A DNA stretch of 58,664 nucleotides from contig CP070632.1 in NCBI GenBank assembly GCA_020356065.1, positions 1 to 58,664 of the forward strand, given 5' to 3'. Below the pieces are notes generated by a model. The model saw nothing but the letters and a program-made list of their open reading frames with translations, made no database searches and had not been told where the DNA came from. The translations under genes and the position numbers were made by a program. Positions 1 to 58,664 of the stretch are shown one piece after another (the first letter of the stretch is position 1; each line of letters opens with the position of its first letter). This DNA comes from Nitrospiraceae bacterium (GTDB taxonomy: Bacteria; Nitrospirota; Thermodesulfovibrionia; UBA6902).

Positions 1-110
1 TTTATGTGGACAGCTACTGCTGATTCTATATTTGATAAAATGACGAGACTTTTATCACTTATTTCCGGGACAGGACACTAGAACCTATCTCAAAATTGAA
101 GTCATATTGA

Positions 111-194
111 TCGTCATGCCCGAAGTCAGTAGTCGGGCATCCAGAAACTCTTGAAAAAAAAGATTCCCGATGAACAGACCTCGGGAATGACAAG
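111..194. repeat. MITE-like palindromic intergenic element
   Basis: The left end reads TCGTCATGCCCGA and the right end TCGGGAATGACA, imperfect inverted termini, with internal CGGGCATCCAGAAA and AGATTCCCGAT segments. This is the look of the dispersed TGTCATTCCCGA...TCGGGAATGACA repeats found between genes in many genomes. No reading frame lies inside. The rest of positions 1-322 shows no gene that I can support. Confidence 0.55.
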
Positions 195-322
195 CTTATT
201 TCAATAGTACCCTGATCTATTTCTATTTTGTGATAGGCTCTAATTGAGTCGTCCGTAAATCGACCCTTCTGGTTAATGATTCACATCAGTATCAGAGGAC
301 TGCCCAATAATATAAGGCAGGG

Positions 323-565
323 TTATTTATCACTGTCTCCGGGTTTTTCAGGACTATGGCATTTAAAACACTGGTCCTTGGGCGGGTGATCTTTTGAACG
401 GGCATACTCTTTATCATCACCATGACACTCAAAACAGTCCTGGACTGTTTTGGCATTTATGTGTTCTTCATCGTATGGTGTGGGTGATACAGTCTCAAGA
501 GACAGGATATAAAGTATGAGTGGTACGGTAAGAATCAGCAGCAGGTATAAGATGCTTTTCATCAT
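323..565 (-). CDS. Small membrane-anchored dihaem c-type cytochrome
   Basis: About 80 residues: one N-terminal hydrophobic segment (roughly residues 4-22, signal anchor) followed by two CXXCH haem c sites (CFECH and CFKCH) about 20 residues apart. A periplasm-facing, membrane-tethered electron carrier is the natural reading. The ATG at 565 is preferred over a TTG at 571 because AAGGAG lies nine bases upstream of it. It is divergent from argG and stands alone. The last residues are charged (PGDSDK). The redox partner is unknown; multihaem cytochrome genes lie about 33 kb away in the same window. Confidence 0.8.
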   Translation of the reverse strand: MMKSILYLLLILTVPLILYILSLETVSPTPYDEEHINAKTVQDCFECHGDDKEYARSKDHPPKDQCFKCHSPEKPGDSDK

Positions 566-684
566 TATCAACTTCTCCTTTTATATCAGTTTTATCGTAT
601 TCTATACATTCATGAATGCGGTTTACTACTATTTTACATTTTTTGGGCCTTGTGATATGTTTATAATTCTCAAAGAGGTGTGAA

Positions 685-1884
685 ATGAAAATTAAAAAAG
701 CTGTCATGGCGTATTCAGGAGGTCTTGACACATCCGTTGCCGTTAAGTGGATGAAGGATACCTATGGATGTGAGGTGATTGCCTATTGTGCCGACCTTGG
801 ACAGGAAGAAGACCTGTCGGTTGTAAAGAAAAAGGCAATCATGACAGGCGCTTCCAGGGCTTACGTACTGGATCTGAAGGAGGAGTTCGTTAAGGACTAC
901 GTATTCCCCATGCTCAGGGCGAGCGCTGTTTATGAGGGTGCATATTTAATGGGGACGTCCATTGCAAGGCCGCTCATAGCAAAAAAGCAGATCGATATAG
1001 CAAAAAAAGAAAAAGCTGATGCAGTTGCTCATGGCGCCACAGGCAAGGGCAATGATCAGGTCCGGTTTGAGTTGACGTACTATGCTCTGAAGCCTGACAT
1101 TAAGGTGGTAGCGCCCTGGAGGGACTGGGAGTTTGACTCCAGAGAATCTCTGATCGCTTATGCGAGGAAGAATAGGATACCCGTACCTGTAACACAGAAG
1201 AAACCATACAGCACAGACAGAAACTTGCTACATATCAGTTTTGAAGGAGGCATACTTGAAGACCCCTGGCTGGAGCCGCCGGATGACATGTTTGTCATGT
1301 CTGTGTCACCGGAGAAGGCCCCTTCAAAGGCTACGTATATTGAAATAGGTTACCGGGACGGCAATCCGGTTACAGTAAACGGAAAGAAGCTTTCTCCTGC
1401 AAAGCTGCTGAAACAGCTGAATACCATAGCCGGTAAAAACGGTATCGGAAGGCTGGATTTTGTCGAAAACAGGTTTGTCGGAATGAAGTCCAGGGGAGTG
1501 TATGAAACCCCGGGCGGCACAGTGCTTCAGATTGCACACAGAGCAGTGGAGTCAGTGACCCTTGACAGGGAAGTTGTCCATCTCAGGGATTCATTAATAC
1601 CAAAATATGCGGAGCTGGTGTATTACGGGTTCTGGTTTTCTCCTGAACGGTATGCCCTGCAGAGCCTTATGGATGAAGCCCAGAAAGGGGTAACCGGAAC
1701 TGTAAGACTCAAGCTTTACAAGGGAAACTGTATTGTAGTGGGAAGGAAGGCACCGAAATCCCTGTATAATCCTGAACTGGCAACATTTGAAGCTGACCGG
1801 GTATATAACCAGAAGGATGCTGAAGGCTTTATCAAACTTAATGCGCTAAGGCTAAAATTAAATAAATTGAAAAGTTCAAAGTAG
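685..1884 (+). CDS. argG: Argininosuccinate synthase
   Basis: Condenses citrulline and aspartate with ATP to argininosuccinate, the penultimate step of arginine synthesis, in the cytosol. The N-terminal PP-loop SGGLDTS is at residues 11-17, and the protein shows the family's [11 protein letters not shown] and YETPGG blocks. 399 residues is the usual length. AGAGGTG stands just upstream of the ATG. No other arginine gene is adjacent, though carB (carbamoyl phosphate) is in the window. The 3' end of the gene runs into an 11-bp periodic repeat, which supplies the TAG stop. Confidence 0.97.
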
Positions 1885-2000
1885 TTCAACACTAGTTCAA
1901 CACTAGTTCAACAGTTGTTCAAGTACGCAGTGAAAATCCTGCAAACAATATTAAGCAATTGTTGAGCAATTTTGAACTAGTTTAAACAACGCAATATTTG
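1871..2000. repeat. 11-bp periodic GTTCAA repeat, copy A
   Basis: Five in-phase 11-bp units run from 1871 to 1925, consensus close to NNNGTTCAACN: AAAGTTCAAAG, TAGTTCAACAC twice, TAGTTCAACAG, TTGTTCAAGTA. After a 29-bp break the opposite orientation appears, also in 11-bp steps from 1955 (GCAATTGTTGA, GCAATTTTGAA, CTAGTTTAAAC). The first unit lies inside argG. The inverted halves could pair as RNA or bind a protein on one face of the helix. A relative is at 5560-5723. Confidence 0.75.
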
Positions 2001-2016
2001 AACAACGTAATTGACT

Positions 2017-3114
2017 ATGTCTGATCTGCAGTACTGGATTGCATTAAATTTTCTGCCTGATATAGGCCCTGTCCTGTCACGGAGACTGTTATCTGCTTTT
2101 GGTTCCCCTGAAAATATATTCAGCATGTCATTGAAAGAACTCAGACAGATCGAAGGAGTCGGTAAAAACCGGGCGTTACGTATCACACAATTTAACGGAT
2201 GGGGAAGGGTCCAGAGGGAGATTGACCTTGCTGCAAAGAACAATATCCATATCGTGTCATCTGCCTGTCGGGATTACCCTGAGTGCCTTACGCATATCGT
2301 TGATGCGCCTCCCGTCCTGTACATGAAAGGCAGGATTGAGAGCGCGGACAAATATGCTGTTGCCATGGTGGGATCAAGGAATTCAACGATATATGGGAGA
2401 CAGGTGGCAGGGCAGATTGGTCTGAAGCTTGCCTCGTCAGGACTTACGGTCGTCAGCGGAATGGCACGGGGAGTTGACACATCTTCACATATCGCGGCGC
2501 TAAAGGCAGGCGGCAGGACGATTGCAGTACTTGGTTCCGGCCTGGATGTACCTTATCCTGCGACAAACAGGGAACTCATGAATAAAATAGCCTCTTCCGG
2601 TTGTGTAATCAGCGAATTTCCATTCGGCACGCAGCCATTAAGGGAGAATTTTCCCCGGAGAAACAGGATTATCAGCGCCCTTTCAATGGGTGTCATCGTT
2701 GTTGAAGCTGCACTTGACAGCGGTTCTCTCATTACAGTAACGTATGCTCTTGAGCAGGGAAAAGATGTTTTTGCTGTTCCCGGCAACATAACATCAAGAA
2801 ATTCAAGGGGCACAAATGAACTTATTAAAAACGGGGCAAAACTAATAGAGAGTGCGGATGACGTAATCAGCGATTTAAAGCCGCAGTTACAGGGAGCCCT
2901 TAAGGAAGATATACGGATAAGAGAAATTGAATGTGCACAACTCTCTGACGATGAAAAGTCGGTCTTCAGGTGTCTCAGCGCAGAACCAAAACATATTGAC
3001 ATGATTGTCAGGGAAGAGAAGATTGCTATGGGAAAGGCATTGTCCATTCTTTTAGGCCTGGAGCTTAAAGGAGTTGTCAGCCAGTCAGAAGGGAAGCTGT
3101 TTTCCCTGAATTGA
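2017..3114 (+). CDS. dprA: DNA processing protein DprA (Smf)
   Basis: Binds single-stranded DNA and loads RecA during natural transformation and recombination. An N-terminal helix-hairpin-helix region (about 10-60) is followed by a Rossmann-like DprA core with VGSRNSTIYG, SGMARGVDTSSH, VLGSGLDVPYP and FPRRNRIISALS, then a C-terminal winged-helix (DML1-like) segment. About 365 residues is typical. The ATG at 2017 is favoured over a TTG at 2011; neither has a clear Shine-Dalgarno. It lies upstream of topA, a common order. A TfoX N-domain protein is elsewhere in the window, but no uptake machinery is. Confidence 0.94.
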   Translation: MSDLQYWIALNFLPDIGPVLSRRLLSAFGSPENIFSMSLKELRQIEGVGKNRALRITQFNGWGRVQREIDLAAKNNIHIVSSACRDYPECLTHIVDAPPVLYMKGRIESADKYAVAMVGSRNSTIYGRQVAGQIGLKLASSGLTVVSGMARGVDTSSHIAALKAGGRTIAVLGSGLDVPYPATNRELMNKIASSGCVISEFPFGTQPLRENFPRRNRIISALSMGVIVVEAALDSGSLITVTYALEQGKDVFAVPGNITSRNSRGTNELIKNGAKLIESADDVISDLKPQLQGALKEDIRIREIECAQLSDDEKSVFRCLSAEPKHIDMIVREEKIAMGKALSILLGLELKGVVSQSEGKLFSLN

Positions 3115-3251
3115 TGTGATAAAGGTTTTTATGGAATCTCCGATAAAGAAATCGATGATAATTAATTCAGTTTTAGTAAAACTCCTGACAGGGAGTATCA
3201 CGCTTTTGCATCACGACAGTGAAGATTGCGTTACATAAGGAAGAGAAAAAA

Positions 3252-5501
3252 TTGAAATCCTTATTAATTGTTGAGTCACCGACCAAAGTTAAGACCCTCA
3301 GTAAATTTCTCGGAAAAGATTTTACGATCAAGGCTTCGGTAGGTCATGTAAAAGACCTTCCAAAAAAAGAGATAGGTGTTGATATAGAAAACGATCTCAC
3401 ACCGACCTATGTTGTAATCGAGGGTAAGGAAAAGGTGCTGAAGGAGCTGAAAAAGGCAGCACAGAAAGCGGACAAAATCTATCTCGGCCCCGACCCTGAC
3501 AGGGAGGGTGAGGCCATTGCGTGGCATATTGCAGAAGAACTGAACGGTTCGTCTGATAAGGTCTTCAGGGTTGAATTTAACGAGATAACAGAAAAAGCTG
3601 TCACCGATGCGATAAAACATCCCAGAAAGATTAATTCCTATCTGGTTGACGCGCAGCAGGCCAGAAGAATTCTGGACAGACTTGTGGGATACAAACTGTC
3701 GCCTTTATTATGGAGAAAAGTGAGACGGGGTCTCAGCGCAGGAAGGGTCCAGTCAGTAGCGTTGCGGCTGGTCGTTGACAGGGAAAAAGAGATTGAGGCC
3801 TTTAAAACAAAAGAGTACTGGAGCATTACCGCCAGGCTTGAAGGCAGGGAGCCTCCCCCGTTTGAAGCGAAACTCTTTAAGGTAAGCGGAGAAAAAATAG
3901 AGATCGGAAACGGCGATGATGCCAGCGCTATTGTGGAGGATCTTGCAGACAAAACCTTAGCCGTAACAAGGGTTGATAAGAAAACGAGAAGGCGATCACC
4001 TGCTCCTCCATTTATTACAAGCACGCTTCAGCAGGAGGCATCCAGAAAGCTGAGATTCACAGCTAAAAAGACGATGTTAGTTGCACAACAGCTTTATGAA
4101 GGTATTGAACTGGGGACCGAGGGTTCAGTTGGAATGATTACCTATATGAGGACCGACTCCGTGAAGGTCGCGGATGAAGCGCAGCATGAAGCCCGTGCAT
4201 TTATTAGAGGAGAATTCGGGAATGACTATATGCCGCAAAAGCCGCCTGTGTATAAAAGCAAAAAATCAGCCCAGGAGGCGCATGAAGCAATCAGGCCCAC
4301 GTCAGTGCTCAGACCTCCACAGGCAGTGAAGAATTATATGAGCCGGGACCAGCATAAGCTTTACACACTGATATGGAACCGGTTTATAGCATGCCAGATG
4401 ATATCAGCTACGCTCGAGCAGACCTCTGTTGATATCGAGGCTGACAAATATTTATTCAGGGCGTCCGGGACCGTAGTCAAATTTCCGGGATTTATGAAGC
4501 TTTACATAGAAAGCGGTGATAACGGCAAGGTTGAAGAAGGACTGCTTCCGTTACTCGCTGAAGGTGATACGCTTAAGACACTGGGTATTACACCAAAACA
4601 GCATTTTACGCAGCCGCCTCCACGTTATTCTGAGGCTACGCTTGTAAAAGAACTGGAAGCAAAGGGTATCGGGAGACCAAGTACGTATGCGAACATAATT
4701 TCGACCATACTTGACAGGAAGTACACCGAAAAGGTAGAGGGAAGGTTCAAGCCCTCGGAACTCGGTGTTGTAGTGAGTGATATGCTTGTTGAGAGATTCT
4801 CAGAGCTGATGGATTATAACTTTACTGCAAAGATGGAGAATAATCTTGACAAAATTGAAGAGGGTGGATTCAGATGGGTCGATATTGTGATGGACTTTTA
4901 CCGACCCTTTGACAGAGACCTGGAAGAGGCCATGAATTTACAGGGCAAAGTCAAACCTGAAGATATTCCCACTGATGAGATATGTGATAAGTGCGGCAAG
5001 CCCATGGTTATCAAGTGGGGACGGCATGGGAGGTTTGTGGCCTGCACAGGATTTCCTGACTGTAAAAATACAAGACCGCTTGAGGGAGAAGGGAATGGTC
5101 AGGGTGCTGAAATACACAAGACGGACGAAAAATGTGAAAAATGTGGATCTGACATGGTTTTGAAGTCAGGAAAATTCGGAAGATTTCTAGCCTGCAGCAA
5201 ATACCCTGAGTGCAAGACAACCAAACCGCTCAGTATCGGCATAAAGTGTCCGGATGACGGGGGAGAGCTTGTTGAAAGAGGCACAAAAAAGGGTAAGGTG
5301 TTTTACAGCTGCGGCAATTATCCGACATGTAAATTCGCCACCTGGTATAAACCGGTTGACAGAAGCTGCCCGCAGTGCGGGGCATCGATCCTGGTTGAAA
5401 AGCGAACCAAAAAGGGGGAATACACTGCCTGCCTTAAAAAGGGCTGCGGTTATAAGGAAGAGATTGAAGAAGCAGCAGAGGAGCAGGAATTCGATGTTTG
5501 A
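3252..5501 (+). CDS. topA: DNA topoisomerase I
   Basis: Type IA topoisomerase that relaxes negative supercoils. The N-terminal Toprim region (LLIVESPTKVKT, DPDREGEAIAWH) precedes the core with the catalytic tyrosine in GMITYMRTDS (Tyr298 from this start). The C-terminus has four tandem zinc-ribbon units: the first, second and fourth keep CXXC...C...C pairs, while the third begins CPDDGG and has lost one Cys. The TTG at 3252 is chosen because AAGGAAG sits eight bases upstream and MKSLLIVESP matches the family N-terminus; a GTG at 3219 would add eleven residues. About 749 residues. Confidence 0.96.
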   Translation: MKSLLIVESPTKVKTLSKFLGKDFTIKASVGHVKDLPKKEIGVDIENDLTPTYVVIEGKEKVLKELKKAAQKADKIYLGPDPDREGEAIAWHIAEELNGSSDKVFRVEFNEITEKAVTDAIKHPRKINSYLVDAQQARRILDRLVGYKLSPLLWRKVRRGLSAGRVQSVALRLVVDREKEIEAFKTKEYWSITARLEGREPPPFEAKLFKVSGEKIEIGNGDDASAIVEDLADKTLAVTRVDKKTRRRSPAPPFITSTLQQEASRKLRFTAKKTMLVAQQLYEGIELGTEGSVGMITYMRTDSVKVADEAQHEARAFIRGEFGNDYMPQKPPVYKSKKSAQEAHEAIRPTSVLRPPQAVKNYMSRDQHKLYTLIWNRFIACQMISATLEQTSVDIEADKYLFRASGTVVKFPGFMKLYIESGDNGKVEEGLLPLLAEGDTLKTLGITPKQHFTQPPPRYSEATLVKELEAKGIGRPSTYANIISTILDRKYTEKVEGRFKPSELGVVVSDMLVERFSELMDYNFTAKMENNLDKIEEGGFRWVDIVMDFYRPFDRDLEEAMNLQGKVKPEDIPTDEICDKCGKPMVIKWGRHGRFVACTGFPDCKNTRPLEGEGNGQGAEIHKTDEKCEKCGSDMVLKSGKFGRFLACSKYPECKTTKPLSIGIKCPDDGGELVERGTKKGKVFYSCGNYPTCKFATWYKPVDRSCPQCGASILVEKRTKKGEYTACLKKGCGYKEEIEEAAEEQEFDV

Positions 5502-5559
5502 GCGCATCTCATTTTTATAGTTTTCACCTATCCGGCAACGTACCCATTAAAATCCCTAA

Positions 5560-5723
5560 TATATGTCAACAGCAGTTCAACGGCTGCTCAATAGTAGTTC
5601 AATAATCGTTCAAAGTTGATATAAACTGATCCATACATCTTTAAACCTCTGTTGAGCAACTGTTGAACGGTGGTTCAACTATTGTTGATCCATCGTTGAA
5701 CCATCGTTGATCTATCGTCAAGC
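5560..5723. repeat. 11-bp periodic GTTCAA/GTTGA repeat, copy B
   Basis: Five in-phase 11-bp units (5560-5614: TATATGTCAAC, AGCAGTTCAAC, GGCTGCTCAAT, AGTAGTTCAAT, AATCGTTCAAA) are followed after 32 bp by seven more (5647-5723: CTCTGTTGAGC, AACTGTTGAAC, GGTGGTTCAAC, TATTGTTGATC, CATCGTTGAAC, CATCGTTGATC, TATCGTCAAGC). The core is GTT(C/G)A at a fixed place in each unit. The array fills the 291-bp gap between topA and mutS2; nothing else was seen there. Confidence 0.75.
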
Positions 5724-5792
5724 AATATGACATGGAGGGAACGAAATGCTGCTTTGCCAAAGGGATGAATTATATTGTAATCTTTTTAAATC

Positions 5793-8171
5793 ATGGATAA
5801 TCATACTTATCGGGTACTTGAATTCCATAAGATTCTGGATATGGCCTCTGCCTTTGCTGTTACTACACCCGGCAGAGGTCTGGTCAAGGGATTAAAACCT
5901 CTTTCAGCTATCGAACGCATAGGCGAACAGATAGCTCTTATTTCTGAATGCAGACAGATCCTTTCTGAGGGGCGTTCCATCGGCATAGAGCAGTTTGATG
6001 ACCTCCTGCCTCTATTGCAGAAACTGAGGCCGGCTGAATCCATTCTTGAGCCTCATGAATTCAGATCCTTCCTGCCGCTTTTTTATTCCGCTTTCAATAT
6101 GAAAATCATCAGCAATAGCCCTTATTACCCGGGATTGGGAGAAATTGCATCCGGACTGATTACGCATGCCGAATTAAAGGACGCCATAGAAAGATCCATT
6201 GACAGGGAAGGTAACATCGCTGACGCAGCTTCGCCTGAACTCTTCCATATCAGGCAAAGTATAAAGACGTGTGAAGGAAGGATCAAGACTATTCTTGACG
6301 GGATACTTAAACAGAAAGAGCTTGAACCTCATCTGCAGGACTATTATCTGGCGGAAAGAAATAACAGATGGGTCATTCCAGTCAGGACCGACTCCAAGGG
6401 CAGTGTACCCGGTGTCGTCCATGACATCTCCAACACAGGGGAGACAGTCTATGTAGAGCCCTATTCAATACAGATTCCCGGCAATGAGCTCGAATCTCTC
6501 AGGGCCGAGGAAAAACTTGAAGTGTACAGAATATTACAGAGGCTGGCAGCCCTTCTCAGAGATAACCTAAACACCATTGAAAGTGACTGTCATATCATTG
6601 CGCGCGTGGATGCCCTGAATGCATTGGCAGGATTTGCAGAGAAGATGAAGATGTCTCCTCCTGAGCTTAATGATAGAGGCTTTGTACGAATACTGTCAGG
6701 CAGGCACCCTCTCTTATGGAAGGCACTTGATAAAGAAGGTCGTGACCATGCCCTTGTCCCGCTTGATATTGAAATTGGAAGAAATAACACGTGTATGGTA
6801 ATTACCGGATCCAATGCCGGAGGAAAAACAGTCGCGCTCAAGACCATCGGTACGCTGACAATGATGGCCCTCTCAGGAATGCATGTTCCTGCAGGATCAG
6901 GCACTTCAATCCCGTTTCTGAGTAAAGTATTTGCAGACATTGGTGATGATCAGTCAATAGAACAGAACCTTTCGACCTTTTCGGCCCATGTCACCCGAAT
7001 AACTGAAATCCTGGATTCGAGCGATCCGAAATCACTGGTACTTATCGATGAATTGGGGACAGGGACAGATCCTGAACAGGGAGGTGCGTTATCGTGCGCC
7101 ATTTTAAAAAAATTAAAAGAGACAGGGACACTTACCATTGTTTCGACCCATCTCGGTATGCTCAAGGCATTTGCTCATGCAGAGCAGGGCATGATAAACA
7201 GCTCAATGGAGATGCGTGAAATAACAGATAACGGGAGTACATCGTTTAAGCCAACATACAGACTTTCGGTTGGGGAGCCCGGTACATCGCATGCCTTTGA
7301 AATCGCTGAAACCCTTGGTCTGCCAGGTGAGGTTGTTGAAGAGGCAAGAAAATTCCTGAAAGGAGAGGGAACAGAGATTGAATCGTTGATAACTGATCTG
7401 AAAAGGAAAAACGTGGAGATGGATAAGAGGCTTGAAGAGACAGAGAATCTTAAGCTTGAAGTTTCAGTGTTGAGGTCAGCACTTAATCGGGAGCTGTTGA
7501 GGATTCAATCAGAGAAACAGCAATCAATGGCCAGGGCCATGGACGAGGCTGAAGAGATAATAAGAGATACAAAAAAACTGGCAGCTGAAATGATAGATAA
7601 CATGAAAAAAACCGGCATTTCAGAAAAAAGAAAGATTTTAAAAGATCTGGACAGGACGCAGAAAGAACTCAACACACGGAAACAGGAGTACGCACCTGAA
7701 AGACGTTCAGCGATTAAAGAAATCAGAAAGGGCCAGTATGTTTTTATTCACTCCTTAAGGACGCATGGTATCATTATGGCGGTCAATGAGAAAACAGGCC
7801 GTTGCAGCGTAATGGTCAATGAAAAGGAAGTTATGATTCCTCTCTCAGGGCTGTCAGAACCCGCACCTGATGCTGGAAAGAAAAGTGACAGGGACGTATT
7901 GCAATTCGCACCCACAATTGTCGATGATACTATTTCTGATTACATCAATGTGGTTGGTAAGAGGGTAGATCCGGCGCTATCTCTTATAGAGCGCTATTTG
8001 AATGACGCATCACTTGCAGGGTTACGGCAGGTGAAAATCATACATGGTATCGGAACCGGCATACTTTCAGGTGCGATACATGATTACCTGAAGGACCATC
8101 CGTTAGTAGAGAATTTCAGAAAAGGATGCGAAGAAGAAGGTTCTGCAGGAGTTACAATTGTTACGTTGTGA
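5793..8171 (+). CDS. mutS2: Endonuclease MutS2
   Basis: MutS-family ATPase with a C-terminal Smr nuclease domain; family members suppress homologous recombination or act on collided ribosomes. The Walker A motif GSNAGGKT is at about 339-346, followed by the MutS signature blocks (LVLIDELGTGTDPEQG, STHLGML). A long charged coiled region (about 515-640) leads to the KOW-like segment and the Smr domain (about 710-792) with HGIGTG in place of the usual HGKGTG. 792 residues is normal. No convincing Shine-Dalgarno precedes the ATG. Confidence 0.95.
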   Translation: MDNHTYRVLEFHKILDMASAFAVTTPGRGLVKGLKPLSAIERIGEQIALISECRQILSEGRSIGIEQFDDLLPLLQKLRPAESILEPHEFRSFLPLFYSAFNMKIISNSPYYPGLGEIASGLITHAELKDAIERSIDREGNIADAASPELFHIRQSIKTCEGRIKTILDGILKQKELEPHLQDYYLAERNNRWVIPVRTDSKGSVPGVVHDISNTGETVYVEPYSIQIPGNELESLRAEEKLEVYRILQRLAALLRDNLNTIESDCHIIARVDALNALAGFAEKMKMSPPELNDRGFVRILSGRHPLLWKALDKEGRDHALVPLDIEIGRNNTCMVITGSNAGGKTVALKTIGTLTMMALSGMHVPAGSGTSIPFLSKVFADIGDDQSIEQNLSTFSAHVTRITEILDSSDPKSLVLIDELGTGTDPEQGGALSCAILKKLKETGTLTIVSTHLGMLKAFAHAEQGMINSSMEMREITDNGSTSFKPTYRLSVGEPGTSHAFEIAETLGLPGEVVEEARKFLKGEGTEIESLITDLKRKNVEMDKRLEETENLKLEVSVLRSALNRELLRIQSEKQQSMARAMDEAEEIIRDTKKLAAEMIDNMKKTGISEKRKILKDLDRTQKELNTRKQEYAPERRSAIKEIRKGQYVFIHSLRTHGIIMAVNEKTGRCSVMVNEKEVMIPLSGLSEPAPDAGKKSDRDVLQFAPTIVDDTISDYINVVGKRVDPALSLIERYLNDASLAGLRQVKIIHGIGTGILSGAIHDYLKDHPLVENFRKGCEEEGSAGVTIVTL

Positions 8172-8199
8172 TAATGATTATGGATAAGCCCTGAACAGT

Positions 8200-9366
8200 A
8201 TGGTACAGGGCAAGCCGGAATCATATGATCATGGTTATGAAATGAAGAAACTTATTAAAAAAATATCTCCCTTTATGGTCATGGATATTCTTGCACGGGC
8301 ACGGACCATGAAAAATGCGATTCATATGGAGGTGGGTGAGCCTGACCTTGAGCCTTCGGAAAAGGTAAAAGAGGCATTTAAGAAAGCTATCAGGGACAAT
8401 AAGTTTCATTATACGCCGGCGACGGGATTGACAGAACTCAGGGAAAAAATAGCTGATTACTATATGATTAAATATAATGTATCGATTTCTCCTGAAAGGA
8501 TAATTGTTACGCCGGGCACGTCCGGTGCCTTTATGGTGGTTTTTTCCCTCCTTGCGGACAGGGATAAAAAAATCGTTCTGTCTGACCCGTCTTACCCATG
8601 CTATAAAAACTTTGCGTACTTCCTGGATACAGAACCGGAGTTCATCCCCGTAGACAGGCATACAAATTATGAGATATCTGCTGAGACGGTCAGGGAAATG
8701 AACAATATCGGGTCGCTTGTTGTATCATCCCCCTCAAATCCGGTCGGAAACCTGTATAACGATAAGACGATTGAGGGACTGATCAGTCTTGCCGATCAAA
8801 AGGGCTTCTATTTCATTTCCGATGAGATCTACCATGGTCTTGTTTACGATAAAAAGGAGCGCACTGCGCTGGAGTTTTCAGACCGTGCAATAGTCATTAA
8901 CGGTTTTTCAAAATATTTCTGTATGCCCGGTTTCAGGGTGGGGTGGATGATTTTGCCCGAGGAACTTGTCAGACAGGCAGAAATCATAATTCAGAATATT
9001 TTTATTGCCGCCAATACACCTGCTCAGCATGCTGCACTGGCGGCATTTGACTTGAATCATCTTGCGTATGTAAGAAATACATTCAGGGAAAGAAGAGACT
9101 TTCTCTATAATGAACTGAAGGAGATATTTATCATTGATGCAGCACCCGACGGTGCATTTTATATTTGGGCCGATATAAGCACATACAGTAAAGACTCAAT
9201 GGAATTCTGCCGGCGACTCCTCGATGAAAAGGCAGTTGCCATTACGCCGGGGATTGACTTTGGCAGCAATCATACAAATCATTATGTAAGGCTTGCATAT
9301 ACTCAGGAGATAGCAAAATTAACGGCAGGGATTAAACGACTTAAGGAATTCCTAGCGCACGCGTAA
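8200..9366 (+). CDS. Class I/II pyridoxal-phosphate aminotransferase
   Basis: Fold-type I PLP enzyme: the GEPDLEPSEKV start, the SPSNPVGN block, DEIYHGLVY and the PLP-lysine motif NGFSKYF (Lys238), followed by PGFRVGW. Length fits the aspartate/aromatic aminotransferase group; substrate cannot be set from sequence alone. The ATG at 8200 gives 388 residues, while the ATG at 8242 (MKKLIKKISPF) is at least as likely because homologues usually begin near there. It starts 28 bases after mutS2 and its end overlaps the convergent methyltransferase gene by 15 bases. Confidence 0.88.
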   Translation: MVQGKPESYDHGYEMKKLIKKISPFMVMDILARARTMKNAIHMEVGEPDLEPSEKVKEAFKKAIRDNKFHYTPATGLTELREKIADYYMIKYNVSISPERIIVTPGTSGAFMVVFSLLADRDKKIVLSDPSYPCYKNFAYFLDTEPEFIPVDRHTNYEISAETVREMNNIGSLVVSSPSNPVGNLYNDKTIEGLISLADQKGFYFISDEIYHGLVYDKKERTALEFSDRAIVINGFSKYFCMPGFRVGWMILPEELVRQAEIIIQNIFIAANTPAQHAALAAFDLNHLAYVRNTFRERRDFLYNELKEIFIIDAAPDGAFYIWADISTYSKDSMEFCRRLLDEKAVAITPGIDFGSNHTNHYVRLAYTQEIAKLTAGIKRLKEFLAHA

Positions 9367-10608
9367 AAAAGCGAGTGATTCTATATGATACGTATGAGGG
9401 AAGAAATCCACGAGCCTGACAGATTCAATGCGGTACTTTTTCCCGAGCTTTTTCAGATCTCTTGCAAGTGTTGTCGGGTTGCAGGAGACGTAAACAATCC
9501 TTTCCGGCATCATTGTTAAGATATTATCTGTTACATTGTCTTTCAGACCTGAACGGGGCGGGTCCATGACCACGATATCAAAGTGATCATCCGTAATATA
9601 ATCTTCAGCAGCTGACTTGATAAAGGAGATATTGCCTATTTCATTCATTGCAGCACTTTGCTTGCCAATTTCAATTGCAGATGTATTGTCTTCAATCGCG
9701 ACTATTCTGACGGCTTCTGCCAGGGGCAGAGAAAAATTTCCTGAACCTGCATAGAGGTCTAATATATCTTTGTCTGCCAGGGGAGACAAAGTATTTTTTA
9801 TATGATCCACCAGTTTGACGTTAAGCATCCAGTTGCCCTGGAAAAAACATGAGGGAGAGACAGCGTACGACAATCCTGCAAGCTCAAGTGTAGAATATGT
9901 CCTGCCATACCCAAACTGTTCTCCGTGTTCATTTATCAAAAGAATTCCTGAAAAACCCTCTTCAATAAACCGGACAGCCAATTGCTCCAGATGAGGTGGT
10001 GTTTCATGTCCGGATGACAGTTTCACCATGGCAACAGCGCTGTCTCCCTGGATTATATGGAATTCTTTAATCATGTTGTTTAACCTGATGATCTCTCCTG
10101 CTTTTTGATAATGGCTGTTGACTTCCGGTATCATCAGTGGACATGCTGAGATATTGACTACTTCATGTGTCCTGCCCCGGTAAAAACCGATCTGACTCCC
10201 TGATACTTTATAATGACCACGCAATCTGTAGTTCCATGGGGACCCGGGGAGAAGCGGATAAGATAATTCAATGTCAATTTTTCCGATCCGCCTTAGACAG
10301 TCAGACAGGATATCCCCTTTTAACTGTACCTGAAGATCATATGGGATATGCTGAAGATGACATCCCCCGCAATTTCCGTAATATTCACATTCAGGTCTGG
10401 TTCTTTCAGGTGCAGACTCTATCAGTTCTTTTACAGAAGCTGAAATATAATCCTTGTGTTCCTTTACAATAATGGCTTCCACGCACTCTCCGGGAAGGAA
10501 CACCCCTTTCACCAGTACAATCTTTCCTTTATGTCTGCTGATGGAGAAGTCACCATATGCAGGCCTCTTGATCGTAAGGGTTAATGTTGATTTGCTTTTT
10601 GAATTCAT
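9352..10608 (-). CDS. rlmD: 23S rRNA (uracil-C5)-methyltransferase, RlmD/TrmA family
   Basis: SAM-dependent RNA m5U methyltransferase. An N-terminal TRAM domain (about 8-65) is followed by iron-sulfur ligands Cys75, Cys81, Cys84 and Cys157 (numbered from a TTG at 10611), the SAM motif DLYAGSGNF, DPPRSGLK and the catalytic cysteine in VSCNPTTLARD (Cys377). The four-Cys pattern is that of RlmD. The exact target (U1939, U747 or another site) cannot be assigned. The gene is divergent from the DUF502 gene; no good Shine-Dalgarno precedes the ATG. Confidence 0.9.
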   Translation of the reverse strand: MNSKSKSTLTLTIKRPAYGDFSISRHKGKIVLVKGVFLPGECVEAIIVKEHKDYISASVKELIESAPERTRPECEYYGNCGGCHLQHIPYDLQVQLKGDILSDCLRRIGKIDIELSYPLLPGSPWNYRLRGHYKVSGSQIGFYRGRTHEVVNISACPLMIPEVNSHYQKAGEIIRLNNMIKEFHIIQGDSAVAMVKLSSGHETPPHLEQLAVRFIEEGFSGILLINEHGEQFGYGRTYSTLELAGLSYAVSPSCFFQGNWMLNVKLVDHIKNTLSPLADKDILDLYAGSGNFSLPLAEAVRIVAIEDNTSAIEIGKQSAAMNEIGNISFIKSAAEDYITDDHFDIVVMDPPRSGLKDNVTDNILTMMPERIVYVSCNPTTLARDLKKLGKKYRIESVRLVDFFPHTYHIESLAFLRVR

Positions 10609-10672
10609 CAAGAGTATATTAACGCATTTGATGGGTCATGGGTAATGGGGTAAAGGTCATTATTAACCTGCT

Positions 10673-10705
10673 ACCAATAACCAATAACCTGTGACTTATA
10701 ACCCA
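10673..10705. repeat. Dispersed ACCAATAACC-type repeat, copy 1
   Basis: The 26 bases at 10680-10705 match 23 of 26 bases at 38873-38898 (ACCAATAACCT...TATAACCCA). Both copies lie just upstream of a plus-strand gene start. Internally the unit is built of AATAACC/ATAACCC pieces. Confidence 0.6.
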
Positions 10706-10724
10706 TTTTCCCAGGGAGGTATAT

Positions 10725-11264
10725 ATGAAAAGATTTACGAGATATTTTTTTGAAGGACTGCTTGTACTGGTTCCTCTGGTTGCAACAATATATGTTGTCT
10801 ATGTGGTCTTTACAAAGGTCGACAATATATTCAAATTCAGTGTGCCCGGAATGGGATTTGTTGTTACGATTTTATCCATTACGATAGTCGGTTTTATTTC
10901 CTCGAATTTTATTACAAAAAAACTGGTCGGACTGGTTGATAAGATATTTACCCGGCTGCCTTTTGTAAAAATGATTTATTCTTCTGTAAAGGATTTGATA
11001 GGAGCTTTTGTGGGAGACAAAAAAAGCTTTGATAAACCTGTTCTGTTAACCTTCTCTCCGGGGAGTAATATCCAGGCCATTGGATTTGTTACCAGGGAGA
11101 GCCTAGAAAACATAGGATTCTCAGACAAGGTGGCTGTGTATCTTCCCCAATCCTATAATTTTGCCGGGAATCTGCTGGTTGTACCCAGAGATCAGGTAAC
11201 CCCCATCTCAGCTGAAAGCGGCGATATAATGGCTTTCATAGTGTCTGGAGGTGTGACAGCCTAA
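10725..11264 (+). CDS. DUF502 family membrane protein
   Basis: 179 residues with two N-terminal membrane segments (about 10-30 and 42-62), then a soluble beta-rich half with PFVKMIYSSVKDLIGAF, VLLTFSPGS, IGFVTRE and VYLPQSYNFAGNLLVVPRD, which are the DUF502 landmarks. Function unknown in bacteria; plant relatives (COV proteins) act in membrane trafficking, which need not carry over. GGGAGG is well placed before the ATG. It stands as a single gene. Confidence 0.88.
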   Translation: MKRFTRYFFEGLLVLVPLVATIYVVYVVFTKVDNIFKFSVPGMGFVVTILSITIVGFISSNFITKKLVGLVDKIFTRLPFVKMIYSSVKDLIGAFVGDKKSFDKPVLLTFSPGSNIQAIGFVTRESLENIGFSDKVAVYLPQSYNFAGNLLVVPRDQVTPISAESGDIMAFIVSGGVTA

Positions 11265-11586
11265 TCATAAGCTTTAGTAAGTTGCCGGTATCAGAGACCT
11301 GTCTTATATAATTACCCCGGCCCTCCATAAGAAATTGATATCCTGTTATTAAAATAAAATTTCTTGACAACCCGGACATTTGCTGATAAAAAGTAAGAGG
11401 AGGATGTTGATATTGATGTTAAAAGGATATCCCACCCAAAAAAAGAGCCCAATCTTTTAACTTCAGCCATGTCCCCTATCAACATCCTCTGCCTCTTTCT
11501 CTTCAATATTACGTAAGGTTTACAAGCCTTCAGATCTCATGCATAATATATCGACTTGTCTATATGAATAATCGAGGGAGGTAATA
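11265..11586. other. Gene-free gap with a long imperfect inverted repeat
   Basis: The arms AGAGGAGGATGTTGATA (11396-11412) and TATCAACATCCTCTGCCTCT (11477-11496) are reverse complements over about 14 bases, and inner segments GTTAAAAGGAT and ATCTTTTAAC extend the pairing. The loop is about 25 bases and includes CCCACCC and AAAAAAA. It could be a MITE remnant or a stable RNA hairpin. A 64-codon minus-strand frame over it shows no recognisable family. Confidence 0.55.
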
Positions 11587-12411
11587 ATGTATAGGATTAT
11601 TACGTTACTTGTGCTTCTTGCTATGTTGTCTATCAGTATGTCGAAAAATGCTGTATATGCCCAAACTGAGCCTGAGACAGGGAACAATGAAATAAGCCTT
11701 AATTCTGATTACTTTAAAGGCATTTTTACAGATACAAAAGATATAGTTACGTCACCTCTGAAATGGGACAAAAAAAACTGGTTAAAGGCCTCGCTTGTGG
11801 CAGGGGTAACACTGGGACTGTTCGTGTTTGATGAAGATATCAATGACTGGATTCAGGACAACCGCCATGATGATTTATCAGAATTTGCAAACCGCTTTGG
11901 TGGTAAAAATATTGTTCCCCCGCTTTTTCTCTTATACGCTGCCGGGTATGTTTCTAAAAACATAAAAGCCCAGCGTACTGCTCTTCTCACTATAGAAAAT
12001 GTAGTAATAACAGGGATTTTTACTCAGTTGATGAAGTTTTCTTTTCACAGACACAGACCGAATTCAGGAGATCCCCCTGATGTATGGGACGGCCCCGGTT
12101 TTGAAAATGATAATCTTTCATTTCCATCAGGTCACACTTCACTGGCATTTTCAATAGCAACACCTATTGCAACCGAATACAATAATGTAATTGTACCCCC
12201 ATTGGCCTATGGCCTTGCTTCTCTGGTTGGATGGTCGAGAATGAACGATAACAAGCACTGGGCCTCAGACGTTTTCATGGGGGCTGCGCTTGGATACTTT
12301 ACAGGGAAGGCTGTATGTCAATTAAACTCTCCGGATGGGGACCCGAGGCTTTCCATTCAACCGGTACTGTTTCAGGACAGGTCGGCAGTGATGTTATCGT
12401 ATAGATTCTGA
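11587..12411 (+). CDS. PAP2-family phosphatase, exported or membrane-associated
   Basis: Acid phosphatase of the PAP2/haloperoxidase fold, likely acting on lipid phosphates such as undecaprenyl or phosphatidyl phosphates. An N-terminal signal sequence (about 1-25, ending near VYAQ) is followed by the three catalytic motifs: KFSFHRHRP, FPSGHTSLAFS and SRMNDNKHWASD. 274 residues. GAGGGAGG is well placed before the ATG. Only two or three further hydrophobic stretches are seen, so a periplasmic-face enzyme is plausible. No partner gene is adjacent. Confidence 0.88.
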   Translation: MYRIITLLVLLAMLSISMSKNAVYAQTEPETGNNEISLNSDYFKGIFTDTKDIVTSPLKWDKKNWLKASLVAGVTLGLFVFDEDINDWIQDNRHDDLSEFANRFGGKNIVPPLFLLYAAGYVSKNIKAQRTALLTIENVVITGIFTQLMKFSFHRHRPNSGDPPDVWDGPGFENDNLSFPSGHTSLAFSIATPIATEYNNVIVPPLAYGLASLVGWSRMNDNKHWASDVFMGAALGYFTGKAVCQLNSPDGDPRLSIQPVLFQDRSAVMLSYRF

Positions 12412-12460
12412 ATTATGAGAATGCATTTTCCCGGTCGAACAGTGCGGTGATCAATTAATC

Positions 12461-12985
12461 ATGAACGTACTTTTTTTAGGCGATTCCCTTATTGAATATT
12501 TCGACTGGCAGGCACGGTTTCCCGGTCACAGGATCGGCAATTTCGGGATAGCCGGAGAATCTGTTCAGGGACTGTTATCCAGGGTCATGAATATTAAAGA
12601 ATCCTTTTCTGATGCTGGTATGGTTATTGTCATGTCAGGTATAAACAATATAGCGATGGGTGATGATGATTTTATCCGATTTTACAGATTTGTAATAGAA
12701 AGACTTCAGTCATCCTACCCTGAAGCGGTTATTACGGCATGCAGCCTGTTGCCTGTAAATATGGATTTTATCTGTAATGACACAATCATACGTGTGAACA
12801 GGGCGCTTTATGAACTCGTAAAAGAGACAGGCATAGAATGGCTGAATATTTTCGAGAGGTTTATTGATACTCGGGGAAGAGTGATTACTGAGTATCTGCT
12901 TGAAGACGGGGTGCATGTAAGTAATGAGGGGTATGCTATCTGGTCAAAGGCGGTTGATGAGATAATTAATAAATTTCATATTTAA
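12461..12985 (+). CDS. SGNH/GDSL hydrolase
   Basis: Esterase or lipase fold of about 174 residues with all four blocks: the nucleophile in FLGDSLIE, Gly in FGIAGES, Asn in SGINNIA, and the Asp-His pair in DGVHVSNEGY. No signal peptide, so cytosolic; relatives include acyl-thioesterases and acetyl-esterases. Substrate unknown. It follows the PAP2 gene by 49 bases and could be co-transcribed with it. Confidence 0.88.
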   Translation: MNVLFLGDSLIEYFDWQARFPGHRIGNFGIAGESVQGLLSRVMNIKESFSDAGMVIVMSGINNIAMGDDDFIRFYRFVIERLQSSYPEAVITACSLLPVNMDFICNDTIIRVNRALYELVKETGIEWLNIFERFIDTRGRVITEYLLEDGVHVSNEGYAIWSKAVDEIINKFHI

Positions 12986-13103
12986 AATTGCAAATTACAA
13001 AAACATTTATCTGACACCATGAACTTAACGATATTTTTTGACATTCGGTCATTCATGTATTTATTTGGCATTTAGCCTTGACATTGGAAATTTTCTCAGC
13101 TTA

Positions 13104-13766
13104 TCACAGAGGTTTAATACAATCTGGTGAATTATGGGTTGGAGAGTTAACGCTGGATGATACAGTGCAGTAATCCATTTCATCAGATGGGTAGGGTGTT
13201 AACATACCGAGTAAAGCGTCCTTGTCCTGTTCCGTGCTGTTCAGCCACTTCTCTTCATCAGTTTTCTGGATGATAACCGGCATCCGATCATGTATGTCCA
13301 GCAGGAGGTCATTTGCACTGGTTGTTATGATTGTACATGTGCATATCTGTTTCATTTCAGGTGACGTCCATAGACTGAGCAGCCCGGCAAATCCAAACGG
13401 TTTCCCGGATTTGAGACTGATATGAAAAGGGACTTTAAATCTACCCTCTTTCTTCCATTCATAAAAACCGGTTGCCGGAATAAGTATTCGGTGCTTTTTA
13501 AACGAAGATCGGAAACTCGGTTTTTCAGCCACAGTCTCGGCTCGGGCATTGATCATTTTGTAGCCGATTTTAGGGTCTTTTGCCCATGACGGTATCAGAC
13601 CCCATTTGCACAGGGCCAAACTCTTTTTCCCGCCGTTTACAATGACTGCGATATCCTGGGAAGGGGCTATATTATAGCTTGGAGAAAGGTCAAAAGAGGG
13701 TGTATCGACCCCGAACTCGTCAGCAATGTCCTCCAGGGAAACAGCTCTCACAAAGCGGCCGCACAT
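13104..13766 (-). CDS. SRAP-family abasic-site processing protein (YedK/HMCES type)
   Basis: Forms a thiazolidine crosslink to abasic sites in single-stranded DNA. Catalytic Cys2 follows the initiator Met (MCGRF), and the family's NARAET, GFYEWKK and HDRMPVI blocks supply the Asn, Glu and His. 220 residues, standard length. Its ATG overlaps the TAA stop of the upstream HicB-like gene (TAATG), so the two are translationally coupled. That coupling also fixes the start. Confidence 0.93.
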   Translation of the reverse strand: MCGRFVRAVSLEDIADEFGVDTPSFDLSPSYNIAPSQDIAVIVNGGKKSLALCKWGLIPSWAKDPKIGYKMINARAETVAEKPSFRSSFKKHRILIPATGFYEWKKEGRFKVPFHISLKSGKPFGFAGLLSLWTSPEMKQICTCTIITTSANDLLLDIHDRMPVIIQKTDEEKWLNSTEQDKDALLGMLTPYPSDEMDYCTVSSSVNSPTHNSPDCIKPL

Positions 13767-13930
13767 TACTTATCTTTACACTCGCCGCATGGATAGTAAA
13801 CCCTGAATGCGGTCTTCATCTTTTCTATGGCTTCTTCCTGTGTCTTTCCTTTTGCGGAAAACCCCGGAATTTTGTCACTGGTAACGATCCATTCCCCGTT
13901 TGTGTCCTGATAAATCGAAAATTCTTTCAT
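13766..13930 (-). CDS. HicB-like small protein coupled to the SRAP gene
   Basis: 54 codons, starting MKEFSIYQDTNGEW and ending YYPCGECKDK. The layout (a short beta-hairpin, then an IPGF turn, AKGKTQEEAIEKMKTAF helix) is that of the HicB N-terminal partial RNase H fold, without the DNA-binding tail that full HicB antitoxins carry. No HicA toxin is next to it. The TAATG overlap with the downstream SRAP gene suggests coordinated translation. The terminal CXXC could bind metal. A stand-alone HicB-like protein is likelier than a toxin-antitoxin half. Confidence 0.75.
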   Translation of the reverse strand: MKEFSIYQDTNGEWIVTSDKIPGFSAKGKTQEEAIEKMKTAFRVYYPCGECKDK

Positions 13931-14050
13931 AAAATCATTTGCTAATTTTATCGCGGTTTATTGAAGTATATCAGAATACGCATACAATGCCAAAATGAAA
14001 AAATAACCTGTTCATCAGGCTGTAGACCGGCAGCTTGTCAGCTATGAAAT

Positions 14051-14551
14051 CTATCCTGCAAAATAGAAACTGTATACAGCCATTATAAAATAAAAAGCCA
14101 TCACTGCTGCCAGCACCAGCCTTACCACTGTACTGGCGAGAAAACCGAGAAACGATCCGAACGCCGGCTTCAACGCCTGACGAGCATTTTTGCCACTGAT
14201 CATCTCTCCGGCAAAAGCACCAGCCATAGGGCCCAGTATGATGCCTGCCGGAAATAAAAAAAATATCCCTGCCAGGAGCCCGAGCGTACTGCCCCATATG
14301 CCATACTTTGACCCGCCTAATTTTTGTGTTCCATAAATCGGAACAACATAATCCAGGATGCCTGTGAATATCGTGAGCACGGCAAAAGTGATGAGGAATT
14401 CCACAGTAAATGAATGTACACTGCTCAGGTGCAGAAGTATCAGCCCGGCATAGCTGATAACAGGGCCGGGTAGCACCGGCAGTATACATCCCAGCAGTCC
14501 GGTAATAACACAAATCCCACCGAGAATTATGAGTGTTGTATCAAGCAGCAT
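14051..14551 (-). CDS. DUF456 family membrane protein
   Basis: 166 residues from the ATG at 14551, mostly hydrophobic: five or so membrane segments with Gly-rich repeats (LGGICVITGLLGCILPVLPGP, GIFFLFPAGIILGPMAGAFAGE), which is the DUF456 pattern. Function unknown. An upstream ATG at 14680 would add 43 residues that look non-coding and overlap the divergent pseudouridine synthase gene, so the shorter form is preferred. Confidence 0.85.
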   Translation of the reverse strand: MLLDTTLIILGGICVITGLLGCILPVLPGPVISYAGLILLHLSSVHSFTVEFLITFAVLTIFTGILDYVVPIYGTQKLGGSKYGIWGSTLGLLAGIFFLFPAGIILGPMAGAFAGEMISGKNARQALKPAFGSFLGFLASTVVRLVLAAVMAFYFIMAVYSFYFAG

Positions 14552-14633
14552 TATTTTTAGTCTACATTGTATCAGATGAATTTCCAAGATTCGCCATTTT
14601 TTTTGCAACCATGGATTACAATATGGACACACC

Positions 14634-15323
14634 ATGTATAAAGTGATTTCAGACCATAAAGGATTTATCATAGTCAGCAAAGATCCGGGAGTGAGCTTTC
14701 ATAAGGACGGGAATTCTAAGGGCTTGCCTGCAGTAATCAGGGAGGATCTCGGTATCGGTACACTATATTCAGTTCACAGACTTGACAGGATGACTTCAGG
14801 GTTACTCGTTTTTGCAAAAACCCCCGGTGTGGCAAAAGAACTCTCCGATCAGTTCAGATGCAGGACAGTGGAAAAATATTATCTTGCCATATCTGACCGC
14901 AAATCTAGTAAAAAACAGGGGACAATTACAGGGGATATGGAAAAATCCCGCAGGGGGACCTGGAAATTATCTCGCGGACGACATGATCCTGCCATAACAA
15001 GTTTCTTCAGCTGCGCCCTGGGGGAAGGGCTTCGATTGTACCTGTTAAGACCATATACCGGCAAAACCCATCAGCTCAGAGTGGCGATGAAAAGCCTGGG
15101 TGCTCCTGTGCTGGGTGATTGCATATATGCTAAAAAGGAAATGTGCAGAGAATGTGACAGGGGTTATCTGCATTCATATGGTTTAAGGTTTGATCTCAGG
15201 GGGAAGATATATGAGTTTGAGAATATGCCGGATTCCGGAGAACATTTTTTGAGTGATACGTTCTTATCAAATATGAGTAAATACCGGAATCCCTGGCTTA
15301 TGAAATGGCCCCAGCTTAAATAG
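14634..15323 (+). CDS. RluA-family pseudouridine synthase
   Basis: Isomerises uridine to pseudouridine in RNA. The catalytic aspartate lies in VHRLDRMTSGLLVF, with later family blocks EKYYLAI, RPYTGKTHQLRVAM and LGAPVLGDCIYAK. No S4 domain precedes the catalytic core, and 229 residues fits the short RluA/TruC-like group rather than RluC or RluD. The target could be tRNA or rRNA. Two cysteines in MCREC near residue 178 are unusual. It overlaps no well-supported gene. Confidence 0.9.
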   Translation: MYKVISDHKGFIIVSKDPGVSFHKDGNSKGLPAVIREDLGIGTLYSVHRLDRMTSGLLVFAKTPGVAKELSDQFRCRTVEKYYLAISDRKSSKKQGTITGDMEKSRRGTWKLSRGRHDPAITSFFSCALGEGLRLYLLRPYTGKTHQLRVAMKSLGAPVLGDCIYAKKEMCRECDRGYLHSYGLRFDLRGKIYEFENMPDSGEHFLSDTFLSNMSKYRNPWLMKWPQLK

Positions 15324-15460
15324 AGACTGATAATCTCAGGAATTTCAGGGGGTTAGTTGTATGCCGGGAATATGCGGGTTCTAAAGGGAAAGAATGCAGG
15401 TACCGAAAATATACTAAGAGAGATGCACCATATAAAGACGTCTGAAATGCTTAATGAATC

Positions 15461-16672
15461 ATGATTAAAAAAATAAGTACAAAATATTTAAGGGCAGGCA
15501 TGTATATCAAGGATCTGAACTGTAGCTGGCTTAACCACCCATTTTTTGGCAGCAGCTTAAAAGTAAGAGATGACGAAACCGTAGAGAAAATTCTTAAATA
15601 CGGAATACGGGAAGTCTATATTGACACTGATAAGGGACTTGATGTCATTGAAACATCCCTGAAACAGGAATTAAAAAAACAGACCCATGAAGAGCTGACA
15701 AAAATCGCGGAACGGAAGCTGGAACGCAACCTGAAGATAACGGTTAATAAAGAGATTGTTAAGGCAAGGAAAATAAAGACTGAAACTATTAGGACCATAA
15801 AGAAGATAATGAATGATGTAAAGCTTGGCAAACCCTTGGAACGGAGTATGGTTGAAAAAGATGTTGATTCAATAACAGAATCAGTCTTCCGTAATGAAGA
15901 TGCGCTTATGGGACTGGGACGATTGCGTAAAATTAATGAATACACATACAGTCATTCAATGAGCGTATGTGTATTAATGGTATCATTCACCAAGCATCTC
16001 GGGTTTGAGGAAAGCCTCATAAGGGAAATCGGAATTGGCGCAATATTGCATGATGTGGGTACATCCAGAATACCTGCCGATATTTTAAAAAAGAAAAGCA
16101 CATTGACAGATGAAGAATATGAGATGATCAAAAAGCATGTACAGTATGGCAGGGAGATTATGGAACAGACCGCAGGGATGAGCGATATATCAATTATTAC
16201 CGCTTATGAGCATCATGAACGACTTGACGGAAGCGGATATCCAAATAATCTGAAGGGAGATGAGATATCAATACTGGGACAGGCCATGGGGATAGTTGAT
16301 GTATATGACGCGTTAACAACGAAGCGGAGTTACAGGGGAAGGACACAGCCTACGGAAGCGTTACGAATGATTTACGGATGGGGTGGTACGAGATTCAACT
16401 TTTCTTTAGTTCAGGAATTTATTCGGTGCATAGGAATTTATCCGGTTGGCACACTTGTCAGTCTTGAGAGCGGTCTTCTAGGGGTGGTAATTAATCATGG
16501 TGAAGAGGACATGCTGAAACCGGTTGTCAGAATTATTTACAATACGAAAAATGAAAAATATATTACAATGCCTTATGATCTTGATCTTGCAGACGAAGGG
16601 GAAAATGGAGACAGAATAGTTAATTATGAGTCTCCCGATAAATGGAACCTTCAACCAGAAGTGTATTTATAA
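15461..16672 (+). CDS. HD-GYP domain protein (cyclic di-GMP phosphodiesterase)
   Basis: Hydrolyses c-di-GMP if active. The N-terminal 120 residues match the DUF3391 type that precedes many HD-GYP domains (ISTKYLRAGMYIKDL). The HD-GYP core carries ILHDVGTSRIP, the HHERLDGSGYP motif and VDVYDALTTKRSYR, so metal ligands look intact. 403 residues, cytosolic, no membrane segment. A PilZ effector and a GGDEF protein are also in the window. Confidence 0.93.
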   Translation: MIKKISTKYLRAGMYIKDLNCSWLNHPFFGSSLKVRDDETVEKILKYGIREVYIDTDKGLDVIETSLKQELKKQTHEELTKIAERKLERNLKITVNKEIVKARKIKTETIRTIKKIMNDVKLGKPLERSMVEKDVDSITESVFRNEDALMGLGRLRKINEYTYSHSMSVCVLMVSFTKHLGFEESLIREIGIGAILHDVGTSRIPADILKKKSTLTDEEYEMIKKHVQYGREIMEQTAGMSDISIITAYEHHERLDGSGYPNNLKGDEISILGQAMGIVDVYDALTTKRSYRGRTQPTEALRMIYGWGGTRFNFSLVQEFIRCIGIYPVGTLVSLESGLLGVVINHGEEDMLKPVVRIIYNTKNEKYITMPYDLDLADEGENGDRIVNYESPDKWNLQPEVYL

Positions 16673-16801
16673 TACGATTACCTCTGTCTCGCATTGATTC
16701 ATATGGCGTTAAGGGATTGTCAAGGTATGACGATGAGTATTATCATCATGTACACGATATGAAAGCTGAAAAAACTATACTCTTATAATAAGGAATTTAC
16801 T

Positions 16802-17848
16802 ATGATTGATCTTCATTTTACACGGACAAATGGAACTGCGGATAAGGCCATTGATGATTTAATGGACCTTGTGGGAAATGTGAGTCACCCTGAGCTTGTA
16901 AGGGAGATGATCCTTGCTGCGCTAAAGGCGGGACAGGAGAATAATGACAGGGCCCATATGAAGCTGATGAATACAACGATGAAGGAGATGAGGTTTACCG
17001 GCAAGATGTTCGGGCCGTACAGCCACATCCGAAAGGTTACGGTATTTGGTTCGGCGCGAACCGAAAAAGATGAGCCAATTTATGACATTGCAGTGAATTT
17101 CGGTAAAAAACTCGCTGATTCCGGATATATGGTAATTACGGGTGGAGGACCGGGCATTATGCAGGCGGCCAACGAAGGCGCCGGTCCGGAACATTCGTTT
17201 GGAGTAAATATTCAGCTTCCCTTTGAACAGAAGCCAAATCCGGTTCTTATGGGTAATCCTCGACTGATAACGTATAAATATTTTTTTAACCGAAAAGTTG
17301 CTTTTCTCAAGGAAGCTGATGCTGTTGCTCTGTTCCCCGGGGGGTTTGGAACGCTTGATGAGGCCATGGAGACCCTTACCCTTTTACAGACCGGAAAGCA
17401 CGATCCCCTCCCTCTGGTGCTCGTTGATGAGCCGGGAGGGACATACTGGAGCAGATGGTTGAGATTTCTCAATGAGGAACTCATGTCTCCTGATTATATT
17501 GATGATTATGACTTTAATCTTTTTGAGTGTTTCGATTCCATTGATGATGCGGTTTCCAGCATAAATCATTTCTACAGCCGCTACCATAGTCTCAGATATG
17601 TAAATGGCAAACTGGTTATCAGGCTGAACTCAGGAATTGATCATCTTTCATTACAGACATTAAATGAAAAATTCAGAAATATACTAAAACCGGACGGAAA
17701 TATTTATATGGCTGATCCTTTGCCGGAGGAGGCTGATGAACCTGAACTCATTAACAAACCGAGACTTGTTGCGGATTTTAACTTAAGGGACTTTGGCAGA
17801 CTGAGAGGGTTGATTGATGAGATTAACAGTTATGAAAATACGAATTAG
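16802..17848 (+). CDS. LOG-family protein
   Basis: Rossmann-fold protein of the lysine-decarboxylase-like/LOG group, whose known members release cytokinin-type bases from nucleotides. GGGPGIMQAANEGA and PGGFGTLDEAMETLT are the two signature motifs, at about 117-130 and 178-192. 348 residues is longer than plant LOG (about 220); extra N-terminal (about 70) and C-terminal regions resemble the long bacterial subgroup with no settled role. AAGGA precedes the ATG. It ends 26 bases before the receiver-PilZ gene, so co-transcription is likely. Confidence 0.88.
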   Translation: MIDLHFTRTNGTADKAIDDLMDLVGNVSHPELVREMILAALKAGQENNDRAHMKLMNTTMKEMRFTGKMFGPYSHIRKVTVFGSARTEKDEPIYDIAVNFGKKLADSGYMVITGGGPGIMQAANEGAGPEHSFGVNIQLPFEQKPNPVLMGNPRLITYKYFFNRKVAFLKEADAVALFPGGFGTLDEAMETLTLLQTGKHDPLPLVLVDEPGGTYWSRWLRFLNEELMSPDYIDDYDFNLFECFDSIDDAVSSINHFYSRYHSLRYVNGKLVIRLNSGIDHLSLQTLNEKFRNILKPDGNIYMADPLPEEADEPELINKPRLVADFNLRDFGRLRGLIDEINSYENTN

Positions 17849-17874
17849 ATACATACACATAATGTAAGATAATC

Positions 17875-18621
17875 ATGAAGAGAATGAAGGTCCTCATAGC
17901 GGAAAGCAATCCATCGGTGAGACAATTCATCAGGTACACCATGGAGGAGCATTTCCCTCAATTTGAATTTGAAGTTGCAACGAACGGCAAGAATATCAAG
18001 AAAAGGCTTCTGGAGACAAAGTTTGATCTTATTATCTATGAGAGCGAAATGCCGATGTTGAGCGGAGACGAACTCCTTGAATGGAGAACGGAGCAGGATA
18101 GAATTAAATCTGTCCCGGTAGTCATCATGTCGTCTGACAGAAGGGAAGAAAGTCTGAAAACTGCGATAAGACTGGGTGCAAATGCGTATCTGATAAAACC
18201 TCTGTTAATGGAGCATATCGTAAGTAAAATCAGGGAAATAATGGGAAAGCAGAATCGGAATCCGAAAGACAGGAGAAGATCAGACAGGATTAAGACAGAG
18301 GGTACGGTTACTGTTAAATTTGATAATAAAGTCTGCAGGGGTAATCTGATTAATGTCAGTTCAGGCGGTATCCTGGGGATATTTAACAGAAAAGATGGAT
18401 TGCCCCGTATACTTGACAAAGTAGAGGTTGACCTGGAGATGGATAGTAAACAGTCACTGCAGGGGCTTACCGCAGTTGTAATCAGAATCCAGGCTGTTGA
18501 CACCGTTACGGGACTGGATTATATTCAACTTGTCGTGAAATTTGACAATACCATTGATCCGAAAAAGAAAGAAGAATTTAGAAGCGTACTGTCCACCCTT
18601 CAACGCGGTGCATTGACGTAA
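17875..18621 (+). CDS. Receiver-PilZ protein with a substituted phospho-acceptor
   Basis: A receiver domain (1-120) is joined to a c-di-GMP binding PilZ domain (about 130-245). In the receiver, the phospho-acceptor position holds Glu56 (YESEMP where D-x-x-M-P is expected), and the acidic pair after strand 1 is E10-S11 rather than DD; the switch Ser85 and Lys107 are kept. The PilZ motifs RxxxR (Arg133, Arg137) and NxSxxG (Asn159, Ser161, Gly164) are intact. The receiver probably acts without phosphorylation, or as a locked phosphomimic, while c-di-GMP binding should work. Confidence 0.9.
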   Translation: MKRMKVLIAESNPSVRQFIRYTMEEHFPQFEFEVATNGKNIKKRLLETKFDLIIYESEMPMLSGDELLEWRTEQDRIKSVPVVIMSSDRREESLKTAIRLGANAYLIKPLLMEHIVSKIREIMGKQNRNPKDRRRSDRIKTEGTVTVKFDNKVCRGNLINVSSGGILGIFNRKDGLPRILDKVEVDLEMDSKQSLQGLTAVVIRIQAVDTVTGLDYIQLVVKFDNTIDPKKKEEFRSVLSTLQRGALT

Positions 18622-18691
18622 TATCGACCCAGAATCATTCCCGGGTAATTGATAATTAAAAGAATTCCTTAAAGCTCTTCTGCGGGGTTGC

Positions 18692-20203
18692 TCATTGAAT
18701 TTGTTTATATCTCCCGTATATGAGGGCCATGTTCAGCAGTTTCTCACTCAACGTACCGGATAACTGTTCCTGTTTTACACGCCATTCCCAGTTACCGTTG
18801 GCACTGGCCGGGAGGTTCATCCTTTCTTTTTCACCAAGACCAAGGATGTCCTGCATCGGGATAATAGCCATGTCTGCAACTGACATCATGGCGAGTCTTA
18901 TCAGCTCCCAGTTTATATTATCAGCGGTGATGTCCCTTCCCAGGTAGAGCGAAATTCTTTTCCTGTCTTCTCCGGAAAGTTCTGATTTGTACCAGCCGTT
19001 TATTGTATTATTGTCATGCGTACCTGTGTATATCACACAGTTCCTGACATGATTATGCGGGGCATAAGGATTGGTGGGCAGGTCTTCTCCGAATGCGAAC
19101 AGCAGCACCTTCATTCCGGGAAATCCGAACTTGTTGATTATTGCCCGCACATCATCGGTAATGATACCGAGGTCTTCAGCGATTATTGCGGCGGCAGGTA
19201 CGTGTTCTAAAAGAGATCTGAAAAAATCTTCTGCCGGTGCAGGCATCCACTTACCATTAATGGCTGTCAGTTCTGATGAATGGACCTGCCAGTAACCTAC
19301 AAAGCCCCTGAAGTGGTCCAGTCTGAACATATGAAAGAGGTTGAGATTATGAGTTATTCTCTTTATCCACCATGTATAACCTGATTGTTTTATGACATCC
19401 CACCTGTAGACGGGATGTCCCCACAACTGACCGGTCGAACTGAAATAATCCGGTGGAACCCCTGCAACATTATCCGGCTTTCTGTTTTCATCGAGACTGA
19501 ATATTTCAGGATTTGCCCAAGTGTCGGCACTATCGTAATTAACATAAATGGGGATGTCCCCGATAATTTTAATATTCTTGCTGTCGCAATAATTCTTGAG
19601 AGAATACCATTGGTTAAAAAAAAGAAACTGCAGAAACATTTCTTTCAGTATACTGACTTTGAATTTATTGCGGGTCTCGATCAGTGCCTCATTATTTCTG
19701 TCTCTCAGATGTTCAGGCCAATCTCCCCATTCAATTTCCCCGTAACTTTCCTTGATAGACATAAAAAGGGTGTAGTCATCGAGCCAGTACAAGTTGGCTT
19801 TACAGAAATGCTGAAACTCCTGGTGCTCCGGCAGCTTATCTTTCATTCTCTCAAATGCCTTTTGCAGAAGTCCTTCCTTGTATACTGCAACTTTGTTATA
19901 ATCGACTCTGTCTCCTGAAAAATCATGAGGGTGATTGATATCGTTATTGTCCAGAAAACCTGTCTTTACAAGCCTCTCTGGACTGATAAGAAGATGGTTG
20001 CCGGCAAAGGCAGAAAAACTGCTGTACGGGGAGTTGCCATATTCTGCATTTGTCTGGTTTAACGGAAGTATCTGCCAGAGACTCTGACCTGCGTCAGACA
20101 GGAAATCAACGAATTTGTAGGCGTCAGGGCCCATGTCCCCGATTCCGTATTTTGACGGGAGCGATGTTATATGTATAAGTATTCCGCTGCCCCTTTTTCC
20201 CAC
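18692..20203 (-). CDS. malQ: 4-alpha-glucanotransferase (amylomaltase, GH77)
   Basis: Transfers alpha-1,4-glucan segments between chains. The N-terminus GSGILIHITSLPSKYGIGDMG is the family hallmark, and the catalytic trio lies in FRLDHFRGF (nucleophile), IIAEDLGII (acid/base) and THDNNT (stabiliser). 503 residues is the normal short form. It starts with GTG at 20203; AGGAGG overlaps the TAG stop of the upstream GH57 gene, so translation is coupled. Part of the alpha-glucan set. Confidence 0.96.
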   Translation of the reverse strand: MGKRGSGILIHITSLPSKYGIGDMGPDAYKFVDFLSDAGQSLWQILPLNQTNAEYGNSPYSSFSAFAGNHLLISPERLVKTGFLDNNDINHPHDFSGDRVDYNKVAVYKEGLLQKAFERMKDKLPEHQEFQHFCKANLYWLDDYTLFMSIKESYGEIEWGDWPEHLRDRNNEALIETRNKFKVSILKEMFLQFLFFNQWYSLKNYCDSKNIKIIGDIPIYVNYDSADTWANPEIFSLDENRKPDNVAGVPPDYFSSTGQLWGHPVYRWDVIKQSGYTWWIKRITHNLNLFHMFRLDHFRGFVGYWQVHSSELTAINGKWMPAPAEDFFRSLLEHVPAAAIIAEDLGIITDDVRAIINKFGFPGMKVLLFAFGEDLPTNPYAPHNHVRNCVIYTGTHDNNTINGWYKSELSGEDRKRISLYLGRDITADNINWELIRLAMMSVADMAIIPMQDILGLGEKERMNLPASANGNWEWRVKQEQLSGTLSEKLLNMALIYGRYKQIQ

Positions 20204-20211
20204 ATATCCTC

Positions 20212-22629
20212 CTAAATTTTAATGTTCAGATAATTACCAAGCTTGATAAAGGACCCGACCCACTGTTTTGAAGACTCATCCCCCTGGTCAGCTTTTTCTT
20301 TCATGTCCCGGAAAAAGTCCTGGCTGACAGCAAAGTACATATTCTGGGCTTTCCATAAATTAAGTGAAAGTAACAGCGGTTTCAGAATTTCAAGTGCGTC
20401 AATAATCCTCTCAGGCAGCTCTGCCCGATCCGGCTTTTTACTGAATCTCTCCATGGACGTATTGATCCATGTAGTGACCTTGAAACCCATTGTAGTACTG
20501 TCTATCCTGACGGACCATCGACTGGTTTCATCGATTAAGCGTTTAAGACGTACCTTGTCAAACGTCTCTTCTTCGAACATCTTCTTCAGGTCTGCATTGA
20601 TGATATATTCGGCGGCTGCTACAAACGGTCTCGGTATCTGATGCCTCAGTTTTTCATAAAAATTCATGATCGTAACGTTATTCTCATATATCTGGCGGTA
20701 AGCTGTTTCAACGCCTTCATAGGTAAGCTCGAGTACCTGGTCAAGAACTTTTTTCTGCTCGTCCTTGAAAAGATGCCAGAGCGAGTATATATTGCCGTCA
20801 TAATGCTTGTCCATTAACCTGACCACTTCAGGGATATTCCCCTGGGCAAAAGTGTCCATTAATTCATTCTTCATTTCTTCAAGTTTTTTCTTGCTTATAA
20901 AGTCTCTGACCCCCGCGCTTATATTGTGATCACCGAAATGCAGCACAGCAAAGCTGATATTTCTGTCTTCCCAGGTGATATCAGATGTGATCATCGTCTG
21001 TCCCACAGCAAGGGTCATCTTCCCTGCTTCAAGCTGTTCATATGAATCACTCCTGGAAGTAAAACAGCAGATTTTGGTCTCCGAACTGTACTCCTCAAAG
21101 ATAGATGAAATGCAGTAGTGAGCTCCAACCCTCAGCAGGTCACACTGGGCAGGTTTCACATATGTATCGTATACGACTGCAGCATTTTCTAGCTTATTTG
21201 AAGGCGCCTCTTTAAGCTTTTCTATAAATTCCTGCTCCATGGAATTACCCTGAATTTCTGAGGCATATTGAATGGCCCGGGATGCGTACTGCATGATCTG
21301 AATATTTTCAACTCCGGAAACATCATCAAAAAACCAGCCGCAACTGGTATACATCAACATGGCGTTTCTCTGCATCTCAAGCAGTTTAAGGGCAGTTATC
21401 TTATCCTTCACGGAAAAGTCTCTGACTGCATGTACACGTAAGAATTTTTCAATATTCCCCTGAGATCTGTCAAGAATGACCTCGATATATCCGTTTCGTG
21501 CATCCCAGGGATGTATGAAATAATTGGATGCCTCATCTTCATAAATTTTAATGAGAGCGTCACGTAACCAGTCCATTGCATTTCTCAGAGGTTTTCTCCA
21601 TGCCTGCGTCCATCCCGGGTTTCCTCCTGAACTGCATCCGCAGTTGTTCCTCCACCGTTCAACACCATGTACACAGCTCCAGGATGAATTTTCAATAAGC
21701 TCCACCTCATGTACGGGCGGAAATTTTTCAAGATACTCAGCATAGTTTGTTATTTTTGCCAGTTTATTGGATTCAATATGGTCAAGACAGTATGCGAGAG
21801 CCATTTCACCGAACCTGTGGTGATGACCAAAGGTTTCACCGTCAGTGGCAACATGTATGAGGTGGACAGTGTCTTTTTTATCATGGAAAGCTCCGAGCAG
21901 ACTGTTTGCAAGGTTTTCTCCCCTGTTTAGCAGATCCCCAAATGCTATGCTATGGGAAAGTCCGCCATCATAGAAGAATACGCTTATGTCCCCTCCGGAC
22001 GGCAGATTTACCCTGTATGGTCTTGTTGTATCAAGAGAGCTGTCAGATACTTCATGCCACTGGTCATGACCCTGTTTCCGGATTTTTTTTGCCTGTCTCG
22101 GGGCAAGGATAGTATAGACAATGCCATGATCGTGCAGAATATCAAGCGTTTCCAGATCAACCGCAGTCTCGGGAAGCCACATCCCTTCCGGCAGCCTCTT
22201 AAACCTCTTTCTGAAATCACTGATGCCCCATACTACCTGAGTGATTTTGTCACGCCTGTTGGCCAGAGGCATGATCATATGATTATAGGCCTGGGCTATG
22301 GCATTACCATGGCCGCTGAACTTTTCCAGGCTTTTTTTATCTGCTTCAACAATAGCATTAAATACCCGGGAAGCATATTCCTGCATCCAGCTAAGAAGTG
22401 TGGGTCCGAAATTGAAACTGATCTTTTCATAATTACTGACTATCTGGTTGATCCTGCCTTCCCTGTCCTGTATTCTTGTGACCGAATTTGGCTCGTAACA
22501 TTCAGCGTTTATGCGCTCATTCCAGTCATGATAGGGATATGCAGATTCCTGGGTCTCGATCATCTCAAGCCAGGGGTTTTCACGCGGGGGCTGATAGAAA
22601 TGTCCATGTATACATATATGTTTTTTCAT
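20212..22629 (-). CDS. GH57 glucanotransferase/amylase with DUF3536
   Basis: An N-terminal GH57 barrel opens with HICIHGHFYQPPRENPW; GMWLPETAVD carries the predicted glutamate nucleophile and HVATDGETFGHHH an acidic catalytic-site block. The C-terminal half (about 400-805) is the DUF3536 region, helical and without a known activity. No signal peptide, so cytosolic action on glycogen or maltodextrins. Exact reaction unproven; relatives are annotated alpha-amylase or glucanotransferase. It is followed by malQ with overlapping signals, and is divergent from the DUF4912-GT4 gene across a 225-bp shared promoter region. Confidence 0.92.
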   Translation of the reverse strand: MKKHICIHGHFYQPPRENPWLEMIETQESAYPYHDWNERINAECYEPNSVTRIQDREGRINQIVSNYEKISFNFGPTLLSWMQEYASRVFNAIVEADKKSLEKFSGHGNAIAQAYNHMIMPLANRRDKITQVVWGISDFRKRFKRLPEGMWLPETAVDLETLDILHDHGIVYTILAPRQAKKIRKQGHDQWHEVSDSSLDTTRPYRVNLPSGGDISVFFYDGGLSHSIAFGDLLNRGENLANSLLGAFHDKKDTVHLIHVATDGETFGHHHRFGEMALAYCLDHIESNKLAKITNYAEYLEKFPPVHEVELIENSSWSCVHGVERWRNNCGCSSGGNPGWTQAWRKPLRNAMDWLRDALIKIYEDEASNYFIHPWDARNGYIEVILDRSQGNIEKFLRVHAVRDFSVKDKITALKLLEMQRNAMLMYTSCGWFFDDVSGVENIQIMQYASRAIQYASEIQGNSMEQEFIEKLKEAPSNKLENAAVVYDTYVKPAQCDLLRVGAHYCISSIFEEYSSETKICCFTSRSDSYEQLEAGKMTLAVGQTMITSDITWEDRNISFAVLHFGDHNISAGVRDFISKKKLEEMKNELMDTFAQGNIPEVVRLMDKHYDGNIYSLWHLFKDEQKKVLDQVLELTYEGVETAYRQIYENNVTIMNFYEKLRHQIPRPFVAAAEYIINADLKKMFEEETFDKVRLKRLIDETSRWSVRIDSTTMGFKVTTWINTSMERFSKKPDRAELPERIIDALEILKPLLLSLNLWKAQNMYFAVSQDFFRDMKEKADQGDESSKQWVGSFIKLGNYLNIKI

Positions 22630-22854
22630 CTGACTCCTGTTGATTCAAAGCTGACCGGTAACTGCTCAGACAGGAACAAAGGCACACAGTGATAAAGTGA
22701 GAACGAAAAAAAATATCTGTCATGCATGATGTCTCCTCCCTATATGTCAAAGCTGTACCGGAATTAATATTAATGAATATATCAGAGAATTATTTTTGTT
22801 ACAACAATATGATAAAATGCTCTATAATTTTCTGTTCAGAGATGGGAGGATGTA

Positions 22855-24564
22855 ATGCCGGCACAAAAGAAAACAGGGAGGCCTTCCCAGACCCGGTTAA
22901 GGGACATTGCGTGGGAAGTGGGTCAGAATTATCCTGTCACACACACCGCTGATTATATAGACCTGTTAATGATCACTCCTGAAACCGGACATGTGCACTG
23001 GAATGTCAGGGAAAGGACGGTTAACGCATTAGTCAGAAAACACATTATATCTGCAGGAAAAAATAACCCTGTCATACGCATTCATGATGTAACAGATATC
23101 ATCTTTGACGGTCATAATTCACACAGGCATTTTGAGATTAGGGTAAACACGTTCGAGGGCCAGTATACCTTTGCTCAGGACCCTGCAGCAAGACATTATA
23201 TAGCTGAGATCGGATTCAGCGGTGCAGGCTTATATCATGCCGTTGCGAGGTCTGAAGCGGTATTCTTTGACAGCGGCCGGCCATCGGGCAACTACAGCAC
23301 GTCAGGCCTGTTTGGCGGAGGAAAGATAAACAGGGTGTTCCCGGTTGAAAACATATTCAATGCACACGTGTACGAACGGATGAACAATGAACTGGCATCA
23401 ATAAAAAGAAAAGAAGCACTTTCCATAGCGGTAATTGACACTCCCGTGAATGGAGCACCGGATTCGGACAGACCTGTCAACGCCCATGTCAGGAGTATAT
23501 CAACTGGATTGAAGACATTTGGCTGCAGACCGGTATTATTTGTCCGTAAAGATAAAGATGAATTGCATGCGTCAGACACATCAATTTTAAAATCGGTCGG
23601 TATGATTTCAGAGACCACATATAATGATGTGGCCGCTGAACACAAGAAAAAAGCCTTCCATCTGGTCCATTGTCATGACTGGTATTCATCTCTGGCCGGT
23701 ATTGACATAAAGAAGAAATTGAAAGTGCCTTTTGTTGTTTCTCTGCATTCCACAGAGTATGAGAGAACACAAGCCGGCGAGATGTCGGGTCTTTCAAAGA
23801 AGATATGCACGATCGAAAAAAAAGCGGTCAAGCTTGCTGATCTTGTAATTGTTCCCCGGGCATCAACCCGGGATCAGGTGACAGATCATTATAACGCCCA
23901 GCCTGATAGGCTGGTAATCATTCCTGACACTGCCGGTGATAAACAAACCGGGCAATCAGGGCACTCTTCAGAGGCAAGGCAATGGTTTGGGATTCCGCAT
24001 GACAGCAAGGTTGTGCTCTTTTCAGGGGAGATGTCCCATGCAGCAGGTGCGGATCTGCTGCTGGAAGCACTGTCAACTGTCTGCCGGAATCACGGTTCAT
24101 CTCACTTTATTTTTGCTGGTGAGGGTCCTCTCAAGGGTGAACTTGAATCCCGGGCCCATCATATGGGAATCAGCCACAGATGCCGCTTCCCGGGACACCT
24201 GTCAAGAAAAGCATTTGAGTCTGTTCTTATGACCGCAGATTTTGTGGTCATCCCTGCACGGTCATGGCAGGACGAGGGGTTTGCAAAGATGGCCATAGAA
24301 TACGGCAAACCTGTTCTGGCGACACACCAGGCCGGAGTTCACTGTATTGAACACGGCAAGAATGGTCTTGTTACCTTTGACAACCCCGGGTCGGTTGTGT
24401 GGGGGGTACAGGAACTGCTCCATAATCCTTTAAGGGACAATATGGTCCGTGCTGCTGCAAAAAGAAGCGCAGGACAGTCTCCGTCTCTGGAAAGCATTGC
24501 TGCCCAGCACTATATGTTCTATGAGATCGTCCTGAAAAAGTACCAGGGAGGCAGACGTGCCTAA
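22855..24564 (+). CDS. DUF4912 domain fused to a GT4 glycosyltransferase
   Basis: Residues about 1-175 look like DUF4912 (DLLMITPETGHVHWNVRER, RHFEIRV, AEIGF), a domain often found next to glycogen genes. From about residue 195 a GT-B glycosyltransferase follows: FHLVHCHDWYS, VSLHSTE, a nucleotide-sugar half with VVLFSGEMSHAAGADLLLEAL, FAGEGPLKGEL and a C-terminal PARSWQDEGFAKMAIEYGKPVLAT with an E-x7-E-like arrangement of GT4. GGGAGGA precedes the ATG. The end overlaps the next GH57 gene by eight bases. It could make or extend a glucan; donor and acceptor are unknown. Confidence 0.82.
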   Translation: MPAQKKTGRPSQTRLRDIAWEVGQNYPVTHTADYIDLLMITPETGHVHWNVRERTVNALVRKHIISAGKNNPVIRIHDVTDIIFDGHNSHRHFEIRVNTFEGQYTFAQDPAARHYIAEIGFSGAGLYHAVARSEAVFFDSGRPSGNYSTSGLFGGGKINRVFPVENIFNAHVYERMNNELASIKRKEALSIAVIDTPVNGAPDSDRPVNAHVRSISTGLKTFGCRPVLFVRKDKDELHASDTSILKSVGMISETTYNDVAAEHKKKAFHLVHCHDWYSSLAGIDIKKKLKVPFVVSLHSTEYERTQAGEMSGLSKKICTIEKKAVKLADLVIVPRASTRDQVTDHYNAQPDRLVIIPDTAGDKQTGQSGHSSEARQWFGIPHDSKVVLFSGEMSHAAGADLLLEALSTVCRNHGSSHFIFAGEGPLKGELESRAHHMGISHRCRFPGHLSRKAFESVLMTADFVVIPARSWQDEGFAKMAIEYGKPVLATHQAGVHCIEHGKNGLVTFDNPGSVVWGVQELLHNPLRDNMVRAAAKRSAGQSPSLESIAAQHYMFYEIVLKKYQGGRRA

Positions 24565-26140
24565 GGGGTATCTGGCATTTGTTCTTCACGCGCATCTTCC
24601 ATATGTGCGCCACCCTGAGTATGACACGTTCCTGGAAGAACGGTGGTTCTTCGAGGCAATGACGGAGACGTATATCCCTCTTATTCAGTTCTTCGACAGG
24701 CTAATTTCAGACGGGGTAGGATTCAGGATCACTGTTTCTCTATCGCCTTCACTTCTCTCCATGATGGAAGACAGCCTGCTTCAGGAAAGATATGAGGCCC
24801 ATTTGACGGGGCTTATGGAACTCAGTAAAAAGGAGATGGACAGAACAAGCAGTGATCCGCACCTCAATTACCTTGCGGGGATGTATCATCGGCTCTTTAA
24901 AGAGGCGAGAGATGTGTATGTAAAAAAGTACAGGAGAAGCATTTCATCAGCCTTTCTTAATTTCCATAAGAAAGGTGTCGTTGAACTTATTACATCCTCA
25001 TCAACTCATGCTATCCTTCCTCTTATCTCTTCACAGCCAAAGGCGGTTGTGGCCCAGATCCGTAATGGCCTGGATTATTTTGAACATGTGTTCGGTTTCA
25101 GGCCCGGCGGTATGTGGCTGCCTGAATGCGCGTACAGCAGGGACCTTGATGACATACTCGGAAATGAAGGAATCGGTTTTTTCTTTATGGAAGCACATGG
25201 TATTGAGAACGCAAGCACTTCCCCTTTTTACGGTGTTCATGCCCCTGTTTTTACTCCATCAGGCATAGCGGCATTCGGGAGGGACAGGGCGAGTACAAAG
25301 CAGGTCTGGTCTGCAAGGGAAGGCTATCCGGGTGATCCTGATTACCGGGAGTTTTATCGCGATATCGGATACGACCTGGACCATGACTACATACTTCCCT
25401 ATATGGCCGGGGACGTACGGGTTGATACGGGCATCAAGTATCACAGGATAACAGGACGGTCAGGCTGGAAGGAATTTTATCATCCGGAAATAGCAAAAGA
25501 GCGGGCAGCGCAGCATGCCGGAGATTTTATTTATAAAAGGATATCACACATCGAGTACCTGGAATCTGCCATGGAGACCAAACCTGTTGTTGTCGCTCCT
25601 TTTGATGCTGAGCTGTTCGGCCACTGGTGGTTTGAAGGACCGCAGTGGCTTGATTATGTAATTCGCAAGACCGCGTACGACCAGGATGTTCTGGAGCTGA
25701 CTACCCCTTCTGAATACCTGAAACGCCATCCTGTTCACCAGACAGGAATACCCGCTTCATCCACATGGGGGCATAAAGGATATTTTGAGACATGGATAAA
25801 CAATAAGACCGAGTGGATGTATCCCCAGCTGCGGGAGTGTGCTCACAGGATGGAACGACTGGCAAAAAAATATGAAAAAGGAAGGGTTGGTGTGCTGACT
25901 AAACGAGCTCTTAACCAGTGCCTGAGAGAGCTATTTCTTGCACAGAGTTCAGACTGGACCTTTATCATCAACAGCGGCACGTCAGCAGAATATGCTGAAA
26001 GACGGGTAAAAGACCATGTCGCCAGGTTTCATTTTCTGGCGAACTCAATAGAAAAAAGGAAGATACAGGAAAAATATCTTTCAGCAATTGAATATATGGA
26101 CAATATCTTTCCAGATATAAATTATAAGCTGTTTGTATGA
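24557..26140 (+). CDS. GH57 1,4-alpha-glucan branching enzyme type, copy 1
   Basis: 527 residues, DUF1957-containing GH57. It opens GYLAFVLHAHLPYVRHPEYD and has the nucleophile in MWLPECAYS (Glu190) and the acid/base in APFDAELFGHWW (Asp350), spaced as in characterised archaeal GH57 branching enzymes. The C-terminal DUF1957 helices include LFLAQSSDWTFI. Start is GTG at 24557 with GGGAGG upstream, overlapping the GT4 stop. A clear paralogue lies at 45425-47038, also directly after a DUF4912 gene. Confidence 0.92.
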   Translation: MPKGYLAFVLHAHLPYVRHPEYDTFLEERWFFEAMTETYIPLIQFFDRLISDGVGFRITVSLSPSLLSMMEDSLLQERYEAHLTGLMELSKKEMDRTSSDPHLNYLAGMYHRLFKEARDVYVKKYRRSISSAFLNFHKKGVVELITSSSTHAILPLISSQPKAVVAQIRNGLDYFEHVFGFRPGGMWLPECAYSRDLDDILGNEGIGFFFMEAHGIENASTSPFYGVHAPVFTPSGIAAFGRDRASTKQVWSAREGYPGDPDYREFYRDIGYDLDHDYILPYMAGDVRVDTGIKYHRITGRSGWKEFYHPEIAKERAAQHAGDFIYKRISHIEYLESAMETKPVVVAPFDAELFGHWWFEGPQWLDYVIRKTAYDQDVLELTTPSEYLKRHPVHQTGIPASSTWGHKGYFETWINNKTEWMYPQLRECAHRMERLAKKYEKGRVGVLTKRALNQCLRELFLAQSSDWTFIINSGTSAEYAERRVKDHVARFHFLANSIEKRKIQEKYLSAIEYMDNIFPDINYKLFV

Positions 26141-26152
26141 GCCGCTGTTATG

Positions 26153-26374
26153 TCAGATTCCTCTGCTGTTTAAGGAACATATATGTAATCTGTCAAATTT
26201 TCTCAGGTAATTATCCACCATTCTTTTCAGCCCATTCAGATGTTTAATTTTCCGGCAGTAGTTCAGGGAAAAATATGACTTGTAAAGTATAAGGTACAGT
26301 AAAAGATCTGACTTCGTGTGTATTCCAAGCTCTTTTAACTGAATCATAACCTCTCTGCTTGATAGCGCTTTCAT
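26153..26374 (-). CDS. Small hypothetical protein
   Basis: 73 residues from the ATG at 26374 (MKALSSREVMIQLKELGIHT), which has an excellent AGGAGGTGGG upstream. Mostly helical and basic, with KSDLLLYLILYKSYFSLNYCRK in the middle and KRMVDNYLRKFDRL near the end. No family recognised. It ends 12 bases past the convergent GH57 stop. Confidence 0.55.
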   Translation of the reverse strand: MKALSSREVMIQLKELGIHTKSDLLLYLILYKSYFSLNYCRKIKHLNGLKRMVDNYLRKFDRLHICSLNSRGI

Positions 26375-26543
26375 TTTCCCACCTCCTGCCATACATTCTG
26401 CATATTCTATGCCTATATAACCCTATGATAATTTTGAATTAATTTTCTGAATTGTCTGTCAGAATAATGTCATATTGGCAGACCTGTGCCATTATGTCTG
26501 CCACCTGATTTTTTGGAGAAATCAATGATACAAACTATGAATT

Positions 26544-26566
26544 GTAGGGGCGAGATTGCCTCGCCC
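26544..26566 (+). repeat. REP-like palindrome with a GTAG foot
   Basis: GTAG (26544-26547) is followed directly by GGGCGAG, loop ATTGC and CTCGCCC (to 26566): a perfect 7-bp GC-rich stem. A GTAG/GTGG tetranucleotide at the foot of a hairpin is the mark of REP elements recognised by REP-associated transposases, and one such gene lies about 640 bp away. Confidence 0.5.
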
Positions 26567-26585
26567 TGTTATGTTGCGGAACTTT

Positions 26586-27089
26586 TTATGGTATCAAAGC
26601 CGGCCGGGTAAATACATAATCACTATCCTTGACAGGCGTATGACAACCAAAGCATTCCTGAACAAATGATTCATCCTTGCCATACGGATTTTGATCCAGG
26701 CCTTTCCACCGTGCAAATCCCCACCCGCCTGTTGCTTCATATTTTTTTGAATCTTTTACCATAAACTCTGCATGAATAAATTCACCCGGCACGACAGCTT
26801 TTTGCCACTTTTCATGGGTGGTATCTTTCCATACAAGTTTTCCCAGGATTGATCCCTCAGGCCAGGGATTTGTCTTGCCTGAGCGGGCAGCCTTTATAGC
26901 AGTATCATTTCCAAGAATTGCCCTCAGCGTTTGATTATCCTCCCTGTGAGATACACTTATGACTGGCCAGTCTTTGTATCCATCCGGCAGATGGATGCCA
27001 TTAGGTGCCGGTAATACGGCCTCACCAGCGAATACATTTGCAGATAGACAGAAATAAAACACTGTAATCAGGAATATTGTTCTTTTCAC
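26586..27089 (-). CDS. Cytochrome P460 family protein
   Basis: 167 residues with a cleavable signal (cut near FAGEA), a domain with YKDWPVISVSHREDNQ, LRAILGND and PWPEGSILGKLVWKDT, and a single CFGCH haem c site (Cys146, Cys149, His150). These match cytochrome P460/PF16694, periplasmic haem proteins that in some bacteria oxidise hydroxylamine or handle NO. The haem-lysine crosslink cannot be verified by eye. It is a single gene with its own leader; related cytochrome genes lie downstream on the same strand. Confidence 0.85.
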   Translation of the reverse strand: MKRTIFLITVFYFCLSANVFAGEAVLPAPNGIHLPDGYKDWPVISVSHREDNQTLRAILGNDTAIKAARSGKTNPWPEGSILGKLVWKDTTHEKWQKAVVPGEFIHAEFMVKDSKKYEATGGWGFARWKGLDQNPYGKDESFVQECFGCHTPVKDSDYVFTRPALIP

Positions 27090-27201
27090 ATTTCCTCCCT
27101 TTGATTGTTTAACAGGTTATTCATTTGTATATCATATCAATGCTGAATTTTCAATTTATATGCTATAATGCTTCTTAATATTTTTTAGGGGACATGCTGA
27201 A

Positions 27202-27723
27202 TTGTTATTTAATCTGGAAAAACATCACCGCCGGTCCGTTCGTTTAAGAGGACATGATTATTCACAACCATGCGCCTTTTTTGTAACAATCTGCTCATGG
27301 TTGAGAAGTTCAGTATTCGGAGAAATTGTTAATAGCAAAATGGAATTAAATGATTATGGAATGGTGGCAGCACGGGCATGGTTACACAATACTAATATCA
27401 GTCCACATATTGAATTTAATCATTTTATTGTAATGCCAAACCACATGCATGGTATTGTCATCATTAACCATAGGGACGCAATATTAGGGGTCAGGCCTAC
27501 ACAAACAATAGGCTCGATTATTCGTAGATATACAACCACAACAACCAGACAGATCAATATCATCCGTAACACACCGGGAATGCCGGTCTGGCAAAATAAC
27601 TATCATGAACATATGATAAGGAATGAATTCGAATTGCATACAATCAGGGGACATATAAGGAACAATCCGGTACACTGGGCATTTGACAAAGACAACCCCC
27701 TGAATATCCAGATTGATCCATAA
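27202..27723 (+). CDS. REP-associated tyrosine transposase (RAYT, Y1/IS200-like)
   Basis: 173 residues: RLRGHDYSQPCAFFVTIC start, metal-binding HUH motif MPNHMHG (His81, His83) and catalytic tyrosine in QNNYHEHMIR (Tyr134). Such proteins nick single-stranded DNA at REP palindromes and are usually domesticated single copies without flanking IS ends. The start is a TTG at 27202 with AGGGGA upstream; no in-frame ATG precedes it. It is the only plus-strand gene in an otherwise minus-strand block (26.1-35.1 kb), consistent with insertion. Confidence 0.88.
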   Translation: MLFNLEKHHRRSVRLRGHDYSQPCAFFVTICSWLRSSVFGEIVNSKMELNDYGMVAARAWLHNTNISPHIEFNHFIVMPNHMHGIVIINHRDAILGVRPTQTIGSIIRRYTTTTTRQINIIRNTPGMPVWQNNYHEHMIRNEFELHTIRGHIRNNPVHWAFDKDNPLNIQIDP

Positions 27724-27749
27724 ATGAAATGATTTAAAAACAGAAATGA

Positions 27750-28079
27750 TTATTTAGGAGGCAGGGTAATTACATATTTTTTACACAGGCCAAGCCACTT
27801 CCTTAACTCTTCATCTATCCTGAATCCCTTTTGCTCCACCATGACCCAGCCTTTCATTGGTCTGCCAGTGATGTCAAACGGTCTTGCAAACGGTTTCTTT
27901 AAAACTTTTCTGGCATCATCTTCATCCAGTCGAAGTATTAAATAATCTTTGTACACGCCGCACAGCATATTACCATTTAACAGATGACAGACACCTCCGA
28001 ACATCTTTTTATGATCGGTGTTTTTCCACCGGGACGTTATCTTTCTGATGCGACTATCTACCTCTTCGTTGTATGACAT
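27750..28079 (-). CDS. TfoX N-terminal domain protein
   Basis: 109 residues matching the TfoX N-terminal domain only: KKMFGGVCHLLNGNMLCGVYKDYLILRL and the later PFDITGRPMKGWVMVE. In gammaproteobacteria full-length TfoX drives competence genes; single-domain proteins like this one have no defined role. No C-terminal TfoX half is present. It is 12 bases from the DUF4197 gene downstream of its start, so these two are probably co-transcribed. Confidence 0.85.
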   Translation of the reverse strand: MSYNEEVDSRIRKITSRWKNTDHKKMFGGVCHLLNGNMLCGVYKDYLILRLDEDDARKVLKKPFARPFDITGRPMKGWVMVEQKGFRIDEELRKWLGLCKKYVITLPPK

Positions 28080-28091
28080 GGGTCAATGCTG

Positions 28092-28838
28092 CTATTTAAT
28101 TCCAAAAACTTTTTTCAATAATGCGGTGGTCTGTTTTGCAGGATTTTTGCGGATCGCCGCTTCTTCTTTAGCTATATAATAAAAAATCCCGTCCATCCCT
28201 TTCTGGATAACATGTTCAGTCAGATCTGCTTTAACATCCGGCACAAACGGCAATGCCTTATATTGACCGACAACCCTGTCGTAAGACTGGATCGCTCCTA
28301 CCTCTGACAGCGTATCGTCAACTATCGGGTGCATTTCTTTTTCCAGAGGCGGGGACATTTTACCCTGAAAATATTTTGTAGCAGAATCTTCAGGTCCATT
28401 ATAAATAGTTCTTACATCTTCAAAGGTCATGTCCTTTATTGCCTGAAGGAAAAGGTGTTTGGCTTTTGGAGTTGCAGCCTCAGCAGCCCGGTTTAATTTC
28501 AGTTCCAGGTCATCAACCATCTGTGTCTTTCCGATTTTGGACAGCATCGATTTCACAGTAGTTAATTTTTCCGGGAGGGGTATGTGAATAGATGGATCAG
28601 CATTGAAACCATCTATGGTGCCCAGCTGACTGACGACATTTTCAGTTCCGATGCGAAGTGCCTGCTTGAATGCATCACCGATTTCAGAAGTGCTGGGTTC
28701 TTTATTCTCACCATTGTCACCCAGACTTTTGAAAATATTCACCCCCTTGTCCCACCATGATCCTGATGCATGGTCCTGACCGGGTAACACTGCAAAAACA
28801 GTCAATACTACCGCTATGATTAGTAAATAGTTTTTCAT
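28092..28838 (-). CDS. DUF4197 family exported protein
   Basis: 248 residues with an N-terminal signal (about 1-25) and a helical domain typical of DUF4197: EIGDAFKQALRIGTENVV, DPSIHIPLP, PKAKHLFLQAIKDMTFED, ATKYFQGKM, DGIFYYIAKEEAAIRKNPA. Function unknown; a periplasmic or lipid-face role is inferred. The extra segment GDNGENKEP after the signal is a linker. Confidence 0.88.
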   Translation of the reverse strand: MKNYLLIIAVVLTVFAVLPGQDHASGSWWDKGVNIFKSLGDNGENKEPSTSEIGDAFKQALRIGTENVVSQLGTIDGFNADPSIHIPLPEKLTTVKSMLSKIGKTQMVDDLELKLNRAAEAATPKAKHLFLQAIKDMTFEDVRTIYNGPEDSATKYFQGKMSPPLEKEMHPIVDDTLSEVGAIQSYDRVVGQYKALPFVPDVKADLTEHVIQKGMDGIFYYIAKEEAAIRKNPAKQTTALLKKVFGIK

Positions 28839-28911
28839 ATGTTAAATCCTCTTTAAGTTGACAGTATATATTATGTAGAACGCAATATTTGGGAGCAGGC
28901 CTGCAGCGAGT

Positions 28912-29598
28912 TTATTGACAATAACCGTTTTGTCTGGCAAGGTTGTAACTGTCGCAACGGTTCAGGTCGCATGCCTTTTTCCAGTCGGCACACGCCTTAA
29001 CCTTGTCATTACCCGCCATCCGGTAAGCTATGCCCCTGTTGTCATAAGCCTCGGCAAACTGAGGGTCCAGTTCAACTGCTTTTGAAAAGTCCGCAATCGC
29101 CTCATCATACTTTTTGAGACCTCTTGCCCGGGCCAGACCCCTGTTGTTGAAGGCAGCGACATCATCCGGGTTCAGCTCAATAACTTTGGTGAAGTCTCCG
29201 ACAGCTTTTTTATACAAATTAAGGCGGCCATTGATAATACCCCTCTCATAGTAGGCGTTTGCAAAGTCAGGTGCGGTTTTTATGGCTTTACTGAAATAGG
29301 AAAATGCGAGCTCGGGTTCTCCGTTGTTTCCATATTGGATGCCCTTGAAAAAATCGACAGCCACCTGTGATTGAATATTCTGAGACAATGATTCCCTGAT
29401 GACTGCAAGGCTTTGCTCAGCAGCGTTTTTATCAGCTTCATCATTCAAGGCCTCTCTAAAGGCTGCTTCTGCCTTATTGAGATTACCTGCAGCAGCAAGG
29501 GCTATCCCCTGTTCATAGGAGGAGCTATCACTGAGCATGTCGTCAGAGCATGCAGTTAAGGAAAATACGAGTATAAATAAAATTAAATAGTATTTCAT
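28912..29598 (-). CDS. TPR-repeat lipoprotein
   Basis: 228 residues. A lipoprotein signal with lipobox LTAC (Cys17) is followed by five or so tetratricopeptide repeats, clear in ANAYYERGIINGRLNLYKKAV, VAAFNNRGLARARG and AEAYDNRGIAYRMAGNDK. A scaffold role in the envelope is likely. C-terminal CADWKKACDLNRCDS is a common end for this Sel1/TPR type. Spacing to neighbours gives no clear operon. Confidence 0.87.
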   Translation of the reverse strand: MKYYLILFILVFSLTACSDDMLSDSSSYEQGIALAAAGNLNKAEAAFREALNDEADKNAAEQSLAVIRESLSQNIQSQVAVDFFKGIQYGNNGEPELAFSYFSKAIKTAPDFANAYYERGIINGRLNLYKKAVGDFTKVIELNPDDVAAFNNRGLARARGLKKYDEAIADFSKAVELDPQFAEAYDNRGIAYRMAGNDKVKACADWKKACDLNRCDSYNLARQNGYCQ

Positions 29599-29670
29599 GA
29601 ATTATCCCCGATCAGACAAGTCTAATATATCTTCTTTGCTAGAATCCAGTATATCCTATGAAAAGGCAAG

Positions 29671-29697
29671 AAAAAAGGCCTGGCATAACCAGGCCTT
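29671..29697 (-). terminator. Rho-independent terminator of the PEP-CTERM gene
   Basis: Minus-strand hairpin AAGGCCTGG, loop TTATG, CCAGGCCTT followed by a T-run (TTTTTT). It lies 24 bases past the PEP-CTERM stop. This is the clearest terminator in the window. Confidence 0.88.
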
Positions 29698-29721
29698 CAA
29701 TACTAACTATGTGATTAACGT

Positions 29722-30468
29722 TTATTTCTTTCTTCTCATGAACCGTCTGCCAGCCAGCAGACCGCTACCTACAATAAAGAGAGTTGAACTTATCGGTTCA
29801 GGGACTACGACGGTATCAGGAACAAGAATATGACTGTAATAATCAGTACCATCTACAGAACCGCTACTTGGCGGGTTACCCGGATCAGTATCAGCTACAG
29901 TAAACCCTGTATTCCAAGCTGAGTTCCAATCTGAAGTTCCTTCGTTATGTTCCGTACGAAAACCGCACCTCGCATAAAAATCTCCCCACTCTGGCAGGCG
30001 GGTGCTGTCAAATTCAATCGTTGCAGTTGTTGATTCATCAGTATCGAATTTTATACCATATATATTGTCGGGCATTGTATTGTGAGGGGCAGTACCTGCA
30101 TTATAGGTCTGAATATCCCACTTATCAGAAGTAGCATAGTTCCCATTAATTTTTATGTTAGAAATGTCAGCATCGGTAAAGTTGTCTGATAGCTCAAGGG
30201 TAAAATGACTGATATCGTGGTGGCTTACAGTGAAAGTATAGGAATAGTGTACTAAATCATTAACGTTTCCACTCCATGAAACATCCCAACTCAGAGACGT
30301 AGGACCTGTATCTTTCCAGCTTCCCGTACCAGTTAAATATCCGTCAGCATTTCCGTTGAGATCAATACTACCAGAATAATTAAATTGCGCTGATGCAGTA
30401 TTGGTTAGACCAATCAACAAGACAGGTACGACTAAAACCACTACTAGGGTAAAAATTTTTCTCTTCAA
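29722..30468 (-). CDS. PEP-CTERM sorted exported protein
   Basis: About 248 residues: signal peptide (about residues 2-28, ending NTASAQ), a beta-rich extracytoplasmic body of no recognised family, then the C-terminal sorting signal VVPEPISSTLFIVGSG with a hydrophobic helix and an RRFMRRKK end. PEP-CTERM proteins are handled by exosortase EpsH/XrtA and placed on the surface or in the exopolysaccharide. The TTG at 30468 is chosen since GGAGGGG sits six bases upstream; an ATG at 30501 would put that SD inside the gene. A strong promoter (30552-30580) and a terminator bracket it, so it is a monocistronic unit. Confidence 0.85.
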   Translation of the reverse strand: MKRKIFTLVVVLVVPVLLIGLTNTASAQFNYSGSIDLNGNADGYLTGTGSWKDTGPTSLSWDVSWSGNVNDLVHYSYTFTVSHHDISHFTLELSDNFTDADISNIKINGNYATSDKWDIQTYNAGTAPHNTMPDNIYGIKFDTDESTTATIEFDSTRLPEWGDFYARCGFRTEHNEGTSDWNSAWNTGFTVADTDPGNPPSSGSVDGTDYYSHILVPDTVVVPEPISSTLFIVGSGLLAGRRFMRRKK

Positions 30469-30551
30469 TGGTGCCCCTCCATCTGAGGAGTTTATTTTCA
30501 TAGATTTATTTCATTTAGTTCAAAAGAATAATTACTACTTGATATGGCCAT

Positions 30552-30580
30552 ATTTTAACTGGGCCCCATAATCTTGTCAA
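30552..30580 (-). promoter_or_regulatory. Sigma-70-type promoter for the PEP-CTERM gene
   Basis: Minus strand: perfect -35 TTGACA (30580-30575), 17-bp spacer, -10 TAAAAT (30557-30552). The start codon lies about 80 bases downstream. No competing promoter of this quality was found nearby. Confidence 0.72.
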
Positions 30581-30754
30581 GAAAAAAATGCTTTATATTT
30601 GCGTAGTTGCGCATATAATCACAATCAGTATAATCCCACTTTATATATAAGAAATGGGAGATGGCTGATCGTGGGTTATTGGAATGATTTATTCGACGGG
30701 CGTCGCACATGAAGGTAAAAAGACATATATTTATTAAAAAACAAGGAGTTATAT

Positions 30755-30795
30755 GAATTGTGTATGGGCGGGGAGACCCCGTCCATGCACAATTC
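30755..30795. repeat. Large GC-centred palindrome, REP-like
   Basis: Arms GAATTGTGTATGGGCGGGG and CCCCGTCCATGCACAATTC surround loop AGA; 17 of 19 positions pair. It begins in the stop codon region of the FadL-type gene and could end its transcript, though no T-run follows. The left arm shares TATGAATTGT...GGGCG with the REP-like element at 26544. Confidence 0.65.
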
Positions 30796-32065
30796 AAAAG
30801 ACATAGGCAACATCAATACCAAACATATTGATACTGTTCTTATATGTGCCGTTCACACTGGTCAATGGATTTACGATGCCATCAGTAGGATTATCATCAA
30901 GCATGTTATTCTTTTCTCTGTCAATATACTTTTTATAAGCATAGAGCAGTCCACCTTCGACATTTCGAAATCTGATATCTGTACCCAGTGAGAAGATATG
31001 TCCATCACTTTCAGGTACAGAAGGCTCAAACGTGTCATCCGGTACCGGGGTTGGATCATAGGTATATCCGGCATTAATGTCAAACATATCATTTACCCGG
31101 TACTGAGCTCCAAAACTTACAGGGTATACATCCTCCCAGTTCCTTGGGATGACAATAGCAGTTTCAGTGACTATCGGCTCATCGAGGAGTATTCTCAGCT
31201 CATCATATTTCGACCATCCTTCCCATTTGACTGATACTTCAAATACGAATGACTCAATACCACTGTATGCAATACCGGCAAAGGCCTGGGGAGGCAGATT
31301 AACGGTTGTTGAGGCAGAGGTGTCCGGGAACATGGATGCAAAATTAGATGGTATGGCTTGCGGTATCTGGTGCTCAACCTCTCCTTGAAATTCTGCCTTC
31401 ATGGAGCTGCGGTATGAAATCCCAAATGAGACATCTTCCGTAATATCTACAAGGAGACCGGCATTATACCCAACGGCCACATCATCTCCGGTCAGCTTCT
31501 GCCTGATATCAGGCAGCATGGGAGACAGGGTAATATTCTTGTTCAGTTCAGCATCCAGAATAGAAATACTGACTCCCCCGGCTACAAATACCTGAGGAAG
31601 GAGCATGAAAGAAACTGCAGGATTTACGGTGATTGTTTTTAATTCCGAATGAGTGGCAAGATATCTTCCTTCCCATTCATCGTCCCATGTAGTTGAAAGA
31701 CCAAAATGTGAAAATACAACGAGTCCGGCAGATATGCTGTCATTGATCCTGTGAATGGCAAATACTGTCGGGATATAGTGGGAGGTATCTTTCAGATTAA
31801 ATGTCTTCCCTGTTGCATCACTCTTAAATTCAACTGAGCTTCTGAGATAATTTATGCCGAGCTTTACCTGGGGCTGCTCCAGCTTATTCATGAGTGCAGG
31901 GTTGAAAAAGAGTGCAGAGGAGTCATCATTATGGGCAATAACAGCTCCGCCCTGTGCTATGGATGCAGAACTATGGTTATACAGCGCAAAACCCGAAGAC
32001 CAGGCATGAGGCGCAAGTGCCGGTATCAAAAGAATTAACAGAATAACTCTCATGGCAATTAGCAT
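30794..32065 (-). CDS. OmpP1/FadL/TodX family outer-membrane protein
   Basis: 423 residues with a signal peptide (cut near AWSSG) and an N-terminal hatch GFALYNHSSASIAQGGAVIAHNDDSSALFFNPALM typical of FadL-type transporters of hydrophobic compounds; the remainder is a beta-barrel ending in an aromatic (VAYVF). Substrate unknown, possibly fatty acids or hydrocarbons. The ATG at 32053 (MRVILL) is about as likely as the one used. No fatty-acid genes are nearby. Confidence 0.88.
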   Translation of the reverse strand: MLIAMRVILLILLIPALAPHAWSSGFALYNHSSASIAQGGAVIAHNDDSSALFFNPALMNKLEQPQVKLGINYLRSSVEFKSDATGKTFNLKDTSHYIPTVFAIHRINDSISAGLVVFSHFGLSTTWDDEWEGRYLATHSELKTITVNPAVSFMLLPQVFVAGGVSISILDAELNKNITLSPMLPDIRQKLTGDDVAVGYNAGLLVDITEDVSFGISYRSSMKAEFQGEVEHQIPQAIPSNFASMFPDTSASTTVNLPPQAFAGIAYSGIESFVFEVSVKWEGWSKYDELRILLDEPIVTETAIVIPRNWEDVYPVSFGAQYRVNDMFDINAGYTYDPTPVPDDTFEPSVPESDGHIFSLGTDIRFRNVEGGLLYAYKKYIDREKNNMLDDNPTDGIVNPLTSVNGTYKNSINMFGIDVAYVF

Positions 32066-32221
32066 CTATAAAAATATTTGAACGAGTGTCCACACTTCTT
32101 CCACATGAAATATAAGTACATTCAAAATAACAGTACGTTATCAAAAAAGCACTACATTATTGAAGTTTGTGAACATATGGTGGCAGGCCCGCAAATGATA
32201 TGCAGGCCCCGTACGTTCAGG

Positions 32222-32548
32222 TTATTCTATGTTTGCTCCGACAACAGAAGCCATCTGCATCATATTGATCGTCTGGCCTTCCTGCAGATTTGTAAGGTCT
32301 GTGACCTTGCCTGATTTACTCGTGGATTTTGTGTTTTTAAAGATCGGGAGCAGTTTATTGTCAGCAACTATGAACTTGCCTGCGTTCTCAGGCTTTCCAT
32401 TTTCAGTCTTTGTCTGAAGTTTATGCTCTTTAATATAGTCCCACAGTTTTTTAGTGATCTCTGTCCTGGGAAGTTCTGATGCTCCAAGAAATTCTGCAAG
32501 CTCATGTTTCAGTTTTACCGGTTTACTCAATCCTTTAGCTTCTGCCAT
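32222..32548 (-). CDS. SWIB/MDM2 domain protein
   Basis: 108 residues. The SWIB fold is visible in LKHELAEFLGASELPRTEITKKLWDYIKEHKLQ and FIVADNKLLPIF, a domain common in eukaryotic chromatin proteins and found in Chlamydiae and some other bacteria, occasionally fused to topoisomerase I. Here it stands alone. AAGGAGT precedes the ATG. A DNA-binding or topology role is inference only; topA is about 27 kb away. Confidence 0.88.
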   Translation of the reverse strand: MAEAKGLSKPVKLKHELAEFLGASELPRTEITKKLWDYIKEHKLQTKTENGKPENAGKFIVADNKLLPIFKNTKSTSKSGKVTDLTNLQEGQTINMMQMASVVGANIE

Positions 32549-32737
32549 TTTTGACTCCTTTAGTGATTATTTTTTAAACTGCCTGCATTACTTACGGGCG
32601 GCACCTATTATAGCCGATAACTGCAATAATAGCTTCACATTCTGAAAAAAATATTAAAGATACATAATATCAACCTGTTACGGCAATAAATATATGGTGT
32701 TTCAGGTCACAGGTAAGAGTAATGGACATCAGATTAA

Positions 32738-33754
32738 TCAGCGGTTCTGCCGGCACCGGGGATCCACCTGGGAGAGGAACATCTCGTCATCTGCAATCGT
32801 GAGAGATTTTTTATACATGCCAAGAGCTTTTTCCTTATCACCTTTTAATTCATAGGCTTTTCCAAGCTCATAATAAACTGCGCTGGATTTTTTATCGAGT
32901 TTTACTGCTTGGGTAAGTTCTTGTATGGCATAATCTACTTCTCCCTGAGATAAACAGGCCATACCGATCCCTGCTTTCGCGTCAAAAGACTCCGGATCAG
33001 TATCGAGGGTCTTACGAAATTCCTGTATTGCTTTGTCGGGTTTGCCTGTCTGGAGATAGAAAAAACCCAGGAGATTGCGGGCCTTTATCATATCAGGTTT
33101 ATACCTGACTGCTGTCTCTGCAGTTTTCATTGCCCTGTTCACTAATCCGGCTTCGCTGAATTTCAGAGCAAGGTTATAATTTCTCCCGGCCATGAGCTCT
33201 GATTCATCCGCTTCAGTTTTTTGAGGTGAGGTGATTGCCTTTATTTCTTCCTTGGGTATGTCACCAAGAATATACTGAAGGTATCCGTCAAGCATTGATA
33301 TATACAATACAGGATGTCCCGGTATGGCATATACCAGCTTTCCTTTCCGGTCTATAAGCAGTGTGGTTGGATAGACCCTGATGCCGTAGCTGCCAAGGAC
33401 GCTCCTGCTGGAATCCAGAAGAACCGGGAATCTGATGTTCAGATGCGTAACTGCCTCACTCACTTTATTTTGATTACCGGTATCAGCTGCGATCCCTATA
33501 AACTGTACGCCGCGCCTTTTGTAAATCCTGAAAATGTCTCTATAGTCTTCAAGTGCTCTATAAGAGTAGTCGTGGTCAACTTCCCAGTAGATAATCGCAA
33601 TGACTTCATCTTTAAAGTCTTTTAAACTCACATCTGCACCTTCAATGTTTTGTAATGTGAAGTCAGGTGCTGTCTTGCCATAGGGTACTTCTATTGAAAG
33701 GGCATATTGCAGAGGTGCTAACAACATACTTAAAATCAGTAACAGTATTCTCAT
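32738..33754 (-). CDS. Exported thioredoxin-fold and TPR protein without CXXC
   Basis: 338 residues: signal peptide (about 1-20), an AhpC/TSA-TlpA-like redoxin domain (about 25-165) and three to four TPR repeats (about 195-325). The active-site loop reads IIYWEVDHDYSYRAL, so the CXXC cysteines are gone while YGIRVYPTTLLIDRKGK, the cis-proline end, is kept. Disulfide chemistry is therefore unlikely; a binding or haem-delivery chaperone is possible. Its ATG overlaps the stop of the multihaem cytochrome gene (33751-33754), so the two are coupled and probably act together. Confidence 0.85.
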   Translation of the reverse strand: MRILLLILSMLLAPLQYALSIEVPYGKTAPDFTLQNIEGADVSLKDFKDEVIAIIYWEVDHDYSYRALEDYRDIFRIYKRRGVQFIGIAADTGNQNKVSEAVTHLNIRFPVLLDSSRSVLGSYGIRVYPTTLLIDRKGKLVYAIPGHPVLYISMLDGYLQYILGDIPKEEIKAITSPQKTEADESELMAGRNYNLALKFSEAGLVNRAMKTAETAVRYKPDMIKARNLLGFFYLQTGKPDKAIQEFRKTLDTDPESFDAKAGIGMACLSQGEVDYAIQELTQAVKLDKKSSAVYYELGKAYELKGDKEKALGMYKKSLTIADDEMFLSQVDPRCRQNR

Positions 33755-35148
33755 TTGTTGATGACTTCCTTTTCTCTGTCGTATTTCTTTACCTTATGAC
33801 AGCCGGGAGTGCAACTGCCGCCTGTATCTGTCTTGATATAATTTAAGGGAAACTCCCAGTTGCCGAAAGGCACACGTTCTCTTATGTGTTTGGGAAAATT
33901 GCTAGCGTGAGTCTCATGACAGGCCCTGCAGGTCCTTCCCTTTTCAGGCCGGTTCACGTGCCTGAAGTGGAGGTTAATATAACCATTACGGAAATTAGTT
34001 AGCTCGAAGGTGGAAGGGTCCTGTACGATCGATTTCAGATGACATTTAAAACAGAGGGTATAGTTCCCCTCTTGATATGACATATAAAATGTGGAAGGGT
34101 AACTTTCTTTTAGCATCCTGAATTCATCGGAACCATGGGGATTGTGACATCCCGAACAGTCCTTGCGTTTAATCGGACCATGATGGGAACTGTTTTTTTC
34201 CAGCAGTTCCTTCATATTTGTCAGCATGATGCCCGCGTCTGTTTTCACTGATGTGTTATGGCAGCCGAGGCATAAGTCCAGGGGGGCCTTTGAAAGCCTG
34301 TTGGCAATATTTGAAGCATGGGCATCATGACAGTTAAGACACGATTTTCCAACCACAAGAGCCCCGTGTTTCGTGGCGGCCCGCTGCACGCTCTCCTTTT
34401 TTTTCTTATGACATCCGAAGCAGAGGTCAGGGACCTTGTTGCTAAGCATATATTCATTTGTGTTGGAATGGGGATTGTGACAGTTTACGCAGGTGTCAGC
34501 TGCGGGTTTATGAATGATCTTTGCTTCCTCCAGCTCTTTTTTTTTGTTATTATGGCAACTGAAACAGAGCTCAGGAGGTTCATCTCTAAGATTTTTTGCA
34601 TAATCAGACGAATGGGGATTGTGGCAGGCCAGACAGCCCCCGGCATCTGCAGGACCATGGGCAAACTCACCGGACATGATATCCTGGTCATGGCAATTAA
34701 AGCACAGATCACTGCCCAGGTCCATAAGCTGGTACTTGTTGGGAGAACCGTGAGGACTGTGGCAGGCAGTACACTCTCCAGATTCAGCAGGGCCATGCAT
34801 AAACGGCCTGTTAGCGAAACTGTCATGACAGGAATAACATAATTCCCCGATATCATCGATCTCTTGAAATTTAAATACTCCCGGATTTTGATTATGCCCG
34901 GATAGCTCTCCGTGACACATGTCACAATTACCTTCTTTGACAGGATCATGCAGAAATGCATTCTGCATAAGATCAACATGACAATCGGATGCAGTACATG
35001 ATGGCGATTCAACCGGCACTGGAATTTCCTGACAGAAGACAGTTTTGTTTAAGAAAGAGGAATGCAAAAGAATAATGGCTGTAAACAGAATAATAATATA
35101 TTTTACGCATTCATTGGTCATTCTCATTATAATAGAGACAACGTCCAC
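33751..35148 (-). CDS. Periplasmic multihaem c-type cytochrome (doubled CXXCH)
   Basis: 465 residues with an N-terminal signal anchor (about 15-35). I count thirteen CXXCH sites (CDMCH to CRACH), plus one CX4CH (CTASDCH) near the N-terminus and one CX3CH (CTPGCH) near the C-terminus, so up to fifteen haems. The paired pattern CXXCH...HNPHGS/HSPHGS is the doubled-CXXCH family, used in long-range electron transfer. The start may be a later Met (residue 8 or 10). The downstream redoxin-TPR gene overlaps by four bases. Confidence 0.9.
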   Translation of the reverse strand: MDVVSIIMRMTNECVKYIIILFTAIILLHSSFLNKTVFCQEIPVPVESPSCTASDCHVDLMQNAFLHDPVKEGNCDMCHGELSGHNQNPGVFKFQEIDDIGELCYSCHDSFANRPFMHGPAESGECTACHSPHGSPNKYQLMDLGSDLCFNCHDQDIMSGEFAHGPADAGGCLACHNPHSSDYAKNLRDEPPELCFSCHNNKKKELEEAKIIHKPAADTCVNCHNPHSNTNEYMLSNKVPDLCFGCHKKKKESVQRAATKHGALVVGKSCLNCHDAHASNIANRLSKAPLDLCLGCHNTSVKTDAGIMLTNMKELLEKNSSHHGPIKRKDCSGCHNPHGSDEFRMLKESYPSTFYMSYQEGNYTLCFKCHLKSIVQDPSTFELTNFRNGYINLHFRHVNRPEKGRTCRACHETHASNFPKHIRERVPFGNWEFPLNYIKTDTGGSCTPGCHKVKKYDREKEVINK

Positions 35149-35337
35149 ATAATCAGAAGTATATAATAATTTATTTATATTGCAAAAAGTAATTGCTGCA
35201 TACTGTTGGCTAAAATTAACGGCACAGACCCATGACGTTTACATACTTTTAAAATAAGTATAATATGAAGGAACGGACAGACTTTCTATCAGGAATTTAC
35301 GAATTTTACTGGAATATGGGAACCTGCTTTACATTTG

Positions 35338-38300
35338 ATGACAACATCTGAAGAGATCATTGTTAGTGATAAAGGTAAACTCCTCGTTGATCTGGAGGAA
35401 TCAGACGATCGCGTAACTGTTTACCTTCATATGAAAAACCAGGGGAACTGCCGTCTTCACTGGGGACTTAGCAGAACGATAAACAATGCGTGGAAGCTCC
35501 CTCCAAGTTCGTCATGGCCGGCAGGCAGTATTGTCTTTGCTGATTCAGCCATCCAGACCCCGTTTGAATTTCATGACAATGAAAGCCGTATCAGATTCAG
35601 CATTGAAAAATCTGCTGACTTCAGGATCATGAATTTTGCCTTTTACTATCCTGACACGGACAGATGGGACAATAATCGCGGAAAAAACTACCATTTAAAG
35701 CTTCCTGTTCCTGACGAACAGCGGGTTGACACGGTAAAAATTCTTGATGCATCGCTCTCAGGCGAGATCCTGTTCAAAGAGAGTTACGAAATTGACGATG
35801 AGGGTGTGTTGTCTGTTTCCGTTACAATAGAGAATGATTCATTCCAGGTGTTTTTTGTAACAGATATCCAGGGAAAACTGCTTTTGCATTGGGGCGGGGC
35901 CTTTAAAAACCCCTTTGAGTGGATACTGCCACCAGAAAAAGTCATCCCACGGGGTACAACCGTATATGACGATGGGGCTGTTCAGACAGAATTTGTGCTG
36001 CAGGATAATACAAACCGATTGAAACTGGAGTTTAATGAAAAAGACGCTCCTCTGGGAATTCATTTTGTTCTCACATTCTCTGATGAGTCAAGGTGGTTGA
36101 ATAACAGGGGAAAGAATATACATATCCCTGTTGCTGAACTTCTGAAGAAAAATGCCTTCCCGGGATCTTCGGACAATGCACATATTGCAAGGGACATAGT
36201 CCAGGCTGAAACAGGACGTAACTCCTGGACGCTCATGCACCGCTTTAACCTCTGCCACGACCTGCTGGACAGGACCGGAAAAGATGAGAAAGCACTTGCA
36301 CTGATCTTTGTGTGGATGCGGTATTCATTTGTTCGTCAGCTCGACTGGCAGCGAAATTACAACACAAAACCAAGGGAGCTGAGCCATGCCCAGGACCGGC
36401 TTACGCTGAAACTGGCAGAGATGTACATTCGTGATCCTGATAACAAAGAAGTGATAAGCCTTATTTTAAGTACTCTCGGCAGGGGCGGAGAGGGCCAGCG
36501 CATAAGAGACGAGATCCTCCAGATTATGCACCGTCATCATATTAAGGAGGTGGCAGGACACTTTATGGAGGAATGGCACCAGAAGCTTCATAACAACACC
36601 ACTCCCGATGATATCGTTATCTGCGAGGCCTATCTTGAATTCCTGAAAAGTGACGGCAATCTTGACCTGTTCTATTCAACTCTTGAGACCGGAGGCGTTA
36701 CAAAGGAGCGTTTGGAGAATTTTGAACGTCCGATAGTCACCCATCCTGATTTTATTCCACATCTGAAAGAGGCGCTCATCCATGACTTTGAAAATTATCT
36801 CAGGCTGCTGAGATCGGTCCATTCAGGGACTGATCTTGAAGGCGCTGCTGATGCAGCCGGATTTCTGATAAATCATGAGATGAAGGACCATTTGAATTAT
36901 ATCTTGCGGTCGAGACATGATGATTCGGCCTCTCTTCTCAATATAACCACGAGCATTACAAAATTAAGGCGACTGCTTAATGACAGATTGAGCAATGACA
37001 GGGACACGTACAGGGTAAGGGAGATGATCTATCTCGATCTTGCCCTTGAACAGTATCTGCGTGTTGTTGTGGAACGTAACATACATGTCCGAACTGACAT
37101 TGATGATCTTGTCCGGTTAATAGATCTTGTGCTTGAGAACCAAATATTTTCCTACACTAACCCTGAACTCTCAGCATGCTCCCGTCACTGGAAACGTCTC
37201 AAGGAATCAGATCATAAAAGTCAGGACTGGTCACTTCATGCCAAATCAGTACTTGACAGGCTCGGAAGGGGCATAGCTGATCTGAGTGACCGGTACTACG
37301 GACTGTTTCAGGACAATGCACGTTATCTTGGTGAGGCATTTTATGCGGAAAAATGGACAATCAATCTGTTCAGTGAAGAGATTGCTCGAGGCCAGCTGTC
37401 ATTTGTCCTTGCGATTCTGATCCATCATCTTGATCCCATACTACGTAACAGGGCAAACCTCGGAGACTGGCAGGTCATAAGCGGGAGACAGGCCAGCGGT
37501 GTGGTAGAGGTTGTACAGTCTCTGCGGTCTGTTCCGGACAGAACCTTTGAACATCCGACTATCATTGTTGCCGACAAGGTAAGGGGAGATGAAGAACCCC
37601 CTCCAGGACTTCGTGCTGTCATAACTCCTGATCTTGTTGATCTGGTTGCCCATGTTGCGATCAGGGCCAGGAACTCGGGGATTCTTTTTGCTACCTGTTT
37701 CGACAGGATGAAGTTTGAAAAACTTAAACAGATGAATGGACAGAGCATAAGTTTGCGATTAACCCCGTCAGGCGACATCGAAACATATGAGTCAGAAGGA
37801 GAGGGGGCCGGGCTGACTATTGTACCACGTGCTGAGATACGAAAGATAAAAAAGCCTTCAAAGAACGGATGTGCCGTGACGTCAGCAGAATTCAGTGATG
37901 ACATCGTAGGCGGTAAGTCACTTAATCTTGTCGGACTGAAAGGCAGACTTCCTGACTGGATCCATCTCCCTGCCTCTGCTGCTGTTCCGTTTGGAGTAGC
38001 AGAACAGGTTCTGGCCCTTGATGATAATAAGGAAATAGCCGGCACAATAAGACAGCTGGCCGCTCATATTGAGGATAAACCGGCTGAAATTCTTGCAGAG
38101 ATAAGAAAACAGGTGCTCCATCTTAAAGAGCCGGCTGGGCTTGTATCATCACTGAGAAATGTCATGGAAGCCGCAGGTCTTGGCTGGCATGAGGACTGGG
38201 AAGCCATTTGGATGTGCATCAAACGGGTCTGGGCGTCAAAGTGGAATGAAAGGGCTTTCATCAGCCGCAGGAAACAGGGTATTGCCGATGATGACCTGTA

Positions 38301-38808
38301 TATGGCCGTTCTTGTCCAGCAGGTGGTTAACGCCGAATATGCATTTGTTATACATACGTCTGATCCTGTTACCGGTAACAGCGAAGAGCTATATGCTGAA
38401 GTGGTCCCGGGACTTGGAGAGACACTTGTGGGTAATTATCCGGGCAGGGCTCTGGGCTTCCGTTCAAATAAAAAAGTGCCTGAACCGGGAATAATTTCTT
38501 ATCCAAGTAAAAGTATTGCATTGAGTGGTGAAGGCCTTATATTCCGTTCCGATTCAAACGGTGAAGACCTTTCGACGTATGCGGGAGCAGGGTTATATGA
38601 CAGTGTAATGGTTAATATGCCTCGTAAGAAGCATCTGAACTATATAGAAGAACCTCTGGTCTGGGACAAAAAGTTCAGACTTGAGATCCTGTCATCAATT
38701 ACAAATATAGGGACTACGGTAGAACAGCTCATGGGATCACCGCAGGACATAGAGGGTGTGTACAGTAAGAGCAAATATTATGTTGTACAGACAAGACCGC
38801 AGATATGA
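35338..38808 (+). CDS. Plant-type alpha-glucan, water dikinase (GWD)
   Basis: About 1156 residues. Transfers the beta-phosphate of ATP to glucosyl residues of starch or glycogen. Two N-terminal starch-binding (CBM45-like) repeats, each with LHWG and a tryptophan-proline (WKLPPSS; FEWILPP), occupy about 1-130 and 145-270. The phosphohistidine is in VAHVAIRARN (His773 counted from a TTG at 35335), and the C-terminal PEP/pyruvate-dikinase ATP domain ends RPQI with FRSDSNGEDLSTYAGAGLYDS. Full domain set, so likely active. The ATG at 35338 is used. Such genes are uncommon in bacteria. Confidence 0.92.
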   Translation: MTTSEEIIVSDKGKLLVDLEESDDRVTVYLHMKNQGNCRLHWGLSRTINNAWKLPPSSSWPAGSIVFADSAIQTPFEFHDNESRIRFSIEKSADFRIMNFAFYYPDTDRWDNNRGKNYHLKLPVPDEQRVDTVKILDASLSGEILFKESYEIDDEGVLSVSVTIENDSFQVFFVTDIQGKLLLHWGGAFKNPFEWILPPEKVIPRGTTVYDDGAVQTEFVLQDNTNRLKLEFNEKDAPLGIHFVLTFSDESRWLNNRGKNIHIPVAELLKKNAFPGSSDNAHIARDIVQAETGRNSWTLMHRFNLCHDLLDRTGKDEKALALIFVWMRYSFVRQLDWQRNYNTKPRELSHAQDRLTLKLAEMYIRDPDNKEVISLILSTLGRGGEGQRIRDEILQIMHRHHIKEVAGHFMEEWHQKLHNNTTPDDIVICEAYLEFLKSDGNLDLFYSTLETGGVTKERLENFERPIVTHPDFIPHLKEALIHDFENYLRLLRSVHSGTDLEGAADAAGFLINHEMKDHLNYILRSRHDDSASLLNITTSITKLRRLLNDRLSNDRDTYRVREMIYLDLALEQYLRVVVERNIHVRTDIDDLVRLIDLVLENQIFSYTNPELSACSRHWKRLKESDHKSQDWSLHAKSVLDRLGRGIADLSDRYYGLFQDNARYLGEAFYAEKWTINLFSEEIARGQLSFVLAILIHHLDPILRNRANLGDWQVISGRQASGVVEVVQSLRSVPDRTFEHPTIIVADKVRGDEEPPPGLRAVITPDLVDLVAHVAIRARNSGILFATCFDRMKFEKLKQMNGQSISLRLTPSGDIETYESEGEGAGLTIVPRAEIRKIKKPSKNGCAVTSAEFSDDIVGGKSLNLVGLKGRLPDWIHLPASAAVPFGVAEQVLALDDNKEIAGTIRQLAAHIEDKPAEILAEIRKQVLHLKEPAGLVSSLRNVMEAAGLGWHEDWEAIWMCIKRVWASKWNERAFISRRKQGIADDDLYMAVLVQQVVNAEYAFVIHTSDPVTGNSEELYAEVVPGLGETLVGNYPGRALGFRSNKKVPEPGIISYPSKSIALSGEGLIFRSDSNGEDLSTYAGAGLYDSVMVNMPRKKHLNYIEEPLVWDKKFRLEILSSITNIGTTVEQLMGSPQDIEGVYSKSKYYVVQTRPQI

Positions 38809-38872
38809 AAATAAATTTCAAATTATTAGTGACTAGCAAATAATAACATGTATCTGGTATACATGATTATTA

Positions 38873-38898
38873 ACCAATAACCTATCACCTATAACCCA
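38873..38898. repeat. Dispersed ACCAATAACC-type repeat, copy 2
   Basis: Matches 10680-10705 at 23 of 26 positions. It lies 15 bases before the ATG of the TIM-barrel isomerase gene, where a Shine-Dalgarno would be, and continues as CACCTATAATC. Confidence 0.6.
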
Positions 38899-38913
38899 GC
38901 ACCTATAATCAAT

Positions 38914-39720
38914 ATGAAAAAAATCAGGATAGGAAATCAGACAGCCTTTTCAGCCACAAACGTGATGGACCCTTTTGAGTATGCAGTGAAGAACGGGTTT
39001 GATGCGTTTGAGTGGTTTCCTGATAAGCATAACATCAATGAAGGGTGGGACGTCAGTGATATGGATAGTCAGACCCGTTTGTATATCAGAAACATTGCTG
39101 ACAATCATGATATAGCCCTTACCGTACACGCTTCATTACAAGCCGAGATGTGTGATCCGGAAAGAATAGATATAATGCTTAAGAATATCGAATTCGCTCA
39201 GGAGATAGGTGCAACGCTTATCAACACACATCTCTGCATAGAGAAGGGGCTGGAACATTATGTGGATGCCGTAAGCCCGGTTGTGAGAGAAACGGAAAAG
39301 GCGGGGCTCAGGATGGCTATTGAGAATACGGTATTTACCATTCCGAAAGATTTCAACAGGCTGTTTGAAATTATCTCCGAGCGGAAGATTGCATCAACAG
39401 AGAGATTTGGCATGTGTCTGGATATCGGTCATGCCAACCTGTCCAGTTTCAGCCGGAATGATTTTCTGAAATTCCTTGATCTGCTCAATCCCGATATTCC
39501 GATACTTCATATTCATATGCATGAAAACTTTGGTGACAGTGACAGCCATCTGCCTCTCTTTACTGGGCCTTCAGGTGAAAATGTTTCAGGTATTACAGGT
39601 TTTGTAAACCGAATGAAAAGGCGTGACTTCACGGGGTCGATTATATTTGAGCAGTGGCCTGATCCCCCGGTATTACTGAATGAAGCAAGAGACAGGCTGT
39701 ACAATATGTGGAATGAGTAA
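38914..39720 (+). CDS. Sugar phosphate isomerase/epimerase-like TIM-barrel protein
   Basis: 268 residues of the AP-endonuclease-2/xylose-isomerase-like barrel. Metal ligands are visible: AIENT (Glu), CLDIGHAN (Asp, His), HIHMHENFGDSDSH and the closing FEQW (Glu). Such folds isomerise or epimerise sugars, or cleave at abasic sites; nothing marks this one as a nuclease. It is 105 bases after the glucan dikinase gene and before a GH13 gene, so a role on a glucan-derived sugar is a fair guess. Confidence 0.78.
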   Translation: MKKIRIGNQTAFSATNVMDPFEYAVKNGFDAFEWFPDKHNINEGWDVSDMDSQTRLYIRNIADNHDIALTVHASLQAEMCDPERIDIMLKNIEFAQEIGATLINTHLCIEKGLEHYVDAVSPVVRETEKAGLRMAIENTVFTIPKDFNRLFEIISERKIASTERFGMCLDIGHANLSSFSRNDFLKFLDLLNPDIPILHIHMHENFGDSDSHLPLFTGPSGENVSGITGFVNRMKRRDFTGSIIFEQWPDPPVLLNEARDRLYNMWNE

Positions 39721-39880
39721 ATGATATTCAAATGCTAAGGTACAAAGTGGCAAAGTATCATAGACACAAGGTATCGACAAAAATACATAAAAAAATATTA
39801 ATCTTTTTACACGTTTACCTTTGCTACTATATGCCTTAGTACCTGATTAATTAATCAGCTATTAAATAACAGGAGAAACA

Positions 39881-41185
39881 ATGAGACGACCGGAAAAGAT
39901 GATCATATATAATTTATTCCCACTTCTGGCTGGCAAAGCCGGCCAATGGGTAAGCCATTTGAAAAGGGCTGCTGATATGGGTTTTAACTGGGTTTTTGTT
40001 AACCCTGTACAGTACCCGGGTTTTTCAGGCAGTCTGTATTCGATAAAAGACTATTTTCAGATCAATCCATTATTTGTAGATGAGAACAGCCCGGTAAGTC
40101 CGGGTGATCAGATAAAAGAAGCAAACAGACGTGCAGAGGATCTGGGGTTAAAAATGATGATCGACCTTGTAATCAATCATTGCGCAGTCGACTCTGATCT
40201 GTTGATTAAACATCCCCAATGGTTTGAATGGAGAAAAAAAGAGAAGGTTGTCCATCCCTTTGCGCTTGAAAACGGCAAAAAGGTTGTCTGGGGAGACCTG
40301 GCAAAGTTTGATCACAGGAATTCAAAAGATAAGGAAGGGATGTTCCGGTTTTTCCTTGGTGTGGTGGAGTATCTGATTGATCTGGGATTTCACGGGTTTC
40401 GATGTGATGCCGCATACCAGCTCCCGAGAAGTCTCTGGGAGAGACTGATAAAGGAGACCAGGGTAAAATATCCGGATACAATTTTTTTTGCAGAAACACT
40501 GGGCTGCTCACCTGATCAGACAAGAAAAACTGCCGGAGCCGGTTTTGATTATATTTTTAACAGCTCCAAGTGGTGGGACTTTCGCGCATCATGGCTTATG
40601 GAGCAGTATGACCTTACGAGAGATATTGCGCCCTCAATCAGCTTTCCGGAAAGTCATGATACCGTGAGGCTTAATGAAGAGCTTAACGGCAATATAGCAG
40701 GGCTTAAGCAGCGGTATCTTTTTACAGCCCTGTTTTCATCCGGCATCATGATGCCTGTTGGTTTTGAATTCGGTTTCCGCAAGAGGATGCATGTCGTGAA
40801 ATCCAGACCCCATGACTGGGAAGAGACAGATATTGATATTACCTCATTTATCAGGCAGGTAAATATGCTGAAAGAAAAGTATACTGTGTTTCATGAAGAG
40901 TCGCCTGCCGAAACTTTGCAGTGCGACAATCCCAATGTCCTTCTTTTCTGGAAGGCATCAATCCATTCACAGGATGAAGCTCTTCTTATTCTGAATAAAG
41001 ATATCTATCACCACCAGAGTTTTCACGCAGACAGGCTGTGTGAACTTATGCAGTCTAAGGCCGGGTTAACTGATGTATCACCTGAGAATACCATGGATTT
41101 TATCCCGGAACCATTTTCCTATGATCTGAGGCCGGGGCAGGGGATTGTGCTGGTAACTGAAAGGAACGCTGTGTCTGAAGACTGA
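39881..41185 (+). CDS. GH13 alpha-glucan enzyme (amylase or maltosyltransferase-like)
   Basis: 434 residues, one alpha-amylase barrel and a short C-terminal sheet. The conserved regions are VINHC, GFRCDAAYQ (nucleophile Asp), FFAETLG (acid/base Glu) and FPESHDT (third Asp). The N-terminus YNLFPLLAGKAGQWVSHLKRAADMGFNWVF and HPQWFEWRKKE recall GlgE/maltosyltransferase and GH13 transglycosylases, but the family-specific residues cannot be checked by eye. No signal peptide, so intracellular. AGGAGA precedes the ATG. It belongs to the glycogen set. Confidence 0.85.
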   Translation: MRRPEKMIIYNLFPLLAGKAGQWVSHLKRAADMGFNWVFVNPVQYPGFSGSLYSIKDYFQINPLFVDENSPVSPGDQIKEANRRAEDLGLKMMIDLVINHCAVDSDLLIKHPQWFEWRKKEKVVHPFALENGKKVVWGDLAKFDHRNSKDKEGMFRFFLGVVEYLIDLGFHGFRCDAAYQLPRSLWERLIKETRVKYPDTIFFAETLGCSPDQTRKTAGAGFDYIFNSSKWWDFRASWLMEQYDLTRDIAPSISFPESHDTVRLNEELNGNIAGLKQRYLFTALFSSGIMMPVGFEFGFRKRMHVVKSRPHDWEETDIDITSFIRQVNMLKEKYTVFHEESPAETLQCDNPNVLLFWKASIHSQDEALLILNKDIYHHQSFHADRLCELMQSKAGLTDVSPENTMDFIPEPFSYDLRPGQGIVLVTERNAVSED

Positions 41186-41307
41186 GATACAAGATGTGCT
41201 GCATTATATAATTTGCTTGTTAAGGCTGACTCTACCGACTGTTTCAATTTTCTAATGATCAGAGGACTTTGAGTATTACTGCTATAAATCAGGAGGCTTT
41301 TTTGCGC

Positions 41308-41330
41308 TTGAGATACTATATCTCAATTTT
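41308..41330 (+). terminator. Possible terminator hairpin after the GH13 gene
   Basis: TTGAGATA, loop CTA, TATCTCAA is a perfect 8-bp inverted repeat followed by TTTT. AT-rich and over 120 bases past the stop, so only a moderate case. Confidence 0.4.
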
Positions 41331-41434
41331 CAAGCCTGACAACAAGCCTTGAAATGAGTGACACCACTCTTACGCCGGGACTCGCACTTTATCCACCCCC
41401 CTTATACATTCGGACAACTCCACCGGTCTTGAAT

Positions 41435-41455
41435 TATCGAAGTTCAACTTCGATA
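41435..41455. repeat. Perfect 21-bp palindrome, copy 1
   Basis: Two 10-bp half-sites TATCGAAGTT and AACTTCGATA meet about a single central base. A relative with three differences is at 50754-50774. On the minus strand it covers the end of the 34-codon ORF in this gap. Operator or dispersed repeat. Confidence 0.6.
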
Positions 41456-41661
41456 GATTTCACTTCAAATCCTAACTCTTTTAAAATACATAAATCATCA
41501 AGGACAACATTAGCTTCTGATGTCCCGTGTAATTTCATTTAAATCCAGCATGTTACAAAATAACTGACTATTAGTAGGAACACTTTCAGCTTTACTCAAT
41601 ATATCTTTCAGTTCGTCACGTTTACTGGAGGCTGGACAACAACGAGTCTATTTCTAACTGG

Positions 41662-42909
41662 TTACCAACTTGACGGTGTAGAGTCAATGGATAAATCAAG
41701 TTTGACGAGATGTACCCTTTTTAAAAGAAGATGAAGTGATACCGGCGGCATGAAGGTGGTAAGAAAAGCTATTACAATAAGGATCGAAAAGTACATATTA
41801 TCAATGATCCCCATCTGCAGTCCGATAGAGGCGATGATAAGTTCAACAGCGCCCCTTCCGTTCATTGCCGCGCCTATTACCATTGCTTCGCCCCTGTTCA
41901 TTTTTCCGATAAGCGCACCTGCTCCTGCCCCGACCAGTTTTCCAATAACAGCGGCCAGTAGCATGACCGACAACGGAAGTACATGAGATTGAAAAATGGA
42001 AAAGTCAATATGAAAAGACAGGCTGACAAAAAATATGGGACCCAGGAAACCGTATGTTATTGACACAAACCGGTCGTTTATTTTCTGGAACAATTCCTTG
42101 CTTACGATACCTTCACGAACAAACAGCCCCGCCATATAGGCGCCCAGAATAATATGCAGCCCTGCCATTTCTGCCAGTACCCCGAATAAAAGGGCCATGA
42201 TTAGAGCAAAGGTGAATCCTTTTGCCTCACGGGATGAAAAATACTTACTGAATTTTGGGTAGAGTATTATCCCTATCAGGTGTGATATGCCAAAAAAAGT
42301 TGTAACCTTCAGTATCAGGACAATCAAATGGGAACTTATGAGTGATCCTTCACCGTTAGCAATATCAATTATCACCGTAAAAAGCGCGAGAGACAGAATA
42401 TCGTCAATAATTGAAGCACCGATAATTACCGGTGTAACACGAAACCGTGTCATCCTCAGATCGGTCAGCACTCTTGCGTTGACGGCTATTGCTGTTATGG
42501 AGAGGGCCATGCCTATAAAGAGGGCCTGGATATGAGCAAGTCCCAGAAGATGACCTGCTGAATAACCGAGAACAAAGGGCAGGATAAAACCGCCGAGTGC
42601 AACAAAAAGTGACGGTCTGGTCATCCGCTTTAACTCAAAGGGATTGGTTTCCAGTCCTGCATAAAACATAAGAAAAAAAATCCCCAGTTCTGACAGGACA
42701 TGAAGGGTTTCATCAGGTCGTATGATGCCCATCACGGGCGGTCCGAATACAAAACCTGCCAGAAGCTCTCCAATAACCGGAGGCTGTTTTATAGTCCGAA
42801 AGACAACTCCGGCAGTCCAGATAATTACCATGACCATGAGCAGGTTTATTATGGAATTATCAGCTGATATGACCTCCTTAAAGGATTCTGTTGTTATCTC
42901 TATGATCAT
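41662..42909 (-). CDS. Cation:proton antiporter, CPA2 family
   Basis: 415 residues, about 12 membrane segments. Family features: PPVIGELLAGFVFGP, the ALSITAIAVNARVL block and the ion-binding Asp pair in GASIIDDILSLALF. It exchanges Na+ or K+ for protons across the inner membrane. No C-terminal regulatory (TrkA-N) domain, so a short form of the KefB/NhaS type. It lies between the GH13 gene and glgA with no evident link to them. Confidence 0.9.
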   Translation of the reverse strand: MIIEITTESFKEVISADNSIINLLMVMVIIWTAGVVFRTIKQPPVIGELLAGFVFGPPVMGIIRPDETLHVLSELGIFFLMFYAGLETNPFELKRMTRPSLFVALGGFILPFVLGYSAGHLLGLAHIQALFIGMALSITAIAVNARVLTDLRMTRFRVTPVIIGASIIDDILSLALFTVIIDIANGEGSLISSHLIVLILKVTTFFGISHLIGIILYPKFSKYFSSREAKGFTFALIMALLFGVLAEMAGLHIILGAYMAGLFVREGIVSKELFQKINDRFVSITYGFLGPIFFVSLSFHIDFSIFQSHVLPLSVMLLAAVIGKLVGAGAGALIGKMNRGEAMVIGAAMNGRGAVELIIASIGLQMGIIDNMYFSILIVIAFLTTFMPPVSLHLLLKRVHLVKLDLSIDSTPSSW

Positions 42910-42978
42910 AAGTGATACATAACATGGATTGTGTGCGATGACAAGTGTTCAGAGTATGAAAGAAGATTACATGCCAGT

Positions 42979-44448
42979 CTATTCCCTGATGTAATCGTAG
43001 ATATTCAGGTAGTGCTGGCCGGGATGGTTCCATGAAAAATCATACCTCATGCCGTTTTCCATCAACTCCCTGAAATGATTGGGATGAGAGTACCACATGC
43101 CGATGGCGCGGTGCAAAGCAGACTCCAGACCTTCGTTGTTGAAATTATGAAAGACATATCCGTTTCTTTCATTATAAGGTCTGTGAGCATGATCTGCATC
43201 AAAGACAGTGTCCCGCAAGCCACCGGTATCTCTCACAATCGGAACTGTCCCGTATTTCATCGCGATAAGCTGTGTCAATCCACAGGGTTCAAACAGACTT
43301 GGGACGATAATCATATCAGAACCGGCATAAATGAGATGAGAGAGTTCCTCGTCATAGCCGATCTCCAGGTGACAATCGGGATTGTCGTTAAGGTGATGTT
43401 TCAGATTCCAGAAGTAGCTGCTTATCTCATGGTTAGGACTGGACCCTAAAAGCACGAACTGGCATCCATGATCAAGGGCGTAAAAAATGGCATGTTTGAT
43501 AAGGTGTACCCCTTTCTGGTGGTCCAGTCTGCCGATATACGCGACGATCGGTTTGTAATCATTGCGCAACAGAAGTCTGTGGCGCAGCACTTCCTTGTTT
43601 CCGTATTTCATGTTCAGATTATTTATCCCGTATGTATAAGGAATATGGCGGTCGGTTTCAGGATTCCATACTTCATAGTCGATGCCGTTCAGTATGCCTC
43701 CGAATTTTCCCTGATGGACATACAGGGTGTGACCAAGGCCGTACCCTTCATTAGTAAACTTGATCTCTCCAGCATACGTAGGAGAAACAGTGGTCACAAA
43801 ATTGGAATACACGATTCCGCCCTTCATCAGGTTTAACGCAAATGGATCAATGTTGTCCCTCATGCGGTCAAAGTGAAAATAATGTCCCGCATTGTTCAGG
43901 CCTGTTTCCCTCAGGATATATTCACCGACAAGACCCTGGTGCTTGAGGTTATGCAGTGTGTAGCATGCACGGGGGTGGCTCATTCCGATTTGTTTGTAAA
44001 TATCATACAAGAGAACAGGAACGATCCCTGTCTGCCAGTCATGGCAATGAATGATGTCCGGGTTTTTGCCTGACTTCAGCATGAATTCCATCGCTGCCCT
44101 GCAAAAAAAGACAAACCGCTCAGGATCGTCATGGTGTCCGTAAAAAACTCCCCGGTTGAAAAAGTTTTTACTGTGATGGGTGTCTATAAAATAACATTTG
44201 CGTCCGTGAACAAATCCGAAGTAAACCGTACAGTGTACCCATTGATCGTAATAAGGGACATGGAGATCACGATAGGATTCCTGGAGTCCATAAATCTGAT
44301 CATAACGCATGCAGTCATATTTGGGCAGAATGATCTCGACATCATTTCCCCTGATTTCCAGCTCACGGCTCAAGCCATAGACCACGTCGGCAAGACCGCC
44401 CACCTTGGCTACAGGCGCGCATTCTGAAGCTATCATTACAATATACAT
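42979..44448 (-). CDS. glgA: Glycogen synthase (ADP-glucose type, GT5)
   Basis: 489 residues. The KVGGLADVV motif binding ADP-glucose is at 15-23, with the GT-B core HCHDWQT, VSPTYAGEI, GILNGIDYEVWNP, GRLDHQKGVHL and the C-terminal SLFEPCGLTQLIAMKYGTVP carrying the catalytic Glu. It elongates alpha-1,4-glucan in the cytosol. GAGGA precedes the ATG. The gene is divergent from the DUF4912 gene; glgC, the usual source of ADP-glucose, is not in this window. Confidence 0.95.
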   Translation of the reverse strand: MYIVMIASECAPVAKVGGLADVVYGLSRELEIRGNDVEIILPKYDCMRYDQIYGLQESYRDLHVPYYDQWVHCTVYFGFVHGRKCYFIDTHHSKNFFNRGVFYGHHDDPERFVFFCRAAMEFMLKSGKNPDIIHCHDWQTGIVPVLLYDIYKQIGMSHPRACYTLHNLKHQGLVGEYILRETGLNNAGHYFHFDRMRDNIDPFALNLMKGGIVYSNFVTTVSPTYAGEIKFTNEGYGLGHTLYVHQGKFGGILNGIDYEVWNPETDRHIPYTYGINNLNMKYGNKEVLRHRLLLRNDYKPIVAYIGRLDHQKGVHLIKHAIFYALDHGCQFVLLGSSPNHEISSYFWNLKHHLNDNPDCHLEIGYDEELSHLIYAGSDMIIVPSLFEPCGLTQLIAMKYGTVPIVRDTGGLRDTVFDADHAHRPYNERNGYVFHNFNNEGLESALHRAIGMWYSHPNHFRELMENGMRYDFSWNHPGQHYLNIYDYIRE

Positions 44449-44636
44449 ACAATAATCCTCAATCTGTATGTAAACATGAAGACATCCCTGCCCGAGTTTG
44501 TGTACCGCGTGAATTGATCGAACTTACGATCACAGTCAGCACCGGACCCGGACATCTTGCATACATATTATTCAGTACATACGATTTGACTGTTAATAAA
44601 TAATAGTTTGAGATAATATATCACATAAAAGGGCAG

Positions 44637-44704
44637 GGTGCATCCATCATACGGATGGTGTTTACTATCGGGGGGATGGATCGCATGGATTCAATGCACC
44701 TTTT
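44637..44704 (+). promoter_or_regulatory. Structured leader or hairpin upstream of the DUF4912 gene
   Basis: GGTGCAT (44637-44643) can pair with ATGCACC (44694-44700), enclosing a smaller stem CCATC-ATAC-GGATGG and a GGGGGGATGGATC segment, and is followed by TTTT. No known riboswitch class matches. It could be an attenuator, a terminator or chance. The rest of the 315-bp gap shows no gene. Confidence 0.35.
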
Positions 44705-44763
44705 GATGTAATTATAATTTTTTAGATTATAATATAAAGATAAACTTTTTACTCAATATATCT

Positions 44764-45399
44764 ATGGTCCTTAACAAAATGCGAAAACCGGAAAAAAAAA
44801 GGCGTGTCAGAAAGGTTGCTGACAGGCTCAGACTTCAGAAAAAAAGTGTGGATCTGAAGAAGATAAAAAAGCACCGGATTACAACGCAGGATCTCCCGTC
44901 GGCATATAACATGGATACCATTGTCATTATGCCGGTCAATGTGGAGAAGAATTTTATTTACTGGGAAGTAACCGGTAAGCTTCTTAATGGAAAAAGTTCG
45001 GGCAATGGGCCCTTAAAGCTGATGGTCAAGGTATATGAGACGGGGACAGATAAAGAGGTATATTCTTTTGCGGCGAATGAAAAAGTGGGCAAGCACTATA
45101 TGAACTGTCCTGTTCCTGTAACAAGTCTTTTCGCTGAGATCGGGACAGTGAGAGGAAAGAAGTTTACATCACTTATGAAATCAGATCCTGTATCAAGGAC
45201 AACTGTTTCTGCCAGGACGTATGACCATGAAGTATGGATGAGAAGGATAAAAGAATCAGGGGAAGCATTCCGTGTCTCTGATATTGAAGTAACAAGAATA
45301 CCCCGCTACAATCCATTTGTGCAGAAACACTTTCATGAACTGCAGGATGTATTCGAACCACCATATTCAAGCAGCACACTCCTGCGCCAGCGAAGCTAG
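44764..45399 (+). CDS. Stand-alone DUF4912 protein with a basic N-terminus
   Basis: 211 residues. The first 45 are very basic (KKRRVRKVADRLRLQKK...); the rest is DUF4912: IVIMPVNVEKNFIYWEVTG, LMVKVYETG, FAEIGT. The domain is often found beside glycogen genes and has no proven activity; an Ig-like or carbohydrate-binding role is suggested by the conserved YWE. It precedes a GH57 branching-type gene by 25 bases. The corresponding domain in the 22855 gene is fused to a glycosyltransferase. An alternative ATG lies at 44779. Confidence 0.82.
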   Translation: MVLNKMRKPEKKRRVRKVADRLRLQKKSVDLKKIKKHRITTQDLPSAYNMDTIVIMPVNVEKNFIYWEVTGKLLNGKSSGNGPLKLMVKVYETGTDKEVYSFAANEKVGKHYMNCPVPVTSLFAEIGTVRGKKFTSLMKSDPVSRTTVSARTYDHEVWMRRIKESGEAFRVSDIEVTRIPRYNPFVQKHFHELQDVFEPPYSSSTLLRQRS

Positions 45400-45424
45400 A
45401 CGGTGATAAAGTTTAAGGTGATCG

Positions 45425-47038
45425 ATGTCTTTTATGAAACAGAATGTTGAAGGATTATGGCTTCCGCTGTTACATGCACACCTTCCTTTTGTAAAACATC
45501 CTGAATACGAATATTTCCTTGAGGAACAGTGGCTGTTTGAGGCAATTTCCGAATCATACATACCATTGCTTATGAACATGAAGAAACTGCTCGATGATTC
45601 TATCGATTTCCGATTGACAATTTCACTGAGCCCCCCTTTACTGGAGATGTTGTCCGATGAACATCTCATGGATAAATATATCAGCTATCTTGACCGGCTT
45701 ATCAATCTCTCGGCAAAGGAGATAAAGAGACTGAAAGGTGACGTTGCATTCAGGTCTCTTGCAGGTTTCTATCACATCAGATATGCAGAGATCAAGGCAT
45801 TTTATCTGGAATTTCTGAATCGCGATGTTGTATCTGCCTTCAAACATTTCAACAAGCTGGGTAAGATCGAAATTATCACAAGCTGTGCCACCCATGGATT
45901 GCTCCCACTGCTCAGCGTTAACCCCCTGTCGGTGGAGGCACAGATCCGCATTGCAGTTGATGATCATTATAAATTGTTCGGACAATCCACAAAAGGTATC
46001 TGGCTGCCGGAATGTGCTTATTACGAGGGTCTTGACAGGCTTCTCGCTAAATACGGGATAAGGTTTTTCTTCCTTGATTCCCACGGGTTGATGCATGGTT
46101 CCCCCTCTCCCAGGTACGGGGTGTATGCCCCGGTTTATACGGAAAGCGGTATTGCCGCATTTGGCAGGGATATGCAGTCATCACGTCAGGTCTGGAGTGC
46201 TGAGGAGGGTTATCCTGGTGACTGGTATTATCGTGACTTTTACCGGGATGCCGGGTTTGACCTGGATTATGACTATATTAAACCTTATATAAGCCCTGAT
46301 GGTAGCAGAGTATTTACCGGCATTAAATACCACAGGATAACCGGCAAGGGGGATCACAAGGAGCCGTATGATCCGGTAAAGGCGATGGACAGGGCAAAAA
46401 TGCATGCCCGGCATTTCTGCACTGAACGGAAAAAACAGTTGCAGGCTCTTGGTGTGCTTATGGACAGGCCGCCCGTTGTCGTGTCTCCCTATGATGCTGA
46501 ACTTTTCGGGCACTGGTGGTTTGAAGGCCCTGATTTTCTCTATTATGTTTTTAGGGAAATGAATGAACAGAAATCGATACATGCCTGTACCCCGTCCGAG
46601 TATCTGAAGAGTTGTCCCCAAAACCAGGTCATTTCTCCATGTCCCACGTCATGGGGTGACAAGGGGTATTATGATCCTTGGCTGAATAAAGAGAATGACT
46701 GGATGTACAGACACATCCACCATATGGCTAAAAAAATGGAGAATCTCGCTGGGAAATATGTTAATGAGACAGATGACATTAATGTGAGATGCCTGAAACA
46801 GCTGTCAAGGGAACTGCTCCTTGCCCAGAGCAGCGACTGGGCCTTCTTAATCACCACAGAAACGGCGAAGGAATATTCCATAAAGAGGTTGAAAGAGCAT
46901 ATCGGCAATTTTAATATGCTTCATGAGGCACTTGAGTCAGGAAAAGTGGATGAGGTGCAGCTTGAAATGATTGAGAAGAAAAATTCTATCTTCGGGGAGC
47001 TGGACTTCAGGGTATATTCCAATCTGGAAACTTCATAA
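45425..47038 (+). CDS. GH57 1,4-alpha-glucan branching enzyme type, copy 2
   Basis: 537 residues and a clear paralogue of the 24557 gene along its full length: LHAHLPFVKHPEYEYFLEEQW against LHAHLPYVRHPEYDTFLEERW. Nucleophile in GIWLPECAYY (Glu196), acid/base in SPYDAELFGHWW (Asp357). The catalytic spacing equals that of copy 1 within one residue. AAGGTGATCG lies before the ATG. It would add alpha-1,6 branches to glucan in the cytosol. Having GlgB as well makes three branching-type enzymes in the window. Confidence 0.92.
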   Translation: MSFMKQNVEGLWLPLLHAHLPFVKHPEYEYFLEEQWLFEAISESYIPLLMNMKKLLDDSIDFRLTISLSPPLLEMLSDEHLMDKYISYLDRLINLSAKEIKRLKGDVAFRSLAGFYHIRYAEIKAFYLEFLNRDVVSAFKHFNKLGKIEIITSCATHGLLPLLSVNPLSVEAQIRIAVDDHYKLFGQSTKGIWLPECAYYEGLDRLLAKYGIRFFFLDSHGLMHGSPSPRYGVYAPVYTESGIAAFGRDMQSSRQVWSAEEGYPGDWYYRDFYRDAGFDLDYDYIKPYISPDGSRVFTGIKYHRITGKGDHKEPYDPVKAMDRAKMHARHFCTERKKQLQALGVLMDRPPVVVSPYDAELFGHWWFEGPDFLYYVFREMNEQKSIHACTPSEYLKSCPQNQVISPCPTSWGDKGYYDPWLNKENDWMYRHIHHMAKKMENLAGKYVNETDDINVRCLKQLSRELLLAQSSDWAFLITTETAKEYSIKRLKEHIGNFNMLHEALESGKVDEVQLEMIEKKNSIFGELDFRVYSNLETS

Positions 47039-47044
47039 GTAACA

Positions 47045-49087
47045 TTACGTCTTTCCGATCTGGTCCCAGGCCAGAACTGTTTTATCGGTTTCTGATGCTC
47101 TTTTTGAAACGGTTTTTTTGACAGGCTTCTTTTTACGTGGTTTTTTTCTCACCGGCTTTAATATTACTGCTCCGAGAGGCGGTATGCTGAGATTTAAAGA
47201 AAATTCCTTTCCATCCCAGGCAACCGGTTCTGCCAGTACCTTTCCATAGTTTCCTATGTTACCTCCCCAATACCTATCTGAATCACTGTTAAGGATTTCT
47301 TCATAAAAGCCTCCCCCGGGGACAGCAACTCTGTAATCATGCCGCGGCACAGGTGTAAAGTTTATGATAAATATAATGCAATTAAATGAGTCTCTGGATT
47401 TTCTGATAAACGATATGATACTGTTTTCGTAATCACTGAAATTTATCCACTCAAAACCCGAATCTGAAAAATCATTCTCATATAATGCGGGCTCGCTTTT
47501 ATATAGGTGGTTCAGGTCTCTCAACCAGTTCTGTATACCTGTATGAGCAGGATAAGCAAGGAGATCCCATTCAAGAGCTTCATCATGGTTCCATTCCTTC
47601 CACTGTCCGATTTCTCCACCCATGAAGATCAATTTTTTTCCGGGGTGGCCGTACATGTAGGCAAAAAGAATCCTGAGATTCGCAAATTTCTGCCACTCGT
47701 CACCGGGCATCTTGCCAATAAGTGATTTCTTCCTGTGAACGACCTCATCGTGGGAAAGAGGAAGGACAAAATTTTCGGAAAAGGCATACCAGAGGCTGAA
47801 TGTAAGCTGGTCGTGATGATATTTCTTATGAACTGGTTTCATGGATGCGTATTTCAAGGTATCATGCATCCATCCCATGTTCCATTTCATGCCAAATCCA
47901 AGTCCCCCCAGGTGCGTCGGCCTTGATACCATGGGCCATGCCGTGGACTCCTCGGCTATGGTCTGCACATCAGGATAGCCTGAATAAACCGCTTCATTAA
48001 GGCGTTTGAGAAAACTTATGGCTTCAAGGTTTTCGTTTCCGCCATATTCATTGGGGATCCATTCCCCCTGTTTTCTCGCATAATCAAGATAGAGCATGGA
48101 AGCAACAGCATCGACCCTTAATCCATCGATATGGTATTTATCAAGCCAGTACAGTGCACTGCTGATGAGAAAGCTTTTTACTTCATTTCTGCCGTAGTTG
48201 AAAATATAACTCTTCCACTCGGGATGGTATCCTTTTTTCGGGTCTTGATGTTCGTACAGATAGGTTCCGTCAAAATATGACAGTCCATGCTGGTCAGAGG
48301 GAAAGTGAGAAGGGACCCAGTCAAGGATGACGCCTATATTTTTTTGATGCAGGCAATCAATAAGGTACATCAGGTCCTGTGGTGTCCCGTATCTGCTCGT
48401 GGGAGCAAAAAAACCGGTGCACTGATATCCCCAGGAACCATAGAAGGGGTGTTCCATTATGGGCATAAGCTCAAGATGGGTAAAACCCATTTTTTTTGCG
48501 TAATCTACTAGCTTATGAGCGATTTCTCTGTATGTTAAACGGCTTTTGGTATTGTCATGATGTCTTCGCCAGGAACCGACATGAACTTCATAAATCGATA
48601 TAGGGGAATCAAGCGCATTGATTTTCCTCCTCTTTGCCATCCAGTTACTGTCCTTCCACGTGTAATCCAGTTCCCAGACAACAGAGGCTGTTTTCGGTGC
48701 CCGTTCCCAGTAATAGGCAAAGGGATCACCCTTTTCCACACTGTATTTATTGAATTTTGAAACGATATGATATTTATAGATATCACCCTTTTGTATTCCG
48801 GGTATAAAGCATTCCCATATACCTGAATCATCTTCTCTCAGTGAAAGTCTGTGAGTATCCCTGCTCCATCCATTGAAGTCTCCCTGTACAGCGACATTTT
48901 TTGCGTTCGGGGCCCATACAGAAAAATAATAGCCCTTTTTCCCGTTGACAACAGCAGGGTGAGAGCCGAGTTTATCGTATAGTCTGAAGTGGTTGCCTTC
49001 TTTAAAAAGATATATGTCATGTTCCGAAAAGAGGCTTATGTCTGACTGTACAGTATTCTTCATAATTAATGAAAAGCCTGATAGCAT
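47045..49087 (-). CDS. glgB: 1,4-alpha-glucan branching enzyme (GH13)
   Basis: About 680 residues. N-terminal CBM48 (YYFSVWAPNAKNVAVQGDFNGW), the GH13 barrel with the nucleophile in GLRVDAVASM (Asp326) and acid/base in TIAEEST (Glu379), LSHDEVVH, and a C-terminal sheet. Unusual is the last 45 residues: a Lys/Arg-rich tail (KPVRKKPRKKKPVKKTVSKRA) not typical of GlgB. The start may be the ATG at 49063 (MKNTVQSD). The gene is convergent with the GH57 gene, six bases apart. Confidence 0.95.
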   Translation of the reverse strand: MLSGFSLIMKNTVQSDISLFSEHDIYLFKEGNHFRLYDKLGSHPAVVNGKKGYYFSVWAPNAKNVAVQGDFNGWSRDTHRLSLREDDSGIWECFIPGIQKGDIYKYHIVSKFNKYSVEKGDPFAYYWERAPKTASVVWELDYTWKDSNWMAKRRKINALDSPISIYEVHVGSWRRHHDNTKSRLTYREIAHKLVDYAKKMGFTHLELMPIMEHPFYGSWGYQCTGFFAPTSRYGTPQDLMYLIDCLHQKNIGVILDWVPSHFPSDQHGLSYFDGTYLYEHQDPKKGYHPEWKSYIFNYGRNEVKSFLISSALYWLDKYHIDGLRVDAVASMLYLDYARKQGEWIPNEYGGNENLEAISFLKRLNEAVYSGYPDVQTIAEESTAWPMVSRPTHLGGLGFGMKWNMGWMHDTLKYASMKPVHKKYHHDQLTFSLWYAFSENFVLPLSHDEVVHRKKSLIGKMPGDEWQKFANLRILFAYMYGHPGKKLIFMGGEIGQWKEWNHDEALEWDLLAYPAHTGIQNWLRDLNHLYKSEPALYENDFSDSGFEWINFSDYENSIISFIRKSRDSFNCIIFIINFTPVPRHDYRVAVPGGGFYEEILNSDSDRYWGGNIGNYGKVLAEPVAWDGKEFSLNLSIPPLGAVILKPVRKKPRKKKPVKKTVSKRASETDKTVLAWDQIGKT

Positions 49088-49210
49088 GATCCAGCTATTC
49101 TAAAGGAATCGGCTTAATTATCCGTGTAGATAATAGTATAATTTATCACTAAAAAGATACTTTAAAAACGTGGTTCATACATATAACGTACGTATCAGGA
49201 CAGCATTCAC

Positions 49211-50716
49211 ATGCAAAGCTTAGACTCAGTCATTGCAAATGTAAAAAATCTTCCCTCGTTGCCTACTGTCGCTCTCAAGATCATACAGGAGATTAAAAAT
49301 GATACAGTATCAAATAATGCACTGGCCGAGATAATTTCCTATGATCCGGCACTTACCGCCAAGATTCTGAAGATTGCCAACTCATCATTTTATGCTCTGT
49401 CTAACGGGGTGGAATCCATTGACAGAGCGGTCCAGGTCCTTGGTCAGGAAGCGCTGAAAAACATAGCGCTGTCGTTCGTCATTGTTAAGGGTCTGAAAAG
49501 AAACAATATTGATAACTTTGACCATGGACTCTTCTGGAAGAGGTCTATTACAGCAGCGGTGAGCGCTGAAATGCTTACAACCAGGTTAAATCGGAAGCGC
49601 GAGGATACGTTTGTAATTCCCCTTTTGATGGATATCGGTGTACTTGTAATGTACCTGAGCAGTCCCCAGGAATACCTCAAGGTCTTTGATGATAAGAGGG
49701 TTGCAGGGTTCACCACTGTAGAAGCTGAAAGGGCAGTTTTTGGCTATGACCATCAGGAGCTGGGCAGCAGCATATTACGTAAGTGGAAAATACCTGATAA
49801 TATTTGTCTGCCTATAGCCTTTCATCATAGTCCTGCAGAAAGTCCTGCAGATATCAGGGATCTGGCTGAGATCCTTCAATTAGCTGATTTGGCTTCGTCT
49901 GTGTATCACAGTGACAAGAGCAATGAGAAGATAGCAGAGTTAAAAGTTATGTTGAAAGAGAAAATGGACAAACGTGATGATGAGGTCAGTCAGTTTATCG
50001 ACAGAATCGCAGAAAAAACAATAGAAGTTCTCGGGTCTTTTGAGATTGATCCAGGGGATATGAAACCCTACTCAGAGATACTTGAAGAGGCCAATGCAGA
50101 ACTCGGCAAAATGAACCTGTCTTACGAGCAGCTGGTCATGCAACTTAAACAGGAAAAAAGTAAAGTTGAGAGCCTAGCCACAGACCTGAAAAATGCAAAT
50201 GAAAAGCTCCGTGGCCTGGCATTTGAAGACGGACTTACAGGACTATTTAACCGCAGGTACTTTCAAGAGCATTTTGAACGGGAAATAAGCAGGGTGGACA
50301 GGTACTCCCATCTCCTTTCGCTTATCATGATGGATATAGACCACTTCAAGAAAATTAATGATACATATGGACATCAACAGGGTGACATCGTGCTGCAATT
50401 AGTTGCGAATGTTCTTAATGATTCAATTAGAAGACCAGACATTGCAGCGCGTTATGGAGGTGAAGAGTTTGCGCTCATACTTCCGGAAACAGACCTGAAA
50501 TGGGCGCTGGTTCTTGCCGAAAGAATAAGGAAGTTTATTGAAGAACTGGAAATAAAAATTGACGACCAGGTACTGAAGGTAACGATAAGTCTTGGTATTA
50601 CTTCCTACGATCCTGCAAAGGGAAGGAAAAAGAAGGAAGAGATAATTGAAGCTGCTGACAGCGCTCTGTATAATTCCAAAAACACCGGCAGAAACAAGCT
50701 GAGCATAGCCCAGTAA
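49211..50716 (+). CDS. HDOD and GGDEF protein (diguanylate cyclase)
   Basis: 501 residues. An N-terminal HDOD domain (about 10-210; LPSLPTVALKIIQEIKND, KILKIANSSFYAL) and a short coiled linker (about 285-335) lead to a GGDEF domain with the active-site motif GGEEF (416-420) and the product-inhibition site RRPD exactly five residues before it (407-410). Active synthesis of c-di-GMP with feedback is expected. HDOD links signalling to regulation; the input signal is unknown. Confidence 0.93.
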   Translation: MQSLDSVIANVKNLPSLPTVALKIIQEIKNDTVSNNALAEIISYDPALTAKILKIANSSFYALSNGVESIDRAVQVLGQEALKNIALSFVIVKGLKRNNIDNFDHGLFWKRSITAAVSAEMLTTRLNRKREDTFVIPLLMDIGVLVMYLSSPQEYLKVFDDKRVAGFTTVEAERAVFGYDHQELGSSILRKWKIPDNICLPIAFHHSPAESPADIRDLAEILQLADLASSVYHSDKSNEKIAELKVMLKEKMDKRDDEVSQFIDRIAEKTIEVLGSFEIDPGDMKPYSEILEEANAELGKMNLSYEQLVMQLKQEKSKVESLATDLKNANEKLRGLAFEDGLTGLFNRRYFQEHFEREISRVDRYSHLLSLIMMDIDHFKKINDTYGHQQGDIVLQLVANVLNDSIRRPDIAARYGGEEFALILPETDLKWALVLAERIRKFIEELEIKIDDQVLKVTISLGITSYDPAKGRKKKEEIIEAADSALYNSKNTGRNKLSIAQ

Positions 50717-50753
50717 AAAACATTCGTTCCCACCTCAGAGACACAGTGTTTTC

Positions 50754-50774
50754 TATCAAAGTTGAATTTCGATA
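50754..50774. repeat. 21-bp palindrome-like element, copy 2
   Basis: Starts TATCAAAGTT and ends ATTTCGATA, three mismatches from the perfect palindrome at 41435-41455. It lies 38 bases past the GGDEF stop and 225 before carB. Confidence 0.5.
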
Positions 50775-50998
50775 TTTAATGACTAACAGATACATTATTC
50801 CCCTCCCTCCATGCTCAATATTTTTGATTAATGTGGTTAGCATGATTCATTTCTACCCTGATATATTTGATGATATATAATGAATTAATCCAACGAAAAA
50901 GTTTTATTCCTGCTATTATTATGTAATCTTTTTTCATCGACGTAACAGGTATAACGAGTCTAAAATAAAATATCAATTTTATTGTAAGGAGGAGGTCT

Positions 50999-53900
50999 AT
51001 GCCCAGACGTGAAGACATCAAAAAGGTGATGATCATTGGTTCAGGCCCTATCGTGATCGGTCAGGCGTGTGAATTTGATTATTCAGGGACACAGGCCTGC
51101 AAGGCCCTGAGAAATCTCGGCTATGAAATAGTCCTTGTCAACTCTAATCCAGCCACAATCATGACCGACCCGGGCATAGCTGATGTTACATATATCGAAC
51201 CCCTTACTCTTGAATATATGACTGATATCATCGAAAAGGAGCGACCTGATGCATTACTTCCTAATCTTGGAGGTCAGACAGGACTGAACCTTTCATCGGA
51301 GCTTGCTAAAACAGGGGTACTCGATAAATATGGTGTCAAAGTGATAGGCGTGAATATTGATGCGATCAAGCGGGGTGAAGACCGTCAGGAGTTCAAGGAT
51401 ACCATGGACCGTCTGGGCATTGAAATGCCAAATAGCAAAATAGCTCAATCTGTAGAAGAAGCTGAAAGAATTGTTGAGGAACTCGGCTTTCCCGTTGTGA
51501 TCAGGCCTGCCTATACCATGGGCGGTACCGGAGGAGGGCATGTCTACAATCTTGAAGAGCTGAGGACCGTAGTAAACCGGGGATTGTCAGTCAGTCTTGT
51601 CCATCAGGTACTGGTTGAAGAATCCGTTATTGGTTGGGAAGAGCTGGAACTTGAGGTCGTGCGTGATGCAAAAAACCAGAAAATAACCGTCTGCTTTATT
51701 GAAAACGTCGATGCCATGGGAGTGCATACCGGTGATTCTTACTGCACGGCACCCATGTTGACAATTTCACCTGAACTGCAGGAGCGTCTGCAAAAGTATT
51801 CCTACGACATCGTCGACGCAATTGAGGTCATTGGCGGTACCAATATCCAGTTTGCCCATAATCCTGAAACGGGAAGGGTGGTGGTTATAGAGATTAATCC
51901 CAGGACATCACGTTCTTCCGCTCTTGCTTCAAAGGCCACAGGGTTTCCTATAGCTCTTGTCTCATCCATGCTTGCCGGAGGGCTGACAATGGATGAGATC
52001 CCTTACTGGAGGGATGGCACGCTTGAAAAATATACCCCTTCAGGTGAGTATGTTGTCGTTAAATTCGCGAGATGGGCATTCGAAAAATTCAAGGGAGTTG
52101 AAGATAAACTCGGCACCCAGATGAGGGCTGTCGGAGAAGTTATGAGTATTGGAAAAAATTATAAAGAGGCATTTCAAAAATCGATTCGATCTCTTGAAAA
52201 CGGACGCTATGGACTTGGCTTTGCAAAGGACTTTCATGAGAAATCCCTGAGTGACCTCATGGACATGCTTATGGAGCCATCCAGTGAACGTCAGTTTATC
52301 ATGTACGAGGCGCTGAGAAAAGGTGCTGACATAGATGAACTGCATGATAAGACATATATCAAAAGGTGGTTTATCGAACAGATGAAAGAGCTGGTGGATC
52401 TCGAAGAAAACCTGCTGGCACATAAGGGGCATATGCCACCTGACGTGCTTTTCATTCAGGCAAAAAAAGACGGTTTTGCCGACAAATATTTATCAATGAT
52501 ACTGGGAGTCTCAGAAGAGAATATCCGTAACAAAAGGTGTTCTCTGGGAATGGTTGAGGCATGGGAACCTGTTCCGGTCAGCGGTGTTGAGAATGCGGCT
52601 TACTATTATTCAACATATAATGCTCCAGACAAGGTTGATGTGAGTTCAAACCGCAAGATCATGGTGCTCGGCGGAGGCCCTAACCGTATTGGACAGGGGA
52701 TAGAGTTTGATTACTGCTGCGTCCATACGGCCTTTGCCCTTCGTGATGAAGGGTATGAGACAGTGATGGTCAATTGCAATCCGGAGACAGTGTCCACAGA
52801 CTATGATACGTCAGACAAACTTTATTTTGAACCTTTGACGGTTGAAGATGTACTTGCGATATATGAAAAGGAAAAGCCTGAGGGTGTTGTTGTGCAGTTT
52901 GGAGGACAGACCCCTTTGAACATAGCAGCGGAACTTGAATCATCAGGGGTGAAGATACTCGGTACCAGTCCTGATACGATCGACCTAGCGGAAGACCGTG
53001 ACCGGTTCCGTAAGATTATGGAAGACCTGAACATACCGCAGGCAAAATCCGGGATGGCCGGAAGTGTCAACGAGGCTTTTGCTATAGCAGAGGGGATAGG
53101 GTATCCGCTTATTGTCCGGCCCTCATATGTACTTGGCGGGCGCGCCATGGAAGTTGTCTATGACGAAGAGATGCTGCAGGAATATGTTTCTGCCGCTGTG
53201 GACATGTCACCTGAACGGCCTATCCTGATTGAACAGTTTCTGGAAAATGCGATAGAGGCTGAAGCTGATGCCATATCTGATGGCACGGATGCCTTTGTTC
53301 CAGCAGTTATGGAACATATTGAGCTTGCGGGTGTCCATTCAGGGGATTCGGCCTGTGTTATTCCTCCTGTCAGCATCGCTCAAAAGCATATAGACACAAT
53401 TGAGGAATATACCAAAAAGATAGCGGTGGAATTAAATGTAGTTGGGCTGATGAATATCCAGTATGCCATTGCCGATGACATTGTGTATGTTCTCGAGGCA
53501 AATCCCAGGGCGAGCCGCACTGTTCCTCTGGTAAGCAAGGTATGCAATATTCCGATGGCCCGATACGCGACACAGATTATGCTTGGAAAAAAATTAAGCG
53601 ACCTTGAGCTCTCGCATAAAAAAATTCCGCATTTCGGTGTAAAGGAGGCTGTTTTCCCGTTCAACATGTTCCCCGAGGTAGACCCCCTGCTTGGTCCTGA
53701 GATGCGTTCAACCGGAGAAGTGCTGGGTATGGCCGGTGATTCAGGAAGGGCCTTTTACAAGGCTCAGGAGGCCACCAAGTTGAAACTTCCTCTGGAAGGG
53801 GCTGTTCTCATTTCTGTATCCCGAAGAGACAGGGCAGGTGTAATCGAAGCGGTACAGGAATTTAAAAAAGCCGGTTTTACTATCAAGGCCACAAAGGGAA

Positions 53901-54199
53901 CCTGTAAGTATCTGGCTGATAATGGAATAGAAACCGAAGAAATTCTAAAACTTCATGAAGGCCGTCCTAATCTCATTGACGCAATTGAAAATGGGGAAAT
54001 ACAGCTCGTGATTAACACACCAATCGGCAAACGCAGCGCAAAGGATGATTCGTACATACGTAAGACAGCGATCAAACATAGCCTGCCTTACATAACCTCA
54101 ACTGCTGCTGCCATCGCTGCTGCCAGGGGGATAACGGCATGTCGTGAGAAAAAGACTGAGATCAAAAGTCTTCAGGAATATCACGCAGATATATCTTAG
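50999..54199 (+). CDS. carB: Carbamoyl-phosphate synthase large subunit
   Basis: Makes carbamoyl phosphate from bicarbonate, ammonia (from CarA) and two ATP, for pyrimidine and arginine synthesis. 1066 residues: two homologous ATP-grasp halves (GSGPIVIGQACEFDYSGTQACKALR and LGGGPNRIGQGIEFDYCCVH), then the MGS-like allosteric domain (about 940-1066). A very strong AAGGAGGAGG precedes the ATG. carA is not adjacent. A weak hairpin with TTTTTT lies after the stop. Confidence 0.97.
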   Translation: MPRREDIKKVMIIGSGPIVIGQACEFDYSGTQACKALRNLGYEIVLVNSNPATIMTDPGIADVTYIEPLTLEYMTDIIEKERPDALLPNLGGQTGLNLSSELAKTGVLDKYGVKVIGVNIDAIKRGEDRQEFKDTMDRLGIEMPNSKIAQSVEEAERIVEELGFPVVIRPAYTMGGTGGGHVYNLEELRTVVNRGLSVSLVHQVLVEESVIGWEELELEVVRDAKNQKITVCFIENVDAMGVHTGDSYCTAPMLTISPELQERLQKYSYDIVDAIEVIGGTNIQFAHNPETGRVVVIEINPRTSRSSALASKATGFPIALVSSMLAGGLTMDEIPYWRDGTLEKYTPSGEYVVVKFARWAFEKFKGVEDKLGTQMRAVGEVMSIGKNYKEAFQKSIRSLENGRYGLGFAKDFHEKSLSDLMDMLMEPSSERQFIMYEALRKGADIDELHDKTYIKRWFIEQMKELVDLEENLLAHKGHMPPDVLFIQAKKDGFADKYLSMILGVSEENIRNKRCSLGMVEAWEPVPVSGVENAAYYYSTYNAPDKVDVSSNRKIMVLGGGPNRIGQGIEFDYCCVHTAFALRDEGYETVMVNCNPETVSTDYDTSDKLYFEPLTVEDVLAIYEKEKPEGVVVQFGGQTPLNIAAELESSGVKILGTSPDTIDLAEDRDRFRKIMEDLNIPQAKSGMAGSVNEAFAIAEGIGYPLIVRPSYVLGGRAMEVVYDEEMLQEYVSAAVDMSPERPILIEQFLENAIEAEADAISDGTDAFVPAVMEHIELAGVHSGDSACVIPPVSIAQKHIDTIEEYTKKIAVELNVVGLMNIQYAIADDIVYVLEANPRASRTVPLVSKVCNIPMARYATQIMLGKKLSDLELSHKKIPHFGVKEAVFPFNMFPEVDPLLGPEMRSTGEVLGMAGDSGRAFYKAQEATKLKLPLEGAVLISVSRRDRAGVIEAVQEFKKAGFTIKATKGTCKYLADNGIETEEILKLHEGRPNLIDAIENGEIQLVINTPIGKRSAKDDSYIRKTAIKHSLPYITSTAAAIAAARGITACREKKTEIKSLQEYHADIS

Positions 54200-54217
54200 A
54201 TGAGATAAGAGTTTTTT
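54194..54217 (+). terminator. Weak terminator after carB
   Basis: TCTTA (54194-54198) pairs with TAAGA (54206-54210), then GTTTTTT. The stem is only five base pairs. Confidence 0.35.
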
Positions 54218-54420
54218 ATACGAATTAAGTTCAGGTAGTTGACTAATTATGAATAATTCACTCAGCCCCTTGATATCGATGATACTTATAAAGAGTCAAT
54301 GAACTGCGAGGATGAAAAGATTATGGCTAAAACTTATAAAGAGTGAAAATTGCCATCCTAAATCAATTATGAAGCTACTGTGCGAGAACTATTGTTTTTG
54401 CTACCTTGCGGCTGAGAAAG

Positions 54421-54447
54421 AAGGCCCAGGATAAGAACCTGAGCCTT
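54421..54447 (-). terminator. Terminator-like hairpin after the small minus-strand ORF
   Basis: Minus strand AAGGCTCAGG, loop TTCTTAT, CCTGGGCCTT: ten pairs with one G-T, followed by CTTTCTC. It is 20 bases past the stop of the 61-codon ORF, which supports that ORF as real. The rest of 54200-54420 is empty. Confidence 0.6.
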
Positions 54448-54467
54448 CTGGTCTCGATTTGCAGATA

Positions 54468-54653
54468 CTACGACTTATGCATAACGATGTTGCCGCCACC
54501 GATAGTCTGATCCATACCGTTGTCGTAGACAACAATCTCACGACTTTTTTCCTTGCCCTCCTTCTTCCAGAAATAAAGAAAACATTGCTGGTTCTCTGGT
54601 TTATCTGTTAAAATCAAATCCGAAGTTGAAAGAGATTTCTTAATAATAAACAT
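54468..54653 (-). CDS. Small hypothetical protein
   Basis: 61 residues, starting MFIIKKSLSTSDLILTD and ending GGGNIVMHKS. No family recognised; the body (CFLYFWKKEGKEKSREIVVYDNGMDQ) has a natural amino-acid mix. A clean terminator follows. No Shine-Dalgarno is visible before the ATG, which lowers confidence. It is divergent from the interrupted envelope gene, whose promoter it would share. Confidence 0.45.
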   Translation of the reverse strand: MFIIKKSLSTSDLILTDKPENQQCFLYFWKKEGKEKSREIVVYDNGMDQTIGGGNIVMHKS

Positions 54654-54685
54654 CGTAACTAATACTGAAAGGAAGGCGAATAATA

Positions 54686-55732
54686 ATGCAATTCACAAGA
54701 AGAGTTTTAATATTTTCAGTTACTATTCTCTTTGTTTCGGCCTTTTGGTCTCCACTTTTTGCTGATGTTACAGTAGAGCGCGATATAAAATCGGGCGGAT
54801 TAATGGGAATGGGCGCATCCGAGTCTCACCAAAAGGAGTCTATCCAAGGAGCAAAGAAATATGTTGACTCCAAGATGAAGTTCACTGGAAAGTTCCTGAG
54901 CAAGATGTCAGGAGAGAAAAAAAGCTCTACAATCTACAGGGTAAACGAGGATCTAATATGGGAGATTGATCATAAAAAGAAGACCTATACCGAACGGCCC
55001 ATTTCACTTCCCGAAGGGGAGGAACCGCCGGAATACTCGGAAAGTGAGAGGGGAAGTGTAGAAGACTAGGAAAGAGAGGAAGAATCCAAGGTAAGGATTA
55101 TTAAAAATGAATTCAATGTAAAGAATACGGGAGCAAGAAAGACGATAAATGGATTCACCTGCAGCCAGCATATCATTACCTGGCTGGTTGAAACGGAAAA
55201 CATAGAGACCAAGGAGCGCAGCAAGAGCCTCATGACAACAGAGCTCTGGAATACCCCTGAAGATGAGAAGATAATGAAGCTCAAGAAAGAAGAAGAGGAG
55301 TTCAACCGTGCTTATTTAAAAAAGCTTGGATTGAATATGAGCCCGGAAGAGATGAAGATATTTGGGCTCAGTATTCTAGGCGGCATGGCTGACGCTTCCG
55401 GTATAGACCTTAAAAAGGAGTTCTCAAAGATAAAGGGCTACCCCATTGTGACCTCGGTCAAGTGGCAGTCTCAAAAAGATGGAAAGGAACAGACCAATGA
55501 GCAGGAAGAGGTAGAAGAGGATGACGGGATAGACCTTTCCAAGGGACTTGGAGGAGCATTTGGGGGATTCATGAAGAAGAAAATGGCAAAGAGGGACAAC
55601 GAGAAGGCCGAAGGAAAGGAAGACATGAAAGTAATCTTCGAATCCTATTCCGAAATAAAAAGCATAAAAACATCAGCCATTCCGACTGACCTCTTTGAAG
55701 TGCCGAAAGGGTATAAGAAGGGGAGGTCTTGA
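54686..55732 (+). pseudogene. DUF4412-like exported protein interrupted by one TAG
   Basis: A single reading frame of 349 codons is broken only by TAG at 55067-55069; the frame continues with clear protein sequence (KVRIIKNEFNVKNTGARKTINGF). Signal peptide (1-26), then the family features TIYRVNEDLIWEIDHKKKTYTERPI and the typical end IPTDLFEVPKGYKK. The stop lies in an acidic linker (GSVED, then EREEES), where GAG would fit. So it is a nonsense mutation, an assembly error or a recoded stop. AAGGAAGG stands upstream of the ATG. Confidence 0.78.
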
Positions 55733-55837
55733 ATGGATGGACTCAACAAGGCAGAATAGGGGAGTATCTAATCAACGACCAAAGAAGAAGGCTGGTGATC
55801 CTTGATAATTTGGATTATCCAATTTGTTATTTATTCC

Positions 55838-56242
55838 TTATCTGTTACCCCCCCGGCCACCGCCATATCCGCTTCTGCTGCTGCCTTTGCCGCCAGCACC
55901 AAATCCTCCTCTACCTCCGCCTTTTCCTCCTCCACCAAATCCTCCTCTGCCTCCGCCCTTTCCTCCCCTGCCATATCCTCCGCCACCGCTGCGTTTTTCC
56001 GTACGCGGGCGGGCCTCATTCACGTTCAGTGTTCTTCCGTGTAATTCTTTGCCATTCATGTTATCGATTGCAGACTGAGCTTCATCTTTAGAAGGCATCT
56101 GAACGAATCCAAACCCTTTTGACTCACCGCTATATTTGTCCTTTATGATAGTAGCGGATTCAACCTCCCCAAATTCTTCGAAAGCCATCTTCAATTCATC
56201 CTCAGTAATCTCACGTGATAAATTGCCAACATAGATATTCAT
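55838..56242 (-). CDS. RRM RNA-binding protein with an RGG tail
   Basis: 134 residues: one RNA-recognition motif with RNP2 IYVGNL (3-8) and RNP1 KGFGFVQM (42-49), then about 50 residues of Gly-rich repeats with RGG (GRGGFGGGGKGGG, nearly duplicated). It resembles the cold-induced Rbp proteins of cyanobacteria and similar proteins elsewhere. GGAGAT precedes the ATG. The tandem DNA repeat behind the tail (about 55850-55985) may vary in copy number between strains. It is convergent with the interrupted gene. Confidence 0.93.
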   Translation of the reverse strand: MNIYVGNLSREITEDELKMAFEEFGEVESATIIKDKYSGESKGFGFVQMPSKDEAQSAIDNMNGKELHGRTLNVNEARPRTEKRSGGGGYGRGGKGGGRGGFGGGGKGGGRGGFGAGGKGSSRSGYGGGRGGNR

Positions 56243-56469
56243 TGATATCTCCTTATTCTCTTGAATATTTATATCTCAGTTTCACTTAACATGCAGCTTT
56301 TATTATTTGGTGCCTAATCATATATAGCCCATCTCCATCGGGAGTTGATGTTAATATAGTTTATTTCTATAAGAAAAGTATAGAAATATTTATCAGTCTA
56401 TGTAATTATCGTCCCAAAAGCCTCCAGGTCATCATAATCAACTTGCACTGCCAAAGGTGTTCATATGAT

Positions 56470-57450
56470 TTATTTTCCTGAGCTGAAACTATCAGAAAGT
56501 TTCTCAATGATTCCGGGCATTACAGTCATTCCCTGTTCCGACATTTGATTCCCCAGTTTCTGAAGTTGCAGCATATAGAATTTCTTAGGCACAGAATGAT
56601 AATTAATGAGGCAAAAAACCAGTAATAATAATACAAGCGTCGTTCGCTTTATGAGAGGAAGCACTGTATTCTTTAATCCATACAGTTTGCGATGATAACG
56701 GAATTTTTTTGCTGCATATTTTATTCGTATTAGCATAGGCACTTTCTTTGTATTGTGCAAACTCACTTTTACTGCGTCAAAAATACTTAATATCCAGACC
56801 ATAATAAGAAAGGGTGAGAGAATGATACTAAATGAGAAGATCCATTCGATGACAAGACGTGAGCGAGAGGCTTCCAGCGTCGGCCATACTAAAAATATAA
56901 TGAGGATAAAGGGGAATATGGCAAGATTCATGAAAGCGAATACCTGAAAAAAAAGGCTTTTTTTTATCTGACCGTTTAGTACCTGTCCCCAGCCCGGCAT
57001 GAAGAGAGAACAAACCGCGGGGAGCAATTTTATTTTGGTGGCATTAAAAGATCCCGCACTCATCCTTATACAGTTAATGTATGCGTGCCACGCATTAACT
57101 TGCCAGACACTGAGTCCGGACAGATAGAAAAATCCAAAAATAAGCAGTGTTCCGGAACCATCGACATGAATCGATTCAAATAAGAATTTAATGGATTCCC
57201 AGTGCATGATAACGATGCACATGAGCAAATAGAAGTTAAACATGAAAACAAGAAAGAGAATACCTGATTTCAGTTGTTTATTATAAAACTGTCCGCATCC
57301 CCAGAGAATGATTGATAGACTGAAAGCTAAAGAAGGATTTCTCCGTATGGGGGGCTTCTGCTGAAATGCAGGGATTTTTTTTTGCTTTACTCTGGTAACG
57401 GAAACCTGCTGTTCGTTGACATCATCAATCACCCAGACTTTTTGACTCAT
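56470..57450 (-). CDS. Multi-pass membrane protein with two GQ-YN-type repeats
   Basis: 326 residues with six or seven membrane helices. Two internal repeats, SIILWGCGQFYNKQLKSGILF (about 47-67) and CSLFMPGWGQVLNGQIKKSLFF (about 147-168), carry the PGxGQxYNGQxxKG pattern seen in TM2-type and DUF5683-type proteins. Function unknown. A cytosolic N-terminal 40 residues is basic. Monocistronic as far as I can see; 368 bases separate it from the small gene on the other side. Confidence 0.75.
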   Translation of the reverse strand: MSQKVWVIDDVNEQQVSVTRVKQKKIPAFQQKPPIRRNPSLAFSLSIILWGCGQFYNKQLKSGILFLVFMFNFYLLMCIVIMHWESIKFLFESIHVDGSGTLLIFGFFYLSGLSVWQVNAWHAYINCIRMSAGSFNATKIKLLPAVCSLFMPGWGQVLNGQIKKSLFFQVFAFMNLAIFPFILIIFLVWPTLEASRSRLVIEWIFSFSIILSPFLIMVWILSIFDAVKVSLHNTKKVPMLIRIKYAAKKFRYHRKLYGLKNTVLPLIKRTTLVLLLLVFCLINYHSVPKKFYMLQLQKLGNQMSEQGMTVMPGIIEKLSDSFSSGK

Positions 57451-57586
57451 CCTGTTAACCTATAAGCCTGTCACACAGATATTCCCCTATGGATATCAGC
57501 CACTTGATCTGTGGTTGTTTATATCACGTACATCACGAACTTATGGTACGTTTCACTATATGTTAGATGCTTACATTTATCGCAGC

Positions 57587-57602
57587 TGTGATAAAAGTCA
57601 CA
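57587..57602. promoter_or_regulatory. CRP/FNR-type site, upstream copy
   Basis: TGTGA-TAAAAG-TCACA, a perfect match to the two CRP half-sites. It lies between the divergent membrane gene and the small membrane gene, so it might serve either. Confidence 0.6.
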
Positions 57603-57727
57603 ATAATTAATCATTTTTTTTGCGCCGGATCTGATCTGGTATATGGTTAACTGAAAAACCAGTTACTTTCTTGAGACCGCAGTAATAAATCAAAAATTAC
57701 ATTATTTCTTCATTTTTAATTTTAATG

Positions 57728-57777
57728 TGTGATCTGTATCACAGCGTATCTGTGTATTAAGTAATATCTTAGAGATT
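57728..57777 (+). promoter_or_regulatory. CRP/FNR-type site and class II promoter for the small membrane gene
   Basis: TGTGA-TCTGTA-TCACA (57728-57743) is a perfect CRP-type palindrome. A -10 candidate TAATAT is at 57762-57767; a start near 57774-57777 would put the site centre at about -38 to -41, the class II position. The gene begins at 57819. No other feature fills the rest of 57451-57818. Confidence 0.6.
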
Positions 57778-57818
57778 ATGGGTTTGAGATAAATTTAAAT
57801 TAAAAGGAGCGTAATGAC

Positions 57819-58001
57819 ATGGGGAACATATTGTTTGTGGGAATATTTGTGTTGATAATAGCCTGGCTATTTTCAGTGTACCTGAAGGTTGTTGACGGAT
57901 TTCAGAAAGATGATACTGACAGCAGGGAAAAAGGATCCGGGGAAGAGATAAAAATAGAGACCCCTGAATATGATGAGGAGTCGCCAACCAACACATGCTG
58001 A
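57819..58001 (+). CDS. Small single-pass membrane protein
   Basis: 60 residues: an N-terminal hydrophobic helix (about 3-23) and an acidic tail ending TNTC. No family recognised; size and layout recall small accessory subunits of respiratory complexes, but no specific match is seen. AAGGAG is nine bases before the ATG; a second ATG at 57813 is in another frame. It follows a promoter with a perfect CRP/FNR site. Confidence 0.65.
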   Translation: MGNILFVGIFVLIIAWLFSVYLKVVDGFQKDDTDSREKGSGEEIKIETPEYDEESPTNTC

Positions 58002-58205
58002 TATGTATAGATTGAAATGTGTTGGAAATTATGCATTTCACATTGGGGCAGTGAAAATTTTTTTATTATGAGAACTGTTACATATTAAGAATTTCAGACA
58101 GTCTGTTTCTTTCTTCCCTGATGTCCTGTTTAAAGATATTAATGGGAATGCCGATATAAATATCAACTTAACATGAAAATAGATGCATAAATCAACCGGA
58201 TATTT

Positions 58206-58222
58206 ATGCACAGGGGGTGCAT
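58206..58222 (+). promoter_or_regulatory. Hairpin covering the ribosome-binding site of the lipoprotein gene
   Basis: ATGCAC, loop AGGGG, GTGCAT: the G-rich loop is the Shine-Dalgarno for the ATG at 58226. Folding would hold the site in a small stem-loop, so translation could depend on RNA structure. Confidence 0.4.
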
Positions 58223-58225
58223 CAC

Positions 58226-58660
58226 ATGAAACAGTTATCGTATTTAACAATAGTGAGTTTATTTTTGTTATCTCTATTGATGGGATGTGCATCTTTCCCT
58301 CAGGTTAATTCAGGTGTATTTGGGGTTGAAACTGATGACGTAGAGGTAAAGGTTGCATTTGGAGACCATGATCGCAGACTCATTCATGATTACTACAAAA
58401 AGAATAAAAAAATAAAAAAACGCAAAGGGATGCCGCCAGGGTTGGCTAAGAAAGAAAAGTTGCCTCCCGGCTTGCAAAAACAGCTTAAGAAAAACGGGAA
58501 GTTACCCCCTGGACTTGCCAAGAGAAATCTTCCCCATGAGCTTGAAGACAGACTCTCTCCAGTTCCACAGGGGTATGTCCGCTTAAAAGTGGGGATGGAT
58601 ATAGTACTCATGAATGAAGAAACAGAAGTCATCGTTGATATCATATATGATATAGGATAA
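58226..58660 (+). CDS. Lipoprotein with PPGL repeats (RcnB/CigR-like)
   Basis: About 144 residues. Lipoprotein signal with lipobox LMGC. Three basic repeats of the type MPPGLAKKEK, LPPGLQKQ and LPPGLAKR are followed by LPHELEDRLSPVPQGYVRLKVGMDIVLMNEETEVIVDII, an end seen in RcnB/CigR-like envelope proteins of unknown mechanism. The ATG at 58226 is chosen over the GTG at 58217. It ends four bases from the window's edge. Confidence 0.8.
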   Translation: MKQLSYLTIVSLFLLSLLMGCASFPQVNSGVFGVETDDVEVKVAFGDHDRRLIHDYYKKNKKIKKRKGMPPGLAKKEKLPPGLQKQLKKNGKLPPGLAKRNLPHELEDRLSPVPQGYVRLKVGMDIVLMNEETEVIVDIIYDIG

Positions 58661-58664
58661 ACGT

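Follow-up and report, generated by a model that had tools for sequence, protein, structure and literature searches.

Reversible phosphorylation of glucan is regarded as a feature of plants, algae and animals. Why, then, does a Nitrospiraceae bacterium carry what reads as a glucan, water dikinase (GWD) of plant type, and which enzyme would remove the phosphate that it adds? PMC13011383 treats phosphate in bacterial glycogen as unknown or perhaps absent. Here, we report a computational analysis of the GWD gene, its neighbors and their bacterial relatives, centered on contig CP070632.1, positions 1 to 58,664 (the window; the whole 58,664-nucleotide stretch that was analyzed).

Results and Discussion

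The GWD gene (GWD1; 35335..38808, + strand; assigned by Pfam, PDB match and motif alignment) is an open reading frame without an internal stop, starting either with TTG at 35335 (1157 aa) or with ATG at 35338 (1156 aa). Its N terminus holds two PF23166 domains (CBM45-like Ig domains; Pfam E=3e-48; the better-scoring one at aa 148-266), with the HWG motifs of these CBM45-type modules at aa 42 and 185. These are followed by the central domain (aa ~295-708; EEWHQKLHNNT block at aa 412), a phosphohistidine domain (PF22973; aa 712-819; Pfam E=1e-33) with the catalytic His773 in HVxxRARN, and an ATP-grasp domain (PF01326; Pfam E=1e-24) in which VWASKWNE (aa 965) precedes RSDSNGED (aa ~1071). In an alignment of 73 bacterial GWDs, His773 was kept in all 73, and R777, R779, EEWHQKLHNN, VWASKW and RSDxxxED were invariant or nearly so. 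The redox Cys pair beside the catalytic His serves the regulation of plant GWD, not catalysis. Where plants have CFATC, the window protein has LFATC, and the first position was never Cys among the 73 bacterial GWDs, so a thioredoxin switch of the plant kind is not expected.

The top PDB sequence match was the central domain of a plant GWD (9ha9; E=2e-86; 39% identity over 438 columns). A PEP synthase, or another dikinase of the PPDK type, misread as GWD would have the PPDK_N ATP domain in common with the window protein, and PEP synthases in the PDB do match it, over the ATP domain only (E 1e-13 or worse). NCBIfam PEP synthase models likewise gave partial ATP-domain matches far under their cut-offs (best 72 bits; cut-offs about 600-1000), the protein has CBM45-like modules together with a central and a phosphohistidine domain of GWD type, and the host has separate PPDK_N genes elsewhere. 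We reject a PEP synthase identity on domain content and give it virtually no weight. The 9ha9 match, the domains and a quick tree (below) all place the protein with plant GWD, and its assignment as an intact, full-length GWD is strong at the sequence level. The earlier note's description of a complete enzyme, with both starch-binding modules, phosphohistidine block and ATP domain intact, stands. Like plant GWD1 (R1/SEX1 of potato and Arabidopsis), the bacterial protein has the CBM45-like tandem, central domain, phosphohistidine motif and ATP domain; unlike it, the protein is shorter (1157 aa), lacks the thioredoxin-type Cys pair, belongs to a cell without a plastid and has an adjoining TIM-barrel gene.

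The genes around the window GWD are ordinary glycogen genes; a crystalline glucan, which the earlier note brings up for plants, is a hypothetical substrate here. Downstream lie TIM1 (38914..39720, +; a 268-aa AP_endonuc_2 TIM barrel, by Pfam, alignment, model and PDB profile search) and GH13s (39881..41185, +; a small GH13 of alpha-amylase/glucanotransferase type with an intact catalytic triad). Profile matches identified GlgA (ADP-glucose glycogen synthase; 42979..44448, -), a DUF4912 protein (44764..45399, +; by neighborhood clustering, often in the same island as GWD), a GH57 1,4-alpha-glucan branching enzyme (45425..47038, +), GlgB (GH13 branching enzyme; 47045..49087, -) and a second GH57 branching enzyme (24557..26140, +). 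A probable 4-alpha-glucanotransferase (MalQ/DPE type; 18692..20203, -), placed by homology clustering only and named from sequence reading, has relatives that recur close to GWD loci. GH13s is part of a conserved cluster in about 32 loci, and its triad was intact in 28 of 28. A promoter and terminator scan returned figures near chance.

No phosphoglucan phosphatase had been noticed nearby in the earlier reading of this DNA. That looks wrong, since the very next gene, TIM1, is a candidate by its metal site, its linkage and its co-occurrence with GWD. When loci were collected by GWD patterns alone, the downstream neighbor of GWD was TIM1 in 49 of the 69 bacterial loci with room (at least 900 bases downstream), and many of the open reading frames touch or overlap. 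As the N-terminal part of a fusion with a second dikinase (about 1150-1230 aa; shorter at contig ends), it was found in 28 loci. Of the remaining 20 assemblies, 11 carry TIM1 elsewhere; in 9 of the 69, mostly from one Nitrospirota group with GWD-GH13s only, it was undetected. TIM1 is not universal among GWD-positive assemblies.

Co-occurrence was counted genome-wide, independently of linkage, in 296 Nitrospirota and 345 Desulfobacterota genomes, which are phylogenetically non-independent. Nitrospirota genomes were scored as GWD positive if their match to the GWD-type phosphohistidine domain passed the cut-off; G063, which would have been the 24th, matched weakly and fell below it. TIM1 was present in 21 of these 23 GWD-positive genomes and in none of the 273 GWD-negative ones (Fisher p about 3e-30, uncorrected for shared ancestry). 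Desulfobacterota gave 3/3 versus 0/342, with GWD and TIM1 in the same three genomes.

What might TIM1 do? The AP_endonuc_2 superfamily also includes sugar isomerases and epimerases, and TIM1 and its relative TIM2 (below) could be sugar or sugar-phosphate isomerases or epimerases (xylose-isomerase-like) that act on the monosaccharides released by glucan breakdown, with the dikinase working as in plants. The AlphaFold model of TIM1 (pLDDT 93.9) gave Foldseek matches to MJ1311, UlaE, AP endonucleases and sugar epimerases (allulose/tagatose 3-epimerases and YcjR among the hits), and because it matches phosphoesterases and epimerases alike, the fold alone is indecisive. The best PDB match by profile (E=3e-15) as well as by fold, the uncharacterized archaeal TIM barrel MJ1311 (3wqo), has a PDB title that goes no further than "D-tagatose 3-epimerase-like"; AP endonucleases also appear in the profile search.

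The metal site favors a different chemistry. Nine TIM1 ligands (H72, H106, E137, D170, H173, H201, D210, H212 and E246) were invariant in 51 of 51 members, and by order and motif context in alignments they match the nine-ligand, three-metal site of endonuclease IV, whose E. coli equivalents we take to be H69, H109, E145, D179, H182, H216, D229, H231 and E261. The alignment to 5zhz reaches the D-x-H pair; E246 lies beyond it and was paired with E261 by position, close to the C terminus. To our knowledge, epimerases use only the E/D/H/E subset of these ligands, while TIM1 keeps the full set, including H72, H106 and D210-x-H212. Sequence profiles also put phosphoesterases first: all 51 members matched the CbiR phosphodiesterase model and about 20-30 matched endonuclease IV models, but only 1-2 matched epimerase or isomerase models (2 of 51 weakly, to L-ribulose-5-P 3-epimerase or IolE). 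The fusion of TIM1 to a dikinase, in turn, fits a step at the level of the polymer better than one on a monosaccharide. We consider the isomerase alternative unlikely, and TIM1 is predicted to be a metal-dependent phosphoesterase.

TIM1 shares its fold and metal-ligand set with endonuclease IV (Nfo) and CbiR but falls far under the cut-offs of both families. Among NCBIfam models, the window TIM1 matched the CbiR equivalog best, at 35 bits (cut-off 105), and the Nfo family model scored 22.8 bits (cut-off 129.65); a true Nfo is encoded separately in the host genome. That new phosphoesterase roles can arise in the AP_endonuc_2 superfamily is shown by CbiR, an enzyme that EDTA inhibits (PMC7733943).

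CbiR and endonuclease IV, the closest of the characterized relatives, cleave phosphodiesters and not mainly monoesters, which would suit an alternative in which TIM1 and TIM2 cleave a phosphodiester, glucan or nucleotide linked, that is formed by the dikinases or regulates them. Endonuclease IV, however, also removes 3'-phosphate monoesters, and its type of site therefore permits monoesterase chemistry. The known product of GWD and PWD, moreover, is a monoester (PMC13011383; PMC12892837). Cleavage of a diester seems to us rather improbable, and TIM1 is a strong candidate phosphoglucan phosphatase.

A second dikinase with a TIM partner was found in the same genome, at L091:9138-11786, followed with a 4-base overlap by TIM2 (L091:11783-12805). 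The pair corresponds to C1 2111637-2115304, 2 Mb from the window GWD, and the host's set is thereby split, with GWD-TIM1-GH13s in the window and the PWD-like dikinase and TIM2 apart. The second dikinase has a PF22973 phosphohistidine domain and then a PF01326 ATP domain, with the ATP-domain motifs in their usual order (RSSANCED at 674, then VWSSLW at 709). Its motifs presumably resemble those of plant PWD. As in plant PWD, the phosphohistidine and ATP domains stand in canonical order and the enzyme accompanies a GWD; unlike plant PWD, it is often fused to TIM1 and has no CBM20, which was found neither in L091:9138-11786 nor in the L012 fusion, and its C3 specificity is putative.

Of the 24 fetched loci with room behind the PWD-like dikinase, 23 have TIM2 there, and three loci fuse TIM2 to GH13s. 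Behind the TIM1-dikinase fusions, the usual order is TIM2 and then a small GH13. Among Nitrospirota, TIM2 occurs in 7 genomes, all with the second dikinase, of the 9 that have that dikinase. Profile similarity marks TIM2 as a divergent TIM1 relative, and its alignment shows a conserved set of H, E and D residues. The host TIM2 had no Pfam match (PF01261 was weak in 4 of 23 members, best E=0.0095, under the cut-off), no PDB sequence match and no good PDB structural match, its AlphaFold model (pLDDT 93.8) giving weak fold matches only. TIM2 may represent a new, essentially unannotated family.

Glucan phosphatases of the plant and animal kind were also sought. No DSPc match at E<=0.01, as would mark a SEX4-, LSF2- or laforin-type phosphatase, was found in the host genome; DSPc-domain genes do occur in some other GWD-positive genomes. 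The strongest DSPc matches were in G154 and G174, the pair of Nitrospirota genomes in which the PWD-like dikinase occurs without TIM2. We did not accept DSPc as a replacement for TIM2 there: the G174 gene is membrane-protein-like and lies in an unrelated neighborhood.

Given the plant-like pairing of dikinases with partner genes, and a host without a DSPc phosphatase by this search, TIM1 and TIM2 most likely dephosphorylate glucan. We propose, with a probability of about 0.6, that the bacterium has a system for alpha-glucan phosphorylation and dephosphorylation, made of two dikinases and two putative metallo-phosphoesterases. Its parts would be GWD, TIM1, the PWD-like dikinase, TIM2 and the small GH13 glucanase/transferase. 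GWD would autophosphorylate, taking the beta-phosphate of ATP onto His773, and pass it to glucosyl units of the alpha-glucan in the cell, at C6 if it acts as a GWD should, yielding AMP and Pi. GWD, and then the PWD-like enzyme, would in this way phosphorylate the glucan chains. The phosphate may loosen ordered chains and keep branching and degradative enzymes away. TIM1 and TIM2 would strip the two kinds of phosphate, possibly dividing C6 and C3 between them, after which the GH13 and other enzymes could degrade the chain. For this proposal we draw on the domain architecture and catalytic residues of GWD, the linkage, fusions and co-occurrence of the genes, and the conserved metal site, all read from sequence.

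The plant set of GWD and PWD with SEX4 and LSF2 is paralleled here by two dikinases with TIM partners beside glycogen genes. TIM1 and TIM2 would stand in for SEX4 and LSF2 through a fold that is metal dependent and unrelated to theirs. With SEX4, LSF2 and laforin, which are atypical dual-specificity phosphatases, they would share the removal of glucan phosphate; they differ in being TIM barrels with a metal site. This would be known dikinase chemistry in a bacterial setting that is apparently undescribed, with phosphatase candidates that are new. Bacterial GWD is not mentioned in the available portions of PMC13011383 and PMC12892837, and searches of the open-licence literature turned up no report of a bacterial GWD cluster or of its TIM link; the subscription literature may contain one. 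Such a system predicts a new class of glucan phosphatase, and with two dikinases and two phosphatase candidates in one conserved bacterial operon, the question of glycogen phosphate can be put directly to the test. According to PMC12892837, no full high-resolution structure of GWD or PWD has been reported, and the bacterial enzymes are small, expressible models of both.

The system is also relevant to how starch metabolism arose. When GTDB genomes were scanned by pattern, at least 92 GWD-encoding stretches were returned from other bacterial genomes (80 kept), in Nitrospirota, Planctomycetota (anammox), Desulfobacterota, Verrucomicrobiota, gammaproteobacteria, Myxococcota and others. The description of the window gene as a plant-type GWD in a bacterium is right as to the enzyme; the gene is not an isolated one of plant type, having these relatives in many phyla. 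A quick tree built on the central domain (bacterial GWDs, plant GWD and second dikinases) separates the bacterial GWDs from the second dikinase with full support and puts plant GWD with the former, among which it forms a long, deep and unresolved branch. The window GWD paired with an anammox planctomycete protein (support 87). It was 39% identical to plant GWD in the central domain, against 57% to that protein and 78% to its Nitrospirota kin.

The high similarity of the central domain to plant GWD is what an ordinary GWD, recently acquired from a plant or alga and with no dedicated bacterial system around it, would display. The bacterial relatives (>90), the identities just given, the conserved multi-gene cluster and the length and depth of the plant branch all argue against such an origin. 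A recent plant-to-bacterium transfer is not indicated by these data; we reject it on breadth, identities and tree, and regard it as very improbable. Rather more tentatively, and at somewhat under even odds, several phyla may have a dedicated five-part system, each dikinase with its own metal-dependent TIM-barrel phosphatase from a new family, plus the GH13, and plant starch phosphorylation may be the eukaryotic form of this prokaryotic process, whether older or shared, in which dual-specificity enzymes took the place of the TIM-barrel phosphatases.

One genome (G146) gave a second phosphohistidine match. We rejected it as a PWD-like dikinase, as it proved to be another GWD1 with GH13s adjoining.

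Within bacteria, the block GWD-TIM1-GH13s-GlgA-DUF4912-GH57 is syntenic between the window and an anammox contig (L011), with identities of 79% for GlgA, 71% for GH13s and 57% for GWD. This synteny, together with the identities, points to movement of the glycogen/GWD island between phyla.

The other half of the glucan, water dikinase (GWD) cluster is detached and lies elsewhere in the same genome (L091:9138-12805; C1 2111637-2115304), where the gene of an 882-aa second dikinase, phosphoglucan, water dikinase (PWD)-like and without a CBM, overlaps that of a 340-aa TIM barrel for which no Pfam match was found. An anammox contig (L011:2677-14480) carries two copies of TIM1, the TIM barrel encoded next downstream of the window GWD, one joined to the second dikinase and the other stand-alone after GWD, a layout that is intermediate between the split and fused clusters. 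The closest GWD relative (L053:10001-13424) is broken into two ORFs, reflecting either an assembly error or a pseudogene.

Nitrospirota genome G174, which has the second dikinase and lacks TIM2 (the divergent TIM1 relative usually following it), encodes an apparently membrane-anchored dual-specificity phosphatase (L110:6466-7188); genome G154 showed the same match pattern. The phosphatase may substitute for the missing TIM2, or the two may coincide by chance.

Just upstream of the window GWD, and divergent to it, is a multihaem cytochrome-type gene (multi-CxxCH; 33751-35148, minus strand), accompanied by a TPR/thioredoxin-fold protein (32738-33754), both read by eye. Between two glycogen blocks sits a small transposase-like ORF of the REP-associated type (27202-27723; identified by eye), possibly a trace of island movement. 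DUF4912 occurs in two forms in the window, fused to a glycosyltransferase with a weak starch-synthase match (22855-24564) and stand-alone within the glycogen island (44764-45399), and recurs near GWD loci, including L037 and L011. Several GWD loci also have a GH57-DUF3536 protein nearby (window copy, 20212-22629).
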